From positions 1 through 64,000 of the forward strand of contig DATDFQ010000032.1 of the NCBI GenBank assembly GCA_036522515.1: a stretch of 64,000 nucleotides of DNA. The letters run 5' to 3'. The stretch is from Bacteroidota bacterium (GTDB lineage Bacteria; Bacteroidota; Ignavibacteria; UBA10030; SZUA-254). A model generated the notes under the pieces. That model did no database searches. It was not told the origin of the DNA and saw only the letters and a program-made list of their open reading frames with translations. A program made the translations under genes and the position numbers. Positions 1 to 64,000 of the stretch are shown here, in pieces; position 1 is the stretch's first letter, and each line of letters starts with the position of its first letter.

Positions 1-665
1 TTCTTCGTAACGACTGCGCGCTCCTGATCGGTAAGCTGCGCGGTTCCGAGATCGACGTACTCATCCAGCGCCTCTCCCTTCAGTTTCAACGCCTCCAGCG
101 CCTTCGCAACCATCATCCGGTCATCGATCCGTTTGGAAAGCTCGGGATGGATGCGGAACAGACCCTTCGCCCTCAGGACGCCGGTCTCGTAGAAGCCGTT
201 TCCAAATAACACTTCCGCCCCCTTCATCTGCATGAATGCGACCTGGGGGTCTGATGCCGCGACGGTTTCGCGGGCATCCATGTTCGCCCCGTGGGTCGTC
301 GTCGCCCGGGGGATTGAGATTTCCTCATTTCTTTCCTTCGCGGGGATCCGCCGGATACGCTCCATCGCGAGTTTCAACAGCAGATCCTCCTTGGAGAGCG
401 TCCGCAAGTCCGAGAGGTCGATGATCGCCATCTCAGGGAGGATCACGGTCGTCTTGCCGTCGACGAGAAGCGAAGCGGAGGACTTTCCGCCGGACTTCAT
501 CGAGTCGTCGGGTTTCAGGATGTCTCCGCGGGAAACGGGCATCCACTTTTCCTCGACGTTATGCCGGACGTAGACTGCGCCCTTCACGGCAACCACCCTG
601 ATATCGGCGCGCACCGACGCAGCGCCGAGTAAACCGAGCAACAGAATCATCATCGTTGTTTTCAT
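1..665 (-). CDS. FecR-like domain secreted protein (partial)
   Basis: The gene starts at the ATG whose complement is 663-665, after a good ribosome site (AAAGGTGA), and runs off the left edge, so the C-terminus is missing. About 221 residues are visible. Residues 1-20 form a signal peptide (MKTTMMILLLGLLGAASVRA). Residues 22-90 resemble a FecR-type beta domain: a VVAVKGAVYV strand, a W-x-P-V-x-x-G-D turn, a gly/ser-rich strand, then an LVDGKTTVILPE strand. The remainder is helical and TPR-like. The likely location is periplasmic or surface. It is probably co-transcribed with the barrel gene upstream on the same strand, although a repeat cluster separates them. Exact function is unknown. Confidence 0.75.
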   Translation of the reverse strand, partial: MKTTMMILLLGLLGAASVRADIRVVAVKGAVYVRHNVEEKWMPVSRGDILKPDDSMKSGGKSSASLLVDGKTTVILPEMAIIDLSDLRTLSKEDLLLKLAMERIRRIPAKERNEEISIPRATTTHGANMDARETVAASDPQVAFMQMKGAEVLFGNGFYETGVLRAKGLFRIHPELSKRIDDRMMVAKALEALKLKGEALDEYVDLGTAQLTDQERAVVTK

Positions 666-700
666 GGCATCACCTTTCTTCTAAAACCCCGCCAAAAGCC

Positions 701-785
701 CGCAGCCTAAAGGCTGCGGCTACCTATTTTTTTCGTTCCGGCGCAGAGCGCCGGTATATGCGTTCCCACGCAGAGCGTGGGAACG
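701..785. repeat. Cluster of three short palindromes
   Basis: Three inverted repeats lie in a row: CGCAGCCTAAAGGCTGCG (701-718), CCGGCGCAGAGCGCCGG (about 739-754), and a 25-base palindrome with arms CGTTCCCACG/CGTGGGAACG (761-785). The first is one arm of the composite element found at 21.1, 29.7 and 53.6 kb. The third recurs at 29607-29631. The cluster ends just before the stop of the barrel gene. Confidence 0.85.
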
Positions 786-795
786 AGGAGTCGTC

Positions 796-2829
796 CTACT
801 CCACTACACCCACGTCCACGACACGCACCCAGCCGCGGACCATTCCGAGATTTACTTCGACATCGTTGAAGTACTCGCGAGCGCCCATCTTCCATGCGTC
901 GTCGAATCCCTTCGTGATCGCGGTCGTCTCGATCGGAAGCCACACCGACTCTTCGCGCCGGTCGTTCGGCCTGATCACGTAGATCTTCGGATTGTCGCTC
1001 AGTAACGATGCTTCCCCCGGCTTGATACCCGTATCGAACATCAGGTAGATGTGCGAATCGGCGGGGTGATCCGGCGGCACGACGTCGACAAATGCCGTCG
1101 ACATCCCGATACTTGCAAGCAGAGCGGCATAGCAGACGCTCATGTCGTCGCAGTCGCCTCCCCGGATCCGGAGAGTCTCGGAGGGATACTGGACAAAATC
1201 TTCGCTCTTCTTGGGATCGTTCACGTAGAGAAGCTGCGTGGCAAATTCGTTGAACAAAATCCTCGCGCGCGCGACATTCGAAAGGACGCCGGGCACCGTA
1301 TCGAGAAGCCCCTTGTAGTGGTTCAAATACGACCGTGTGAACCTGAGGACTTCGGAATCCGCCGGCGTCACAAAATACCTCAGGACCGAGACGTCGCCGT
1401 TCCAGTCGTTCCTGGCGTGAATGAGCACGCGGCTCTGATACCGGTCGTCATACCTCCCGTCGCCGGTCACCGCGGTGACGTTTACCTCGCCATTTCGTAT
1501 GCTTGGAGAGCGCGCGGAACGGATCGAATCGTTAAAAACCGCATAGAGCGGAATGCCCGCCGTGTCGCCGGCCGGAACGGTGGCCGGCTTCGTCTCGGTC
1601 GGCGCATCCATCAACTTGTCGACAAAGAAACTGAGTTTCGCGTCGATTGCTTCGCCTGTCACGTTCCGGACGATCGCTCTGCCGACGGGCCGGTAGGCAT
1701 AGACCGTCTGGAGAACGGGAAAGAAGTCGCCGCTCATGTCGACGCGATCGATCTGAACAGGGTTGGGATGGACGCCGCCGAGGGTGATGCGGGCGGTCAA
1801 TGAAAGCCGGTCCCCCGTGAACGGATTGTATTCGAGGCTTCCGATGTCGGACTGTTGAAATGAACTGAGCGCGGCGGAACCCTTCCGGTTCTCCTCCGAA
1901 ACGAATTTGAGATAGCTCGCATCGAGCCTGACGGGCCCGTAGGAGCCGCCGGCACCGACGGAGAGTGCGTCTGCGGAGAGCGAGGCCGAACCATCGATGT
2001 ACAATCCACCACGGAGTAGAACATGAAACGGTCCGGTCCACTCTCCGCCTACGCGAAACTGTTTTCTTGTGTCGCCATCCAGACTCACGAGGGCGCCATC
2101 CGCCACCTCGTACCCGAGGCCCATGCGAACGTATCGCGGGAGCGTCAACTCGTACTGCTGCGCATCCCCGGTGAGCCGGGATTCCACAATTTGAAAGAGG
2201 TTTTTCGCCACGAGCCCGAGCCTGACTCCGGCCGGGTGGCTCCAGAGGACTCCCACATCGGCCAGAAAGGTATTCCCCGAATAGGTCACGGGTGTCGATT
2301 GGATGACAGAGTTGGAATCCACGGAGAACCGGGTATCGCTCACCTGGTTCTCGAACCTGTGGAGGCTCAGGCCGATCGAGATCTCCCGCGGCCCGCGGAA
2401 CGCGATTCCGAACGCATACGGCTCGCTGTAGCTGATCTTCTTGTCGAACCTGTTCACGACCGATCTGCTGGAATCCTCGAGCGAGAAGACCGAGGGAATG
2501 GTAAACTCGAGCGAGATCCCGGGGGAAATACGGAGCCCTGCGGCGTAATCTTCGAGGAACCGCTTGCCGGCGCCGCCGAGCTGCGCCGTCCAGGAGGGAT
2601 CGCTCAATGAAGGGGAGAAGAAGTTTCCCGCGTCGATTTCCCAGTCCGAGATTCCGGCAAGTCCCGCAGGATTCCAGTCAAGCGCGCTCACCCCGTCGGA
2701 AAGGGCGGTGTACCCTCCCATGCCGATCGCCCGGGCCGAGCTCAGGTGTTGCGAATATGAGTTTGAACGGGTCATCATCATCATGCACAACACTGCCAAT
2801 CCTATGCGGGTAGGAGGCACAAACTTCAT
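796..2829 (-). CDS. PorV-like outer-membrane barrel fused to transglutaminase-like domain
   Basis: This is a 677-residue secreted protein with a signal peptide ending near SYSQ (residues 24-27). Residues 28-75 carry the PorV/UPF0164 signature: ARAIGMGGYTAL followed by GVSALDWNPAGLAG. Residues up to about 355 have the alternating pattern of an outer-membrane barrel. The C-terminal third (about 480-640) looks transglutaminase/cysteine-peptidase-like: GGDCDD with Cys560, His593 in SHIYLMF, and Glu634 in WLPIETT where Asp is more usual. It sits 10 bases downstream of a lipoprotein gene, so the two are probably an operon. PorV/PorQ family members act in or beside type IX secretion, but the appended domain is unusual. 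A role in processing surface proteins is inference only. Confidence 0.75.
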   Translation of the reverse strand: MKFVPPTRIGLAVLCMMMMTRSNSYSQHLSSARAIGMGGYTALSDGVSALDWNPAGLAGISDWEIDAGNFFSPSLSDPSWTAQLGGAGKRFLEDYAAGLRISPGISLEFTIPSVFSLEDSSRSVVNRFDKKISYSEPYAFGIAFRGPREISIGLSLHRFENQVSDTRFSVDSNSVIQSTPVTYSGNTFLADVGVLWSHPAGVRLGLVAKNLFQIVESRLTGDAQQYELTLPRYVRMGLGYEVADGALVSLDGDTRKQFRVGGEWTGPFHVLLRGGLYIDGSASLSADALSVGAGGSYGPVRLDASYLKFVSEENRKGSAALSSFQQSDIGSLEYNPFTGDRLSLTARITLGGVHPNPVQIDRVDMSGDFFPVLQTVYAYRPVGRAIVRNVTGEAIDAKLSFFVDKLMDAPTETKPATVPAGDTAGIPLYAVFNDSIRSARSPSIRNGEVNVTAVTGDGRYDDRYQSRVLIHARNDWNGDVSVLRYFVTPADSEVLRFTRSYLNHYKGLLDTVPGVLSNVARARILFNEFATQLLYVNDPKKSEDFVQYPSETLRIRGGDCDDMSVCYAALLASIGMSTAFVDVVPPDHPADSHIYLMFDTGIKPGEASLLSDNPKIYVIRPNDRREESVWLPIETTAITKGFDDAWKMGAREYFNDVEVNLGMVRGWVRVVDVGVVE

Positions 2830-2838
2830 AGACGGCGG

Positions 2839-3741
2839 TCAGGGACCAAGAGAAAGAAGCAGGTTATGCGTCGAAGACGCCGTCACCCTGATCGAATCGG
2901 GATATCCGTTGACGCTCACGGTCTTGCCGCTCTCCGATGTGAACGTAAAGAGCGCGGCCGGCTGTCCGCGCAGAATCTGGAGGAGCGTCGACGGGATGAC
3001 GATTCCGCCGAGGTTCGAATTGACCCGAAGCCGGATCAGCGGCCTCGCGCGCAAGCCGGACTGCACCGAGCTGATGAGCACATTGACGGATGTGCCGCCG
3101 CCGGTCCAGCGGACGCGAAGATTGTGCGAGAGCGAGACTATTTCATCGGGCAGCGGTGAATCGACATGGAGAGCCGCCGGAGACTCCACGTCCACGGTGA
3201 ACGGAAGGATCACGCCAAGTCCCGTTGCGCTCCACCGGTATGCGTGGTTGCCGACATACTGGAAGCCGCGGCCTCCGATGCCGTCGCGGCTCACAAGAAA
3301 ATATTGTACCCCGAGCAGCGTGTCGAGCAAGAGCCGGGGAATCTGCAGACGCTTCTCGCGGGGAATGAGCGCAATGTCATCGATGCCGACGATCCCGGCG
3401 TTGAGCGTCTTGTAGCCAAGCGTCTGCGAGTCGATGATCACGGGGGCGGACCGGTCGAAAAAGATCGCCCGTGCAAGGGAACCTTCGTGATGCTCTGTCC
3501 TGCTATCGAACGACGACCCTGCGACGATCAACTGGCCCAGGCTCGTGCTTCCGACGGGCGGGAAGAGGCGCGTCGAGTCGATATCCTCAGTCCCGAACGC
3601 CCCGTCGGGCGAAATAGAAATTGGCGAAACCACCACGGGATTCGGAATCGCATCGTCGATCAGATTCACCGGGCCCTGCTTCTGGCAACCCGCGGCGATC
3701 AGAACGAGAATCAAGATGCTATGGTAGAGCGTCCATTTCAT
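2839..3741 (-). CDS. Lipoprotein of unknown function
   Basis: The start is the ATG complementary to 3739-3741, preceded by AAAAGGAAACGGA, because it places the signal peptide at the N-terminus. An upstream in-frame ATG at 3813 would add 24 polar residues. The 300-residue product has the lipobox LIAAGC and so is lipid-anchored. Residues 200-300 look like beta-sandwich repeats (LRVRWTGGGTSVNVLI, then a serine/threonine-rich strand). No catalytic motif is visible. It lies directly upstream of the barrel-transglutaminase gene and may be its partner, though that rests on position alone. Confidence 0.75.
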   Translation of the reverse strand: MKWTLYHSILILVLIAAGCQKQGPVNLIDDAIPNPVVVSPISISPDGAFGTEDIDSTRLFPPVGSTSLGQLIVAGSSFDSRTEHHEGSLARAIFFDRSAPVIIDSQTLGYKTLNAGIVGIDDIALIPREKRLQIPRLLLDTLLGVQYFLVSRDGIGGRGFQYVGNHAYRWSATGLGVILPFTVDVESPAALHVDSPLPDEIVSLSHNLRVRWTGGGTSVNVLISSVQSGLRARPLIRLRVNSNLGGIVIPSTLLQILRGQPAALFTFTSESGKTVSVNGYPDSIRVTASSTHNLLLSLGP

Positions 3742-3795
3742 TCCGTTTCCTTTTCGCGATACCGGTTTCGCCGGCATTCGGTGCAATCTAATAAA

Positions 3796-3838
3796 AGCTT
3801 CCCCCGCCTGCAATACCGGTTCCGACGCAGACGGGGGA
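3796..3838 (-). terminator. Rho-independent terminator of the 3859-4896 lipoprotein gene
   Basis: Arms TCCCCCGCCTGC (3800-3811) and GCAGACGGGGGA (3827-3838) pair with one mismatch. Read leftward the stem is followed by AGCTTTTATT. It lies just past the stop of the lipoprotein gene at 3859 and separates it from the next lipoprotein/barrel pair. Confidence 0.75.
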
Positions 3839-3858
3839 AATGAATGGTACCCGGGGTG

Positions 3859-4896
3859 TTACCGCACCACGATATATGGTGTACCCCAGAACTCGTTCGT
3901 AAACGGAGCGTCGGCGACATAGATCGAGCTCCACGACATGACATCGACAACCGCGTTGAAGCGAGCCGCGAGGATGCCCAGCGGCAGAATGGACGGCAGC
4001 CGGCTGATGAACACGCGTTGATAGACCCTGGTATAATTGCCGGGCCCGCCTGTCGTCGAAACCAGATGCATCAGCGTCCGGCGGCGTTCGGCGCCGTCAC
4101 CCGCGATGCCGTACCGGAGGTGCGCGATTTCCGCCGAATCATCCGAGCTGTTGAGGGTGACGCGGACTCTTACGGAGTCTCCCACCCTGAAATGCGGCAC
4201 CGAGCCGCGGAAGAGCCCGAGGCGGAACCACGTGTTCAGCGGATCCGTATAGGTCGTGTCGAAGTGTCCGATGTGCTCGATCTCAAGCGTGGAGAGCGAG
4301 AAGTTCTTGAGACTATCGGGCCTCGTGCGGCCGAGCACCATCGTGATGGCGACCGGGACCCAGTTCCTCAACGGATTGTCCGTGCGCGCAACGCGGATGA
4401 ATCGCACCTTCCGCGTCACAACCTCGGTGAACGGCTTCTTGATGATGCTGTCGACGATGACCGTGTCCAGCGTCCTGGTTCCCACCCCGACCCAGAATTC
4501 GCCGGGAAGCACCTTCGTGATCGTCACGAGCGCCGACGAGTCGCCGGGAGCGATGACAACATCGTAATGGCGCGTGACCTGATTCCAGAAGATGCGGCGG
4601 CCCCAGCGGACAGGCGTAATGGTATCCCCGAAGGTTATTCCGAGATGGCCCAGATCGCCGATGTCGAGCTTCGCAAATCCGTCATACTCAGGAGCGCGCA
4701 TCCCGTTGTCGTCGATTGTCGTTTCATCCGATGAGGAGAATCCGGCAACCGAATCGGTGGTCGCGACTTCTTCCTGCAGGGCCTGCTGATCCGTGACGGT
4801 CACCGGGGGATTGATGACATTATCCTTGGTGCACCCGGTCAGGTAGAACAAAAGACCCGCCGTGACACCCAAAACTGCCAGCTGCAAATTCTTCAT
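3859..4896 (-). CDS. Lipoprotein of unknown function
   Basis: The start is the ATG complementary to 4894-4896, with a strong AAAGGAGAGG ribosome site. A longer reading to 4977 adds a basic segment that would mask the signal peptide. The 345-residue product begins MKNLQLAVLGVTAGL with lipobox YLTGC. An acidic, Ser/Thr-rich linker follows (about 30-55), then a beta-rich body without recognisable catalytic residues. It is monocistronic: a terminator follows at 3796-3838. No family is recognised. It is probably anchored to an envelope membrane facing the periplasm or surface. Confidence 0.75.
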   Translation of the reverse strand: MKNLQLAVLGVTAGLLFYLTGCTKDNVINPPVTVTDQQALQEEVATTDSVAGFSSSDETTIDDNGMRAPEYDGFAKLDIGDLGHLGITFGDTITPVRWGRRIFWNQVTRHYDVVIAPGDSSALVTITKVLPGEFWVGVGTRTLDTVIVDSIIKKPFTEVVTRKVRFIRVARTDNPLRNWVPVAITMVLGRTRPDSLKNFSLSTLEIEHIGHFDTTYTDPLNTWFRLGLFRGSVPHFRVGDSVRVRVTLNSSDDSAEIAHLRYGIAGDGAERRRTLMHLVSTTGGPGNYTRVYQRVFISRLPSILPLGILAARFNAVVDVMSWSSIYVADAPFTNEFWGTPYIVVR

Positions 4897-5259
4897 GACT
4901 ACCTCTCCTTTATAGAGTGACTTGCTGTGCGGTCTCAATTTAATTTTGCCCCGCCGCTCTCTCCCACACGCCCGCACGTGATTTTGAGATAGAAGAGCAG
5001 CGGGACAAATTCATCCACCATAGTCTAACAAACAGGCGTGAAAATTGAAACAGGGTGCCTCTCGCCTGTTGATGCGCTTCACATCCCTCGATTGAAGCGC
5101 ATCCACATGGTGAGATAGGCATCAACCATCGTGCCAGGACGGTTCTTTACACGGAAGCTGTGAAATTCGAGGGGAAATGGGGGATCGGGTTGAAAAAGCG
5201 GGGAAATCGTGTGCCGGGTAGTGCGGGAATTCCGGAGAGTTACGCGGGATCGAACCCGA
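4897..5259. other. Intergenic region with one hairpin
   Basis: These 363 bases hold no convincing gene. The clear structure is a perfect 11-bp inverted repeat, GATGCGCTTCA (5071-5081) and TGAAGCGCATC (5093-5103), with an 11-base loop. It lacks a T-run on either side, so it is not a standard terminator. It could be an operator or an RNA hairpin between the sensor-regulator gene and the lipoprotein gene. Confidence 0.6.
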
Positions 5260-7923
5260 TCACGCGGTCGGCGGATCCTTTTTCCATTCCCCGCGGCTAT
5301 ACGCCCCGATCAACTCGTCGAGGTAGGGATGGTAGCGTTGCGGGAGATTCTTGTATTTGGGCCGGGCCGCGGCGAGAACCTGTTCGGCAGAGCCGGATGG
5401 GTTGACGGCTTCGACGGCATTACCGAGATACTCGAGCAATTTCTTCTCAACCCTCCGGAGAACCTCCCGGTCGGAGGAGCCGGCGATTGCCACGACCGCG
5501 TCGCCGGTGTCCCACCGCTTCTCGACAAACGTCTTGAAGCAATACCCGCGCAGATATTCGGCAACCGTTCCGCGGTTGAATCCGCCCAGCTCTTCGGCTG
5601 TTTCGGAGATCGCATTCCGGGAGAAACCTTTTTCGCGCACTGAGCCGATGATCTGTTTTTCGATGTCCAGGACTGCCGTCGACGACGATGCGAGCTCCTC
5701 CGGAAGATCGATGATCCGGATCATATCGCGCCCTTCCGCTCTTGCCAGCAGGACAGCCCGCTTGAGGACGCTTTGAAGCTCGCGGACGTTTCCTTTCCAT
5801 GGATACTTCAGAAATACCTCCATCACGATCGTGCTGCACTTCGTACCGGGGGATTCCCGCTCGATGAATCGCCCGACGAGAAGCGGGAGGTCCGCCTGGC
5901 GGTCTCTGAGCGGCGGGAGATTTACGGAAAAGACATTGAGGCGGTAGTAGAGATCCTCTCTGAACTTCTTCTGCTGCACCGCGTCGCGCAGGTCGCGGTT
6001 CGTCGCGGCGATCACGCGGACATTCACCTTCATCGTTTCCGTCCCTCCGACCCTGTCGAGCGTGCCGTCCTGCAACACGCGGAGGAGTTTCACCTGAAAC
6101 GCCTCGCTCGTCTCTCCGATTTCATCGAGAAAAATCGTCCCCCCGTCCGCCAGCTCGAATCTCCCGGCCCTCTCGCGCACTGCGCCAGTGAAGGCGCCGC
6201 GTTCGTGTCCAAAGAGTTCGCTTTCGAGGAGCGTCTCGGTGAGCGCCCCGCAATTGACGGCGACAAACGGCCCGGCTCCCCTGGAGGAGTGGGCGTGTAT
6301 CGCCCGCGCCACCAGTTCCTTCCCGGTGCCGCTTTCGCCCATAACGAGGACATTCGCGTCGTTATTCGAGATCTTCTTTATGAAAGCCACAATTTCCTGC
6401 ATCGGTCCGGAGGCGCGATAGAGGATCCCGTTGAAGTCCTCCGCTTCCCCTCCACTCTGCGGCGACTCCTTGTGCGGTTGAAGATCGTCGGCCTGCGTGC
6501 GCAACCGGGCGATTTCGGATTGGTACGCCGCGATCTCTTCCTGGAGGGCCGCACCGCGCGGCTCGCCGTTCGGCTGCCGGAGGGCGCCGAGTTCCTCCTC
6601 GAGCGATTTCAGCCGCTTCTCTTTGTCGTGCAGGAGCCGGTGAATCGATTCCTTCTCCTCCCTGAGCGACGTGACCTGTCCCTGGACCAGCTGGTGCCTG
6701 AAGAGCACGAGCCCTGCCGTAACTACCAGCGCCGCGAAGAGAGAGGGAACAACCGGTAGAATGATCGAAGAGGACGAGAAGGTCCAGCAGGAGGCGATCA
6801 GGAGCACAAGCGCCGAGGCGATGATCGCCAGAATGCCCGCGAGCTGGCGTCTCGATTCCATGAACAGGATGCAGGCGCATCCCAAAGAGAACGCCAGGAG
6901 GTAACCGGCGGTTTCCGATATCCTCCGAAGAAACGAATCGTGGAGGGCATCGTGAATGATCGTCGCGTGGAGGCCGATCGACGGAAACTGGGAGGAGAAT
7001 GGAGTCGAGAGGAACGGACTTCTCCCGCCGGCGATAATGCCGAGGAGGACTATCTTTCCCCTGATCTGCGCGATGACGGGGGGAGTTGTGCCGCCCGATT
7101 GGCGCACGTCGTACGCTTTCAGAAACTCGACCGTGGAAATGAGGTTGAGCGAACCGGTCCCTCCGGTGAAATTAGGAGTGATGGAACCGTCATCGGAATA
7201 GTGAATCCTCACGCGGCGACCCTCTGCGCCGATTTCGGCGTCTCCGTCGCCGATCCTTACATCCGACCTGGAAGCTCCGAGCCCGATTCGGAGAACCTCG
7301 AACGCGAAGGAGGGAAGGCGGCCTTGACTCGTACTCACGAAGAGGGGCAGCTTTGAGGTTTCGAGCATGGTGGTGTGCCCGAAGCTCGCCGAGCTTTTAA
7401 GTAATTCTGGAAACGGAAGCTCAAGCCCCCTGCCGGAGGGAAAGGGTTCCTCCCGGCCGGGAGGATACGCGATGCTGGATGGAATCGCGCTTATCCCGCT
7501 CGCTCCGTGGCTCCCGGTGTCGGGGGCGTTCAGGGACCGGAAATAACCCCCGAGTACGACGTTGCCTGATTTCCGGACCACCGCCGAAAGGATCTCATCA
7601 TACTCAGGGTGCTCCGGATCGGGCTCGGTAAAGGCGACGTCCACACCGACGGCCTTCGCGCCCAGGTCATGGAGCACGTCGAGGATCAGCGCATAGTAGC
7701 TTCGTTTGAGGGGGATCCCGCCGAGCGAAGCGATGTCGTCGCCGGAAAGGTAGAGGATGACGATCGAGGAATCGATTTTTGATTCGCCGCGGAGGTGATA
7801 CTTCGTCGCGGTGAACGATTCTTCCAGCGCGTCGAAGGGGCCTGAGAGAACGCGCGAGAGGAGAAGCGCAAGGACGATGAGGCCGATCCCGAGGTAGAAC
7901 CGTTTCGATTTCCCCTGTTCCAT
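5260..7923 (-). CDS. CHASE2 sensor fused to sigma-54-dependent transcriptional activator
   Basis: This 887-residue membrane regulator starts with a transmembrane helix at 11-27. Residues 30-325 match a CHASE2 extracytoplasmic sensor (IVILYLSGDDIASLGG, AKAVGVDVAF, GKIVLLG). Transmembrane helices follow at 339-355, 362-381 and 386-408, then a coiled coil at 410-480. The AAA+ sigma-54 interaction domain has Walker A GESGTGKE (529-536), the sigma-54 contact loop GAFTGA (576-581), Walker B GGTIFLDEI (594-602) and WKGNVREL. The C-terminus (about 745-887) is helical and holds a plausible helix-turn-helix (AISETAEELGGFNRGTVAEYL), not an obvious Fis domain. There is no receiver or kinase domain, so sensing and transcription activation appear to be in one chain. 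Target genes are not evident here. Confidence 0.9.
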   Translation of the reverse strand: MEQGKSKRFYLGIGLIVLALLLSRVLSGPFDALEESFTATKYHLRGESKIDSSIVILYLSGDDIASLGGIPLKRSYYALILDVLHDLGAKAVGVDVAFTEPDPEHPEYDEILSAVVRKSGNVVLGGYFRSLNAPDTGSHGASGISAIPSSIAYPPGREEPFPSGRGLELPFPELLKSSASFGHTTMLETSKLPLFVSTSQGRLPSFAFEVLRIGLGASRSDVRIGDGDAEIGAEGRRVRIHYSDDGSITPNFTGGTGSLNLISTVEFLKAYDVRQSGGTTPPVIAQIRGKIVLLGIIAGGRSPFLSTPFSSQFPSIGLHATIIHDALHDSFLRRISETAGYLLAFSLGCACILFMESRRQLAGILAIIASALVLLIASCWTFSSSSIILPVVPSLFAALVVTAGLVLFRHQLVQGQVTSLREEKESIHRLLHDKEKRLKSLEEELGALRQPNGEPRGAALQEEIAAYQSEIARLRTQADDLQPHKESPQSGGEAEDFNGILYRASGPMQEIVAFIKKISNNDANVLVMGESGTGKELVARAIHAHSSRGAGPFVAVNCGALTETLLESELFGHERGAFTGAVRERAGRFELADGGTIFLDEIGETSEAFQVKLLRVLQDGTLDRVGGTETMKVNVRVIAATNRDLRDAVQQKKFREDLYYRLNVFSVNLPPLRDRQADLPLLVGRFIERESPGTKCSTIVMEVFLKYPWKGNVRELQSVLKRAVLLARAEGRDMIRIIDLPEELASSSTAVLDIEKQIIGSVREKGFSRNAISETAEELGGFNRGTVAEYLRGYCFKTFVEKRWDTGDAVVAIAGSSDREVLRRVEKKLLEYLGNAVEAVNPSGSAEQVLAAARPKYKNLPQRYHPYLDELIGAYSRGEWKKDPPTA

Positions 7924-7932
7924 CCGTGCGGC

Positions 7933-9150
7933 CTACCGGTTGGTCAATCCACGGGGCTGGAGCCACTGCAGGGGATCCTGCTTCTCGCGATCCTTCCAGA
8001 TTTCAAAATGAAGCTGAGGACCGGAGAGGGCCTCGCCGCTTTTCCCGATCTGATCCCCTTCTTTCACGTCGTCTCCTTCGTTCACGGAGATCTCCAGAAG
8101 GTGGGCGTAGACGGTCCGGTACCCGCCCTGGTGGTTCACGATGACGAGGTTGCCGAAGGACGGGAGCCACCAGATCGTGGAGACTTCGCCCGCGGCGACC
8201 GCATCCACGACGGTGCCGGAGGAAACCCCGATGTCGATGCCGGTATTCTGTGTCACCGTGTGAAGGGTGCGATTTTCCTGGACCCCGAACCGCCCGATGA
8301 TCTTTCCCTGCGACACCGGCCACGAGAGCTTGCCCCTCAAGAGATCGAACCCCGTTCCGGGCCGCGAAACGCTCCCGCCCGGACGCGTACTCTGATCGGG
8401 CGGTTTTCGCGCTGGTCCGGCCTTCTCGCGGTCGATCAGGCCCGCGACGAGTTGCTCCAGTTTCTTTGCGTCTTCGATCTTGCGATTGATTTCGCGTGTA
8501 AAGTTTCGCTTGTCTTTTCGGATCGTCGCAAGGAGCGCTTTCCGCGATTGGACGCGGCCGGCGAGCTTTTTCTCTTCGCGCGCCTTTTCCGCGATCAGCT
8601 GGCGGCGGTTCGCAAGCTGCCGTTCCAGTTTCGTGTTCTGCGCCTGAAGGTCGGCCCGTTGATCGGAAATGCTGTCGAGATCCTGCCGGCGCTGTTCGGA
8701 AAACCGCTTCAGATACTCCGAGCGGATAAGCATCTGGTTCAACGAGCGCGACGTGAGGAGCAATTCGAGATCGTACGTGCGGCCGGACTTGTAGGCGGTC
8801 GTGACGTACCGGGCATACTCCTGCTTGAGGAAACCGACCCGGTCGCTCAAAGTGCCGATGAGAGCGCGGTCGCGGTCGATATCGTCGGAGAGGGATTTCT
8901 CTTCGTCCTTCAGCCTGCCGATCAGCTTTCGGACGAGCGAGGCCTGGTGATCGTAGCTGTCGAGGAGTTCGAGCGTCGCGTGTTCCTTCCGCTCCTTCCC
9001 CTTGATCTTCTGTTCGAACTGATCGATCTCTTTTCTCAGCTTTTCGAGATCGGAGCGTTTCTGCTTCAGCTCGCTCCGTTGGGCGCCGGAAGAAGCCGCA
9101 AACAATCCGGAGATCAGGAGCAGTGCGAGGAAGGTTGCGCGGGGGGTCAT
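7933..9150 (-). CDS. M23 (LytM) peptidase, EnvC-like murein hydrolase or activator
   Basis: The start is the ATG complementary to 9148-9150, which shares one base with the stop of the DUF4292 gene (TGATG). The 405-residue product has a signal peptide ending SSGAQ. A long coiled coil spans about residues 20-255 (SELKQKRSDLEKLRKEI onward). A C-terminal LytM domain is marked by NTGIDIGVSSGTVVDAVAAG and, near the end, QLHFEIWKD. The second zinc ligand region reads YRTVYAHLLEI. In the first motif the usual His of HxGxDI is Asn (NTGIDI), as in degenerate EnvC-type activators, so it may activate amidases rather than cut peptidoglycan. It acts in the periplasm at division or remodelling sites. Confidence 0.9.
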   Translation of the reverse strand: MTPRATFLALLLISGLFAASSGAQRSELKQKRSDLEKLRKEIDQFEQKIKGKERKEHATLELLDSYDHQASLVRKLIGRLKDEEKSLSDDIDRDRALIGTLSDRVGFLKQEYARYVTTAYKSGRTYDLELLLTSRSLNQMLIRSEYLKRFSEQRRQDLDSISDQRADLQAQNTKLERQLANRRQLIAEKAREEKKLAGRVQSRKALLATIRKDKRNFTREINRKIEDAKKLEQLVAGLIDREKAGPARKPPDQSTRPGGSVSRPGTGFDLLRGKLSWPVSQGKIIGRFGVQENRTLHTVTQNTGIDIGVSSGTVVDAVAAGEVSTIWWLPSFGNLVIVNHQGGYRTVYAHLLEISVNEGDDVKEGDQIGKSGEALSGPQLHFEIWKDREKQDPLQWLQPRGLTNR

Positions 9151-9920
9151 CAGCGCCGGATGATCTCTGCGCGATCGGGAATGGTGAGCGAGCATTCGAC
9201 CGGCTTGTTGACTTCCAGGCCGGAGTACGCGATGGTGATGCTCCTCTTTTCCTGCGGGAAAATCACGCGCAACAGTTTCGGGACCGCAACCGGGGGAGAG
9301 TCGTCGATCCTGGATGCCGTGGCCGTAACGGCCGGGCTGCCCGCGCTGTCTGCGACGCGGTAACTGGTCACAACGAAATCCTCCCCGTCGATCTGGTATT
9401 CCTTGCTGTCGGTCCGTTCGGCGTACCGGAGCACGTAGCGGTCGTCCTCCACCGTAAACCGTGCGAGCGAATCGCCGGGCGATGCCGCGGGAAACTCTCC
9501 CGTGAAGACGTTCAGTATTTCATCGAACTCCATCTTCAGCTTGAGCATCGATTGAAGCGTCTTGCCGTCGGGTTTACCGATGATGGCCTTGTTCTCCATC
9601 TGGTTGAAAAAAACGAAGCGGTCGCGGCATAACTGCAACGTTGCCACATGGATCCCGAACGGCCCTTTGAACTCCACCAGGAGCGAGTCCGGCTTCTTGA
9701 GCGACGCGTCGAAGTAGCCCGAGTTCGACCCCTCGGGGACCTCCACGGTGATCGTGCCGTTTCCCCGGAGTGTCCTCACCTGCTCGTTCCGCTCCTGAAC
9801 CCGGCGGATGACCTCGGCGGCCGGGAACGGGCGCTCTCTGATCGATTTCGCGGCTGGCGCGCACCCGGCGAACGCACACGCAAGGAGCAATACGCCGGTC
9901 CCGCAGGGGGTGCATCTCAC
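9150..9920 (-). CDS. DUF4292 lipoprotein (LolA/LolB-like fold)
   Basis: This 256-residue lipoprotein starts at a GTG (complement of 9918-9920) that overlaps the stop of the TPR gene by four bases. Lipobox CAFAGC lies near residues 15-20. The body (about 35-250) reads as a single beta-sheet scaffold: GNGTITVEV, YFDASLKKPDSLLVEFKGPFGIHVATL, DRFVFFNQMENKAIIG. This matches DUF4292, a family resembling the outer-membrane lipoprotein sorting proteins LolA/LolB. The order TPR lipoprotein - DUF4292 - M23 peptidase is, from general knowledge, conserved in Bacteroidota and suggests a joint envelope-building role. Substrate is unknown. Confidence 0.85.
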   Translation of the reverse strand: MRCTPCGTGVLLLACAFAGCAPAAKSIRERPFPAAEVIRRVQERNEQVRTLRGNGTITVEVPEGSNSGYFDASLKKPDSLLVEFKGPFGIHVATLQLCRDRFVFFNQMENKAIIGKPDGKTLQSMLKLKMEFDEILNVFTGEFPAASPGDSLARFTVEDDRYVLRYAERTDSKEYQIDGEDFVVTSYRVADSAGSPAVTATASRIDDSPPVAVPKLLRVIFPQEKRSITIAYSGLEVNKPVECSLTIPDRAEIIRR

Positions 9921-11659
9921 AGACTTCCCCGTTGGATCTTCTCTTTCAACTCCGTATTTGTCGCGTCGAGCTGCAGGGCTTTCTGCCAGTACTCCATCGC
10001 CTTCTCTTTCTTCGACTGCTTGTAGTAGATGTCGCCGAGGTGTTCGTTGATGACCGGGCTGTTGCTCCCCAGCTCGATCGCCTTTTTGATGTACCTCTCT
10101 GCTTCATCGTACTGCTGGAGCCGGAAGTAGACCCAGCCGTAGGTGTCGAGGTAGGACTGGTTCGCCGGCTGCTGCTCGACTGCCTCCTTCGCCATGCGCA
10201 ACGATCTCTGGAGCTGCAGCCCGCGCTCGGAAAGGCTGTAGGCGTAATTATTGAGAAGCAGGTGGTTGTGGGGATCCATCCGGAGCCCCCGTTCGTACAT
10301 GCTGTCGGAATCCTCCGGCCGTTTCAACTCGTCGTAGGTAAGCGCAAGCGCGCTCACCGCGTCGACGCTTTTGTCGTTGAGCTGGATCGCCTTTTCGAGC
10401 GAGGCGGCGGCGTCGGCAAGGGCGTGTTTTCGCTGGTAGGAGATCCCGAGAAGGAAATGGATGCGGAATTCCTCGGGCACGACCTTCCGCGCTTCGGTGA
10501 GCACCTGAATCGCGTCGTCGAATCGTCCCTTGTCGTAGTAGATCGAGGCAATTCCGACCCAGCCGTCCGCGTTCCAGCTCGCGAGCTCCTTCACTTTTTG
10601 AAAATTCAGCATCGCGCCGGAATCGTCCTTGGTGATGTTGTCGATGGCCCCGAGGAACCAGTAGGGGCGCCAGTCGTCCGGATACTTTTTCTTGATGCGT
10701 TGAAAGAGGTTGATCGCGTAGGGGGCGACCGCGGAATCTTTCTGAATAAAATTAAGGAAGACCTGGCCGAACTTGAGCTGGTCATCCAACGAGAGAGAGT
10801 CCCTCCGGAGGACGGCCTCAAATTGTTCCGCGGCGGCGTCATAGTCCTGCCGTGTCAGGTAGGCGTGCGCGATCGAGGCCCGAACATCGAGGTTTTCGGG
10901 ATGAAGTTCTATCAGCTCGTTGTAAATGCGAAGCGCCGTCGAAACGCTGTCGATCTTGAGGTAGGCGTCACCGAGGGCCTTTTTCACTTCAAAGTTTCCC
11001 GGATCGAGGGAGAGCATCCCTTTCAGTTGCTCAGTCGCCTCCCGGAGTTTTCCCATGCCGCTGTAGATCTGCGCCATCTGGAAATACGCGTCGGACTCGG
11101 GGCCGAACCGGTTGATGACCTCCTGGTAGACTTTCAGGGCCCGATCGGGTTTCTGCACTTGAAGAAGCCTGCCCAGGCTCAACCAGCCCTCCAGGTACAT
11201 CGAGTCGATCTTGATCACCGCGTCGAATTCCCTGATCGCGCCGTCGAGATCGAGCGCGTTTACATAAACCTCCGCGAGCGTTTCGTGGTAGGTCCTGTTG
11301 TCGGGCTCCAGACGGACCGCCTCAAGTCCCATCTGAATGGCCCGGGTATGGTTATCGAGAATCGAATAGTCTTTTGCGATCGCGTGGTAAATGGCGGGAT
11401 CCTGCCTGGTCTGGAGGGCTTCCTGGTATTGCAGGATGGCTTCGGCGTATTTCCCCGTCTGGTCGAGCAGAGATCCTTCGATGAAACGGCGGAGCGCGAG
11501 ATCATCGTCCGGGAGTTGTTTCAGCGGAAAGCTGCCCGAAGGTTTGGAGGATTGCGCCGTGGTCCCGGATCCTCCGCAGCCGGCGAAGATGAGCCCCGAC
11601 AACAAGATCGGCGCAGTCCAATATGTCATCCGCCTCCAGGATCGCCTGAAAGTTTTCAT
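9917..11659 (-). CDS. TPR-repeat lipoprotein
   Basis: This 580-residue protein starts with MKTFRRSWRRMTYW and a signal peptide ending in lipobox LIFAGC, then a Gly/Ser linker. From about residue 45 to the end it is built of tandem tetratricopeptide repeats of about 34 residues, many with the AxxxYxxAL/P spacing (for example DGWVGIASIYYDKGRFDDAI and NEHLGDIYYKQSKKEKAMEY). It is first in the overlapping three-gene operon TPR - DUF4292 - M23. It probably serves as a periplasmic or outer-membrane scaffold, as TPR domains bind protein partners. It has no enzymatic motif. Confidence 0.9.
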   Translation of the reverse strand: MKTFRRSWRRMTYWTAPILLSGLIFAGCGGSGTTAQSSKPSGSFPLKQLPDDDLALRRFIEGSLLDQTGKYAEAILQYQEALQTRQDPAIYHAIAKDYSILDNHTRAIQMGLEAVRLEPDNRTYHETLAEVYVNALDLDGAIREFDAVIKIDSMYLEGWLSLGRLLQVQKPDRALKVYQEVINRFGPESDAYFQMAQIYSGMGKLREATEQLKGMLSLDPGNFEVKKALGDAYLKIDSVSTALRIYNELIELHPENLDVRASIAHAYLTRQDYDAAAEQFEAVLRRDSLSLDDQLKFGQVFLNFIQKDSAVAPYAINLFQRIKKKYPDDWRPYWFLGAIDNITKDDSGAMLNFQKVKELASWNADGWVGIASIYYDKGRFDDAIQVLTEARKVVPEEFRIHFLLGISYQRKHALADAAASLEKAIQLNDKSVDAVSALALTYDELKRPEDSDSMYERGLRMDPHNHLLLNNYAYSLSERGLQLQRSLRMAKEAVEQQPANQSYLDTYGWVYFRLQQYDEAERYIKKAIELGSNSPVINEHLGDIYYKQSKKEKAMEYWQKALQLDATNTELKEKIQRGSL

Positions 11660-11723
11660 AAAAAAATATACCGAATTAGCGCTAGAATAACAACGGCGGG
11701 TAGTGCCACAGTTTAACCTTCTC

Positions 11724-11805
11724 TCGTCATCCCGACATGTTTTAGGTCGGGATCTTTATAAAAGAGTTGAAAGATGCTGACCAGGAGCATGTCAGCATGA
11801 CGAGG
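11724..11805. repeat. MITE-like element bounded by CTCGTCAT/ATGACGAG
   Basis: The 82-bp element has perfect 8-bp inverted ends CTCGTCAT (11724-11731) and ATGACGAG (11798-11805). Inside are two hairpins: CCCGACA.TTTTAGGTCGGG (11731-11751) and ATGCTGAC..GTCAGCAT (11774-11798). The same design recurs at 48007-48084, and its left half is inverted at 55437-55471. Confidence 0.8.
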
Positions 11806-11850
11806 TGGAGAGGCATGTGGCTAGGTAGAGTAGCTCGGTAGGGCAGTTCC

Positions 11851-12381
11851 TCAGCGCCTTCTCACTCTCGGATTATCCGGAACGAAGATCGCGGTTTGCG
11901 ACGCGAGATCCCTCAGCCCCGCATGCAGCCCTTTTATTGTGATGCTGAGCTGCTCGCCGGCGATCTTGTTCCAATCCGGCTTGCCGTTAATCTCGCGCCC
12001 CACGAGCTTGACGACATCGCTTTGAGAGGGAGGTATGATCAGGGCGGGCAGCGGGAGGAATTTGCCGTTGTACTGGTAGGGAATGTTCTGCGAGCTTACT
12101 TTGATCGCGCCCCGGTCGAGGAAGAGCGTATCCCGGTTATTGTTTGTCAACTCGATCTCGATGTCGGTGACGACCCCTTCCTCCATCCTGTAGCGGGCCC
12201 GGAACAGATACTCAATGCGGCCCGGCCGGTCCGCGAGGCGGTACTCCTGGCAATTGCACCCGTCGTTGATTGCCCGGTAGAAGTACATCCCCGGTTCCGG
12301 TGCCGGCGCACAGCCGGGCTCCGGGAGCGTGATGACCGCTCCGAGGACCGATAGGATGAGTAACCGTTTGATTCGCGTCAT
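11851..12381 (-). CDS. Small lipoprotein of unknown function
   Basis: This 176-residue protein begins MTRIKRLLILSVLGAVI with a lipobox-like PEPGC near residue 23. The rest is a beta-rich domain (IEYLFRARYRMEEGVVTDIEIELTNNN... style strands), likely a single immunoglobulin-like fold exposed to the periplasm. The ATG (complement of 12379-12381) lies inside the terminal repeat of a short palindromic element at 12377-12422, so the element supplies the start codon and the region just upstream. No functional motif is seen. It has its own transcription unit or is read with the adenosine deaminase gene 48 bases upstream. Confidence 0.7.
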   Translation of the reverse strand: MTRIKRLLILSVLGAVITLPEPGCAPAPEPGMYFYRAINDGCNCQEYRLADRPGRIEYLFRARYRMEEGVVTDIEIELTNNNRDTLFLDRGAIKVSSQNIPYQYNGKFLPLPALIIPPSQSDVVKLVGREINGKPDWNKIAGEQLSITIKGLHAGLRDLASQTAIFVPDNPRVRRR

Positions 12382-12422
12382 TCTGAACAGATCCTTCGGT
12401 CGCTGCGCTCCCTCAGGATGAC
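12377..12422. repeat. Short element bounded by GTCATTCTGA/TCAGGATGAC
   Basis: This 46-bp element has inverted ends GTCATTCTGA (12377-12386) and TCAGGATGAC (12413-12422), with one mismatch, around a GATCCTTCGGTCGCTGCG core. It belongs to the same family as 15991-16100 and overlaps the start codon of the lipoprotein gene. Confidence 0.75.
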
Positions 12423-12429
12423 CGGAGTG

Positions 12430-13515
12430 CTACTTTTTTGCCTTCTGCGCCCGCTCAAAACCCGGTTTGATCACCTTGTAGATGAGCTCGATCCGCTTCT
12501 TATAAGGAACAAACGCGCTCTTCATTGCGTTCAGAGACAGCTTCTCGAGATCATGGAGGGTCAGATTAAAGGCGTCGGCGGCGAGCTTATACTCGCGTGA
12601 GAGAGTCGTCTTGCTCATGAGCCGGTCGTCCGTATTGAGCGTAACGCGGAAACGATAGCGGTGATAAATCCCGAACGGGTGCTCCTCGATACTCTTCACC
12701 GCGCCCGTATCCACATTGCTGGTCAGGCATATCTCCAGAGGTATCCTCTTGTCGAGCACGTACTGGGCGAGATACCCCATGTTGGCGACCTCGGTCGGGT
12801 CGTCGTCCGACACCGACATATCCTCGATCAAACGCGTGGCGTGGCCGATGCGATGCGCGCCGCACCACTGGATCGCCTGCCAGATCGATTCCTTGCCGAA
12901 GGCTTCGCCGGCATGAATCGTGATGTTGAAGTTTTCCCGCTGGATATAGTGAAAGGCGTCGACGTGTTTCTTGGGAGGATAGCCCCCTTCTTCGCCCGCC
13001 AGGTCGAATCCGACCACGCCGCGCTCCCGGAAATCGATCGCGAGCTCCGCCATCTCCTGGGAGAGCGTCATATCCCGCATCGCGCAGATGATGAGGCCGA
13101 ATTCGACTCCAAAATCCCTCCTTCCCCTCTCCAGCCCGCGCAACACCGACGAGACGATCTCCTCCCAGTGCATGCCCCGCTCCGTGTGCAGGACCGGCGC
13201 GAACCTCGTCTCCACATAGACGACGCCGTCCTCGTGCATGTCTTCCATCATCTCGTATGCCACCCGCTCGATCGCCTCGTCCGTTTGCATGACTCCGGTC
13301 GTGTGGGCGAATCCCTCGAGGTAGAGCGGCAGGCTTCCCCGCTGGGCGCCGCGGTGGAACCACTCCCCCAGCTCTCCCGCATCCGTCGTCGGAAGCTTGT
13401 CGTATCCGAGATCCCTTGCCAGCTCGATGATCGTCTGAGGCCGCAAGCCTCCGTCGAGGTGATCGTGGAGCAGAGGCTTCGGAAGCGTGCGGATAAATTT
13501 TTCTGTCAGTTTCAT
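12430..13515 (-). CDS. add: Adenosine deaminase
   Basis: This 361-residue amidohydrolase deaminates adenosine to inosine in purine salvage. The metal ligands HDHLDGG (His17, His19) are at the N-terminus. Further family motifs are VGFDLAGEEGGYPP, the ligand/catalytic segment ITIHAGEAFG (His and Glu), RIGHATRL, and a late LNTDDRLMS motif with the tandem Asp residues. Length is close to bacterial enzymes. Its ATG overlaps the stop of the histidine ammonia-lyase gene as ATGA, indicating translational coupling. It is probably cytosolic. The AMP- or adenine-deaminase subtypes are less likely but cannot be excluded by eye. Confidence 0.93.
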   Translation of the reverse strand: MKLTEKFIRTLPKPLLHDHLDGGLRPQTIIELARDLGYDKLPTTDAGELGEWFHRGAQRGSLPLYLEGFAHTTGVMQTDEAIERVAYEMMEDMHEDGVVYVETRFAPVLHTERGMHWEEIVSSVLRGLERGRRDFGVEFGLIICAMRDMTLSQEMAELAIDFRERGVVGFDLAGEEGGYPPKKHVDAFHYIQRENFNITIHAGEAFGKESIWQAIQWCGAHRIGHATRLIEDMSVSDDDPTEVANMGYLAQYVLDKRIPLEICLTSNVDTGAVKSIEEHPFGIYHRYRFRVTLNTDDRLMSKTTLSREYKLAADAFNLTLHDLEKLSLNAMKSAFVPYKKRIELIYKVIKPGFERAQKAKK

Positions 13516-15068
13516 ATGATCAATTCCCCTACTTCTTTTTCAACCGCCTTGAGAACGATTCCATCCTTCACTAATTTGAGGGCCGACTGTATGTCGTCAT
13601 GGAGGACGCGGTCCCGTCCCAGATGCTTGATCCTGCTGCGGAGTACCCGGTGGGCCGCTTCGACTCCTTTTCCGGCGGCCATCTTCCGTCCGGAATCGGG
13701 GTGGATGCGCGAGAAGTCGATCCCCTGCGCCGCGACCATCAGTTCGATCGCGAGCACCGTTTCGGTGTTGCGTAACACCTGCCACGCTTTGTGCGCGCTG
13801 ATCGATCCCATGCTGTTGTGGTCCTCCTGATTCGCCGAGGTCGGGATCGAATCGACGCTGGCAGGATGGGCCAGGACTTTGTTCTCCGAAACCATCGAGG
13901 CCGCGGTGTATTGTGCGATCATGAGGCCGGAGTGGAGCCCTCCGTTTTCGCTCAGGAAGCGGGGGAGCCCGCTCAGCGAGCCGTTGACCATCCTCTCGAT
14001 CCTGCGCTCGGAGATGCTCGCCAGTTCCGCGAGTGCGATCGCGAGAAAATCGAGAGCGAGGGCGAGCGGTTGGCCGTGAAAGTTCCCGCCTTCGAGATGC
14101 GTTTTCCCGCGGGGGAAGATCAGCGGGTTGTCCGTCGCGGAGTTGATCTCGATCGATACCACATCGTAGACATATCGGATCGCGTCGCGGGACGCGCCGT
14201 GAACCTGGGGCATGCAGCGGATCGAATAGGCGTCCTGCACCCTCGGGTCGTCATGCCTGTGCGATTCGCGAATGGCGCTGTGTTTCATCAGACGCCGGAG
14301 GTTTGCCGCGCTGGCGGCCTGTCCCTTGTAGGGGCGGAGCGCATGGATCCTCGGATCGAAAGCCGTGTCCGTTCCCTTGAGCGCTTCCACGCTCATCGCT
14401 CCCGCGATGTCGGCGATCTTGCAGAGAGACCGCGCTTCGTGCACCAGGTGCACGCCGTAGGCGGCCATCATTTGCGTCCCGTTGACGAGTGCGAGCCCTT
14501 CCTTCGCCCCCAGTCTCAGCGGTTTCAGTCCGAGCTTGCGAAGCGCAAGACCGGAATCCATGACGGCATTTTTATACCACACCCTCCCCTGACCGAGCAA
14601 CGTCAGGACGAGGTGGGCAAGCGGGGCGAGGTCGCCGCTCGATCCCACGGAGCCTTTCGAGGGGATGATGGGAATGATTCCGGCGTTGAATACTTTCCGG
14701 AAGAAGTCCATCGTTTCGAGGCGAATGCCCGAGTACCCTTTTGCGAGCGCGTTCAGGCGGAGAATCGTCATCGCCCGCACCACTTCGTACGGCAGAGGCT
14801 CTCCGGCCCCCGCGGCGTGGCTGACGATCAGGTTTGTCTGCAACTCTTCGAGATGATCGGCGCTGATCCGGACATTGCTCAGCTCTCCGAAGCCGGTGGT
14901 CACCCCGTATATCGATTCGCCGCGGCGAACCCAGTCTTCCACGAGCTCGCGGGACGCCCGCATGCGCCGCTTCGAGGATTCGGAGTAGGAAATCCTTGAA
15001 ACGTCTCTGGAACAACGATAGACATCTTCGACGGTGAGGCTGTTTCCGTCGAGAACGAGGGGTCGCAT
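13512..15068 (-). CDS. hutH: Histidine ammonia-lyase (MIO enzyme)
   Basis: The start is the ATG complementary to 15066-15068, giving 518 residues and the usual N-terminus MRPLVLDGNSLTVEDV. A longer reading to 15329 adds 87 atypical residues. The electrophilic MIO cofactor forms from a tripeptide, here Ser143-Ser144-Gly145 in GSVGSSGDLAPL rather than the commonest Ala-Ser-Gly. That position tolerates Ser in the family pattern. Tyr54 in YGVTTGFG is conserved, and His84 in SHAAGAGEP favours histidine over tyrosine or phenylalanine. The reaction is histidine to urocanate plus ammonia. No hutU, hutI or hutG is in the window, so the rest of the pathway lies elsewhere or the substrate differs. Confidence 0.88.
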   Translation of the reverse strand: MRPLVLDGNSLTVEDVYRCSRDVSRISYSESSKRRMRASRELVEDWVRRGESIYGVTTGFGELSNVRISADHLEELQTNLIVSHAAGAGEPLPYEVVRAMTILRLNALAKGYSGIRLETMDFFRKVFNAGIIPIIPSKGSVGSSGDLAPLAHLVLTLLGQGRVWYKNAVMDSGLALRKLGLKPLRLGAKEGLALVNGTQMMAAYGVHLVHEARSLCKIADIAGAMSVEALKGTDTAFDPRIHALRPYKGQAASAANLRRLMKHSAIRESHRHDDPRVQDAYSIRCMPQVHGASRDAIRYVYDVVSIEINSATDNPLIFPRGKTHLEGGNFHGQPLALALDFLAIALAELASISERRIERMVNGSLSGLPRFLSENGGLHSGLMIAQYTAASMVSENKVLAHPASVDSIPTSANQEDHNSMGSISAHKAWQVLRNTETVLAIELMVAAQGIDFSRIHPDSGRKMAAGKGVEAAHRVLRSRIKHLGRDRVLHDDIQSALKLVKDGIVLKAVEKEVGELII

Positions 15069-15189
15069 GGGGTATTTTGTGAAAAATCTGACCGAATTTA
15101 CGAAGAACCCGCCTGAGATGCAACGGATTTGAACTTCTGCGGCTTCTTGCCTATCTTTACGCTTCCTCCACATCAAGAGGTAGATCATC

Positions 15190-15987
15190 ATGAACCCTGG
15201 AAAGATAAGGGAATCCGTTCTCCTGGTCGCGGCCATCGTTCTCACCCTCTCCGGTCTGATCCTGGGCCTGATCCTGTCGGGGGGCGGATGTAAGAGCGAC
15301 GATACCACCACGGCGCCTCCGGTGGTCACTCCTATTCACGACGATTTATTCCCTCTCGCCGCCGACCGCAGATTCGAATACACCGGCTTCCTGGTCTACC
15401 CGAACACCGTCGACTCCGCCATCACTTCTTCGGTCGGATCCTATCTGGGCATCTGGACCGTTCTGCCCGGGCCTTCGGGAACCTGGCTGATCCGCGATTC
15501 CACAACCGTGGAGGGGATTACATCGGTGCGATTCTTCCAGATCAAGAAGGACTCCGCCTCCGGGGATCTCTCCTTCCGCCAGACGCTCGGTCCCTTCTAC
15601 CGGGCGATCGGAGCAACCTATTCGGATACGCTTGCCTGGATCGAACTCGCAAAGCCCAGCGTGGGCGTCGGTGCCCAATGGTCCGCCTTCGATACGACCG
15701 TGGTGGGACACATGGGAGGCCTCACCGGTGATGTGCGTCTTCAGATTTTCGGGAAGATTGAAGGTCAGGTTTCAATCACGGACAGCTCTGCCGCTCACGT
15801 GGTCTATCCCCATGCGTACAGGATACGAACCTGGCGGAAAATCATTGCCGGCGGATTCGTGGTGCAAGACGATGCGACCACGGCGAAACTCTGGCTTGTG
15901 GCGGACGTCGGGCCGGTCCAGGTGAACATATCCGGCGATACCGAGAACTACGGGCTCTTCCGCGTTCTGACGAGCAGAAATTTCTAA
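15190..15987 (+). CDS. Lipoprotein of unknown function
   Basis: This 265-residue protein is divergent from hutH, with an AAGAGGTAG ribosome site before the ATG. A hydrophobic signal segment (residues 11-31) runs into SGGGCKSDDTTTAPP, a lipobox-like site at Cys34 followed by a polar linker. The mature part (about 45-265) is beta-rich and begins FPLAADRRFEYTGF, a pattern I have seen in exported Bacteroidota/Ignavibacteria proteins, but no named family is recognised. It stands alone between hutH and a repeat element. Confidence 0.75.
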   Translation: MNPGKIRESVLLVAAIVLTLSGLILGLILSGGGCKSDDTTTAPPVVTPIHDDLFPLAADRRFEYTGFLVYPNTVDSAITSSVGSYLGIWTVLPGPSGTWLIRDSTTVEGITSVRFFQIKKDSASGDLSFRQTLGPFYRAIGATYSDTLAWIELAKPSVGVGAQWSAFDTTVVGHMGGLTGDVRLQIFGKIEGQVSITDSSAAHVVYPHAYRIRTWRKIIAGGFVVQDDATTAKLWLVADVGPVQVNISGDTENYGLFRVLTSRNF

Positions 15988-15990
15988 GCT

Positions 15991-16100
15991 GTCATCCTGA
16001 GCACATTCGCTTCGCTCAGTGTGAACTCCGCGAAGGATCTCACACGCCGTCTGAACCGAATAGACAGATTCTTCGTCGCTTCGCGAATCAGAATGACAAC
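15991..16100. repeat. MITE-like element bounded by GTCATCCTGA/TCAGAATGAC
   Basis: The roughly 107-bp element runs from GTCATCCTGA (15991-16000) to TCAGAATGAC (16088-16097), inverted ends with one mismatch. The interior carries TTCGCTTCGCTCAG and CGCGAAGGATCT. It sits immediately upstream of the TonB receptor gene, ending about 15 bases before the start codon. Confidence 0.75.
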
Positions 16101-16112
16101 CGTGGCAGGATC

Positions 16113-18350
16113 GTGATCTTCGTTCTCCTTCTGCTGCTTGCCTCGGGGCCTCTCCTCGCGCAGCAACCGTTCACATCCAACCCAACGGGCGGGGGCATGG
16201 TGCAGGGTACGATCCGGAACGCCGGCACCGAAGACCCGATCCAGGATGCGAACATCCGTATCCAGGGAACCACCCTGGGCGCCGTCAGCGACAGCGAAGG
16301 GAGATTCTCCATCCCCAATGTTCCCCCCTCCACATACACAATCACCGCATCGGCAATAGGTTACCTCACCGTGGATGTTTCCGGAGTGACGGTGCGCGCG
16401 CAAGAGACCGCGACGTGTGCGATCGAACTGAAGGAGGCAAGCGTTCAGGTCGGCGAGGTGGTCGTCTATGGAGCTTCCTTCCGCAGGGAACGGATTACCG
16501 ACGCGCCGGCGGCGGTTTCAGCCATGGAGGCAGGCGACATTCAGCTTAACTCGGGCCAGGGACAGGTCCCGAAACTGCTCGAGCGCCTTCCCGGCGTGGA
16601 TATCGCTCAAAACGGGCTTTTTGATTTTAACATCAACACTCGTGGATTCAACAGCTCGCTCACTCGCCGCCTGCTGGTTCTCCTCGATGGACGCGATCTG
16701 GCTATCGTTTTCCTCGGGTCACAGGAATGGAACGGGCTCTCCGTCCCCGTGGAACAGCTGGGCCGTCTCGAACTTGTGCGCGGCCCCGGATCCGCCCTCT
16801 ACGGTGCAAATGCGTTCAACGGGGTGCTGAACATCGTCACGCCTTCGCCGAAACAAAGCGCCGGCACAAGACTCACGCTGGCCGGCGGCGAACTCAACAC
16901 CGTCCGGGCCGATCTCCAGCATGCGGGCGTCTCGGGGAGATGGGGATACAAAGTGAATATCGGGCGCTCACAGGGAGACACCTGGAGCGTACCGCGAGAC
17001 GCGTCGCAGCAGCATCCGTTCGAGTATGACGGATTTAATCCGTTTCTGAATCTGGAGGTCCGGCGGCTCAACACCGATCCGGTCAGGTCGACATACGGAT
17101 CCGCCCGGGTCGACTACGATGCCGGCAGCGGAGCCCTCGCGGTCGTCGAAGGCGGACTCGCTCAGGTGGAGAACGAGGTCTTCATCACCGGCATCGGCAG
17201 GGTGCAGGTGACTCGCGCGCTCAGGCCGTGGGGCAGGGCCAGTTACTCCGACGACCATTCCAGCGTCCAGGTTTGGGCGAGCGGCCGGGATTCCCGGGAG
17301 CCGCAATATTCCCTCTCGACGGGATTGCCTCTGGAGGAAACGTCGCTGACAGTTCAGGGGGATTATCAGTACCACACTTCCGCGATGGAGGAGCGCCTCT
17401 TCCTGACGACGGGACTTTCTTACAGGTACCAGACGGTCGACACCCGCGGAACACTCATGCTCGATCAACACAAGGATAATTTGACCGGCATCTACGGGCA
17501 GCTTGAGTACCGCTTCTCCGACCAATTGAAAGCTCTTGCGGCTTCGCGCTGGGACCGGAGCACGCTTCACGAGAGCCAGTTCTCTCCCAAGGTGGCGCTC
17601 GTCTGGTCTCCCGAGCGCGAGCACAGTTTTCGCGTCACGTACAACCGGGCGTTTCAAGAGCCGGCCTATTCCGAACTGTTTCTCCATGTCCTCGACCCCG
17701 CCCAACCCCTCGCCTATCTCGGGAACGATCATCTGACGGTCGAACAGATCAGGGGCTACGAGTTCGGTTACAAGGGAACGTTTCGTAATGCGATCTACGC
17801 AACGGTCGACGGGTACTACAATCAATTGAGCGATTTCATCACCGATCTCGCACCGGGCGTGAATCCCGCGTATCACGGCCAGGAAAATATCGGGAGCAAG
17901 CTTCGGACAGTCTGGTCGTACGGCAATGCGGGAAAAGTAAACGAGAAGGGGTTCGAGCTCGGGTTGAATTACACTCTTTCGGAGTCCTGGAATATCGATG
18001 CGAACTATTCGCTTTTCGATTTTGATGTAGAGGAAGAGAACGCGAACAGCCCGCTTCTTCCGAATACTCCTCAGTACAAGTTGAACGGGGGGATCACCTA
18101 TAAGGGGGGATCGGGTTTGCAGGTTGGGGTGACGGCGAAATACGTCCCGTCATTCGATTGGTCGGCGGGCATCTTTCAGGGAAGGGTCCTCGCCTACACG
18201 GTGGTGAATCTTGCCGCGCGGTACGCGCTCTCTCAGAATATCACTCTCGGCCTCGATGTTTCAAACCTGCTGGACAGGGAGCACTACGAGATCTTCGGCG
18301 GATCGCTTCTGAAAAGGCGCGCGATCGGGACGGTGACGATCACCCTGTAG
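16113..18350 (+). CDS. TonB-dependent outer-membrane receptor
   Basis: This 745-residue receptor starts at a GTG (16113) with a signal peptide MIFVLLLLLASGPLLAQ. Residues 28-115 are a carboxypeptidase-regulatory-like beta domain (VQGTIRNAGTEDPIQDANIRI, GRFSIPNVPPSTYTI), common in Bacteroidota receptors. A plug domain follows (about 125-250: APAAVSAMEAGDI, LLERLPGVDIAQNG, RLELVRGPGSALYGANAFNGVLNIVT), then a 22-strand-type barrel ending in an aromatic-containing strand RRAIGTVTITL. It imports a ligand across the outer membrane with TonB energy. The substrate cannot be read from sequence, and no SusD partner is adjacent. A repeat element at 15991-16100 forms its upstream region. Confidence 0.93.
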   Translation: MIFVLLLLLASGPLLAQQPFTSNPTGGGMVQGTIRNAGTEDPIQDANIRIQGTTLGAVSDSEGRFSIPNVPPSTYTITASAIGYLTVDVSGVTVRAQETATCAIELKEASVQVGEVVVYGASFRRERITDAPAAVSAMEAGDIQLNSGQGQVPKLLERLPGVDIAQNGLFDFNINTRGFNSSLTRRLLVLLDGRDLAIVFLGSQEWNGLSVPVEQLGRLELVRGPGSALYGANAFNGVLNIVTPSPKQSAGTRLTLAGGELNTVRADLQHAGVSGRWGYKVNIGRSQGDTWSVPRDASQQHPFEYDGFNPFLNLEVRRLNTDPVRSTYGSARVDYDAGSGALAVVEGGLAQVENEVFITGIGRVQVTRALRPWGRASYSDDHSSVQVWASGRDSREPQYSLSTGLPLEETSLTVQGDYQYHTSAMEERLFLTTGLSYRYQTVDTRGTLMLDQHKDNLTGIYGQLEYRFSDQLKALAASRWDRSTLHESQFSPKVALVWSPEREHSFRVTYNRAFQEPAYSELFLHVLDPAQPLAYLGNDHLTVEQIRGYEFGYKGTFRNAIYATVDGYYNQLSDFITDLAPGVNPAYHGQENIGSKLRTVWSYGNAGKVNEKGFELGLNYTLSESWNIDANYSLFDFDVEEENANSPLLPNTPQYKLNGGITYKGGSGLQVGVTAKYVPSFDWSAGIFQGRVLAYTVVNLAARYALSQNITLGLDVSNLLDREHYEIFGGSLLKRRAIGTVTITL

Positions 18351-18353
18351 CGG

Positions 18354-20999
18354 TTACTTCTTCTTCCCTTTTTTCTCCGGCTTCTTGTCGCCCTTCCGTT
18401 TCGCGGCAGGCCCCTTCGCCGGTTTTCCTCCTGCGGTCTCCTTCTTCGGCTTCTCCCCCGCTGGCCCCCCGGATTCGAAGAGAGATTCCTGGGGTTTTTC
18501 TCCGGTCTCCGTCTTGACGGCCTCGGCCTTGCCCGGCCCGGCGGCCGGAGTTTCTTTCGGCTCTTCCTTTTCCTCCTCGGAAGGAACCACGGCCAGGTCG
18601 CCGACCTGATCTCCGGCTTCCAGACGGATCAACCTGACGCCCTGTGTGATGCGTCCGGCCATCCGTATCTCCTTCGCCGGTTGGCGAATGACGACGCCTT
18701 TGGATGTGACAACCACGATGTCGTCGTTCTCGAGCACTTCCTTGATGCCTACCAGCTTTCCGGTCTTATCCGTGACCCGCAACGTGAGCACCCCCTTGAT
18801 ACCGCGGTGACTCACGCGGTATTCGTCGAGTTCGCTCCGTTTGCCGAATCCGTGTTCCGCCACGACGAGAATCGAGGTCTTGCGACGGGAGATTGCGACC
18901 GCGCCGATCACCTTGTCCCCCTTGCCGAGCGTAATCGCGCGCACGCCCGAGGCGGAGCGTCCCATCGGGCGCGCTTCCGTCTCCGGGAACCGGACCGCCA
19001 TCCCGTTGTGCGTTCCGACGATGATATCCATGGTGCCGTCCGTGAGCTTCACGTCCTTGACGATGTCGTCTTTTCGCATGCTGATCGCCGTGATGCCGGT
19101 TCGGCGCACGTTTCCGAATTCCGAAAGCGCCGTTTTCTTGATGACGCCATTTCCGGTCACCATCGCGACAAAGTGTTTTTCGTCGAACTCCTGCACCGGG
19201 ACGATCGCCGCGATATTCTCTCCCACCTGCTTTGCGATCAGGTTGACGATCGACTTCCCCCGCGACGCCCGGCCCGCTTCCGGAATTTCATGGACCTTCA
19301 GCCAGTAGCACCGGCCCTTGTCGGTGAAGAAGAGGATATAGTTGTGCGTGGAGGCGACGAACATGTGTTCGATAAAATCGTCCTCCTTGGTGGTCGCCCC
19401 CGTGACTCCCCGTCCGCCGCGGCCCTGGCGCCGGTATCCCGAAACGGGAACGCGCTTGATAAAACCGCCGTGGCTGATCGTGATCACGACGTTCTCCTCG
19501 GCGATCATGTCCTCGACGCTGAACTCCTCGGCCTTGTACACGATCTCTGTGCGGCGCTCGTCGCCGTACTTTTTCTTGATCTCAAGAAGCTCGTCCTTGA
19601 TCATCTGCATCTGGAGTTTCTTGCTCGCGAGGATCGCCTTCAGCCGCTCGATGAGCTTGATCGTCTCCTTGTACTCGTCCTCGATCTTCTTGCGCTCGAG
19701 TCCGGTGAGGCGCTGCAGGCGCATGTCGAGGATCGCCTTCGACTGGATCTCGGAGAGCTTGAACCTCTTCATCAGCCCTTCCTGGGCCGTCGGGACGTCC
19801 TTCGACTTCTTGATCAGCTTGATGATCTCGTCGATGTTGTCCAGCGCGATGATATACCCTTCGAGGATATGCGCGCGCTTCTCCGCTTCGCTCAGCTCGT
19901 ACTTTGCGCGGCGGACGATGATATCGTTCCGGTGTTTGATGAAGTGGTCGATCATCTCCCGCAGCTTGAGCTCCACGGGCCGGCCGCCCACAAGCGCAAG
20001 CATGATGATGCCGAACGTCGTCTGCATCTGCGTGTGCTTGTAGAGATTGTTGAGCACGACCGGAGCGTTCGCGTCCCGCTTCAACTCGATGACGACCCGC
20101 AGCCCGTCCCGGTCCGATTCGTCCCTGATATCGGAGATGTCCTCGATCTTTTTGTCCCGCACGAGCTCAGCGATCTTCGAGATGAGCCCGGACTTGTTGA
20201 CCTGGTACGGGATCTCGGTGACCACGATCGACTGGCGGTCCGCGCGCCCCGTTTCGATGTTGGCCTTCGCCCGGACGATGATCCTTCCGCGGCCGGTCTT
20301 GTAGGCTTGTTTGACTCCCTCATATCCGTAGATGATGCCGCCCGTCGGGAAGTCGGGGGCCTTGATGATCTTCAGGAGTTTCTCGTCGGTGAGCTCCGGG
20401 TTGTCGATGATGGCGACGCAGCCGTCGACGACTTCCGTCAGGTTGTGCGGGGGAATGTTCGTCGTCATTCCGACGGCGATGCCGGAGGTTCCGTTCACGA
20501 GCAGGTTCGGGATGAGAGCCGGAAGGACGGTCGGTTCTTTGAGCGAATCGTCGAAGTTCGGGACAAAATCGACCGTGTTCTTATCGAGATCCCTGAGCAT
20601 TTCCTCGGCGATGCGCGAGAGACGGACTTCGGTGTACCTCATCGCCGCGGGTGAATCTCCGTCGACGGATCCGAAGTTCCCCTGTCCGTCGACCAGCGGA
20701 TAGCGGAGGGAAAAGTCCTGCGCCATCCGGACCATCGTGTCGTAGACCGCGGAGTCGCCGTGCGGATGGTACTTGCCGAGCACTTCGCCGACGATGCGCG
20801 CGCTTTTCTTATAGGCGCGGTTGCTCGCAAGTCCGAGTTCCTGCATGCCGAAGAGAACGCGGCGGTGAACGGGTTTCAACCCGTCCCGCACGTCGGGGAG
20901 CGCACGCGCAACGATCACGCTCATCGCGTAATCGATGTACGACCCCTTCATTTCTTCTTCAATATCGACAGGAACTATTTTTTCGTTGCCGTTAGCCAT
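18354..20999 (-). CDS. gyrA: DNA gyrase subunit A
   Basis: This 881-residue subunit breaks and rejoins DNA in gyrase, introducing negative supercoils. The N-terminus [21 protein letters not shown] is typical. Numbering matches Escherichia coli in the quinolone region: HPHGD, Ser83 and Asp87 (GDSAVYDTM), all wild type, with catalytic Tyr122 in AMRYTEVR. A GyrA box QGRGGRG in the C-terminal beta-pinwheel supports gyrase rather than topoisomerase IV. The last ~75 residues are a low-complexity tail rich in Lys, Glu, Pro and Ala. The gene converges tail-to-tail with the TonB receptor only 3 bases apart. A repeat cluster separates it from gyrB. Confidence 0.97.
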
Positions 21000-21040
21000 T
21001 CTATTGCCCTAAAGTCGTTGATTCGTTATGACATTCGATG

Positions 21041-21240
21041 CCTCGGCCTTGGTAGGCGCAGGCTTTAGCCTGCGTTACACGGCACGCGACCTGAAGGTCG
21101 CGCCTACCGATCCCTTGGGCCTGGTAGCCGCAGCCTTTAGGCTGCGGTCTTTTTCCCGCCATGGCACAGCTCCTCGATCAAAAACCCGCAAGCTAAAGCT
21201 TGCGGCTACCGATACCCCGGCCGCGGAGCGGTCTTTTGGA
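21041..21240. repeat. Palindrome cluster including composite two-hairpin element
   Basis: The gyrB-gyrA gap holds four inverted repeats: GCAGGCTTTAGCCTGC (about 21058-21073), CGCGACCTGAAGGTCGCG (21085-21102), CCGCAGCCTTTAGGCTGCGG (21128-21147) and CCGCAAGCTAAAGCTTGCGG (21186-21205). The second and third, joined by a linker with CTACC/GGTAG ends, form the composite element that recurs at 29683-29745 and inverted at 53592-53653. Confidence 0.9.
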
Positions 21241-21243
21241 TCA

Positions 21244-23343
<2,100 letters not shown>

Positions 23344-23634
23344 TTATCGAAATATGATGTCGTGCACGATCTCCTGATGCATCGCACGATTGATTTTCTC
23401 AATCAAATCCTTCTTCAGAAAAACCAGCTCGTTCCGCCAGACCGCCTGCTCGACATGGACGAAGAGCTTTCCGTCGGTGATCCGCTCGGCGGTGGCCACT
23501 CCCGCGATCTGCTCGCCCACGATCCCCGGCCAGGCTTCGAGCATTTCGTATTGTTTGATCTTTCCCCCGATTCCGAGCGAGCTCAGAACCCCGGAAATTC
23601 CCGTCGCGATCAGTTTTGCCGGCGGTTTGCTCAT
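23344..23634 (-). CDS. DUF721/DciA-like protein, putative helicase-loading factor
   Basis: This 96-residue protein of the DUF721 family (VLSSLGIGGKIKQYEMLEAWPGIVGEQIAGVATAERITDGKLFVHVEQAVWRNEL...) shows the conserved W-P-x-I-V-G and a C-terminal L-x-x-x-I-N. It is a KH-like small basic domain. DciA, in the same family, loads the replicative helicase DnaB in bacteria lacking DnaC. Placement two bases after recF and nine before gyrB, beside oriC, fits a replication role. That this copy is the loader is inference. It is shorter than many DciA proteins and lacks their long tail. Confidence 0.8.
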   Translation of the reverse strand: MSKPPAKLIATGISGVLSSLGIGGKIKQYEMLEAWPGIVGEQIAGVATAERITDGKLFVHVEQAVWRNELVFLKKDLIEKINRAMHQEIVHDIIFR

Positions 23635-23636
23635 GC

Positions 23637-24800
23637 TTATGCCGCCAGCTCCTGTTCGACCACGGTCCCGCTCCGGACCAGGAACCGCTTGTGAGATTCA
23701 CCGAAGTTCGTCCCCTTTTCGAAGAATCGAACGCTCGTCGATGTGATGAAGGCCTGGCTTAACCCCTCGACAAAATGCAGAAGCTGTCTCGCCCGTTGCT
23801 CGTCGAGTTCGGAGAAAATATCGTCAAGGAGCAGGATCGGCGTTTCACCGCTCCGGTCCTGGAGGTAGAAAAATTCCGCAATCTTGAGAGCGATCAGAAA
23901 CGTCTTCTGCTGCCCCTGGGAGGCGTAACTCCTCAGGTCGAGCCCGTTGATCCTGAATAACAGCTCGTCCCGCTGGGGCCCGACAAGCGTTATGCCGGCG
24001 CGCATTTCCACCGGGCGGGTCTTTTCTATCTCGGCTTTGAGCAGCTCCCGAATTTCGGGTTCCGTCGATCTGCTCGAAAGGGCGATCATCGGCCGGTACT
24101 CGATTGTCGGCTCCTCGGCGCTCCCCACGAGACGGTGGTACGCGGAGGTGACGAACTCCTGAAATTCCCGGACGAACTGGTTCCGCCTGTTGGTGACCGC
24201 TGCGCCGAGAACGACCATCTGGTCGTCCCAGGGCGGGAGAAGGTCCGAACAATCCGTCCGCTGGAGTTTCGCTTCTTTGAGAATCCTGTTCCGGTGCCGC
24301 AGGACTTTTCGGTAGGCGATGAGGTCTTGCAGGTAGACGCTGCTCGACTGCGAGATCACAAAATCGACGAACTTTCTCCGGTCGGCCGGGGCGCCCGAAA
24401 CGATCGCGGTATATTCCGGAGAGAAAATCACGATCGGAAATTTTCCGATGATCGAGGTGAACGGCTCGACCCTGCGCTTGTTCACCATCACGACCTTCTC
24501 GACCGGCTCCTTCGCATAGGCGACGCGGACGTTGTGTTCCGTCCCCCCTCCTCCGACGAACGTTCCCGCGATCTCGAACAGCTCCGCGCCGAAGTTCAAC
24601 GCGAGCGCGTCGCTCGACGCGTAAAAGCTCTTCGTGAGGCAGAGGTAGGAGATCGCTTCGAGAATATTCGTCTTTCCTTCGCCGTTGTCACCCAGCAGGA
24701 GGTTGGTACCGCCCGTGAACTGGAAGGAGGAGTCGAGATGGTTTCTAAAGTCCCGTAGCCTGAGGTTTGTCAGCTGCATCGACTCGAGGGGATCAATCAC
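23637..24800 (-). CDS. recF: DNA replication and repair protein RecF
   Basis: This SMC-like ATPase assists RecA loading at gaps. Visible motifs are LTNLRLRDFRNH at the N-terminus, Walker A LLGDNGEGKTNILEAI, signature-type SYASQGQQKTFLIALKIAEF and Walker B PILLLDDIFSELD. The listed start is a GTG at 24800 that overlaps the dnaN stop. The ATG at 24779 gives MQLTNLRLRDF, the usual family beginning, and is equally plausible, making 380 residues. It lies between dnaN and DUF721 with overlaps or gaps of a few bases, so it is surely co-transcribed. Confidence 0.95.
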   Translation of the reverse strand: MIDPLESMQLTNLRLRDFRNHLDSSFQFTGGTNLLLGDNGEGKTNILEAISYLCLTKSFYASSDALALNFGAELFEIAGTFVGGGGTEHNVRVAYAKEPVEKVVMVNKRRVEPFTSIIGKFPIVIFSPEYTAIVSGAPADRRKFVDFVISQSSSVYLQDLIAYRKVLRHRNRILKEAKLQRTDCSDLLPPWDDQMVVLGAAVTNRRNQFVREFQEFVTSAYHRLVGSAEEPTIEYRPMIALSSRSTEPEIRELLKAEIEKTRPVEMRAGITLVGPQRDELLFRINGLDLRSYASQGQQKTFLIALKIAEFFYLQDRSGETPILLLDDIFSELDEQRARQLLHFVEGLSQAFITSTSVRFFEKGTNFGESHKRFLVRSGTVVEQELAA

Positions 24801-25908
24801 TCAACCTCACCGGCATGACGAGCATCAACAGGTTCTCGCCGTCCCTCTGCGAGACCGGCCTGAGGATGCTTGCCCGCGTCGGCGAGCTGAACATCAACTG
24901 AACCTGATCGGTGTCCATATGCGAAAGCATGTCGATCATGTAGGTAGAATTGAATCCGATTTCCATCGGCTCCGCGGAGTAATCGCAGGTGAGCGTCTCT
25001 TTCGCCTCGCTCCCGAAATCGATATCTTCGGCCGAAACCGCGAGAGACCCTTTGCGGAGGGAGAAACGGACCTGATGCGTCGTCGAGCTGGCGTAGAGCG
25101 CCGTCCTGCGCACCGAAGCAAGAAGCTGATTCTTGTCGATCAATAATTCCTTGTCGTTTTCGAGGGGGATCACGCTTTCATAATTCGGAAATTTCTCCTC
25201 GATCATCCGCGAGACCAGCCGGGTCGTTCCCATCGAGAACATCGCGTGATTTTCGCTGAACGCGACGCTGCCGTCGGCCGTATCGGACGATTTCAGGACG
25301 AGGTTGAGCGCCTTCGCCGGGACGATGACTTCGCGCTCCCCCGCGGTGGAGGAGAACGACGAATTCACCAGGCGCACGAGACGGTGGCCGTCCGTCGCCA
25401 CGGCGCGGATCTCGTCTTTCTTGATCTGGAAGAGGACGCCCATCATCGCCGGCCTCAGCTCGTCGGAACTCACGGCAAAGGATGTCTTCATGATCAGGCG
25501 GCTGAGCGTCGGGCCGTCGATTTTCAACTCCGCATCCGACTTGAATTTCGGGATGGCGGGGTAATTCTCGCTCGACTCGCCGGTCAGCCGGTACTCGCCG
25601 TTTCCCGTCTTCATCAGAATTTTATTGTTGTCCGTCTGGGCCGTGAAATTGATTTCCGTGTTGGGGAGCGCTCTCACCGTTTCCATCAACCTCTTTGCCG
25701 GGACCGCAATCGTTCCGTTCTCGCCGTTCTTGACCGGCAGGTTCACCGACATCGAGGTGTCGAGATCGGTCGCCGTGAGCTGGAGCTTGTTGTCCGTAAC
25801 CTCAAACAGAAAGTTTTCCAGAATTGGAAGAGTCGATCGCGTCGGAATTACGCCCCCGATATTTCCGAGAACCTTCTGCAGTTCGATGCTGGACGTGGAG
25901 AATCTCAT
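24793..25908 (-). CDS. dnaN: DNA polymerase III sliding clamp (beta subunit)
   Basis: The start is the ATG complementary to 25906-25908, with GAGGAAAGA upstream, giving MRFSTSSIELQKVLGNIGGV and 371 residues. A longer reading to 26019 has a non-conserved basic leader. The three clamp domains are evident (PTRSTLPILENFLFEV, FAVSSDELRPAMMGVLF, YMIDMLSHMDTDQVQLMFSSP), and the C-terminal MLVMPVRLSD matches the LMPMRL-type pocket end. The ring tethers polymerase to DNA. It is the first gene of the dnaN-recF-DUF721-gyrB cluster, expressed leftwards from a promoter near 25960. Confidence 0.97.
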   Translation of the reverse strand: MRFSTSSIELQKVLGNIGGVIPTRSTLPILENFLFEVTDNKLQLTATDLDTSMSVNLPVKNGENGTIAVPAKRLMETVRALPNTEINFTAQTDNNKILMKTGNGEYRLTGESSENYPAIPKFKSDAELKIDGPTLSRLIMKTSFAVSSDELRPAMMGVLFQIKKDEIRAVATDGHRLVRLVNSSFSSTAGEREVIVPAKALNLVLKSSDTADGSVAFSENHAMFSMGTTRLVSRMIEEKFPNYESVIPLENDKELLIDKNQLLASVRRTALYASSTTHQVRFSLRKGSLAVSAEDIDFGSEAKETLTCDYSAEPMEIGFNSTYMIDMLSHMDTDQVQLMFSSPTRASILRPVSQRDGENLLMLVMPVRLSD

Positions 25909-25957
25909 TGATCTTTCCTCTTTTGAATGGTGAAGTTGGGTACGGTGGCAACCTTTA

Positions 25958-25986
25958 AATTTACGAAATTTACGCGTGAAATTCAA
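25958..25986 (-). promoter_or_regulatory. Candidate dnaN promoter
   Basis: Read leftwards, TTGAAT (25981-25986) and TAAATT (25958-25963) are separated by 17 bases, giving a transcript start roughly 40 bases before the dnaN ATG. The -10 also resembles the TAnnTTTG type used by Bacteroidota sigma factors only loosely. Confidence 0.5.
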
Positions 25987-26350
25987 TCGAAAACATATCC
26001 TAACCCCATACAAATACAATAAGTTAGGGAAATCACAGGCTCCCTGATACCACTGCCTTATCCACCCCTATAACCCCCAGTATTACTATATGTTATAGAG
26101 ATGTAAAAAGAGGATTACTAATAATAAGGCACGTTGACATGTGTACAATTGGTTCAACTTCTTTTCCCGCCTCCGTTTGCGCACGACTCATTTGTTTGAA
26201 CTCTGTGTCTTCGCTCTTGAAAAGATCCGGCATATCCACAAAACATCGTCTCTGCCACATCCCGCCACGAAACGACAAACTCTTTGCACAGTCCATTCAC
26301 ATGAAATCACTTCCGGCGCACAGCGTTATCAACAACTCCCGGCCGAAACG

Positions 26351-26377
26351 AAAAGTGCCCGAACAAGACCGGGCACT
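26351..26377 (-). terminator. Rho-independent terminator of dnaA
   Basis: Arms AGTGCCCG (26354-26361) and CGGGCACT (26370-26377) form a perfect 8-bp stem with an 8-base loop. Read leftwards it ends in TTTTCGTTTC. It begins about 30 bases after the dnaA stop. Confidence 0.85.
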
Positions 26378-26405
26378 CGCTGAACCTCTGAAGAGTCGAA
26401 AGTGA

Positions 26406-27896
26406 TTATCCGAGACTCAACTCCAGTTTTGATCTGAGTTGCAGCACCAGGTTTTTCTGTTTTGGATCGTTTGCCATGCTGTCTTCGACCGTCTGGTAGG
26501 CATGGATCACCGTGCTGTGATCGCGCCCGCCGAAATGAAGCCCGATCGTTTTGAGGGAAGAGTTGGTCAATTCCTTCGTGAGGTACATGGCGATCTGGCG
26601 TGCGTTCACGATCTCCTGTTTGCGGGTCTTCGCGCGAATGAGATCGTCCGGGATGCCGAGATGCTCGCAAACCACCCTCTGAATTTCCTCGACGGTGATA
26701 TGGGTTCTGACCTCTCCCACGATGGAACGAACGACCTCCTTCGCAAGGTCGAGATCGATCGTCCGGCTCTCGAGCGATGAGCGCGCAAGCAGGCCGATCA
26801 GGCAGCCCTCCAGCTCGCGGATGTTCGAGGTGACATTCAGCGCGATGAACTCGACCACCGCATGCGGAAGTTCGGCTCCCCGGTCGCCGCTCTTTTTCCG
26901 GAGGATGGCGATTCTTGTCTCGAGATCCGGGGGCTGGACGTCGGCGGTCAATCCCGATTGGAACCGTGAAATCAGGCGCTCATTCAGCCCTTTCAGCTCC
27001 TTCGGGGGCTTATCGGAGGAAAGGACGATCTGCTTTCCGAGCTGGTGGAGCTCGTTGAAGGTGTGGAAAAACGTGTCCTGCGTCTTTTCCTTCCCGGCGA
27101 AGAACTGAATGTCGTCGACGATAAGAAGGTCGACGCGGCGGTAGAAATTGGAGAACTCGGCGACGCGATCCTTCTGGATCGCCTCGACGAAATCGATCGT
27201 GAACTTTTCGCTCGAGACGTAGAGGACCCGCCGGCTGCGGTCGGTTTGCATCACGTGGTTCCCAATCGCATGCACCAGGTGCGTTTTCCCGAGTCCGACT
27301 CCGCCGTAGATCACGAGCGGGTTGAACGACGATCCGCCCAGCGTGTTCGCGACCGCGAGCGCGGCAGCGGAGGCGAATTGATTGCTCTCACCTCTGATGT
27401 AATGTTGAAATGTGTACGACGGATTCAGGAACGCCGCGGCGGGTGACTTTGTCATCGGCGCGCTCATGGCCGCGCGCGGTACATCGCCGGAGGACCCGGC
27501 CGGCTCGGAGGAGATCGGCGCAGGAGCTTCGGGAGAATAGGGGGACGGGGCATGGCCAGATGGACGCGTGTCCCGATCTTCGGAAACGACTTCATAATCC
27601 AAAGCGATTTCAGTTCCGGTGACTTGCGTGAGGACTTCGCTCAAGAGTGAAAAATAATGCTCCTCAAGCCATTCTGAAAAAAACTGGCTCGGGACCTGGA
27701 TCGAAAATTTTCTGTCGCTCAGCCGGAGAGGGATGATCGGCTCAAACCAGGCCTTGAAGCTCTGGTTGTTCACTCGCGCTTTGATCAGCTTGAGGCAATC
27801 AAACCAGGTCCTCTCGTGAAGCTGAAGGTTATCAAATCCAGCGGGGATGACATTCGGATCCGCACTGCTGTTCTGTGTGGGGGCACTTAGATGCAT
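26406..27896 (-). CDS. dnaA: Chromosomal replication initiator DnaA
   Basis: This 496-residue initiator binds DnaA boxes and opens oriC. Domain I (about 25-110) includes FKAWFEPIIPL. A Pro/Ser/Ala-rich linker spans about 115-165. The AAA+ domain III has the Walker A motif GGVGLGKTHLVHAIGN, Walker B-like LLIVDDIQFFAGKE, and sensor and arginine-finger regions (NERLISRFQSGL). Domain IV ends with the DNA-binding signature GGRDHSTVIHAYQTV. It has its own promoter overlapping a DnaA-box-like site, suggesting self-regulation, and its own terminator. It points left, while the ribosomal protein L34 gene points right across the origin. Confidence 0.98.
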   Translation of the reverse strand: MHLSAPTQNSSADPNVIPAGFDNLQLHERTWFDCLKLIKARVNNQSFKAWFEPIIPLRLSDRKFSIQVPSQFFSEWLEEHYFSLLSEVLTQVTGTEIALDYEVVSEDRDTRPSGHAPSPYSPEAPAPISSEPAGSSGDVPRAAMSAPMTKSPAAAFLNPSYTFQHYIRGESNQFASAAALAVANTLGGSSFNPLVIYGGVGLGKTHLVHAIGNHVMQTDRSRRVLYVSSEKFTIDFVEAIQKDRVAEFSNFYRRVDLLIVDDIQFFAGKEKTQDTFFHTFNELHQLGKQIVLSSDKPPKELKGLNERLISRFQSGLTADVQPPDLETRIAILRKKSGDRGAELPHAVVEFIALNVTSNIRELEGCLIGLLARSSLESRTIDLDLAKEVVRSIVGEVRTHITVEEIQRVVCEHLGIPDDLIRAKTRKQEIVNARQIAMYLTKELTNSSLKTIGLHFGGRDHSTVIHAYQTVEDSMANDPKQKNLVLQLRSKLELSLG

Positions 27897-27932
27897 TGCT
27901 CGGTAACCTCATAAGACAAAATGGATTACGGC

Positions 27933-27961
27933 GATTTAAACCGCTATCTACAACTTGTCAA
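27933..27961 (-). promoter_or_regulatory. Candidate dnaA promoter overlapping a DnaA-like box
   Basis: Read leftwards, a perfect TTGACA (27956-27961) and TAAATC (27933-27938) are spaced by 17 bases and would start about 30 bases before the dnaA ATG. The -35 lies inside TTGTCAACA (27955-27963), a site two mismatches from the DnaA box, consistent with feedback by DnaA. Confidence 0.55.
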
Positions 27962-28192
27962 CAACGATGTGAACAAAATCCCCCGGGTGGGCTACAGCCT
28001 GCAACCAAGGTCGGTACGCACAGCAAGGGGTGAATGTTGAAGCGAGACCTCCAAGAACTTGAATTCAGCGCGTTTATCCGGTCCAGAGCTTTGTAAGAGA
28101 ATGGTCAAGCGGGAGATGCCGGGTCCGGACGATCGCGCGATAAAGGTTATCCACATTTTATCGACACGGGAGAGAAGCCTCAAACCATGAGA

Positions 28193-28198
28193 TATAAT
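28193..28198 (+). promoter_or_regulatory. Possible -10 element for the NRAMP-like gene
   Basis: A perfect TATAAT lies about 130 bases before the probable start of the transporter. No convincing -35 is found at the usual distance, so the call is weak. Confidence 0.3.
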
Positions 28199-28326
28199 AC
28201 AAAGTTTTTGAGCTGACGTCAAGAGAAATCTTCGTGCCGGAAGCAAAAAAAAACGAAATTGTAACGCGGTTGTTGATATTGCCGGAGGTTTTTTACACTT
28301 TAATTTCCGCGGAGAAACGCTTTCTG

Positions 28327-29595
28327 ATGAATGTAAAGAGGAACATACGGGTCAGGCTTACGCGATACTGGCGGATTCTCGGGCCCGGACTGATCACAGG
28401 CGCCAGCGATGACGACCCGTCCGGGATAGCAACCTACTCGCAGGCAGGCGCACAGTTTGGCCTCGCCACGTTGTGGACCGCCCTCTTCACCTATCCGCTG
28501 ATGGCCTCGATGCAGGAAATGTGCGCGAGAATCGGCCTCGTCACATCGCAGGGGCTGGCCGGAGCGCTCAAGAGATACTACCCCCGCCCGGTCGCCTACC
28601 TCATGGTGCTGTTCAGTTTTCCTGCCATCGTGCTGAATATCGGCGCAGACATCGCAGGCATGGGAGCCGTCGCCCACCTCTTGTTCCCCGCAGTCCACGC
28701 CATTTATTTTAGCGCCGCGTCCACCATAGTTCTGCTGACAGCAATTATCTACCTGCCATATCATAAAATGGCGTCAATCTTGAAATATCTGTGCGCCATT
28801 CTCCTGGTCTACCTTGTCACACCCTTCTTTTCAAAGGTCAACGTCATCCAGGTGCTCAAACACGCGTTTATCCCCACTTTCAGGTTCAACAGGGAGTTTA
28901 TTGAGATTTTTGTGGCCGTGCTCGGGACGACGATCTCACCGTACCTTTTCTTCTGGCAGGCCACCATGGAAGTGGAGGAGATGCGCCACAGGAAGAGGCA
29001 TCTGGTCGTGGACAAACGCGTCATCCGTAATATGAAAGTCGATATCGACATCGGAATGCTCTTTTCGAACATCGTCATGTTCTTTATCATGCTGACCACC
29101 GGCACCGTCCTGTTTCACGGGGGCGTCCGGGAGATCGCGACAGTCGAGCAGGCCGCGAGCGCGCTTGAGCCCCTGGCGGGAAAAGCGGCATACCTTCTCT
29201 TTGCGATCGGAGTGATCGGGACGGGTTTTCTCGCCATCCCGGTCCTGAGCGGATCGCTTTCTTATGTCCTTTCGGAGGCGTTCGATTGGAACGCGGGTCT
29301 TGACAGGAAATTTCACGAAGCAAAAGCGTTTTATGTCGTTATCGCGTTCTCGCTCCTTGTCGGGCTCCTCATAAACTACATAGGCATCTCCGCGATTCAG
29401 GCCCTCATGTACTCCGCCATTCTCTACGGGATTACAGCGCCGGTCATCATCGCGATTGCGCTGCATATCTCCAACAACAAAAAGGTGATGGGCGAGTTCA
29501 CGAACGGAAGATTCTCGAACATCCTGGGGTTGACGGCGCTCGTCGTGATGTCGGCGGCAGCGCTCTGTATGCTCTACTTCCAGTTCATCGGCTGA
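28327..29595 (+). CDS. NRAMP-related divalent metal transporter
   Basis: This membrane transporter has about 11 helices. The ATG at 28327 gives 422 residues (MNVKRNIRVRL). A GTG at 28234 would add 31 residues and lies nearer the origin. The first helix has GASDDDPSGIATYSQAGAQFG, a variant of the NRAMP Asp-Pro-Gly motif. The helix-6 segment reads GTTISPYLFFWQATMEVE, lacking the metal-binding Met of the classical MPH motif. This resembles the NRAMP-related subgroup, which includes Mg-type carriers, so manganese/iron import should not be assumed. It is unusual for a transporter to separate dnaA from rpmH. Confidence 0.82.
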   Translation: MNVKRNIRVRLTRYWRILGPGLITGASDDDPSGIATYSQAGAQFGLATLWTALFTYPLMASMQEMCARIGLVTSQGLAGALKRYYPRPVAYLMVLFSFPAIVLNIGADIAGMGAVAHLLFPAVHAIYFSAASTIVLLTAIIYLPYHKMASILKYLCAILLVYLVTPFFSKVNVIQVLKHAFIPTFRFNREFIEIFVAVLGTTISPYLFFWQATMEVEEMRHRKRHLVVDKRVIRNMKVDIDIGMLFSNIVMFFIMLTTGTVLFHGGVREIATVEQAASALEPLAGKAAYLLFAIGVIGTGFLAIPVLSGSLSYVLSEAFDWNAGLDRKFHEAKAFYVVIAFSLLVGLLINYIGISAIQALMYSAILYGITAPVIIAIALHISNNKKVMGEFTNGRFSNILGLTALVVMSAAALCMLYFQFIG

Positions 29596-29606
29596 GTTTC
29601 TCTTCT

Positions 29607-29631
29607 CGTTCCCACGCCGGGCGTGGGAACG
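29607..29631. repeat. 25-bp palindrome downstream of the transporter
   Basis: Arms CGTTCCCACG/CGTGGGAACG form a near-perfect inverted repeat, the same as at 761-785. There is no T-run, so it is a repeat first and possibly an attenuator of rightward transcription. Confidence 0.8.
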
Positions 29632-29682
29632 CATACCTCGGCCGCTCCGCGGCCCGACACGGGGAGCGCCTCAATCTCGTTA

Positions 29683-29745
29683 CGCGACCTAAAGGTCGCG
29701 CCTACGGATGCCTCGGGCTTGGTAGCCGCAGCCTTCAGGCTGCGG
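29683..29745. repeat. Composite two-hairpin repeat element
   Basis: Hairpin CGCGACCTAAAGGTCGCG (29683-29700) is joined by a linker (CTAC...TGGTAG) to hairpin CCGCAGCCTTCAGGCTGCGG (29726-29745). The latter is followed by TTTTT and can act as a rightward terminator for the transporter gene. Second copies are at 21085-21147 and 53592-53653. Confidence 0.9.
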
Positions 29746-29795
29746 TTTTTCGGTTCGGCGGTTGAAACTCGCCCGCCACCCGGCTTGAGGTCCGT

Positions 29796-29824
29796 TTGTT
29801 TTTGCAGCGCGGTTTACGTATATT
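29796..29824 (+). promoter_or_regulatory. Candidate rpmH-rnpA-yidD promoter
   Basis: TTGTTT (29796-29801) and TATATT (29819-29824) are separated by exactly 17 bases. The predicted start is about 95 bases before the rpmH ATG. The -10 TATATTGC also resembles the TAnnTTTG-type element of Bacteroidota. Confidence 0.6.
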
Positions 29825-29927
29825 GCAAACCACTATCGAATTGCGGGTTTTTGAAGGCAGAGGATTGTGAACAGCAATCCTCTTTTTGCATTCTCGCAAG
29901 AACAGATCTCATTCGGAGTCTCGAGTA

Positions 29928-30074
29928 ATGAAACGGACATTTCAACCCAGTAACCGGAAACGGAAGAACAAACACGGATTCCGTGAGCGCATGAAATCGA
30001 AGGATGGGAGAAAAGTTCTTGCGCGCCGCCGAAAAAAAGGACGCTGGAAACTCACCGTTAGCGACGAGCGCTAG
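29928..30074 (+). CDS. rpmH: Ribosomal protein L34
   Basis: This 48-residue basic protein, [18 protein letters not shown]..., is the canonical L34 and a component of the large ribosomal subunit. The in-frame upstream ATG at 29886 gives a non-conserved 14-residue leader and is rejected. Ribosome site GGAG lies nearby. It is followed by rnpA, yidD and yidC in the classic order found next to oriC. Confidence 0.98.
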
Positions 30075-30099
30075 CCCACCAACCCGCGATCTCAAGAGA

Positions 30100-30513
30100 G
30101 TGCGGCGCACTCTTCGACGGGCGGAGATCCTCAGCGGAAGAAACAATTTTCAGCTGGTCTTCAAACATGGCCGGAAGGTGCAGGCGAAGTATCTGGGATG
30201 CCTGATCTTGGCGGACCAGCGGTTAAAACTTCGCGCAGGATCGACCTCAGGCGTCGGCTTTACATCACCCCGTGGCCTGAAAAAGGCCGTCGACCGCAAC
30301 CGCCTCAAGAGACTGGCGCGGGAAGCGTACAGGCTCAACAAGGAGATCCTCTTACCGAAGCTGAACGGGCTGTCAAATCCGCTGGCGCTGATCTTCCTGT
30401 ACACCTCCACCGTATCCGGATCGCCGCGGTTCCCAACCTTTGCGGAAGTCGAACTGGACATGAAGAAGTTGTTGAATTTGCTCGCCGAGACAAGGATCGA
30501 AGGATCCGAATGA
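30100..30513 (+). CDS. rnpA: Ribonuclease P protein component
   Basis: This gene encodes the small protein of RNase P, which helps the RNA enzyme trim tRNA 5' ends. The GTG at 30100 gives a 137-residue product beginning [28 protein letters not shown], like the family N-terminus. It carries the RNA-binding motif [16 protein letters not shown]. An ATG at 30004 would add 32 residues and overlap rpmH by 71 bases, as in some lineages with overlapping rpmH/rnpA, but its leader is not conserved. The stop overlaps the yidD start (ATGA). Confidence 0.92.
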
Positions 30514-30713
30514 TCCCAATCCTGCTTCGCCTGTATCAGCGGTTCATTTCTCCTGCGTTCTCCGTTAACGCATGCCGGTTTTACCCGACATGCTCCTCCT
30601 ACGCGCTCGAGTCGATCAACAGGCACGGGACTCTCAAGGGAGTCTGGCTGGCGGCGAAGAGGTTGCTCCGCTGCCATCCGCTGCACCCCGGTGGGTATGA
30701 CCCGGTACCATAA
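30510..30713 (+). CDS. yidD: Membrane protein insertion efficiency factor YidD
   Basis: This 67-residue protein begins [17 protein letters not shown] and carries the signature [15 protein letters not shown] plus [11 protein letters not shown], both diagnostic of YidD. It associates with the inner membrane and aids YidC insertion. Its ATG overlaps the rnpA stop by four bases, and yidC follows 35 bases later. It is slightly shorter than some homologues but complete. Confidence 0.95.
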
Positions 30714-30748
30714 CTTTCCCCCATTTAACTACTGACCCCGGCCGTTCC

Positions 30749-32536
30749 ATGGATCGAAATGCAGTCATAGGCTTTATTCTCATCGGTCTCATCCTTATGA
30801 TCTGGATGTGGACGAATGCCCCTCCGCCCACGAAAGCTCCCGCGGGGTTTGATTCCGCGCTGGTGCATCAAACCCACCCCGATACGGCGAAAAATCTCCC
30901 CGCCCAGCCGGGGAACGTACAAGCCGGGAAGGATACGCTCGGCAAATACTTTTCTTCGGCCGAGTCCGGGCAAACGAAAGTCATCACGATCGAAACGAAG
31001 CACTACCGGGCGAAAATCTCGACAAAAGGCGGAACGATCGAGTCGTGGGAACTGAAAGAGTATAAGACCTGGGACCAGTACCCCGTAAACCTCATCGACG
31101 GGGCCGATACGCGCGACTTCAATCTCATGTTTTACTCCACCGACGGCAAGCTCATTAACACCAAAAACCTGGCGTTCCAGTCGGATCTCGCGGACGGTAC
31201 GGTCCTCACCCTTGCCGACCAGGAATCCCTCAAGGTCGATTTCGTGCTAAAGGCCGGCGACAGGAGCCGAATCGTAAAATCGCTTGTCTTCAACGGCAGT
31301 CTCTACTCGTTCGATGCGGTCTACCGGTTCGAGGGGATGGAAAATATCATCGCCAATTTTGAATACCAGGTGACCTGGGAGTCGGGTCTCCGGTACGAGG
31401 AACGAAACACAGTCAATGAATCGAATTTTGCCAAGTCCTCGGTGTTTGCGGGCGGCGAGCTGACCGATGTCGACGCGAGCAACTTCAACGAGCCTCTGAA
31501 ACAGAATATCTCGGGCCGCGTGGAATGGATTGCCGCAAGGAACAAATATTTTGCCGTCGCGCTCATCCCCCGCGAGAAGACAAGTCAGGGGGCCTATCTG
31601 GAAGGCAACCGCGTCAAGCTTCCCGATAACGGGGCGAAAGAAAACTACAGCATCGCGCTCAAGATGCCGTTTATCGGGCACCCGGTCGAGACGGACCGGA
31701 TCACGGTCTTCCTCGGACCGCTCGATTTCGGCGTCGTGAAGTATTACAATGTCGAGCTCGACCGGATCATGAGCCTTGGCGCGGTCTGGATTATCAGGCC
31801 GATCTCCCGGTATGTCATCCTCCCCCTGTTTGAATTCCTCAGGCTGTTCATCTCCAACTACGGGGTCATCCTCATCATTTTCTCCATCATCGTGAAAGTG
31901 GTCCTCTACCCGCTCACGAAGAGCAGCATGACGTCGATGAGGAAGATGCAGGCTCTTCAGCCGATGATGACGGAGATACGGGAAAAGTTCAAAGACGATC
32001 CGCAGAAGATGAACCAGCAGATCATGCGGTTGTACAAGGAGTACGGCGTCAATCCGGCGGGAGGCTGTCTCCCGATGCTCCTCCAGCTCCCGATTTTGTA
32101 CGCGTTATGGGCGGTCTTTAGCGCGACGATCGAGCTCCGGCAGGCCCATTTCGTCTGGTGGATTCAGGACCTTTCGTCTCCGGATGTGATCGCGGTCCTT
32201 CCGTTCAAGCTTCCCCTCTTCAGCATCAACGAACTCAGCGGGCTCGCGCTGCTGATGGGCATCACGATGTTCGTCCAGCAAAAAATGACCGTGAAGGACC
32301 CGCGGCAGAAGATGATGGTGTGGCTCATGCCGGTGATGCTGACGCTGATGTTTACCAGCTTCCCGTCGGGACTAAACCTCTATTACTTTATGTTCAATCT
32401 CTTCTCGATCGCCCAGCAGATGTGGGTGAATAAGCAACACGAGAATGAGCCGCTGAGAAAAGTGGACGAGAAAAAACAGTCCGGCGGGTGGATAAACAAA
32501 ATCGCGAAGCAACTGCCGAAGGCCCCCAAGAAGTAG
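30749..32536 (+). CDS. yidC: Membrane protein insertase YidC
   Basis: This 595-residue insertase has an N-terminal transmembrane helix (residues 5-24, FILIGLILMIWMW), a long periplasmic beta domain (about 60-350), and C-terminal core helices (VIFSIIVKVVLYPLTKSSM, MLLQLPILYALWAVFSATIEL, LNLYYFMFNLFSIAQQ). It inserts and folds inner-membrane proteins with or without Sec. Its position after rpmH-rnpA-yidD is typical. The stop is only four bases from the end of a convergent lipoprotein gene. Confidence 0.97.
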   Translation: MDRNAVIGFILIGLILMIWMWTNAPPPTKAPAGFDSALVHQTHPDTAKNLPAQPGNVQAGKDTLGKYFSSAESGQTKVITIETKHYRAKISTKGGTIESWELKEYKTWDQYPVNLIDGADTRDFNLMFYSTDGKLINTKNLAFQSDLADGTVLTLADQESLKVDFVLKAGDRSRIVKSLVFNGSLYSFDAVYRFEGMENIIANFEYQVTWESGLRYEERNTVNESNFAKSSVFAGGELTDVDASNFNEPLKQNISGRVEWIAARNKYFAVALIPREKTSQGAYLEGNRVKLPDNGAKENYSIALKMPFIGHPVETDRITVFLGPLDFGVVKYYNVELDRIMSLGAVWIIRPISRYVILPLFEFLRLFISNYGVILIIFSIIVKVVLYPLTKSSMTSMRKMQALQPMMTEIREKFKDDPQKMNQQIMRLYKEYGVNPAGGCLPMLLQLPILYALWAVFSATIELRQAHFVWWIQDLSSPDVIAVLPFKLPLFSINELSGLALLMGITMFVQQKMTVKDPRQKMMVWLMPVMLTLMFTSFPSGLNLYYFMFNLFSIAQQMWVNKQHENEPLRKVDEKKQSGGWINKIAKQLPKAPKK

Positions 32537-32540
32537 TGGT

Positions 32541-33038
32541 TTACTGAGAGCTCCACCGGAAGGTAACCCGGTTCTTGATCACAATTCCTTCGTCATTGAC
32601 GCGGCCGCTGAATGAGCGGAAGCTGACAATAACGGAGTAAAGTCCCTCCTGCGGCACCAATCGTCCCCCATTAGACGCGAATAGATTCCCGTCGAAAATT
32701 ATCAAGCCCATGACCTCTTCTCTCGGGGGGATCGTTAGAATATAGTCCGGACAGAGGGGCCGCGTCCGCGGATCAAAAACGAACACCTCGGTTGAATCAG
32801 GGGCGACGATCTGAAAGGTCATTCCCGGACCGATAAAGCTGCATCCGGCCCCACACTCTACCGCACTTGATCCGATATTCACAGCCCGGGCTGTAATAGT
32901 TACGGGATTTGTAAAACTTCCTGCGGGCGGTGTTGCAGTAACAGTCAGCTTAATATCTGGTACCGGAGACTCGAGGACGACCGCCCTGTCGCAACCCGCG
33001 ACCAAAATGAACGCCGCAACAACCACTAGTTTGAGCAT
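32541..33038 (-). CDS. Small lipoprotein of unknown function
   Basis: This 165-residue protein has lipobox FILVAGC (Cys16) and then a compact beta-sandwich (VTATPPAGSFTNPVTITARAVNIG, IPPREEVMGLIIFDGN). It contains three further Cys residues, two close together (ECGAGC) that may form a disulfide. No known family is recognised. It lies in an apparent two-gene unit with the lipoprotein at 33051-33413, 12 bases apart, and the two have similar size and style. Confidence 0.7.
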   Translation of the reverse strand: MLKLVVVAAFILVAGCDRAVVLESPVPDIKLTVTATPPAGSFTNPVTITARAVNIGSSAVECGAGCSFIGPGMTFQIVAPDSTEVFVFDPRTRPLCPDYILTIPPREEVMGLIIFDGNLFASNGGRLVPQEGLYSVIVSFRSFSGRVNDEGIVIKNRVTFRWSSQ

Positions 33039-33050
33039 GACTCTCCAAAG

Positions 33051-33413
33051 CTATAAACAGGGGAGGCAATCAAAAATATTCACCTTCGTTGTAACCCCGG
33101 TCTGAACGTCAATATCGAAATCAATCGACGCACAACATGGACCGCCCCGATTGATTTCGAAAGCACGGAGGACATAATGCCCTGCCCGCACATCGAATAT
33201 CGCAAGGCCGTTGGCGTCGGTGAACAGGGTGTCGGCCGTTTCGAGCAACACAAGCTTCTTTCCAGGCAAACCCTGGTTATCCCAATAGACGTATGCAATG
33301 ATCTGGCCGAGCGGTGGTCGGGGCGGGATTCCTTGGGGCAGGATGGATTGCGGTGGGGTCTCTCTACAGGAGACGGCTAATGTTGCGAGTAGAAGAAGAC
33401 CGATTGCTTTCAT
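33051..33413 (-). CDS. Small lipoprotein of unknown function
   Basis: The start is the ATG complementary to 33411-33413, preceded by AGGAGGTAC, a near-perfect ribosome site. A longer reading to 33461 is not needed. The 120-residue product has lipobox LAVSC and a beta domain with GLPGKKLVLLETADTLFTDANGLAIFDVRAGHYVLRAF, resembling the carboxypeptidase-regulatory/CNA-B type fold. Two Cys pairs (PCC and CLPC at the end) stand out for such a small protein. It is probably co-transcribed with the 32541-33038 gene. Confidence 0.7.
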   Translation of the reverse strand: MKAIGLLLLATLAVSCRETPPQSILPQGIPPRPPLGQIIAYVYWDNQGLPGKKLVLLETADTLFTDANGLAIFDVRAGHYVLRAFEINRGGPCCASIDFDIDVQTGVTTKVNIFDCLPCL

Positions 33414-33592
33414 AGTACCTCCTTGCAGCCAAACAACCGGGTACGGTGGCTGTGGAACCACTACTCAAAGATAAGGAGACAATTTGCAGATTGCAAGCCT
33501 CCCTTGGATTGACTGCTGTCCAAATTAAAAACAGTTCGCCCCGATTCAACATGCATTCATGCCCGGATCTGGCGAGAGTTGATCTGCAGCCC

Positions 33593-35014
33593 CTACTTGA
33601 TCAGCAGGATTCCCTTTGCGGCAGATTGGAGGGCAGATGACCCGCGGTTCGTCGGAAGATAGGTCGCCCTGACAAAATAAAGTCCGGTTCCAACCTGGCT
33701 ATTTCGATTGTTAGCGCCGTCCCACATTATTTGGTGAGGCCCCGCGGTTTCTTTGCTTTGTAGGATGGTTCGCACCTCCCTCCCGATGGGGTCATAAATT
33801 CTCAGGGTGATCGTTCCTTCGCCGGGGATTTCGTAGCGGAGGCTGGTGGATGAATTGAACGGATTGGGGTAGTTCTGGTAAAGCGTAAATGACCGGATCC
33901 GATCCAGAGGTTCTCTTACGGAGGTTGTTCCAAGATCGAGACGATAGACTCCGCGAGGACCTCCTCCAAAGCGGGTACCGTTAACGCCCGCATAGAGGTA
34001 TCTCTCGTCGGGCGATAGAGCCAATGCGAACACCTGTGCCGAGTCGATTCCGATGTCCTGCCACGATTGTCCACCATCCGAGCTCGTGAACACCCCGTGG
34101 CCGAATACGGTGTCAGGCCGGAAATCGAAAGACCAGCTGATACCTGCAAAGAGAGCGTCCGGTATCGATCTTAGCCGCCTAGTGATGCACCAGACATTTG
34201 CGAAGTTCCCCGGGATCCCGGCTGAGATGTTGATCCATGACGTGCCTCGATCGGAAGACTTAAAGATCCCCTTCGAAGCTGCGACCGTACGAGATCCAGC
34301 CATGTAAAGAGTCGATGACGGGTCCCCGAACTCGAAATGGTAACCTCCCCCTCCATAGAGAATATCCGGTAGCGTATTCTTCCAAGTCAACCCATCGTTT
34401 GTCGAAATGTATAGCCGCCCGTCGCTATACGCGCTCACGTAAATCCTTTCAGGGTTTTCAGGATCAATCCCAATCGCGCCGATATTCCTCCCTTGAGGCC
34501 CAGTCGAATCAGCGATGGATTCCCAAAGCGCGCCGCCATTTGTGGTCCTGGACAATCCGCCAACTACCAGAGCGGCAATCATGGAATCTGGATGCGTTGG
34601 ATTGATGGCGAGCTTCGTAATCCCTGATCCCCACCAGCTCGCCGGGATGCCGCTATCCGCGCGGAACCATGTCGCGCCCGCGTCTGTGCTTTTTAGCAGG
34701 CCGGCAGAGCCATAAGAGGCGGCATAGAGCGCCGCGAAGAGAATGTTGGAACTGTCGGGACGCATGACCAATTCCTGTACACAAACGCTGTCTCGCATCA
34801 ACATCCAGTCCACGCCCGCATTGGTGCTCTTGAAGATTCTGCCCTGGGCGGCGCTGATGTCGCTTCCTACGTAAATATTGCTTCCGTCTCTCGGATCCAC
34901 GAGTACCGACGTAATGGCCTCGTAAGGCAGCCCCAAGTGCACCCATTGGGCGGATAGGTTCAATGGCACACTAAACGAAAGACAAGTTATTGCAAGTAAG
35001 ATGCGGTGCGGCAT
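33593..35014 (-). CDS. Secreted BNR/sortilin-type repeat protein with T9SS sorting domain
   Basis: This 473-residue protein has signal peptide MPHRILLAITCLSFSVPLNLSAQ. Residues 25-380 contain BNR/sortilin-like beta-propeller repeats with recurring S-T-N-G/D-x-G-x-x-W motifs (FKSTNAGVDWM, LYISTNDGLTWKN, IFKSSDRGTSWIN, FTSSDGGQSWQD). The C-terminus is a type IX sorting domain, FTLYQNYPNPFNSSTSLRYE, ending in ILLIK. It is probably exported and possibly cell-surface attached. BNR repeats occur in glycosidases and adhesins, and no catalytic residues can be assigned here. Confidence 0.9.
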   Translation of the reverse strand: MPHRILLAITCLSFSVPLNLSAQWVHLGLPYEAITSVLVDPRDGSNIYVGSDISAAQGRIFKSTNAGVDWMLMRDSVCVQELVMRPDSSNILFAALYAASYGSAGLLKSTDAGATWFRADSGIPASWWGSGITKLAINPTHPDSMIAALVVGGLSRTTNGGALWESIADSTGPQGRNIGAIGIDPENPERIYVSAYSDGRLYISTNDGLTWKNTLPDILYGGGGYHFEFGDPSSTLYMAGSRTVAASKGIFKSSDRGTSWINISAGIPGNFANVWCITRRLRSIPDALFAGISWSFDFRPDTVFGHGVFTSSDGGQSWQDIGIDSAQVFALALSPDERYLYAGVNGTRFGGGPRGVYRLDLGTTSVREPLDRIRSFTLYQNYPNPFNSSTSLRYEIPGEGTITLRIYDPIGREVRTILQSKETAGPHQIMWDGANNRNSQVGTGLYFVRATYLPTNRGSSALQSAAKGILLIK

Positions 35015-35097
35015 GGTCGGCTCCCCCTGGTCACTCGAAATCTACTATCTGCCCCACCCAATGTCAAAAACCGGGACAACGAGCTTAGGCCGGATCG

Positions 35098-35126
35098 TTG
35101 TTTTTATTGGCGGAGTTTCATAGATT
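35098..35126 (+). promoter_or_regulatory. Candidate mnmE promoter
   Basis: TTGTTT (35098-35103) and TAGATT (35121-35126) are 17 bases apart and lie about 30 bases before the mnmE ATG. The -35 is identical to that proposed for rpmH, and the spacing is ideal. Confidence 0.55.
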
Positions 35127-35156
35127 CATGTGCCAGTCTTTCTTACCGAATCTACG

Positions 35157-36548
35157 ATGAACCCCCAGGATCATATCATAGCGGCCATTGTTACGCCTAT
35201 TGGCGAGGGAGGGCTTTCAGTCCTCCGCGTCAGCGGCAAGGGGGCGATAGATTTGTCCAGTGCGAGATTTGCCGGCAAGACCCCCCTTTCCTCGGTAGCG
35301 ACCCACACGGCCCACTTCGGCCACTTTATCGATCGGGACGGCGTCATGATCGATGAAGTGGTCGCCACAGTCTTCAAGGCTCCTCAGTCATATACCGCCG
35401 AGGACACGGTAGAATTCAGTTGCCACGGAGGAGTCTATATTTGCCAGAAGATCCTGCAGTCGCTACTGCAGAGCGGCGCCCGCGCCGCTGAACCGGGAGA
35501 ATTTACGAAACGAGCTTTTCTCAATGGCCGCATTGATCTTTCGCAGGCTGAAGCTGTTGCCGACCTGATTCGCTCGAGATCTGAAAGCGCACACCAGATT
35601 TCTCTGATGCAACTTCAAGGCAGGCTCTCTGGAAAAGTGAACGGACTGAGGGAGAGCCTCCTCAATGTGTGCGGCCTTCTTGAGCTTGAACTCGACTTTG
35701 CAGAAGAGGGCCTTCAAGTAGTTGATAAATCCAATATAAACAATAGTTTAACAAGCACGATCGAAGAGATCGAATCGCTCATCGCTTCCTATGAGCATGG
35801 CAGGCATTACCGCGAAGGCGTGAGAGTCGCGCTCGTCGGCAAGCCGAATGTCGGTAAATCAAGTATTCTTAATGCTTTGCTTGATGATGAGCGAGCGATA
35901 GTTACGGCAATCCCAGGTACTACGCGAGATGTGATCGAAGAGAATGTGAACATTGGCGGCCTCCTGTTCACAGCGATTGATACGGCGGGCCTGAGATCGA
36001 CCGATGACCCCGTTGAAATAGAAGGAATGATTCGGACGGAAAAGGAGATTCAGAATGCGGACATCGGAGTGCTCGTTCTGGAGTCTGGTCGAGTGGACGA
36101 AGAGGACATTACTCTGATCTCACGGTTGACAGGAGTGGAAAACCTTGTGAAGAAGTTGTTGGTAGTAGTGAACAAGGTTGACCTAAACGCACATTGGCGC
36201 TTGCAAATCCCAAATTACCAGCCGCATACACCCCCCATCTACGTCTCAGCGAAAACGGGAAAAGGTGTGGATAAACTTCAGGCAGCGCTCGTCTCATCTG
36301 TCCTTAACGGCAACGGATTGGGGACTGAAAAGAGTCCAATCGTGACAAATGAGAGGCACAAGAATAGCTTATCCAAAGCAAGGGATCTACTAGTTCAGGG
36401 GCGGATCGACCTCCTGGAGGGCAAGAGCAATGAATTTGTCGCCCTGAGCCTCCGGCTGGCCTTGGACAGTCTTGGAGAGATAGTCGGGGTTGTTACCAGC
36501 GAAGATGTGCTTAATAACATTTTTGCCACTTTCTGCATAGGGAAGTAA
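35157..36548 (+). CDS. mnmE: tRNA modification GTPase MnmE
   Basis: The start is the ATG at 35157 ([27 protein letters not shown]), after a GTG at 35130 that is less conserved. The 463-residue protein has a tetrahydrofolate-binding N-domain, a helical domain, and an inserted G domain with [19 protein letters not shown] and NKVD. The C-terminus ends in the conserved C-x-G-K (FCIGK). With MnmG it makes the 5-carboxymethylaminomethyl modification of wobble uridine. mnmG follows 38 bases later, across a parS site. Confidence 0.97.
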
Positions 36549-36552
36549 GGGA

Positions 36553-36568
36553 TGTTTCACGTGGAACA
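36553..36568. promoter_or_regulatory. Perfect parS (ParB-binding) site
   Basis: TGTTTCACGTGGAACA is, in reverse complement, TGTTCCACGTGAAACA, the Bacillus subtilis parS consensus. It lies 8.4 kb from the putative oriC, in the mnmE-mnmG spacer. Confidence 0.92.
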
Positions 36569-36586
36569 TACGGGAGCCGGTTTGTC

Positions 36587-38500
36587 GTGGTAGAACCCAA
36601 ACCTTATTATGATGTTGCCGTGGTTGGGGGTGGCCACGCAGGAATAGAGGCGTCACTGGCAGCCGCCAGGATGGGATGTAAGACTGCCCTCTTGACGATG
36701 GATAGAAAATCGATTGGGAGGATGTCCTGTAATCCCGCGATCGGAGGTACAGCAAAGGGGCATCTGGTGAGGGAAATTGACGCCCTTGGCGGGGAAATGG
36801 GGAAAATTGCAGATGCGACGGGGATCCAGTTCAAGATGCTCAATAAGTCTAAAGGCCCCGCTGTTTGGTCTCCAAGGTGCCAAAATGACCGCGAATGGTA
36901 TTCTGTCGAAGCTCGAAATAGGATAGAAAACCAAGAAAACCTCCATATTTTGGAGGATTCCCTCCTCGATATCCATACCTGCCAGGATGGCTCTCCTGGA
37001 AGGCTGAAAGTTCTAGGATTGTCCATGCGGGGAGGTTCGATAACCTGCCGGTGTCTCGTTCTTTGCGCAGGCACGTTCTTGCGCGGCTTACTTCATACGG
37101 GACTTAACGAAACCACGGGGGGCAGGTTCGGTGAACCAGCATCAAAGGGTGTCACCGAGGACCTTGAGAGGCTGGGGTTTACGAGCGGGAGGCTCAAGAC
37201 GGGGACCCCGCCCAGGGTTGCACTCGACAGCATTCGCCTCGAGGCTTTGGAGGAACAGCTTAGCGACGACCCACCAAAGCCCTTTTCCTTCCAAAATAGG
37301 GAGATTTCGAACAGATTGATCCCGATGTACCTCACCCACACGAACGAAGCGACTCATGAGGCCCTCAGGAAGGGATTCGACCGCTCACCCATGTTTACCG
37401 GGAGAATTAAGGGTACCGGGCCCCGATATTGCCCTTCGATCGAGGACAAGATCGTCAGATTTTCTGAGCGGGAAAGGCATCAGATCTTCCTGGAGCCTGA
37501 GGGGTATGACTCAAACGTAGTATATGTCAACGGCTTCTCTACGAGCCTTCCGGAGGAAGTTCAGTATGAGGGGCTCAAAACCATGGCGGGGCTTGAACAG
37601 GTAAAGATGCTGCGGCCCGGCTATGCCGTAGAATACGATTTCTTTCCGCCACACCAGATCAAACCCACCTTGGAGACGAAACTTGTGGAGGGCCTGTTCT
37701 TTGCCGGTCAGATCTGCGGTACATCGGGATATGAGGAAGCGGCCGCACAGGGCCTGATGGCTGGAATCAACGCCGCCCTCAGGGTAAAAGGCCATAAACC
37801 TTTCATTTTGAAGCGATCTGAGGCATATATTGGGGTGATGATCGACGACCTGGTCAGCAAGAGCACCGAAGAGCCTTACCGCATGTTCACGTCCAGGGCA
37901 GAATACCGGCTGCTCCTCAGGCAAGACAATGCAGACCGGCGACTCATGAGGCAGGGGCACCAGTTCGGTCTCATCCCCACTAGTGTTCTGGAGCGGCTTG
38001 AGACCAAGGAGGCGTTTATCAGGGACGGGATAGGCTTCCTGGAGCGGGAGACCTGTCGGCCATCGGATATCAATCCTTTTCTCGAGCAGCATGGCAACTC
38101 TCTCCTGACTCAAAGCGAGAAACTTTCTCAGCTGTTGCGCCGGCCGGGAATAAGCCTGAAGGAGCTTATCAAAATAGAGTGTATTGAGGGATGTGGATAT
38201 GTCGACAAATTGTTGAACCTTGGAGATCCCAACCTCATTGACGAGATAATCGAGCAAATTGAAATTGAAATCAAGTATGCCGGTTATATAGTCCAGCAGA
38301 CGGACCAGATCCAAAGATTCGACAAAATCGAATCGATGAGCATTCCGGATGACTATGATTTCCAATCTGTGAAATCGTTTTCGAGCGAGGGAAAAGAGAA
38401 GCTCATGAAATTCAAGCCCACCTCGGTTGCGCAAGCGTCACGCATCAGCGGGATAACGGCTGCCGATATTTCTGTGTTAATGGTTCAACTCAAACGGTAG
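36587..38500 (+). CDS. mnmG: tRNA uridine modification enzyme MnmG (GidA)
   Basis: This 637-residue flavoenzyme starts at a GTG (36587). The FAD-binding motif [22 protein letters not shown] is at the N-terminus. Family signatures are [37 protein letters not shown], and a C-terminal helical domain ending [28 protein letters not shown]. It works with MnmE on tRNA wobble uridine. It is flanked by a perfect parS before it and a partial one after it, and by rsmG downstream, the ancestral gidA-gidB arrangement near the origin. Confidence 0.97.
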
Positions 38501-38511
38501 ATTGTCTCTTC

Positions 38512-38527
38512 AGTTTCACGTGGAATC
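38512..38527. promoter_or_regulatory. Degenerate parS-like site
   Basis: AGTTTCACGTGGAATC shares the core GTTTCACGTGGAA with parS and differs at three of 16 outer positions. It lies in the mnmG-rsmG spacer. Confidence 0.6.
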
Positions 38528-38559
38528 TTGCGTTATAAACCCAATAAAAACAGTAGTTT

Positions 38560-39267
38560 ATGGATGATGCTGTTTTGTTCAGGTCAATATGCCAGAAAAA
38601 CCGCCTTGAAATAACGGACGCTCAGCTCAGCTCGCTCGAAGGATATGTGAAAGAGTTATTGGAATGGAATCAAAAGATCAATCTGATCTCACGCAAAGAC
38701 GAAGAACATATCTGGACGCGTCACGTGCTCGGCTCGATTGCACTCCTCTTTCAGTTCGAGTTTCTCCCGGGCTCCACGATCATCGACATCGGTACCGGCG
38801 GCGGGCTGCCGGGGATTCCCCTTGGCATCCTGTCTGAAGGCCTGGAGGTCACCCTCATAGACTCGATACAAAAGAAGATCCGGGCCGTGGCAGAGATTAT
38901 TACGAGCCGAAAGTTGGGACGAGTCAAGGCTCTCCCGGGCAGGATCGAAGAGCTGAACGGCAAGCCGCCTTTCCACCATGCATTCGATTATGTTATCGCT
39001 CGTGCAGTCGGCTCAATTTCCGATATTGTGAAATGGGGCGCACCTTTACTAAAGACCTCTTCGGGTGGTCAGCCAAACGATCCCTCCCCGCGGAAATGGC
39101 TGAAGAGGGGATCGATTATTCTCCTCAAGGGGGGAGATCTTACGGGAGAGATGGAGCAGGCACGTGTGAAGCAAAAGCCGGGGGATATTGAATCCTATCC
39201 CCTTATGATCGACGGGATCGATCCATCCGAATTTGTCGAAAAGAAAATTGTCATCATCCGCCCTTAA
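38560..39267 (+). CDS. rsmG: 16S rRNA (guanine-N7) methyltransferase RsmG (GidB)
   Basis: This 235-residue SAM-dependent methyltransferase methylates G527 (E. coli numbering) of 16S rRNA. The motif region STIIDIGTGGGLPGIPLGIL binds SAM, LLEWNQKINLI is typical of the N-terminus, and the C-terminal VEKKIVIIRP matches. It follows mnmG after the degenerate parS site. parA and parB, which often come next, are absent: murQ follows within ten bases. Confidence 0.96.
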   Translation: MDDAVLFRSICQKNRLEITDAQLSSLEGYVKELLEWNQKINLISRKDEEHIWTRHVLGSIALLFQFEFLPGSTIIDIGTGGGLPGIPLGILSEGLEVTLIDSIQKKIRAVAEIITSRKLGRVKALPGRIEELNGKPPFHHAFDYVIARAVGSISDIVKWGAPLLKTSSGGQPNDPSPRKWLKRGSIILLKGGDLTGEMEQARVKQKPGDIESYPLMIDGIDPSEFVEKKIVIIRP

Positions 39268-39276
39268 GATGCCAGA

Positions 39277-40224
39277 GTGAAACAGAACAAAACGCTTTTT
39301 GATCAGCTCCGAAAGCTCACAACCGAGCAGTCGAACCCGCGAAGCCAAACCATCGACCGGATGGACATTCCGGGAATCCTCAAGACGATTGCGCGCGAAG
39401 ATGCGACGGTACCCTCCGCCGTCAGGCGGGAGATACCCCACATTGGAAAAGCAGTGGCGATGGTCGTTCGATCGCTGAAATCTGGAGGAAGGCTTATTTA
39501 CGCCGGTGCAGGTACAAGCGGCAGGCTCGGGATCCTGGACGCGGCGGAATGTCCCCCGACATTTGGGACGCCCCCGGAGATGATACTAGGGCTCATTGCC
39601 GGCGGTAAAAGCGCCGTTTTTAGGGCAATTGAGGGGTCTGAGGACCTTCAAACCGACGGGACGCTTGCTATCCGGAAGGAGAGGGTGAGCGACAAGGATG
39701 TGGTGTGCGGGATAGCCGCGAGCATGAGAACTCCCTATGTCATCGGCGCTCTCCGGGAGGCCAAACGGCGCGGAGCTTCTACCATACTCGTCACCACGAA
39801 TTCCCGGGCGAAGCTTGCCGGTCGGGAGTTCGCCGCGCTTCGAAAAAGCGTCGACGTTGCGATCTGTCCCGTCGTCGGTCCGGAAGTGATCATGGGATCG
39901 ACACGGATGAAAGCCGGCACCGCCCAGAAACTTGTGCTTAACATGATCACCACCTGTTCCATGGTCCGGCTCGGGAAGATCTATGGGAACATGATGATCG
40001 ATCTGCGACTGAACAGCCGCAAGCTCGAGGAGCGCGCGAAGCGGATCGTCATGATCGCCACAGGCCTTGACTATGCCCGGGCCTCCGCCATGCTGGACGA
40101 GGCGGGCGGGCACGTGAAAACCGCCATCGTGATGGCAAGATTGGATATCTCAGCCCGCCAGGCGAAGGCCCGGCTCAAAAAAGCCGGCGGCTTCGTCCGG
40201 GGCGCACTCAAGAATTCGCGTTGA
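39277..40224 (+). CDS. murQ: N-acetylmuramic acid 6-phosphate etherase
   Basis: This 315-residue SIS-domain enzyme starts at a GTG (39277) 9 bases after rsmG. It cleaves the lactyl ether of MurNAc-6-phosphate to GlcNAc-6-phosphate in peptidoglycan recycling. Family markers are TEQSNPRSQTIDRMDI, the sugar-phosphate motif YAGAGTSGRLGILDAAECPPTFG with the catalytic Glu in DAAECPP, IAGGKSAVFRAIEGSEDL with the second Glu, and CPVVGPEVIMGSTRMKAGTAQKLVLNM. It may be co-transcribed with rsmG. No MurNAc kinase or transporter lies nearby. Confidence 0.95.
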   Translation: MKQNKTLFDQLRKLTTEQSNPRSQTIDRMDIPGILKTIAREDATVPSAVRREIPHIGKAVAMVVRSLKSGGRLIYAGAGTSGRLGILDAAECPPTFGTPPEMILGLIAGGKSAVFRAIEGSEDLQTDGTLAIRKERVSDKDVVCGIAASMRTPYVIGALREAKRRGASTILVTTNSRAKLAGREFAALRKSVDVAICPVVGPEVIMGSTRMKAGTAQKLVLNMITTCSMVRLGKIYGNMMIDLRLNSRKLEERAKRIVMIATGLDYARASAMLDEAGGHVKTAIVMARLDISARQAKARLKKAGGFVRGALKNSR

Positions 40225-40255
40225 CAACATCCACCCACAACACCCACGATCGGTC

Positions 40256-40960
40256 ATGAAGCCGGAACTGCTCGATTCCGAAATGTACCCGCCGTTCGGC
40301 GGCTTTCCGAAGGAAGGGATAAAATTCCTCCGGCAGCTGAAGAAGAACAACAACCGGGAATGGTTCGCGAAACATAAACCCGAATTTGAGGATTTCGTGA
40401 AATTGCCGATGCAATCGCTCATCGCTTCCTTGCGTGAGCCGATGTCGAGGCTTGCCCCGGAGTTCGATGTCCATCCAAAAAGAAGCATGTTCCGGATCTA
40501 CCGGGACACGCGCTTCAGCAAGAACAAGCTTCCCTACAAGACTCATGTGGCGGCGGTCTTTCATCACAGAGGAAACTGGCAGGGGAGCCCCGGGTACTAT
40601 TTTCACATCGAGCCCGGGCAGGTCTTTCTCGGGGGAGGAATTTACATGCCGGATAGCAGCCAGTTGAAGAAAATCCGGGCAGCGATAGCAAGCCGGCCGG
40701 ATGAGTTCCGGTCGATCGTCGAAGACAAGTCATTCAAGCGGAAGTTCGGCGGCCTGGAGGGTGAAAAACTCAAGAGGAATCCGCTCGGCTATAGCGCCGA
40801 TCACCCCATGATTGAATGGCTGAAATATAAGCAATTCTTCTCCGGGGTCGAGTGGGAGGAGAAGAGCTGCTATACGCCGAAAGTGGTGGGCAATATCGTT
40901 CAGGTCTACAAGGAGATGCTGCCGTTGATCCGGTTCCTGAATGAGGCGCTCGGTGTTTAA
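40256..40960 (+). CDS. DUF2461 family protein
   Basis: This 234-residue cytosolic protein matches the DUF2461 (TIGR02453) family: FPKEGIKFLRQLKKNNNREWFAKHKPEFEDFVKLP near the start, RDTRFSKNKLPYKTHVAAVFHH, and PGYYFHIEPGQVFLGGGIY. Function is unknown in the family, which is widespread in Bacteroidota and proteobacteria. The stop overlaps the start of the FG-GAP protein gene by 20 bases, but the products look unrelated. Confidence 0.9.
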   Translation: MKPELLDSEMYPPFGGFPKEGIKFLRQLKKNNNREWFAKHKPEFEDFVKLPMQSLIASLREPMSRLAPEFDVHPKRSMFRIYRDTRFSKNKLPYKTHVAAVFHHRGNWQGSPGYYFHIEPGQVFLGGGIYMPDSSQLKKIRAAIASRPDEFRSIVEDKSFKRKFGGLEGEKLKRNPLGYSADHPMIEWLKYKQFFSGVEWEEKSCYTPKVVGNIVQVYKEMLPLIRFLNEALGV

Positions 40961-42107
40961 GACTCTCCTTTTTCTCCTTCTGGTCGCGGAAAGCTGTGCG
41001 GCCCCCCAACCAGGCGGGGGAGTCTCTTTTCGGCCGGCGATTCACCTTCCGGTAGGGGGCCATCCGAACTCGGTTTCCGTTTCGGACCTAAACCGCGACG
41101 GAAAGAAAGACATCATTGTGGCCTATAGCGACAAGTCCATGATTGCGATCTTCGTGGGTGACGGCAAGGGGAGTTTTATGCAAGCGAAAGGCTCACCCTT
41201 TCCGGCAGGGCAGGAGCCTAACGATATTGCAGTAGGGGATTTTAACGGCGACGGCCGCTCCGATCTCGCCGTTCCGAATCACGGAGTGAAGACCGCAACC
41301 GTCCTTCTCGGGGATGGGAAGGGGGGATTCTCATTCGCTCCCGGGTCTCCGTTCAGCGTGCAGAGTAGGCCCCATCCACACGGGATTGTGGCTGCGGATT
41401 TCAACGGCGACAAGAAACTCGACCTCGCAGTGGAGAGCTGGGGAGAGAACAAGGTGCTTGTGATGTTCGGCATCGGCGATGGCTCCTTCTCGCAACCGGG
41501 CGTGAAATTCGATGTCGGGAAGATGCCGTACCAGCGCCTGCGCGCCGCGGACCTCAATGCCGACGGGCATCCGGATATTATCACCTCGAACTTTGAAGGA
41601 AGCTCCGTCTCGGTTCTCCTTGGAGACGGCAAAGGGGGGTTCACGCCTGCCGGCTCGGGGAACATCCCCGTGCCCGAGTCCCCGTTTGGACTTGCCGTGG
41701 GAGATTTCAACGGGGACCATCATCCCGATATCGCAGTCAGCCATTATTCCGGCCAGGGCGATGACCGGAGCAAGGACGGAGTCTCACTCCTTTACGGCGA
41801 CGGAAAAGGCGGTTTCACCCTGGCGAAGGGCTCGCCGTTTCCCACAGGGCATTACCCTCCGATGGTCGCGGCGGGCGACCTGAATGGGGATGGATTCACC
41901 GATATGGTCCTGCCGAACAAAATGGAAAACAGTGTGACACTCTATCTCGGGGGGAGGAACGGTATCAAGATGGCGGAGGGCTCCCCGATATCGGTGGGAC
42001 ACGGACCTCAGTGTGCGGTCATCGATGATATCGATGGGGACGGCAAGGCGGATATCGTCGTAACGGAAGAGGACGACAACGATGTGGTAATCCTCTTTAC
42101 GAAGTAG
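40941..42107 (+). CDS. FG-GAP/VCBS repeat secreted protein
   Basis: This 388-residue protein has a signal peptide FLLLVAESC and at least six repeats of the calcium-binding FG-GAP/VCBS form, with DxNxDGxxD loops (DLNRDGKKDI, DFNGDGRSDL, DFNGDKKLDL, DLNADGHPDI, DLNGDGFTDM, DIDGDGKADI). These repeats form a beta-propeller with Ca-binding loops. No enzymatic domain is attached. It is probably an extracellular or periplasmic carbohydrate- or surface-binding protein. The Cys at the lipobox position suggests a lipoprotein, though Glu at -2 is atypical. Confidence 0.88.
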   Translation: MRRSVFKTLLFLLLVAESCAAPQPGGGVSFRPAIHLPVGGHPNSVSVSDLNRDGKKDIIVAYSDKSMIAIFVGDGKGSFMQAKGSPFPAGQEPNDIAVGDFNGDGRSDLAVPNHGVKTATVLLGDGKGGFSFAPGSPFSVQSRPHPHGIVAADFNGDKKLDLAVESWGENKVLVMFGIGDGSFSQPGVKFDVGKMPYQRLRAADLNADGHPDIITSNFEGSSVSVLLGDGKGGFTPAGSGNIPVPESPFGLAVGDFNGDHHPDIAVSHYSGQGDDRSKDGVSLLYGDGKGGFTLAKGSPFPTGHYPPMVAAGDLNGDGFTDMVLPNKMENSVTLYLGGRNGIKMAEGSPISVGHGPQCAVIDDIDGDGKADIVVTEEDDNDVVILFTK

Positions 42108-42186
42108 CGATCCCTCCGGGTTCCACGGCCCACCTCCCAACCCTCAGAATTTTTCAAGCGCGAATTAGTTCAAGAGAAACATTGAA

Positions 42187-43377
42187 ATGACTCTCAACTT
42201 GAATCCCTGGCGTGGTTTAAAGGGGCTCCCCAGGGAAATTTGGGTCCTCTTCATGACCACGCTCGTCAATCGAGCCGGTACGATGGCACTTCCTTTCCTG
42301 GTTCTTTACCTCACGAGGAGCAGGGGACTTTCCGCCGGGCAGGCCGGTCTGACGCTCGGCGTTTATGGTGTTGGAGCCATGATCACCGCGCCCATCTCGG
42401 GGGCGCTTACGGACCGTATCGGTTCGCTTCTCGTGATGAAGGGGTCTCTCGTTTTTTCCGCTCTCCTGTTGTTCCTGTTCCCGTTCATACCGGACTATCG
42501 CGGCGTTCTTCTTCTCACATTTCTTTGGGCGATGGCGAACGAAGCATTCCGGCCCGCGAGTCTCTCGGCCACGGCCGAATATGTCGCGCCTGAGAACAGG
42601 AAAACGGCGATGGCGGTTGTGCGCGTGGCGATCAATCTGGGGATGAGTATCGGACCGGCGGTGGCGGGAATCCTTGCAACGTATTCCTATTCTTACCTCT
42701 TCTTCGTCGATGGAGGAACGGCTCTCCTTGCCGCAGGTGTTCTCTTTTTGTTCCATGGCCAGAAAAAGGGACAATCAAAAAAGAGCGAAGGCCCCATGTT
42801 CACCTGGATCGGAGATCCCCGGCTCCTCTACATCCTGGCTCTCTTCATCCCGGTTGAGCTCATCTTCTTCCAGCATGAGGGATCCTTGCCGCTGTTCCTG
42901 GTAAATCAGCTCGGGATGCCGGAGAAGCTTTACGGCTTTCTCTTCCCGATCAATACAATTCTCATCATTTTTCTCGAGGTCCCGCTTAACCTGGCCATGG
43001 CGCACTGGCCGCACAAGAGAACGCTCATGCTGGGGGCGCTTTTGATCGGAGCAGGGTTCGGAGCCCTCATGTTCGCGAACAGTTTCATCGGAGTGGCGAT
43101 CACGGTTGTCATCTGGACCTTTGGAGAAATGATCTTTTTCCCGACGAGCGCTGCGTTCGTTGCGGACATCGCCCCGGAAGAGAAACGGGGCGCATACATG
43201 GGACTCTACGTCTTATCGTTCAGCTTCGCATTTGCTTTGGGCCCCTGGTTGGGAACCGCGGTTCTCCAACATTTCGGGTCCACCGTTTTATGGGGATGTC
43301 TGTTTGGTCTGGGGGTTCTCTCGGCACTGATGACAATGCGGGTTTCGGAGAGAAAGGAGGGCCAGCCGGAGCACTGA
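42187..43377 (+). CDS. MFS transporter (MdtH-like)
   Basis: This 396-residue, 12-helix major facilitator has a loop-2/3 signature YGVGAMITAPISGALTDRIGS and the usual Gly/Pro-rich helices (MSIGPAVAGILATYSYSYLFFVDGGTALLAAG). The overall pattern resembles multidrug exporter MdtH. It is followed by another MFS gene 49 bases later and may be co-transcribed. Substrate is unknown. Confidence 0.85.
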   Translation: MTLNLNPWRGLKGLPREIWVLFMTTLVNRAGTMALPFLVLYLTRSRGLSAGQAGLTLGVYGVGAMITAPISGALTDRIGSLLVMKGSLVFSALLLFLFPFIPDYRGVLLLTFLWAMANEAFRPASLSATAEYVAPENRKTAMAVVRVAINLGMSIGPAVAGILATYSYSYLFFVDGGTALLAAGVLFLFHGQKKGQSKKSEGPMFTWIGDPRLLYILALFIPVELIFFQHEGSLPLFLVNQLGMPEKLYGFLFPINTILIIFLEVPLNLAMAHWPHKRTLMLGALLIGAGFGALMFANSFIGVAITVVIWTFGEMIFFPTSAAFVADIAPEEKRGAYMGLYVLSFSFAFALGPWLGTAVLQHFGSTVLWGCLFGLGVLSALMTMRVSERKEGQPEH

Positions 43378-43426
43378 TGCTCGAGCTTAACCCATATTCA
43401 GCAGGGCGATTGAGCCGGGGAGAAGG

Positions 43427-44692
43427 ATGAAGGAAGAACACTCCCCCCAGACTCCCCCCGCGCCGATCTCCGAGCGGACCATCCTGTTGGTGCTCACCTC
43501 CATTCAGTTCACGAACATACTCGATTTCGTGATCATGATGCCGCTGGGGCCGCAGTTGATGAGGGTCTTTTCGATTTCTCCGCAGGAATTCGGATTCGTC
43601 GTATCCGCCTATACGTTCAGCGCGGGCATCTCGGGATTCCTGGCGGCGTTCTTTATCGACAGGTTCGATCGCAAGAAAGCCCTCCTCGTGTTGTATTCGG
43701 GATTCACAGTCGGGACGTTTCTCTGCTCCTTCGCACCGACTTACCTTTTCCTGGTTGGAGCGAGAATTATCGCGGGGACATTCGGGGGTATTCTCGCCGC
43801 GACAATCCTGGCGATCGTCAGCGACATGGTCCCTTACGACCGGCGGGGCGCAGCGATGGGGATGATCATGACGGCTTTTTCTCTTGCGCAGGTCGGTGGA
43901 GTCCCGATCGGTCTCTTTCTTGCAAACCATTTCAGCTGGCACGCGCCGTTTGTATTCCTCGCGTCTTCGGCGCTTATCTGCATGCTGATAGGAGCCTGGG
44001 TTCTTCCCCCCATGAGGTCCCACCTGCAATCGGTGCGTCACGACAGTCCGTTTCAGACCGTCAAAGCCCTCCTGACGGACGCGGCGCCGCAGCGGGCCAT
44101 ACTCTTCATGGGAACGCTGATTTTTGGGGGATTTGCGATCTTTCCATATATCAGTCCTTACATGGTTTCCAATGCCGGGCGGACGGAATTGGATCTCCCG
44201 TATCTCTATTTCTTTGGAGGAGCCGCGACGATTATATCGTCCCGGGTGGTCGGCAAGCTTGCGGACCGCTTCGGAAAACTCCGTGTTTTCACATACCTCG
44301 CCTGGGCTTCGCTTTTGCCCGTGATCCTGATGACGAACCTGCCTTCCGTCTCTCTTCCCGTCGCCATCATCGTGGTGACGGTGTTCATGGTGATCGTATC
44401 GGGAAGGGCGGTGCCATCGCTGGCGATGGTCACGGCAGCCGTCCACCCGGAGCGACGGGGGAGCTTTCTTAGCATCAGCGCGTGCGTTCAGCAACTCTCG
44501 GCCGGGGTCGCGTCTCTCATGGGAGGATTCATACTGGGAAAGTCGTTGGGCGGAGGGATCACAAATTTCGGATGGGTCGGATTAATATCCTGTCTCACGA
44601 CGGTCCTTTGCATCTTCCTCGCAAAAGGACTTCGGCAGGTCGACTCAACGCCGGAGGCAACTCCCGCCGCAGAAGCGGCGGGGATCGGGTAG
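43427..44692 (+). CDS. MFS transporter (DHA1-like)
   Basis: This 421-residue, 12-helix major facilitator has, near the N-terminus, LTSIQFTNILDFVIMMPLGPQLMRVFSISPQEFGFVVSAYTFSAG and the DHA1 loop FIDRFDRKKALLVLY. The charged C-terminal tail is rich in Ala/Glu. It resembles sugar-efflux and drug-proton antiporters, but the substrate cannot be read. It converges with an aminotransferase gene 20 bases away. Confidence 0.85.
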   Translation: MKEEHSPQTPPAPISERTILLVLTSIQFTNILDFVIMMPLGPQLMRVFSISPQEFGFVVSAYTFSAGISGFLAAFFIDRFDRKKALLVLYSGFTVGTFLCSFAPTYLFLVGARIIAGTFGGILAATILAIVSDMVPYDRRGAAMGMIMTAFSLAQVGGVPIGLFLANHFSWHAPFVFLASSALICMLIGAWVLPPMRSHLQSVRHDSPFQTVKALLTDAAPQRAILFMGTLIFGGFAIFPYISPYMVSNAGRTELDLPYLYFFGGAATIISSRVVGKLADRFGKLRVFTYLAWASLLPVILMTNLPSVSLPVAIIVVTVFMVIVSGRAVPSLAMVTAAVHPERRGSFLSISACVQQLSAGVASLMGGFILGKSLGGGITNFGWVGLISCLTTVLCIFLAKGLRQVDSTPEATPAAEAAGIG

Positions 44693-44707
44693 CGGGGGGT
44701 GCCCCGC
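44692..44707 (+). terminator. Short GC hairpin between convergent genes
   Basis: GCGGGG (44692-44697) and CCCCGC (44702-44707) form a six-base stem with a four-base loop right at the stop of the MFS gene. There is no T-run, so termination would be weak or Rho-assisted. Confidence 0.35.
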
Positions 44708-44711
44708 CATG

Positions 44712-45881
44712 TTAGAGGGAGACGAACCTGACGATTTCCCGGACTCCCTGATGAAATATTTCCCTTGGAGTCAGCAGGCTAACGACAAGATGTCCCTCGG
44801 TTCCGAAGTCGTAGAAGTAGCCCGGATGGAGATAGATACCCGTCTGATCGAGCAGTGCAAGCGCCCACTCCTCGTCTGTCCTCACACTGGGGACACGGAT
44901 TATTGCGGACCATCCGCCTTCAGAGTTGAGCATGGAGGCCGGCGACTCGGATCGGATTGCCTTTCGAAGGCACGCATAGTTGGATCGAATCCGCTCGAGG
45001 ATGTTCGCCCGAACGCTCTCACCCGCTCGCACTATTTCAGGAAGGGCAACCTGTACCGGGGTGTTCACGGATAGGTACGTATCGCACACGATCTCAAGAC
45101 GCTGCAACGCCTCCCCAGTTTCTGTCTCAGAACCACCCACAATAATCCATCCAAGTTTCAGTTGGGGAAGGCCCGCCATCTTCGAAATTCCGTTCAGAGT
45201 GAATGTCAGTGTATTTTCTTCGCCGGCCGTCGAGATGGGTTCGTGATTCGGATCGAGAGGATAATCGACGAACACTTCGTCCACGATGAGCGCAATCGAG
45301 TGTTCGAAAGCGATTTCTTTGAGAGCGCGGTACATCGATTCGTTCAAAAACATCCCGGTCGGGTTGTGCGGGTTGATAATGACCAGGCCTTTGGTGGAAG
45401 GGGTGATCGCCTCCCGCACGGAATCGAGATCGACGCTCCACGAGTGATCGTATGTCAGGCTGTACGGTGTGAGCCTGACGTCGTTCAGCTGCGCGAGGTG
45501 ATCGAAGAGGGGATACGAGGGTTGGGGCACCAATATCTCCCCGCCGGGGTCGCAGAGGAGCCTGAACAATATCGAGTACGCCTCGCTCGTACTCGCGGTA
45601 AGGAAGATCCTGGACGGGTCCGCCTTACTTCCTTTTGATTCGTAATGCCGGGAGATCGTTTCGCGCGCGCTGAGAAGACCACGCGGGTCGGGTTCGTAGT
45701 GAAGGGCGCGGGAATTCGAAAGGGAATTCAGGATCTCAGTCCCGGGATAGGCGATTCCGCAGTCGGTGGGGTTGGAAAGGGTAAGATCGTACACCGGTTT
45801 TCCGCTTTTCCGGCGAGCCCCGAGGAGCATTGACAGGCTGTTTGGTTCGCGGTGCCACTCCGTACGACGGGAGAACTTCAT
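44712..45881 (-). CDS. PLP-dependent aminotransferase class I/II
   Basis: This 389-residue fold-type I aminotransferase has substrate/PLP motifs LTLSNPTDCGIAYPG, RIFLTASTSEAYSILF, IINPHNPTGMF, IVDEVFVDYP, and the PLP lysine in NGISKMAGLPQLKLGW, with a C-terminal WIIVGG. It resembles AspC-like enzymes of the class I/II family acting on an amino acid, but substrate specificity is not readable. It is upstream on the same strand as no other metabolic gene. typA lies beyond on the same strand, 13 bases apart. Confidence 0.9.
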   Translation of the reverse strand: MKFSRRTEWHREPNSLSMLLGARRKSGKPVYDLTLSNPTDCGIAYPGTEILNSLSNSRALHYEPDPRGLLSARETISRHYESKGSKADPSRIFLTASTSEAYSILFRLLCDPGGEILVPQPSYPLFDHLAQLNDVRLTPYSLTYDHSWSVDLDSVREAITPSTKGLVIINPHNPTGMFLNESMYRALKEIAFEHSIALIVDEVFVDYPLDPNHEPISTAGEENTLTFTLNGISKMAGLPQLKLGWIIVGGSETETGEALQRLEIVCDTYLSVNTPVQVALPEIVRAGESVRANILERIRSNYACLRKAIRSESPASMLNSEGGWSAIIRVPSVRTDEEWALALLDQTGIYLHPGYFYDFGTEGHLVVSLLTPREIFHQGVREIVRFVSL

Positions 45882-45894
45882 CTGATTGGAAGTG

Positions 45895-47757
45895 TTACTC
45901 CACCCCGATCGCTTCGACCTTCTTCTTGGACATCCGCACCCGCTCGTTGTGGTCGAGATACCGTTTGCGAAGACGCAGAGACGCGGGAGTTACTTCGATA
46001 TACTCGTCGTCGTTGATCCACTCGATAGCCTGTTCAAGCGTGTGGATGTTGGGGGGTTCGAGACGGATCGCCTCGTCCGCGCCGCTCGCCCGCATGTTCG
46101 TAAGCTGTTTCGTCTTGCAGACATTGACGATGATATCCTCGTCGCGGGCGTTCTCACCGACGACCATGCCCCGGTACACATGCGTCCCGGGTGCGATAAA
46201 AAAGGTGATGCGGTCCTGAAGCTTGAACATCGCATAGGCTGTCGCGACGCCGTCTTCCAGCTGTATGACCCCGCCTTTGTGCCTGGTGGCGAGATCGCCC
46301 TTGTAGGGTTCGTAGCCGTGGAAATTATGATGGAGGATGCCCGTCCCCTTGGTATCCGTCATGAATTCCGAACGAAACCCGAGCAACCCGCGCGCAGGCA
46401 CGATGAATTCCAGCCTCGTGTTGCCGAGCGATTGCAGCATGGCCTTCATCACTCCCTTCCGGGATCCGAGGTTTTCGATGATGATGCCGACAAATTCGTC
46501 CGGCACGTCGATGATGACGTGTTCCATCGGCTCGCACATCACATCGTGGATGCGCTTGTAGATGACCTGGGGAGCCGAGACCTGAAACTCATATCCCTCA
46601 CGCCGCATCGTCTCGATGAGAATCCCGAGATGAAGTTCTCCCCTGCCGCTCACCTTGAACGTATCTGGCGTGTCCGTGAGCTCCACCCGGAGGCTGACAT
46701 TCGACCGGAGCTCTTTTGCAAGCCGCTCGCCGAGCGCGCGGGTGGTCACATATTTGCCTTCCTGGCCGGCAAAGGGGGAGTTGTTCACGATGAAGTTCAT
46801 CGAGAGCGTTGGTTCCTCGATCGTAACGAAGGGGAGGGGAGCGGGGTCGGCGGCATCGGCGAGCGTCTCGCCGATCTCGACGTCTTCCATTCCTGCAATT
46901 GCGATAATGTCTCCGGCAGAGGCCTCCGTAACTTCGGTCCGCTTCAGTCCGGCGAACGTGTAAATTTTCGTAACCCGGGCGTCTTCCACGACCGCGTCGC
47001 GGTGGACGATCTTCATCGGCGATCCGAGACGTATGGTCCCGCGTTCGATGCGGCCGATCCCGAGCCTGCCGAGGTAGTCGTTGTAATCGATGGTTGTCAC
47101 GAGCATCTGGAACGGAGATTCGGAATCGCCCGGGGGAGGCGGAATCCGGTTCACGATCGTCTCGAAGAGAGGAGCAAGATCCACCCCTGCGTCTTCAAGC
47201 TCGTACTTCGCGACACCCTGCTTCGCGATGGCGTAAATGGTCGGAAAGTCGAGCTGCTGGTTCGTGGCACCAAGAGAGAGAAACAGCTCGAAGATTTCGT
47301 CCAGCACGACATGAGAACGCGCGTCCTTGCGGTCGATTTTATTAATGACCACGATCGGCTGGAGGTTGAGCTCGAGTGATTTTTTCAGTACGAACTTGGT
47401 GCCCGGGAGCGGGCCCTCGGCGGCATCCACGAGCAGCAGCACGCCGTTCACCATCTTGAGCGTGCGTTCGACTTCCCCGGCGAAATCCGAGTGGCCCGGC
47501 GTGTCGACGATGTTGATCTTAATCTCTTTCGGCCCGTCCTTCGGCGTACGGGGCTTGTAGAAGACCGCGGTATTCTTCGCCAGAATCGTTATCCCGCGCT
47601 CGCGCTCCAGCTCGTTGGAATCCATGACCCGCTTGACAACTTCCTGGTTATCCCGGAATGTGCCTGTCTGGCGCAGCATATGGTCCACCAGCGTCGTCTT
47701 GCCGTGGTCAACGTGCGCGATGATTGCGATGTTTCGTATATCCTGTCGTTGGTTCAT
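45895..47757 (-). CDS. typA: GTP-binding protein TypA/BipA
   Basis: This 620-residue ribosome-associated translation GTPase has P-loop [19 protein letters not shown], switch [16 protein letters not shown] and NKIDRKDAR in the G domain, then EF-G-like domains and the BipA C-terminal domain. It acts on ribosomes during stress and assembly. Length agrees with the family. It is followed 13 bases later by the aminotransferase gene. Confidence 0.97.
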
Positions 47758-47880
47758 GTCATCATTCTCATGGTCTGGTGCGGCTTCGCTCCGCCCGGTT
47801 CTGGCAGTTCAGGAGGCCATTCTGAGGGGCCCCGGCAGCCGTTTTTTGGTTCAGCCTGCGAATTCGGCTGCGGTTACAAC

Positions 47881-47914
47881 AAAAACGCCTCAAGCGATTG
47901 ATTCTGCTCGAGGC
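47881..47914 (-). terminator. Rho-independent terminator of the subtilase gene
   Basis: Arms GCCTCAAGC (47887-47895) and GCTCGAGGC (47906-47914) pair with one mismatch. Read leftwards the stem ends in GTTTTTGTTG. It lies about 195 bases past the stop of the protease gene, beyond the repeat element. Confidence 0.75.
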
Positions 47915-48006
47915 ATTCAGATTTGAATGTGTATAATTTACCACTTTTGAAGGAGATTTCCAAACCCCTTCGGGGGAAGGCGACGTCGGAGTTTCGTCCA
48001 ACGTCG

Positions 48007-48084
48007 TCGTCCTGACTTGTTCCAGATCGGGATCTTTTTAAAAGCGTTTCAAGATGCTGACCTAAAGCATGTCAGCATGACGAG
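48007..48084. repeat. MITE-like element, second copy
   Basis: This segment has the same layout as 11724-11805: a CCTGACTTGTTCCAGATCGG arm, GATCTTT, AAGATGCTGACC, then GTCAGCATGACGAG. Its left end has drifted (GTCGTCCT instead of CTCGTCAT). It lies just downstream of the subtilase stop. Confidence 0.75.
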
Positions 48085-48108
48085 TTGGGGAGAACGACCG
48101 CCGAATAG

Positions 48109-51100
48109 TTACCGGATCAGGACAAGCTTCTGGACTTTGGTGAAGGTCCTCGCCGGATCTGCGAGGCTGACAGCCTGCAGACGGCAGAAGTAGACCCCGG
48201 TCGCGACGTTGGTTGCGTTCCAGGTTGCCGATTTGAATCCTGCAGGTTCCTCGCCGTGGGCGAGAGTCACGACCTCTTCTCCCAGCGCGTTGAATATTCT
48301 CAAATCGACCCTGCTGTCGACGGGCAACTGATAGGGAACGACCGTCTGCGGGTTGAACGGGTTCGGGTGGTTCGGGTCGAGTGCAAATGTCTTCGGGATT
48401 CGCGACTCTCCGGAAATTTTCAACATCAGGGTATCAGCCGGCGAGTTCACAACAGTATGTCCCGACTGGCCCAGATGAATCTTCTGCCCCGAGATGTTCA
48501 GCACTGCAAGCACGTCCCCGGAGTTCACGTCCCAACGGACCGTGATGGGATATTCCGCGGAGAGAATTCGGATCGGGAGAGTCCGCGCCTCTCTATCCCC
48601 GATAATCTCGCACTCGCGATTCGTCGCGTACCGTACGTCGAAGGCTCCGTCGGGAGGGTTGGGGGGGAGTTCAAAAATCCGTTGATCCGCCGGGAAACCG
48701 CTCTTGTGGCCGAAGTAAAGCGAGCGTGATCTTCCCGCCGCGTCGGTGATCGTGATGCTGGAGGCCCCGGCCAGCTGATCGGCTTGAGCCGGCTTCGGCA
48801 GAGCGCCCTCCGGTTGTCTGGTGAGAACCAGCTTACAATTGGCGCCCACCTTCACCCAGTACCCATGACCCGGAAGAATGCTATCCGGTTTGAAATAACC
48901 CTCCGCCGTATATCCGAACACCCGCGATGAGATCATCCCGTCCGGTATCGAGGAAAGCGTGACGGTGGGGACGCCGTACGAGATCGCACCGATCAGGTTC
49001 CATCCCTGGTAGGCCTGGATCGTGTCGGTCGTGATCGGCTGGCCGGTGAATATGAACATGGTGTCGCCGAGGTATTTCCAGTAGCCTTCTCCGGGGTTCA
49101 GCGTGTCCTTTATGAGATAGGTCCCGCGGAACCCGAACAGAACAGGCATGACGTAGCGGCAATAGGCATCGACGGGAACCGAAATGAGCTGCCACCGCGT
49201 GCCGAGCGTTGCGGAAACATTAATCTCGCTTCCGGGACCTCCCCCGACGCCGCTTACATGGACGGTCTCGGGAGTTGCGATTCCGTCGATGGTGAAAATA
49301 ATATTGCCGTGTTTCTCTCCCTCGGTAAGGGGCGAGAACGTGACCGCGACATTGAGGCTCTCCGACGCCGTGATGAACGCGCTCGATCCTCCGGGAAGCA
49401 CGAAATCGGAATCGTCGGAGACGATCGACTGGACGTGCACGTCGCCCAGGAACCGGAGGTTCTGGATGCTGATTGTCTTGGTCTGCCGGCAACCGACATG
49501 GATGGTATCATAGACGAGATCCGTCTTGTCGACGAGGGTGCCGGGTATGGCAAAGCCGGGTTCCAGGTCGTAGTCCATGACGTTCGATGCGTTGTCGGTG
49601 ATTCTCACGCGAGCGGAGTAGTAGCCGACGCTGAGCGTCTCCGGCAGCGCGGCGAGGTAGGTCGAATCATGCGTAGACAGACTGAGCGGTATCCAGACGG
49701 GATTGCTCGACCTCCGGTACCAGACGCCGACGGAGTCGAGTCCCTGATCCGCCTTCGGAACCACCGCCAGCTGGTTCACCGGGAGGGAGTCGGGCAACTC
49801 GCCGTTCCGCAAGAACTGTAGCTTCTTGAATCTCGGGAGGATCGTGCCCTGATTGTTCGAATTTCCTTTCATCCTCGCCGCGGCGATCGCCTGCCTTGCG
49901 CCGACGTTGAACTGGTTGAAGAATACGTTGAACTCGTACGGACCGCCCGGCACCGTGAGCAGGGTGTCGAGATGGTACCGGGGCATGTTTTGTATGACCC
50001 CCGAATCGAGCGGGACCCCGTTCGTGGAGAGAGAATAGGTGAACGGGCCCGCGGTCCGGTCGCCGAGCGCATTGATAAAATAGCTGTCCGTCGCCACCTG
50101 AACGTCGAATTGCGTCCCCAGGTTGATGACCTTGCCCCCCCACATCGGCGCGGTGATACCGAGGGCATCCTGGAACTTGTTTCGATTGGAGACAAATTGC
50201 GAAGAACCGGAATAATACCCGGTCGTACTCCATGTGAACTTCATCGTGTCGGGCTGGCTGATGGAGCTGTATCCGGTGCGATGCAGAAGATTGTTGATGA
50301 TGTCGAGCGTGTTTCTGGTCAGCCAGTGGGTCGCGTAGGGGAAGTTCTCCTCGCGGGGAGTGGGCAGATAATACGCAGCCAGGTTGAAAGGCGGCGAGAG
50401 AGTCCCGACCGTCGTCCCCAGGCCGAACGAAGGCGAGGAGAAGATAGAGCTCAGATAGAGCTTGTTCGTCGCCGATGGGACCTTGAACCTGTAGTCGACC
50501 CGTTTAAAATCGGAAGGATTGTTTTGAACCGTCAGATCGGTGCTGACGCCGTTACTGACCACATACGGGAATTCATAGATGTAATTCTGCCCGTTGAAAA
50601 ATTCCGGGATCGCAGAAAGCTCATAAATGTAGTTTGTACTAAGGTTGGAGATGTATCGCCGTGTGTGGTTCTGGGGTCCGAACAGCGAGACACCGAACCT
50701 GGAGCGCCTGCTGACGATCGACTCGAGCTCGGTCCGCTTTCTGGTGATTTCATTCCCGTTGACATCCAGCATCCGGAGAGTCAGGAGGTGCGTGGCGTCC
50801 GTTGAGTGGATGCTCACCGTCGTAAAGCCGCCGACGTAGACCCCCTCGGTGATCACCATCTGCGAATCGACGTAAAAGTAAGTCGCAACATCGTAGGTAT
50901 CCACCGGCACAAGGAGGCTTAGCCCGGTACCGATAAGGTTCGAGAAGGCCACGCTGAAAAACGCCGTGTCTCTGTTGTTGTGGATGATCACGAGAGTGGG
51001 CGGCACGTCGAAGGAGAGATTGAAGATCGGGCTCTTGACGAACGCGCAGGGAACCGTGAGATGTTCCGATGTCAGCGTCGATTGTACGATGACCTTGTTG

Positions 51101-52869
51101 ATGTACGCCGGCGGATACGATGTCGGATAAGGATAGAGCGTGTTGTCGACCGTGAGCGTGACCACGACCGATGCGGAGTCGTCTATCGGGACCGCCACTG
51201 TGGACGGGCTTAACGAAATCGAAACGCCGCCCGGCGTCGCCGATTGAAGCGATAGCTGGAAGATTTCGGGCAGGGTCGTCGAATTGTAAATCTGGAGGGT
51301 CTCCTTGACCGTCCAGTTGTTCAGCGTCGTGATGTCCGAGCCGAAGCTCAACGTCGCCGGAGAGACCACGACACTCTCCTGGGCGGCATGGAAAACGTCC
51401 ATGCGGCCGGTACCCTGAGTCCAGACATCGTACGAATCGTCGTGCGCCGTGTTCATGAGGCTCGCCTTGATCTCCTCGGCCGTCCAGGCCGGATGGAGCT
51501 CGCGCATCAGCGCCGCCGCTCCCGCGACGTGCGGAGTGGCCATCGATGTCCCGCTCTCCAGAAGGTACCCGCCCCCGAGCTTGGCGGAATTAATCGGATA
51601 TCCGGGTGCGAGCAGATCGGGCTTGATCGCAAACAAAAGGCTGGAAGGCCCGCGAGAGCTGAAAAAGGCGATCACGTCGGTGTTGTTCACCGCCCCGACG
51701 GTCAGGGCTTTTCGCGCGCATCCCGGCGAATTGATCGTGTAGTATCCGGAACCGCTATTTCCCGCCGCCACGGCGCACACAACTCCGCCGGTCGTCGCAT
51801 TATCGATCGCGTGGGAGAGCGCGTCGTTCGGGTTGCCCGATCCGCCGATGCTCAGATTGAGAACCGAGATTGGTGTCGGCGTCGAAGGATTGTTGTCCGG
51901 ATCGAGGGCCAGGTTGACTCCGGCGATGATCTGGGAAAAGAGGCCTTGACCCGACTCATTAAGACACTTGAACGCCCACAAGTGCGCACCGAACGCGACG
52001 CCCCGAAGGTTGAGCGGAGGCGGCCCGTAGCCGGCGGCAATGCCGGCGACGTGCGTTCCGTGTCCGTTGTCGTCCATCGGATCGTTGTCGTTATTGACAA
52101 AATCATATCCCCCGACGACCTTTCCGTTCGGGATCGGACCGGCTCCGAGCGCTTCGTGAAGATAGTCGATCCCGGTGTCGATGATACCGATATCGATGCT
52201 GTCCGCATGCAGGCCGTACGTACTCCAGAGCTGCGGCGCTTCGATCAGGGCGTTGCTGGAGTCGTCGAAGGCTGTGACCGTTCCGTCTTCGCTGATCGTT
52301 TTGACGTAGGGGAGTTTTCTGATTACATCCAGCGCCCACCGCGGGGCGGTCAGAGCGACGCCATTCAGGGCAGTCGAGTATTCGTAGCGGATGGTCGAGG
52401 TATGATCCGCAAAAGTCGATCTTGATTTTTGCGGCGGGCTCGAGGTGATCCGCTGAAAGTCGGACCTGAACTGATCGTGGTTGCCTTGGATGGACGAAAC
52501 TGCCGACTGTAACCGGGGCGCCGGGAATTTCTCCCTCAGATTGTGGAGAATGCTGATCGGGGGCGCGGTGAACTCCACAATCACGTTGACCATATCATCG
52601 CTCGAAATACCGAATGTCTGGAGCGTGCTGTCCCCTTTGGCGAGCGAGATGACTTTTGATCCCGGCTTGAACGACCTGATGGTGGGAGCGCCCGATGCGG
52701 TTCCGGTCTGAAAAAGAACACTCTCATCCGAAGGGGATACCGCTTCGCCCGGGTCGTTGGTCCGTTGGTAAATCGAATCGGACGACGCAAATCCACGGGG
52801 CGACTGGGCGGGAGCAAAAGAGCTGAAAGCAAAAAGAAGCAGATTGAACAAAATGTACCGAAGCCTCAC
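48109..52869 (-). CDS. Subtilisin-like protease (S8) with T9SS sorting domain
   Basis: This 1586-residue secreted protease has signal peptide MRLRYILFNLLLFAFSSFAPAQ. Residues 60-200 look like an inhibitor-type propeptide. The catalytic domain has Asp231 in GIIDTGIDYLHEA, His270 in DDNGHGTHVAGIAAG and Ser442 in ESGTSMATPHVAGAAAL. The remaining ~1100 residues are beta-rich, Fn3- and abnormal-like repeats with few hydrophobic helices. The C-terminus is a type IX sorting domain: PKTFALDPNHPNPFNPQTVV and TWNATNVATGVYFCRLQA. It should be exported and released or attached by the type IX system. No T9SS genes other than the PorV-like protein are in the window. A terminator follows. Confidence 0.93.
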   Translation of the reverse strand: MRLRYILFNLLLFAFSSFAPAQSPRGFASSDSIYQRTNDPGEAVSPSDESVLFQTGTASGAPTIRSFKPGSKVISLAKGDSTLQTFGISSDDMVNVIVEFTAPPISILHNLREKFPAPRLQSAVSSIQGNHDQFRSDFQRITSSPPQKSRSTFADHTSTIRYEYSTALNGVALTAPRWALDVIRKLPYVKTISEDGTVTAFDDSSNALIEAPQLWSTYGLHADSIDIGIIDTGIDYLHEALGAGPIPNGKVVGGYDFVNNDNDPMDDNGHGTHVAGIAAGYGPPPLNLRGVAFGAHLWAFKCLNESGQGLFSQIIAGVNLALDPDNNPSTPTPISVLNLSIGGSGNPNDALSHAIDNATTGGVVCAVAAGNSGSGYYTINSPGCARKALTVGAVNNTDVIAFFSSRGPSSLLFAIKPDLLAPGYPINSAKLGGGYLLESGTSMATPHVAGAAALMRELHPAWTAEEIKASLMNTAHDDSYDVWTQGTGRMDVFHAAQESVVVSPATLSFGSDITTLNNWTVKETLQIYNSTTLPEIFQLSLQSATPGGVSISLSPSTVAVPIDDSASVVVTLTVDNTLYPYPTSYPPAYINKVIVQSTLTSEHLTVPCAFVKSPIFNLSFDVPPTLVIIHNNRDTAFFSVAFSNLIGTGLSLLVPVDTYDVATYFYVDSQMVITEGVYVGGFTTVSIHSTDATHLLTLRMLDVNGNEITRKRTELESIVSRRSRFGVSLFGPQNHTRRYISNLSTNYIYELSAIPEFFNGQNYIYEFPYVVSNGVSTDLTVQNNPSDFKRVDYRFKVPSATNKLYLSSIFSSPSFGLGTTVGTLSPPFNLAAYYLPTPREENFPYATHWLTRNTLDIINNLLHRTGYSSISQPDTMKFTWSTTGYYSGSSQFVSNRNKFQDALGITAPMWGGKVINLGTQFDVQVATDSYFINALGDRTAGPFTYSLSTNGVPLDSGVIQNMPRYHLDTLLTVPGGPYEFNVFFNQFNVGARQAIAAARMKGNSNNQGTILPRFKKLQFLRNGELPDSLPVNQLAVVPKADQGLDSVGVWYRRSSNPVWIPLSLSTHDSTYLAALPETLSVGYYSARVRITDNASNVMDYDLEPGFAIPGTLVDKTDLVYDTIHVGCRQTKTISIQNLRFLGDVHVQSIVSDDSDFVLPGGSSAFITASESLNVAVTFSPLTEGEKHGNIIFTIDGIATPETVHVSGVGGGPGSEINVSATLGTRWQLISVPVDAYCRYVMPVLFGFRGTYLIKDTLNPGEGYWKYLGDTMFIFTGQPITTDTIQAYQGWNLIGAISYGVPTVTLSSIPDGMISSRVFGYTAEGYFKPDSILPGHGYWVKVGANCKLVLTRQPEGALPKPAQADQLAGASSITITDAAGRSRSLYFGHKSGFPADQRIFELPPNPPDGAFDVRYATNRECEIIGDREARTLPIRILSAEYPITVRWDVNSGDVLAVLNISGQKIHLGQSGHTVVNSPADTLMLKISGESRIPKTFALDPNHPNPFNPQTVVPYQLPVDSRVDLRIFNALGEEVVTLAHGEEPAGFKSATWNATNVATGVYFCRLQAVSLADPARTFTKVQKLVLIR

Positions 52870-53052
52870 ATAACCCTCATCGTAGGTTTGAAAGGGTGGA
52901 CATCTATTTATAACCCCACCGTGAAGGAGAGTGCGGGCGGACGGGATTATTCAATCATCGACAGTGTAACCTATGAGAATTGAAGGCAAATGTCAAGGGC
53001 TAGTTACCCCCACCTCCCCCTCCAACCCTCCCAAAAAGTGGATTTTTGAGGA

Positions 53053-53481
53053 TTACCCCTTCGAGACGGCGCTACAAAATGCGTCAAATGAGCCGGTCAG
53101 GAGGGCGGCAACCTCCTGGGGACCGCGGACCTCGATATCCGAGCGGTGAATCATCTTCACAAGTTTTCCGTCGCGCAAGAGTGCGAACGAGGGCGAGGAC
53201 GGCGGCATCCCGGTGAAGTAGGAGCGCGCTCGTTCGGTTGCCTCCCGGTCGCCGCTTGCAAACACGGTCGCGAAGGTATCCGGTTTCACCGGATGATTCA
53301 TGGCCATCGCAAGTGCAGGGCGCGCAATTCCCCCGGCACAACCGCACACGGAGTTTACAAATACGAGCACGGTTCCCTTTCGGTTTCCCAGCAACTCATC
53401 GACTTCTTCCGGGGTTTGGAGGTCCTTCACCCCGAGCCTTGTCACCTCATTCTTAAACTGATGGACTAATATATCGTGCAT
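53053..53481 (-). CDS. Bacilliredoxin, BrxA/BrxB family
   Basis: This 142-residue protein has the family CGC motif, Cys46-Gly-Cys48 in NSVCGCAGG. BrxA/BrxB remove bacillithiol or related thiols from proteins and belong to the DUF1094/YphP-like family. The thioredoxin-like fold has strands LVFVNSV and PSFALLRDGKLVKMI and a conserved Pro in PPSSPSF. Ribosome site AAAGGGG precedes the ATG. It suggests this organism uses bacillithiol-type redox chemistry, but this is inference from one gene. Confidence 0.9.
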   Translation of the reverse strand: MHDILVHQFKNEVTRLGVKDLQTPEEVDELLGNRKGTVLVFVNSVCGCAGGIARPALAMAMNHPVKPDTFATVFASGDREATERARSYFTGMPPSSPSFALLRDGKLVKMIHRSDIEVRGPQEVAALLTGSFDAFCSAVSKG

Positions 53482-53591
53482 TTTATGCCCCTTTGATTAG
53501 AACGTATGAGTGTTGATATCTTAATATAGGAAAAAATCGGGTCAAAGGGATGTTGCGTTCTGGCTCAAATTCCAGCGCCGAACCGAATAAA

Positions 53592-53653
53592 CGCAGCCTA
53601 AAGGCTGCGGCTACCAAGCCCGAGGCGTCGGTAGGCGCGACCTTCAGGTCGCG
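53592..53653. repeat. Composite two-hairpin element, inverted copy
   Basis: Hairpin CGCAGCCTAAAGGCTGCG (53592-53609), linker CTACCAAGCCCGAGGCGTCG, and hairpin GCGCGACCTTCAGGTCGCG (53635-53653). This is the reverse orientation of the copies at 21085 and 29683. Confidence 0.9.
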
Positions 53654-53711
53654 TTGGCAAGCTGTCCGGGCGACGCATGCCTCGCGCCTATGGAATCGGA
53701 ACGCCGCATTT

Positions 53712-54284
53712 TTACGCTAGTTGTTCCGCCGGTGCCTTCACGAACGAGGCGATCACGAGTCCAACAATCAGCCATCCGATGAGGGCGTCTGCCGCCATCG
53801 CCGTCGTATAATCGAGCGCATAGCCCATCCAATTCCATCCCGGAAGAAATGATCCGAGCGATATGAAAATGCCGAGGAGCCCGCAGAATGCGACACGCGC
53901 GACGAAGGTCGATCCGAGCGCAGTACTTCTGGAGAGAATCCATGCGGCAAGGAGAGCTGCAAGAATATCGATGATGAGTCCGCTGACAAACTGGCTCGTC
54001 ATCATCTGCCCCATCCCTTGCGGATCGTAGATAATCAGGCCGACCGGACCCTGTTCCATCTTCTGAGTGTAGGCATCCATTCCCGGTTGACCCTGGGCCG
54101 GCATCGCAGGAAAGACATAGACGGCTTTTTCCCCGATGTTGGACTTGAGCGCGGCGATCGTCGCATCCTCGTTCGGAATAGCGTGAAGACTCGATTTGTG
54201 GAGGGGCAGGACGGTCCATGCAAGCGCGCTCCAGATGAAGAGAGCGATTCCGCCCACAATTCCGCCGATGAGGACTTTTTTCAT
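53712..54284 (-). CDS. Small membrane protein of unknown function
   Basis: The start is the ATG complementary to 54282-54284, after AAGGAGAATT, a good ribosome site. A longer reading to 54440 has a non-conserved leader. The 190-residue product has a first helix (MKKVLIGGIVGGIALFIWSALAW), a ~75-residue extracytoplasmic or loop region, and then three helices (GLIIDILAALLAAWILS, VAFCGLLGIFISLGSFL, ALIGWLIVGLVIASFV), about four in all. It stands alone and divergent from the sigma-factor gene. No known family is recognised. Confidence 0.75.
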   Translation of the reverse strand: MKKVLIGGIVGGIALFIWSALAWTVLPLHKSSLHAIPNEDATIAALKSNIGEKAVYVFPAMPAQGQPGMDAYTQKMEQGPVGLIIYDPQGMGQMMTSQFVSGLIIDILAALLAAWILSRSTALGSTFVARVAFCGLLGIFISLGSFLPGWNWMGYALDYTTAMAADALIGWLIVGLVIASFVKAPAEQLA

Positions 54285-54472
54285 GGCAATTCTCCTTGGT
54301 TGTAAAAGGTTGACCAATATATCGGGTTGGGGAGAGAGAGTCAACCCCGGTCCGGCGGCAGTCCGCACGGGCATTTTCCCGTCCGATTTCGTACGATTTA
54401 TCGTACCCCAGGACTTCTGAACAATATTTTCCCGATTCATACGTCTACCCAGGTAAAGAAAGAAATCGTTCG

Positions 54473-55060
54473 TTGAATTCTACTGAGGAACAGGCGGACC
54501 GCAACGGTGCGATTGACCATGCGGTGAGGGAAGAGCGCCGACGGCTGTTCGACTTTATCCTCCGCCGGGTGCGATCCCGGGAGGATGCCGAAGACATACT
54601 GCAGGATGTTTACTACCAGTTGATTTCGAGCTACAGCGTGACCGAACCGATCGAAAGGCTGACTTCCTGGCTCTTCGCGGTCGCGCGCAACAAGATCATC
54701 GATTGGTACCGGAAGCGTAAACCCGGGAATTCGCTCTCGAAGAGTATCGCGGGTTCGGACGGAGAGTTTGAATCCTCGCTCCCGCTCAACCTGGAAGAGA
54801 TCCTCTTCGATCCTGGAAATACCCCCGATCAGGCATACGCCCGGTCGACGGTCTGGACCGAACTCGCCGACGCGCTGGATGATCTCCCGGAGAATCAGCG
54901 GCAGGTGTTCGTCATGCATGAGTTGGAAGGGAAGAGCTTCAAAGAGATCGCCGAACTGACGGGCGAAGGGGTGAACACCCTGATCTCACGGAAACGGTAT
55001 GCGGTCTTATTTCTGCGGGAACGGCTTCAAGAATTGTATCAGGAATTCGAACAACCATAA
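54473..55060 (+). CDS. ECF-type RNA polymerase sigma factor
   Basis: This 195-residue sigma factor has sigma-70 region 2 (FDFILRRVRSREDAEDILQDVYYQLISSY, LTSWLFAVARNKIIDWYRKRK) and region 4 (LPENQRQVFVMHELEGKSFKEIAELTGEGVNTLISRKRYAVLFLRERLQEL). It would direct polymerase to a stress or envelope regulon. The listed start is a TTG at 54473 because no ATG or GTG lies closer before the conserved region. The following gene encodes a small membrane protein 11 bases downstream, which could regulate it. No -35/-10 for self-control is evident. Confidence 0.88.
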   Translation: MNSTEEQADRNGAIDHAVREERRRLFDFILRRVRSREDAEDILQDVYYQLISSYSVTEPIERLTSWLFAVARNKIIDWYRKRKPGNSLSKSIAGSDGEFESSLPLNLEEILFDPGNTPDQAYARSTVWTELADALDDLPENQRQVFVMHELEGKSFKEIAELTGEGVNTLISRKRYAVLFLRERLQELYQEFEQP

Positions 55061-55071
55061 GAGGGAAGTGT

Positions 55072-55434
55072 ATGAAAGCATGGTGGATGTTGAGGATCGG
55101 AAAATTCGTTGTCATGATGATCGTCGCCACGCTCGTCCTCGGCTTCGTGGTGATGGCGCTCTGGAACGCCTTGATCCCCGACCTGTTTGGCGGGCATCTG
55201 TTGACCTTCTGGCAGGCGGTTGGTTTGCTGCTGCTCTCTCATTTGCTCCTGAGGTCGTGGGGAATGGGCCGGCACGGCGGCGGGTGGCACCGGGAGCGAT
55301 GGAGACGCCGGTTTGAGGAAAAACTTGCCTCCATGAGCCCCGAAGAGAGGGAGAAATTCAGGGAGGAATACAGACACCGGTGCGGTCCTTCGCACAAAGA
55401 AGAACCGGACCAGAAACAAGGATCGAAAATGTAA
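55072..55434 (+). CDS. Small membrane protein, possible sigma-factor partner
   Basis: This 120-residue protein has two hydrophobic helices (about 12-35 and 44-61) and then a basic, charged helix (GWHRERWRRRFEEKLASMSPEEREKFREEYRHRCG). It starts 11 bases after the ECF sigma gene with GAGGGAAG upstream, suggesting co-expression. It has no zinc-binding anti-sigma motif. An anti-sigma or sensor role is inferred from position alone. Confidence 0.6.
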   Translation: MKAWWMLRIGKFVVMMIVATLVLGFVVMALWNALIPDLFGGHLLTFWQAVGLLLLSHLLLRSWGMGRHGGGWHRERWRRRFEEKLASMSPEEREKFREEYRHRCGPSHKEEPDQKQGSKM

Positions 55435-55471
55435 AATAAAGATCCCGACCTAAAACACGTCGGGATGACGA
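55434..55471. repeat. Half MITE-like element, inverted
   Basis: GATCCCGACCTAAAACACGT followed by CGGGATGACGAG is the reverse complement of the left half of the 11724-11805 element (CTCGTCATCCCGAC...AGGTCGGGATC). It can form a hairpin with arms ATCCCGAC/GTCGGGAT. It lies between the sigma-partner gene and the HtrA-like gene, and overlaps the last bases of the former. Confidence 0.75.
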
Positions 55472-55502
55472 GCATAGATCAATTTCACGAAGGGAATGTG
55501 CA

Positions 55503-56555
55503 ATGCCAAATCTCATTCAGTTCATGTCGACCAGCCAGGAGTCCAAACAGGAACACCCGGTTCAGGGATCGAACGGAGATCTCGCTCTCCTCGACGCATA
55601 CTCCGCCGCAGTCACGAAGGTGGTGGACCGCCTTTCTCCGACAGTGGTCAAGATCGATGTGTCGCATCACGGACGAAGGCGGAGGGAGTATCAGGCACGG
55701 CGGCGCCCGGGCGGCCCGGAACAAATCACCGGAAGCGGCTCCGGCCTGATATTTACGCCTGACGGGTTCATACTCACCAACAGCCACGTCATACATCATG
55801 CCGCGGTTATCAATGTCACGCTCGCCGACGGGAGGGAGTTCAGAGGGGAGCTCGTCGGGGACGACCCGTTCACCGACATAGCGGTGATTCGGATCCACGC
55901 ACAGGATCTGCCCGTCGCGGCTCTTGGAGATTCGCAGGGAATCCGGATCGGGGAGCTCGTGATTGCCATCGGCAACCCGTTCGGATTTCAGTGCACGGTG
56001 ACGACGGGGGTTGTGAGCGCTCTCGGCCGTTCGCTTCACACCGGCGGCGGAAGATCGATCGACAACGTCATTCAGACGGACGCCGCCCTCAATCCGGGAA
56101 ATTCCGGCGGACCACTGGTGAACTCGCGCGGTGAAGTCGTGGGGATTAATACGGCTGCGATCCCCTGGGGCCAGGGCATCTGCTTCTCGATCCCGGTCAA
56201 TACCGCCAGGCTCATCGCGGGCTATCTGATGAAGGATGGAAAAGTCTCACGTGCGTACCTCGGCATTGCCGGCCAGGTTCTCGATCTCGCCCGAGGCGCC
56301 CTGCATGCGCACGCGCTTCCGGGATCTCGCGGCGTGATGGTTGCGCACGTCGAGCGCGGCGGTCCGGCGGAGAAAGCAGGCATTCTTGTGGGCGACGTGA
56401 TCGTTCAGATCGATTCGAAGCGAGTTGAAAGCATCGACGACCTGCACAGGCATCTTACCGCAGGGATCGTGGGAAAAGAGACGCATCTCATCATCCTGCG
56501 GCTGGAGAAAAAGATCTCTCTTACTCTCGTGCCGGGAGAGCTTGTAGCGTCCTAA
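55503..56555 (+). CDS. HtrA-like serine protease with PDZ domain, no signal peptide
   Basis: This 350-residue protein has a trypsin-like domain with catalytic His95 (LTNSHVI), Asp125 (FTDIAVI) and Ser201 (NPGNSGGPL), followed by a PDZ domain (about 240-340, VMVAHVERGGPAEKAGILVGDVIVQIDS). HtrA/DegP proteases degrade or refold misfolded proteins, usually in the periplasm. This one begins MPNLIQFMSTSQESKQEHPV, without a signal peptide or anchor helix, and contains an unusual basic segment (residues 56-69, HGRRRREYQARRRP). It may be cytosolic. It is the first gene after the sigma-factor pair and may be part of its regulon (inference). Confidence 0.88.
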   Translation: MPNLIQFMSTSQESKQEHPVQGSNGDLALLDAYSAAVTKVVDRLSPTVVKIDVSHHGRRRREYQARRRPGGPEQITGSGSGLIFTPDGFILTNSHVIHHAAVINVTLADGREFRGELVGDDPFTDIAVIRIHAQDLPVAALGDSQGIRIGELVIAIGNPFGFQCTVTTGVVSALGRSLHTGGGRSIDNVIQTDAALNPGNSGGPLVNSRGEVVGINTAAIPWGQGICFSIPVNTARLIAGYLMKDGKVSRAYLGIAGQVLDLARGALHAHALPGSRGVMVAHVERGGPAEKAGILVGDVIVQIDSKRVESIDDLHRHLTAGIVGKETHLIILRLEKKISLTLVPGELVAS

Positions 56556-56572
56556 CTTCACCCGGTGTCAAC

Positions 56573-56605
56573 CGAGCTTTGGGCGAGCTTTGGGCGAACT
56601 TTGAA
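56573..56605. repeat. Three tandem 11-bp repeats
   Basis: CGAGCTTTGGG is repeated twice exactly (56573-56583, 56584-56594) and once with changes (CGAACTTTGAA, 56595-56605). The 11-base period is close to one helical turn. It lies upstream of the flavoprotein reductase gene and could be an operator. Confidence 0.7.
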
Positions 56606-56637
56606 CGGTGGCTCGGTGTTTACGTATCGCGGGCGTA

Positions 56638-56666
56638 ATCTTCCCCCGCACACCGCGGGGGAAGAT
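56638..56666 (+). other. Perfect 12-bp hairpin before the reductase gene
   Basis: ATCTTCCCCCGC (56638-56649) and GCGGGGGAAGAT (56655-56666) form a 12-bp stem with a 5-base loop. No T-run follows, so it is not a clear terminator. Its CTTCCCCCGC arm resembles the terminator stem at 3800-3838. It sits about 40 bases before the reductase ATG. Confidence 0.7.
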
Positions 56667-56704
56667 CCGCATACGGGGCAGGAAAACACCAAAAGGAGGA
56701 GGCG

Positions 56705-57883
56705 ATGCCTGACTACAAGTATCTTATCGTTGGGGGCGGAATGACGGCGGACGCGGCCGTCAAAGGTATCCGGGAGATTGACGCGACCGGTTCCATCGGG
56801 ATTATCGGGAGCGAACCGCATCCGCCGTACGACAGGCCGCCCCTTTCGAAGGCGCTCTGGAAGGGATCCCCGGTTGAGAAAATCTGGCGAACAACTCCCC
56901 CTGAAAATCTGCAAATCCATTCCGGGAAAACCGCAACGACCCTCGATCCGTCCACGAAAACGGTCGTCGATGATACCGGTACATCGTACAGGTACAGGAC
57001 GCTGCTTCTCGCGACCGGTGGAACGGTGCGGAGGTTCCCCTGGAGTGTCGAGGGTATCATCTACTACCGCACGCTCGATGATTACACGAGGCTGAGGAAG
57101 GAGACGGAGCGGGGCAACACGTTCGCGGTGATCGGAGGAGGATTTATCGGGTCCGAAATCGCCGCCGCCCTTACCCTGAACGGCAAAAAAGTTACGATTA
57201 TATTTCCGGATAATGGAATCGGCGCGAAGATCTATCCGCGGAAGCTCTCGCAATTCCTTAACACCTTTTATCAGTCGAAGGGTGTGGAAATCGTTCCGGG
57301 TGAGAGTGTCGCGGGAATAGAAGCGAACGGGGGTTCATTCTCGATCAGGACGAAGCAGGGGAAGGAATTCAAAGTCGACGGAGTCGTTGCGGGGATCGGG
57401 ATCGAGCCGAATGTCGCGCTGGCAAATTCCGCGGGCTTGAAGGTCGAGAACGGGATCGTCGTCGACGAATATACGGCGACGTCGCAACCGGACATCCATG
57501 CGGCGGGAGACGTTGCGAATTTTTACAATCCCGCGCTCGAGACAAGAATGCGCGTCGAACACGAGGACAACGCGAATTCCATGGGTGCGGCCGCCGGAAG
57601 GAATATGGCGGGAGCCCGCCAGCCATATCACCATCTTCCGTTTTTCTATTCGGATCTGTTTGAACTGGGATATGAAGCCGTCGGAGACACCGATGCGCGG
57701 TTGGAAATGGTGGAGCAGTGGAAGGAGCCCTACCGCGAGGGCGTCGTCTATTATATCGGGGCTGGAAGGGTCCGCGGAGTTCTCCTCTGGAACACGTGGG
57801 ATCAGGTCGAACATGCGCGGCGCCTGATCGCCGAGAAGGGTCCCTTTACGCCCGCCAATGTGAGAGGCAGGCTGCCGGCTTGA
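56705..57883 (+). CDS. FAD/NAD(P)-dependent oxidoreductase
   Basis: This 392-residue flavoprotein resembles rubredoxin/ferredoxin reductase-type enzymes. The FAD-binding motif is YLIVGGGMTADAAVKGI, PYDRPPLSKALW is family-typical, the NAD-binding motif is FAVIGGGFIGSEIAAAL, and the second FAD motif is DIHAAGDVANFYN. Strong ribosome site AAGGAGGAGG precedes the ATG. It likely transfers electrons from NAD(P)H to a small redox partner, which is not encoded beside it. Tandem repeats and a hairpin in the upstream spacer may regulate it. Confidence 0.9.
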   Translation: MPDYKYLIVGGGMTADAAVKGIREIDATGSIGIIGSEPHPPYDRPPLSKALWKGSPVEKIWRTTPPENLQIHSGKTATTLDPSTKTVVDDTGTSYRYRTLLLATGGTVRRFPWSVEGIIYYRTLDDYTRLRKETERGNTFAVIGGGFIGSEIAAALTLNGKKVTIIFPDNGIGAKIYPRKLSQFLNTFYQSKGVEIVPGESVAGIEANGGSFSIRTKQGKEFKVDGVVAGIGIEPNVALANSAGLKVENGIVVDEYTATSQPDIHAAGDVANFYNPALETRMRVEHEDNANSMGAAAGRNMAGARQPYHHLPFFYSDLFELGYEAVGDTDARLEMVEQWKEPYREGVVYYIGAGRVRGVLLWNTWDQVEHARRLIAEKGPFTPANVRGRLPA

Positions 57884-57928
57884 TCTCCGGGGTTTGTTTA
57901 ATGAGAGAGTTTCCCTACATTTTGTCCC

Positions 57929-59548
57929 ATGAACGAACCGGAAGCGAAAATTTCCTCCTGGAAGGCATCGCTCAGCCCATTGAGCCAGCCGCTCTTCCGC
58001 GCGCTCTGGATCGCTTCGATCGTCTCCAACATCGGCACCTGGATGCAGGAGGTCGGAGAGGGGTGGCTGATGACGACGCTGACCACCTCACCCGCGCTTG
58101 TCGGACTCCTTGAGACCGCTGTAACCCTCCCCATGTTCCTTTTTTCGCTCCCCGCCGGGGCGCTTGCGGACATCCTCGACCGGCGGAGAATCCTCATTTT
58201 TACGCAGATCTGGATGCTTGTCGCGGCCGCCCTCCTCGGAGTTCTGGCGTTGACGGGCGGAGTCACCCCGGGAGTGCTGCTCCTTTTGTCCTTCTTCCTG
58301 AGTATCGGCGGAGCGATTAACGGGCCGGCGTGGCAGGCCTCCATTCCCGATATCGTGCCGAAGCCCGAGCTCTCCTCGGCGATCGCGCTGGGAAGCGTCG
58401 GTTTCAATCTCGCAAGGGCGGTCGGCCCTGCTTTGGGCGGACTTGTGATCGCCGCATCCGGACCCTGGGCGGCCTTCATCCTGAATGCGGTCTCATTTCT
58501 TGCCGTTATCGTCGTCCTGATACGCTGGCGGCGCGAACATCATGAAAGCATCCTTCCGGCCGAGCGTGTCATGGGGGCGATGCGGGCCGGCCTGAGGTAT
58601 GTTCGGTTTTCACCCGTCCTGCAGTCAGTCCTCGTTCGCACCGGCGCCTTCATGATCTTCGCAAGCGCGATGTGGGCCACGCTCCCGTTCATCGCTCGTC
58701 ACGAGATGGGACTCAGCGCGTTTCAATATGGAATGTTGATCGGCTCATTCGGCACGGGGGCAATCGCGGGCGCCGGAGTTCTCGCTTCCCTTCGGACGCG
58801 GATCTCAATCGACGCGGTTGTGCGGGTGTCGACACTCTGCTTCGCGGCGCTGATTCTGACGCTCGCCTTCGTCCGCAGTTTCTTTCCTGTCGCCGCTGCG
58901 ATGTTCGTGGGCGGAATGGGTTGGATGTCGATGATGTCGAGCCTGACCACGGCCGCGATGCTCGCCTCCCCATCATGGGTGCGGGCCCGTTCGATGTCCC
59001 TCTACATCCTGGTCTTCATGGGTTGTTTCGCCGCGGGAGGAGCGTTATGGGGATTCGCCGGGAGCCACTTCGGAATGTCATCGACACTCTCCATCGCCGC
59101 GTTCGGTCTGATCGCGGGCCTCGCCGCAACCCTCCGCTACCGCCTCGCCTCCGACGGCAAAGTGGACCTCACTCCCTCGATGCACTGGCCCGCGCCGGAA
59201 GGTGTGTTTGAGCCCCATCCTGATGACGGACCGGTAATGATCACAGTGGATTACCGGATCAAACCGGAGAACGCGCCGGGTTTCTCCGCCGCGATACATG
59301 CGCTCGGCAAGGTTCGACGCCGGGACGGGGCGATCCAGTGGGGCGTGTTCACGGACCTCGAGGACCCCGAGAAGCATGTTGAAACGTTCATTGTCGAGTC
59401 GTGGGCCGAACACTTGCGGCAGCATGATCGCGTGACAATGGCGGACCGGGAGGTGGAGCTGAAGGCCCAATCCTTCCACTCAGGTCCTGCTGTACCCGAG
59501 GTCAGGCACTTGATTTACTCCAGCGAGGATCCGCCCACCGGCAGTTAA
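57929..59548 (+). CDS. MFS exporter (EntS-like, MFS_3) with C-terminal ABM-like domain
   Basis: This 539-residue protein has 12 helices over about 20-400 (LFRALWIASIVSNIGTWMQEVGEGWLMTTL; LPAGALADILDRRRIL), matching the MFS_3 group that includes the siderophore exporter EntS. Residues ~420-530 form an extra cytoplasmic alpha/beta domain (VMITVDYRIKPENAPGFSAAIHALGKVRRRDGAIQWG... FIVESWAEHLRQHDRVTMADRE), resembling an antibiotic-biosynthesis-monooxygenase-type fold. Such fusions are known in this group. Substrate is unknown. Confidence 0.88.
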   Translation: MNEPEAKISSWKASLSPLSQPLFRALWIASIVSNIGTWMQEVGEGWLMTTLTTSPALVGLLETAVTLPMFLFSLPAGALADILDRRRILIFTQIWMLVAAALLGVLALTGGVTPGVLLLLSFFLSIGGAINGPAWQASIPDIVPKPELSSAIALGSVGFNLARAVGPALGGLVIAASGPWAAFILNAVSFLAVIVVLIRWRREHHESILPAERVMGAMRAGLRYVRFSPVLQSVLVRTGAFMIFASAMWATLPFIARHEMGLSAFQYGMLIGSFGTGAIAGAGVLASLRTRISIDAVVRVSTLCFAALILTLAFVRSFFPVAAAMFVGGMGWMSMMSSLTTAAMLASPSWVRARSMSLYILVFMGCFAAGGALWGFAGSHFGMSSTLSIAAFGLIAGLAATLRYRLASDGKVDLTPSMHWPAPEGVFEPHPDDGPVMITVDYRIKPENAPGFSAAIHALGKVRRRDGAIQWGVFTDLEDPEKHVETFIVESWAEHLRQHDRVTMADREVELKAQSFHSGPAVPEVRHLIYSSEDPPTGS

Positions 59549-59602
59549 GTTCCTAAAAATCAGCACTTTACCCACCAAAGCCGTACCCCAATAATTTTCT
59601 TC

Positions 59603-59631
59603 TTGCGTCTGAAACAAAAAACCCATATACT
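59603..59631 (+). promoter_or_regulatory. Candidate promoter of the TetR/efflux operon
   Basis: TTGCGT (59603-59608) and TATACT (59626-59631) are 17 bases apart, about 50 bases before the tetR-type ATG. Just downstream lies ACAG...CTGT, a weak inverted repeat that could be the regulator's own operator. Confidence 0.6.
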
Positions 59632-59684
59632 ACGTACAGAATATTAACACTGTTCATAAACTTATCACCACTCCGAGCATTATC

Positions 59685-60320
59685 ATGACCATTGCCACCC
59701 GGAAAGAACGCCAGAAGGAGGAGATGAAAGGGCTCATTCTCGAAGCCGCGATGAAGCTCTTCGTTGAGGAGGGATTCGCAACCGTATCGCTCCGCCGTAT
59801 TGCGGAAAAAATCGAATACAGTCCCTCGACGATCTATCTCTACTTCAAGGATAAAGACGAGATCCTCTACGCTCTGCACACGGAGGGATTCAACGAGCTC
59901 TATCGGCGCCAGGAGGCCATTCCGAAAACGAAGGATCCTCTGGAAAGAATACGCAAACACGGGGAGGTCTATATCAAGTTCGCGCTGGAGAATCACGAAT
60001 ACTACAATCTCATGTTCATCATGCGCAGCCCCGCAAGAAAATTCGAGAACGGGGAAGTATGGAACGTGGGATTGCGGTCTTACGAATTTTTCCGGAGAGA
60101 TGTTCAGGCGGCGATCGACGCGGGAGTCTTTAAGCCCGCGCATCCGGACATTGCCGCGTTCTCCCTCTGGTCGCACGCGCACGGCATCGTCTCGTTGATC
60201 CTCCGGAACCGCTGCACGATGATGGACCAGCAGCAGCTCCCCGCGGTCGCCGAGCAAGCGCTTCATTTCGTGATTGACAATATGGCAGCCGGCTCGAACA
60301 AGCGTTCTCCCCGGCGTTAA
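59685..60320 (+). CDS. TetR/AcrR family transcriptional regulator
   Basis: This 211-residue repressor has the N-terminal helix-turn-helix FATVSLRRIAEKIEYSPSTIYLYFKDKDEILYAL (about 25-60) typical of TetR, and a C-terminal ligand-binding helical domain (LMFIMRSPARKFENG..., WSHAHGIVSLILRNR). It precedes TolC, adaptor and RND genes on the same strand and most likely controls this efflux operon in response to a pump substrate. Confidence 0.92.
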   Translation: MTIATRKERQKEEMKGLILEAAMKLFVEEGFATVSLRRIAEKIEYSPSTIYLYFKDKDEILYALHTEGFNELYRRQEAIPKTKDPLERIRKHGEVYIKFALENHEYYNLMFIMRSPARKFENGEVWNVGLRSYEFFRRDVQAAIDAGVFKPAHPDIAAFSLWSHAHGIVSLILRNRCTMMDQQQLPAVAEQALHFVIDNMAAGSNKRSPRR

Positions 60321-60370
60321 TCGTCTCTTTCTCAAGCAACCGATCTCATCCAAGGAGCAAGACGGAACCC

Positions 60371-61732
60371 ATGAACAAAATTATCAGCACCCTTCTCGTG
60401 CATGCCCTGGCGGCTCTCCTGCATCCCAACCTGCTCTCCGCACAGCCGGCGCGCGCGCTCACGATCGACGAGGCGATCGGCATCGGCCTTGAAAACAGCA
60501 AGAGCCTGCACTCCTCCTCGATGAGAGTCCAGGCGGCCGATTCACGGTCCGGCGAGGCCCACGCCTCGCAATTGCCGACCCTGAGGGCGGCGGCAAACTA
60601 CACGCGATTGAGCGACGTTCCGCCCTTCGTGGCGACCATACCCCAGGGCGCCTTCGGAACGAACTTCCCTCCGCAGGAGATATCGTTCCCGCTATCGCAG
60701 ACGATCCTCAACAACTACGGGCTCCGCCTCACGGTGCAGCAACCCCTGTTCACAGGCATGCGGCTCTCGAGCGGTTCGGATATCGCGGAATACACCGCGC
60801 AGGCGACCGGAGAGGATTACAACAGAGACAAGTCCGACCTCATCTATAATATCCAGGGCGCGTACTGGAATCTCTACAAGGCCATCAAATTCAAGACGGT
60901 GATCGATACGAACGTTGCGCAGGTCAAGGCACACCTGAGGAACGTGCAAAATCTTGCCGCGCAGGGAATCGTCACGAAGGACGAGGTGCTCAGGGTCGAC
61001 GTCCAGTTGTCCAATGCGGAACTGACGCAACTATCGTCCGGAAACAATGTCCGCCTCGCCTCGATCGCGCTGTGCAACCTGATCGGATTGCCGCTGACAA
61101 ATGAAGTCAGCCCCGTCTCGGAGGTTCAACTCCGGCCCAACGGCGCCGGCGAACTCGACTCGCTGGTCCGGCAGGCGGTGGAGGCAAGGCCGGAAATAAA
61201 GGGAATGGAGTACCGGGTGAAGGCGTCTGAATCTGCCGTGACACTCGCGCGATCAGGATGGTTCCCGCAAATTTACCTGACCGGCAATTACTACTACGCG
61301 CGCCCGAACCAGCGCATCGTGCCGGCCGTCGATGAGTTCAGAGATACCTGGGACGTGGGAATATCGGCGTCGTTCGACATCTGGAATTGGGGCGCCACCA
61401 TGCACCAGACGAGCGAGGCGCAGGCGCGTCTCTCCGAGGCGAACGACGGCCTCAGCCAGCTGAAAGATGCGATACATCTCGAAGTGACGCAGAGTTATCT
61501 GAGCATGAACGAATCGAGGGAGCGAATTGCGCTTGCGGAGAAAGGCGTCACGGAAGCCCGCGAGAGCTACCGGATCACCAACGAAAAGTTCAAGTCGGGG
61601 GTCGCTCTGAACTCCGATCTCCTCGACGCGGAAGCGGCGCTTCTGCAGGCCGGATGGAATCACATCCAGGCCCTCGTTGATCACGAGCTTGCCCAGGCGC
61701 GCCTCCAGCGCGCGGTGGGCGGCGCCCGATAG
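60371..61732 (+). CDS. TolC-family outer-membrane efflux protein
   Basis: This 453-residue protein has signal peptide MNKIISTLLVHALAALLHPNLLSAQ. The two-fold repeat of the TolC family is visible: DEAIGIGLENSKSLHSSSMRV, then a second half with AVEARPEIKGMEYRVKASESAVTLARSGWFPQIYLTGNY. Long helical segments and SVSP-like barrels follow. It forms the outer-membrane duct of a tripartite pump with the adaptor and RND gene immediately downstream. Ribosome site AAGGAG precedes the ATG. Confidence 0.93.
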   Translation: MNKIISTLLVHALAALLHPNLLSAQPARALTIDEAIGIGLENSKSLHSSSMRVQAADSRSGEAHASQLPTLRAAANYTRLSDVPPFVATIPQGAFGTNFPPQEISFPLSQTILNNYGLRLTVQQPLFTGMRLSSGSDIAEYTAQATGEDYNRDKSDLIYNIQGAYWNLYKAIKFKTVIDTNVAQVKAHLRNVQNLAAQGIVTKDEVLRVDVQLSNAELTQLSSGNNVRLASIALCNLIGLPLTNEVSPVSEVQLRPNGAGELDSLVRQAVEARPEIKGMEYRVKASESAVTLARSGWFPQIYLTGNYYYARPNQRIVPAVDEFRDTWDVGISASFDIWNWGATMHQTSEAQARLSEANDGLSQLKDAIHLEVTQSYLSMNESRERIALAEKGVTEARESYRITNEKFKSGVALNSDLLDAEAALLQAGWNHIQALVDHELAQARLQRAVGGAR

Positions 61733-61780
61733 TTTGGAACACACAGATTACATTCCCGAGCATTCAACAAAGGGGCCGGT

Positions 61781-62830
61781 ATGAAGAACCTAAGAGTATG
61801 GACAATAACGGTAGTCGTCATCGGAGCGGTGGTTGGGATCCTGCTCTATAATAAGTCCCGCATGGACGCCCGTTCGCGGAACGATATCCTCGCGTCGATC
61901 CCCGTTTCGGTGACGACGGTCGCCCTGCAGACGGCGGGAGACGAACGGACGCTGGTCGGGACTGTGACACCGAACAACGACGTCTCGATCGTCTCCGAGA
62001 CGCAGGGGCGGGTCACGAAGGTGCTCGCCGAGATCGGAGACCGCAGGGCCGCGGGCTCGGTGATCGTCCAGGTGGACGACGAGCTGAAGCGCGCCAATTT
62101 TGCCACCGCGGAAGTCAATTACCAGAAGGCGAAACGGGATCTGGAGCGGTTCGAAAACCTCCTGAAGCAGGATGCTGCGACGGACCAGCAGGTGGAAGCG
62201 GCGCGTCTCGGTTGCAAGGCCGCCGAGGCGCAATTCATCACAGCCCGCCGGGAATACGGAGACACGAAAATCACCACGCCGATCTCCGGAACGGTCACCG
62301 CACGGCCTGTCAACATCGGGACGTACGTGCAAAAGGGAATGCCGGTCGCGAACGTGGTCGATCTTTCGACGCTGAGGGTGAAGATCAACGTTTCGGAAAA
62401 GGAAGTCTTCAGGCTCAAGCCGGGAGACGAGGTCCGGCTTACGACAGATGTCTATCCCGGGTTCGTCGCGAAGGCGAACATCTCGACGATCAGCGACAAG
62501 AGCGACGAATCGCACTCCTATCCGGTCGAGGTGCTGCTCTCCAACAGCCGGGAACACCCGCTTCGCTCCGGGATGTTTTGCCGGGTTTCGTTCGTATCGA
62601 AGGCCGGATCGGCGGCGCTGACAATTCCCCGCGAAGCGCTCGTCGGAAGCGTGAAGAACCCCCAGGTGTTCACTGTCGCAAACGGCAGGGCATCGCTCCG
62701 CGACGTCCTCGTTGCGGCCGAGATCGGCACTCAACTCATCGTCTCGAAAGGGCTCTCGGCGGGCGACAAGGTTGTGGTTTCCGGCCAGAATAATCTCGTC
62801 GACAGCGCCGCGGTCACCATTATCAATTAG
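61781..62830 (+). CDS. RND efflux periplasmic adaptor
   Basis: This 349-residue membrane fusion protein has an N-terminal anchor helix (VWTITVVVIGAVVGILLY) and a lipoyl/barrel-sandwich half (GTVTPNNDVSIVSETQGRVTKVLAEIGDRRAAGSVIVQVDD). A short alpha hairpin (about 110-150) follows. The second lipoyl half is ITTPISGTVTARPVNIGTYVQKGMPVANVVDLSTLRVKINV, then a beta-barrel and a membrane-proximal region ending VVVSGQNNLVDSAAVTI. It joins TolC to the RND permease, which starts 7 bases later. Confidence 0.93.
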   Translation: MKNLRVWTITVVVIGAVVGILLYNKSRMDARSRNDILASIPVSVTTVALQTAGDERTLVGTVTPNNDVSIVSETQGRVTKVLAEIGDRRAAGSVIVQVDDELKRANFATAEVNYQKAKRDLERFENLLKQDAATDQQVEAARLGCKAAEAQFITARREYGDTKITTPISGTVTARPVNIGTYVQKGMPVANVVDLSTLRVKINVSEKEVFRLKPGDEVRLTTDVYPGFVAKANISTISDKSDESHSYPVEVLLSNSREHPLRSGMFCRVSFVSKAGSAALTIPREALVGSVKNPQVFTVANGRASLRDVLVAAEIGTQLIVSKGLSAGDKVVVSGQNNLVDSAAVTIIN

Positions 62831-62837
62831 GACTCCC

Positions 62838-64000
62838 ATGACACTCACAGAACTATCCATCAAACGGCCGACGCTCATCGTCGTCATCTTTTCGGCGCTC
62901 GCAGTGGTGGGGATCTTCAGCTATACGCAACTGAAGTACGAGCTTCTCCCGAAGATCACTCCCCCCTGGATCACGATCATCACCGTTTATTCCGGCGCGT
63001 CGCCGAACGAGGTCGAAACGTCGGTGACGAAGCTCGTGGAGGATGCCGTCTCGGGCGTCGACAAGGTCAAAACAGTCTACGGGACCTCGCAGGAAGGGGT
63101 CTCCATCGTCTCGCTCGAGCTCGAGATGAGCGCGGATATCGACGTCGCGCTCCAGGATGCGCAGAGAAAAATCAGCGAAGTGGGGTCCCGGTTCCCCGAA
63201 GGGGTGAAAACCCCGAGCCTCACAAAATTCGCCCTCGACGAGCTGCCGGTTCTCCGGCTCGGCGCGACTGCGAACATGCCTTCGAGAGACTTCTTTCAGA
63301 TGGTGAGCGACCGGATCCAGCCGCGTCTGGCGAAACTCGCGGGGGTCGGCCAGATCACGCTGGCCGGAGGAGACGAGCGCGAGATCAGGATCAATGTCGA
63401 CCCGCAGAAGCTCCGCTCCTCAGGACTCTCGCTGCTCCAGGTGACGCAGCTGATCAAGTCTTCAAACCTCGATTTTCCGACGGGCAAAATCGAGCAAGGA
63501 GACGTGCGCTATGTGGTGCGTCTTGCCGGGAAATTCAAGTCGATCGACGATATCCGCCGCCTCGTGGTCGGGCAATCGAGACAGGGGACCGCCGTCCATC
63601 TTTCCGACATCGCGGAGGTGGAAGACGGCCAGAAGGAATATTCCAGCATCAGCCGGATCAACGGCAAAACGTCAATCGCGATCCTGGTCCAGAAACAGGG
63701 GGAGGCGAACGCCGTCGAGGTGAGCTCGGTTGTGCGGAACGAACTGAAAAAAATCGAAGCGGATTACGCGGACAAGCACCTCAAGTTTGAGATCGCCCAG
63801 GACGGGTCGACGTTCACGATCGACGCAGCGGATGCTGTGAAGCACGATCTCCTCTTGGCGATCTTTTTTGTCGCGATCGTGATGCTGGCATTCCTGCACA
63901 GCATCAGGAACTCGCTCATCGTGATGGTGGCGATCCCCGCTTCGCTCGTGTCGACGTTGATCGGGATGTACGCGGCGGGATTTACCCTCAACCTGATGAC
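62838..64000 (+). CDS. RND efflux permease (partial)
   Basis: The gene starts at the ATG at 62838 and runs off the right edge, with 387 residues visible. The beginning MTLTELSIKRPTLIVVIFSALAVVGIFSYTQLKYELLPKI is classic for the HAE-1/AcrB-type resistance-nodulation-division family, with helix 1 at about 12-30. The porter domain includes YSGASPNEVETSVTKLVEDAVSGVDKVKTVYGTSQEGVS. Helices 2 and 3 follow (LLLAIFFVAIVMLAFL, IVMVAIPASLVSTLIGMYAAG). It exports substrate using the proton gradient together with the adaptor and TolC encoded upstream. Confidence 0.95.
   Translation, partial: MTLTELSIKRPTLIVVIFSALAVVGIFSYTQLKYELLPKITPPWITIITVYSGASPNEVETSVTKLVEDAVSGVDKVKTVYGTSQEGVSIVSLELEMSADIDVALQDAQRKISEVGSRFPEGVKTPSLTKFALDELPVLRLGATANMPSRDFFQMVSDRIQPRLAKLAGVGQITLAGGDEREIRINVDPQKLRSSGLSLLQVTQLIKSSNLDFPTGKIEQGDVRYVVRLAGKFKSIDDIRRLVVGQSRQGTAVHLSDIAEVEDGQKEYSSISRINGKTSIAILVQKQGEANAVEVSSVVRNELKKIEADYADKHLKFEIAQDGSTFTIDAADAVKHDLLLAIFFVAIVMLAFLHSIRNSLIVMVAIPASLVSTLIGMYAAGFTLNLM

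Follow-up and report, generated by a model that had tools for sequence, protein, structure and literature searches.

An outer-membrane barrel fused to a LapG-like transglutaminase-fold domain in a recurrent CHASE2-sigma54 operon: a candidate protease of envelope signalling in Ignavibacteria

The window analysed here, a stretch of 64,000 nucleotides of contig DATDFQ010000032.1 from an Ignavibacteria genome (assembly GCA_036522515.1), carries near its start a gene whose product joins an outer-membrane barrel and a transglutaminase-like domain in one chain. What such a domain would act upon at the outer membrane is the question raised by this locus, and the original prediction, made from the DNA letters, had suggested the cargo of type IX secretion. 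The reading preferred here, tentatively and with a little less than an even chance, is that the fusion protein is a LapG-like protease, anchored in the outer membrane and working in the periplasm as part of a CHASE2/FecR-type envelope-signalling system, and that it probably processes its partner, the product of the adjoining gene. The fold, the conserved Cys-His-Glu with its flanking acids, the operon and the enrichment of a sigma54 -24-like element are computational results, whereas catalysis, the protease nature, the substrate and the direction of the signal are what we infer for this protein. The pairing of PorV with a transglutaminase domain was not found in the open-access literature searched, where an operon with the five genes discussed below is likewise not described, and this operon and its recurrence are what is new here.

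The fused chain predicted from the letters corresponds to a real open reading frame and lies on the minus strand, which had been left unstated. It is a single copy in its 3.5-Mb genome, and homologues that span the junction were found in roughly half of the 60 relatives compared at order level. A search of genome contigs with the single protein as query gave no matches; a profile built from the alignment was needed, which recovered 80 loci with the fusion gene, mostly Ignavibacteria, Ignavibacteriales, Melioribacter, Kryptonium and similar, the rest labelled only Bacteroidetes; by these relatives the genome falls in the Ignavibacteriota branch. As homologues span the junction both in these loci and in about half of the relatives, the fusion is not a product of chance. 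The whole chain of 677 residues was modelled by AlphaFold from a 68-sequence alignment with a mean pLDDT of 89.9 and a pTM of 0.61. The features of the locus are collected in Table 1.

Table 1. Features of the fusion gene and its operon, in window coordinates.
Feature	Position	Strand	Basis or remark
Barrel-transglutaminase-like fusion gene	796..2829	minus	ORF, 677 aa; homologues; AlphaFold model
Predicted signal peptide, residues 1-26	2752..2829	minus	helix 8-18, low pLDDT in model
FadL/PorV-type 14-strand outer-membrane barrel, residues ~27-353	1771..2751	minus	VIA and profile matches
Ig-like beta-sandwich linker domain, residues ~356-471	1417..1764	minus	VIA
Transglutaminase-like (LapG-related) domain, residues 474-677	799..1410	minus	AlphaFold, Foldseek, VIA, HMM
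Cys560, predicted nucleophile in G-D-C-D-D	1150..1152	minus	conserved 67/68
His593, predicted triad	1051..1053	minus	conserved 68/68
Glu634, predicted third triad residue, in W-x-P-x-E-x-T	928..930	minus	conserved 67/68
FecR/LapA-retention-like partner	3..665	minus	cut by contig start; 221 of about 230 aa visible
Lipoprotein B	2839..3741	minus	invariant lipobox Cys
Lipoprotein A, first gene after sigma54-like promoter	3859..4896	minus	ATG start 4896 after AAGGAGAGGT
Sigma54-type -24/-12-like element TGGCACGATGGTTG	5123..5136	minus	upstream of lipoprotein A, start 4896
CHASE2 sensor-sigma54 activator, 887 aa	5260..7923	minus	PF05226 1.5e-31, PF00158 8.9e-71

The chain opens with a predicted signal peptide, directly followed by a glutamine (Gln27) that is invariant in 68 of 68 relatives, as in the Q-rule of Bacteroidetes, a rule stated not to hold for the whole FCB group (PMC5837995). 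The N-terminal outer-membrane barrel that had been proposed is recovered, with residues 25-355 aligning with FadL, TodX and PorV chains at VIA Z 24-27, gaps in Z of less than 1 being counted as ties. Against PorV of the T9SS translocon (8gl6_F) the Z score is 26.0, with an rmsd of 4.9 over 285 residues; other matches are PorV 6h3i_F and chains of Bacteroidota BAM complexes (9hiv_F, Z 24.5; 9hjm_F; 9n2d_B), and profile matches in the PDB are 9hiv_F (3.1e-5) and PorV 6h3i_F (6e-4). The PorV_fam HMM scores the fusion protein at 44.9 bits, under its cut-off of 90; 13 barrels of the genome lie above that cut-off. Since PorV, FadL/TodX and BamG are about tied in Z and the PorV_fam cut-off is missed, the description as PorV-like stands for the fold but not for the identity, and the barrel is assigned to the FadL superfamily rather than to an established PorV. 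These barrels share 14 strands with an N-terminal hatch, but the chains of PorV, FadL/TodX and BamG stop at the barrel, whereas the fusion protein continues with an Ig-like domain (VIA Z about 11 against Ig-like parts of GH2 enzymes and HAP2) and then the enzyme domain.

Chains of the FadL type have their C-terminus in the periplasm, whereas it is on the outside that PorV encounters finished cargo. The BamG structure has its C-tail in contact with the periplasmic BamD (PMC12611786), so that the segment after the last barrel strand should be periplasmic, and by analogy with FadL-family structures the enzyme domain should face the periplasm. This placement bears directly on the suggestion that type IX cargo is modified or trimmed by the enzyme at the outer membrane. 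The superposition on the translocon's PorV is in keeping with it, as are 142 matches to the T9SS tail (CTD) in the genome, but the enzyme would be on the other side of the membrane from finished cargo, FadL/TodX and BamG-type barrels fit about as well as PorV, and T9SS genes are absent from the conserved operon members. Beyond the presence of a T9SS, nothing found backs the original suggestion about cargo; the predicted periplasmic domain and the conserved CHASE2-sigma54, lipoprotein and FecR-like neighbours speak against it, and a role on type IX cargo is regarded as very unlikely. Type IX tails are also present in the window itself, on a large subtilase (48109-52869) and a sortilin/BNR-type protein (33593-35014), both on the minus strand.

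When modelled alone, residues 474-677 gave a pLDDT of 93.3 and a pTM of 0.90. The segment GGDCDD...SHIYLMF...WLPIETT, from which a transglutaminase-like domain had been proposed, adopts that fold according to AlphaFold, Foldseek and VIA, and comparison of the model with transglutaminase-like folds reveals a papain-like core. The top Foldseek match is LapG of P. fluorescens (4u65_E, E 4.4e-4), 4fgo also being matched, while VIA gives Z 8-10 overall and 8.1 against LapG (rmsd 3.9 over 131 residues). Structure matches belong mostly to the transglutaminase-like superfamily, comprising LapG, PNGase, TG2/TG3, NAT, XPC/Rad4 and vasohibin. By sequence, the nearest solved structures are LapG proteases: a profile search of the PDB returned 4u65_E (2e-4) and 4fgo_A (0.0088), and the single protein gave only a weak LapG match (0.18). 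Transglut_core (PF01841) is matched by all 65 relatives at E<=0.1 (best 8.4e-8), with the window protein at 15.3-18.0 bits against a cut-off of 23. NCBIfam CystProtLapG matches 23 of the 65 (best 3.3e-4), with the window protein at 12.6 bits against a cut-off of 320, and Peptidase_C93 is matched in one of the 65 relatives (E 0.037).

The transglutaminase superfamily also includes amidases, acyltransferases and inactive members, which brings in two further readings. One is a cross-linking enzyme or amidase of the periplasm, with peptidoglycan or the link between lipoprotein and peptidoglycan as its target; it would agree with fold matches that include pseudomurein endoisopeptidases and transglutaminases, and with an M23 peptidase gene upstream; yet sequence matches favour LapG over both of these groups and the M23 gene adjoins in a minority of loci (14), making such an enzyme distinctly unlikely. 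Loss of catalysis, with the domain kept for binding a partner peptide, has precedents among the VIA matches in non-catalytic members such as XPC/Rad4, but is judged improbable, as the Cys, His and Glu are kept in relatives down to about 24% identity.

The three residues had been numbered correctly in the original prediction and are nearly invariant (Table 1). In the model, Cys560 opens a helix, His593 opens a strand and Glu634 lies just after strand 627-633, positions which are, as modelled, those of a transglutaminase-type triad. A Glu at the third position, where Asp had been noted as usual, is found also in the same domain on other scaffolds. The superfamily triad is given as "usually Cys-His-Asp/Glu" in a paper which also cites an active arylamine N-acetyltransferase with Cys-His-Glu (PMC4866520), and the exchange of Asp for Glu is therefore no argument against activity; the conserved Glu634 is compatible with it. 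The acids flanking Cys560 are conserved as well, D559 in 68 of 68 relatives and D561 in 66 of 68. They correspond to calcium-site acids of the LapG type, D316 and E318 of DvhG, where replacement of D316, C317 or E318 abolishes activity (PMC13090378), and from this correspondence calcium dependence is predicted: the enzyme is possibly calcium-dependent. At one locus (L035, 8948-11521) GDCDD reads ANCSGS, the calcium-site acids being gone and the Cys retained.

When the ORFs of 81 loci were clustered, four families were found at fixed positions beside the barrel-transglutaminase gene. The gene order in Ignavibacteriota starts with the CHASE2-sigma54 activator and continues with lipoproteins A and B, the barrel-transglutaminase and a FecR/LapA-retention-like protein, the partner. 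In loci with room for the gene concerned, the partner is present in 71/73, lipoprotein B in 61/70, lipoprotein A in 56/64 and the activator in 42/57, a CHASE2 gene beside the operon not being found in the other 15; of the 54 loci with room for the whole set, 33 have all five genes. The gap between the enzyme and partner genes has a median of 12 bases. A Pfam search found no family for either lipoprotein, and a PDB profile search with lipoprotein A gave no convincing match. Upstream of the CHASE2 gene and on the same strand, the window encodes an M23 peptidase together with DUF4292 and TPR proteins (7933-11659); genes similar to these are each found ahead of the operon at 14 related loci.

The first gene of the operon has the AAA+ sigma54 domain and GAFTGA motif of a sigma54 activator, in a genome with one rpoN (sigma54) gene and 13 strong sigma54-activator matches, and CHASE2 with Sigma54_activat was found in seven of seven operon activators tested. 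In 35 of 57 loci TGGCAC[GA] is found ahead of lipoprotein A, compared with 0-8 loci for the other four operon genes and one for the opposite-strand control. At TGGCA[CT][GA] sites, the -12 position reads T, T and G in 76, 94 and 71%, respectively, and most sites lack the C that ends the classical -12 GC. CHASE2 is a widespread sensor domain whose signals are described as unknown, and a FecR-CHASE2 operon has been linked to biofilm formation in Burkholderia (PMC5192318). The likeness to that BiofilmReg operon lies in a CHASE2 membrane sensor adjoining a periplasmic FecR-type gene, but its output is a histidine kinase with a response regulator, whereas the fusion-gene operon has a sigma54 activator, and a protease or barrel is not reported in it (PMC5192318).

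After its signal peptide the partner has a beta domain, a stretch of strong conservation (90-108) read as a helix, a short variable linker, an island motif, a second variable linker and a TPR-like end. The island motif, T122-x-[VIL]-[HY]125-G126 (residues 122-126), has its T122, [HY]125 and G126 in 63, 71 and 72 of 74 sequences. The NCBIfam retention_LapA HMM matches 15 of 24 partner members (best 3.4e-6), with the window copy reaching 19.3 bits (cut-off 50). It hits just two proteins in this genome, the partner and one true FecR protein (PF04773, 48.5 bits), and thus cannot tell the two kinds apart; the partner is therefore labelled FecR/retention-like. A retention_LapA match as proof of a LapG substrate was downgraded for the same reason. 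Pfam FecR (PF04773) did not match the partner; a partner profile matched the true FecR protein of contig C8 (E 6.5e-4, probability 28%), and a PDB profile search with the partner gave no convincing match. The layout described for LapG substrates, namely a retention domain, a targeting helix, a cleavage site and an unstructured segment, is resembled by the partner, which is proposed as substrate on that ground; this is the weakest link of the proposal. A literal LapG cleavage site was rejected, a TAAG-like site being found in one of 24 partners (one AAAG).

A rival reading is release of the Lap type: the anchored enzyme would cut a surface-displayed protein, either a lipoprotein or one with a periplasmic retention-like domain, and so let it leave the cell, while the small partner would serve in docking or inhibition. 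In its favour, no solved structure lies nearer by sequence than LapG, and the partner's beta domain, helix 90-108, island motif and variable linker follow the LapG-substrate layout. Against this, a LapD-type c-di-GMP receptor, a giant adhesin or a T1SS gene was not recognised among the conserved operon neighbours, the C-terminal part of the partner is TPR-like and not made of adhesin repeats, and TAAG-like sites are all but lacking, so that release of this type is considered unlikely.

LapG/BTLCP enzymes (4u65, 4fgo, DvhG) are among the closest known systems. Shared are the transglutaminase-like fold, G-D-C-[ED]-D with its calcium-site acids, periplasmic export and an adjoining gene with a retention/FecR-like beta domain. 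The differences are a Cys-His-Asp triad in LapG but Glu in third place in the fusion protein (67/68), the barrel and Ig-like fusion, which LapG/BTLCP lack, the missed cut-off of the curated LapG model, and a CHASE2 sensor in the place of LapD or DvhD. As proposed, the FadL/PorV-type barrel and Ig-like linker would hold a cysteine enzyme on the periplasmic side of the outer membrane, and the inner-membrane CHASE2-sigma54 activator would turn on the sigma54 promoter before lipoprotein A, lipoprotein B, barrel-enzyme and partner. The enzyme would most likely process or grip the small secreted FecR/LapA-retention-like partner which, whole or cut, would inform CHASE2 about the condition of the outer membrane. 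To our knowledge, few routes from outer-membrane state to sigma54 promoters have been described in Bacteroidota, and the operon suggests a so far undescribed protease-based signalling across the envelope. It offers a testable chain from partner cleavage through CHASE2 response to operon induction.

The same Cys-His-Glu domain occurs elsewhere in the phylum on other scaffolds: another barrel, a CsgG-like N-terminus with TPR, and an NHL propeller with TPR. These enzymes adjoin CHASE2 proteins whose output part is a sigma54 activator or a cyclase, and a FecR-like gene is often present too. In L139, L141 and L142 the domain follows a divergent N-terminal half, taken to be another barrel in the proteins of L139-L143, and a CHASE2/sigma54-activator-like gene and a partner homologue adjoin; in the activator-like gene of L139 Pfam finds the sigma54 domain, not CHASE2. 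A CHASE2 gene was not recognised near L140 and L143, which are of the same type. Propeller-TPR proteins of 1513-1674 aa carry the domain towards their end in L144-L147, where a FecR-like gene and a CHASE2-cyclase come next, and in L031, L032 and L035 it is found in proteins of about 830 aa with a CHASE2-cyclase next. Because the link between enzyme and CHASE2 survives a changed anchor and a changed output, a signalling role is favoured over type IX secretion.

A broader claim, doubtful as it stands, is that a LapG-like Cys-His-Glu protease, carried by an outer-membrane barrel, would cut a secreted FecR/retention-like partner at T-x-[VIL]-[HY]-G and that CHASE2 sensors with exchangeable output, sigma54 activator or nucleotide cyclase, would read the product, the whole forming a single family of modules that uses several scaffolds in the phylum Bacteroidota. 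A G-T motif similar to the island motif is a common ending of FecR domains. In partners of propeller-type enzymes G-I-R-R stands in place of the island motif; such a scaffold-dependent linker motif is no proof of a cleavage site, given that common ending, and the island motif may mark where a FecR-like fold ends instead of where the partner is cut. If the broader claim is true, a protease-gated module would be the first class of input for CHASE2, and proteolysis of the LapG type would reach beyond adhesin release.

The window genome has only two CHASE2 genes. The second (L166, 4407-9887, contig C8) encodes a CHASE2-cyclase, in a run with the true FecR protein and an 818-aa protein that is beta-rich, perhaps a barrel, and without a Pfam match; this CHASE2-FecR unit is without the transglutaminase-like domain. 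At L146, a second protein of 492 aa (3923-5398), with a weak match to the same domain (6.7e-7), directly adjoins the CHASE2-cyclase.
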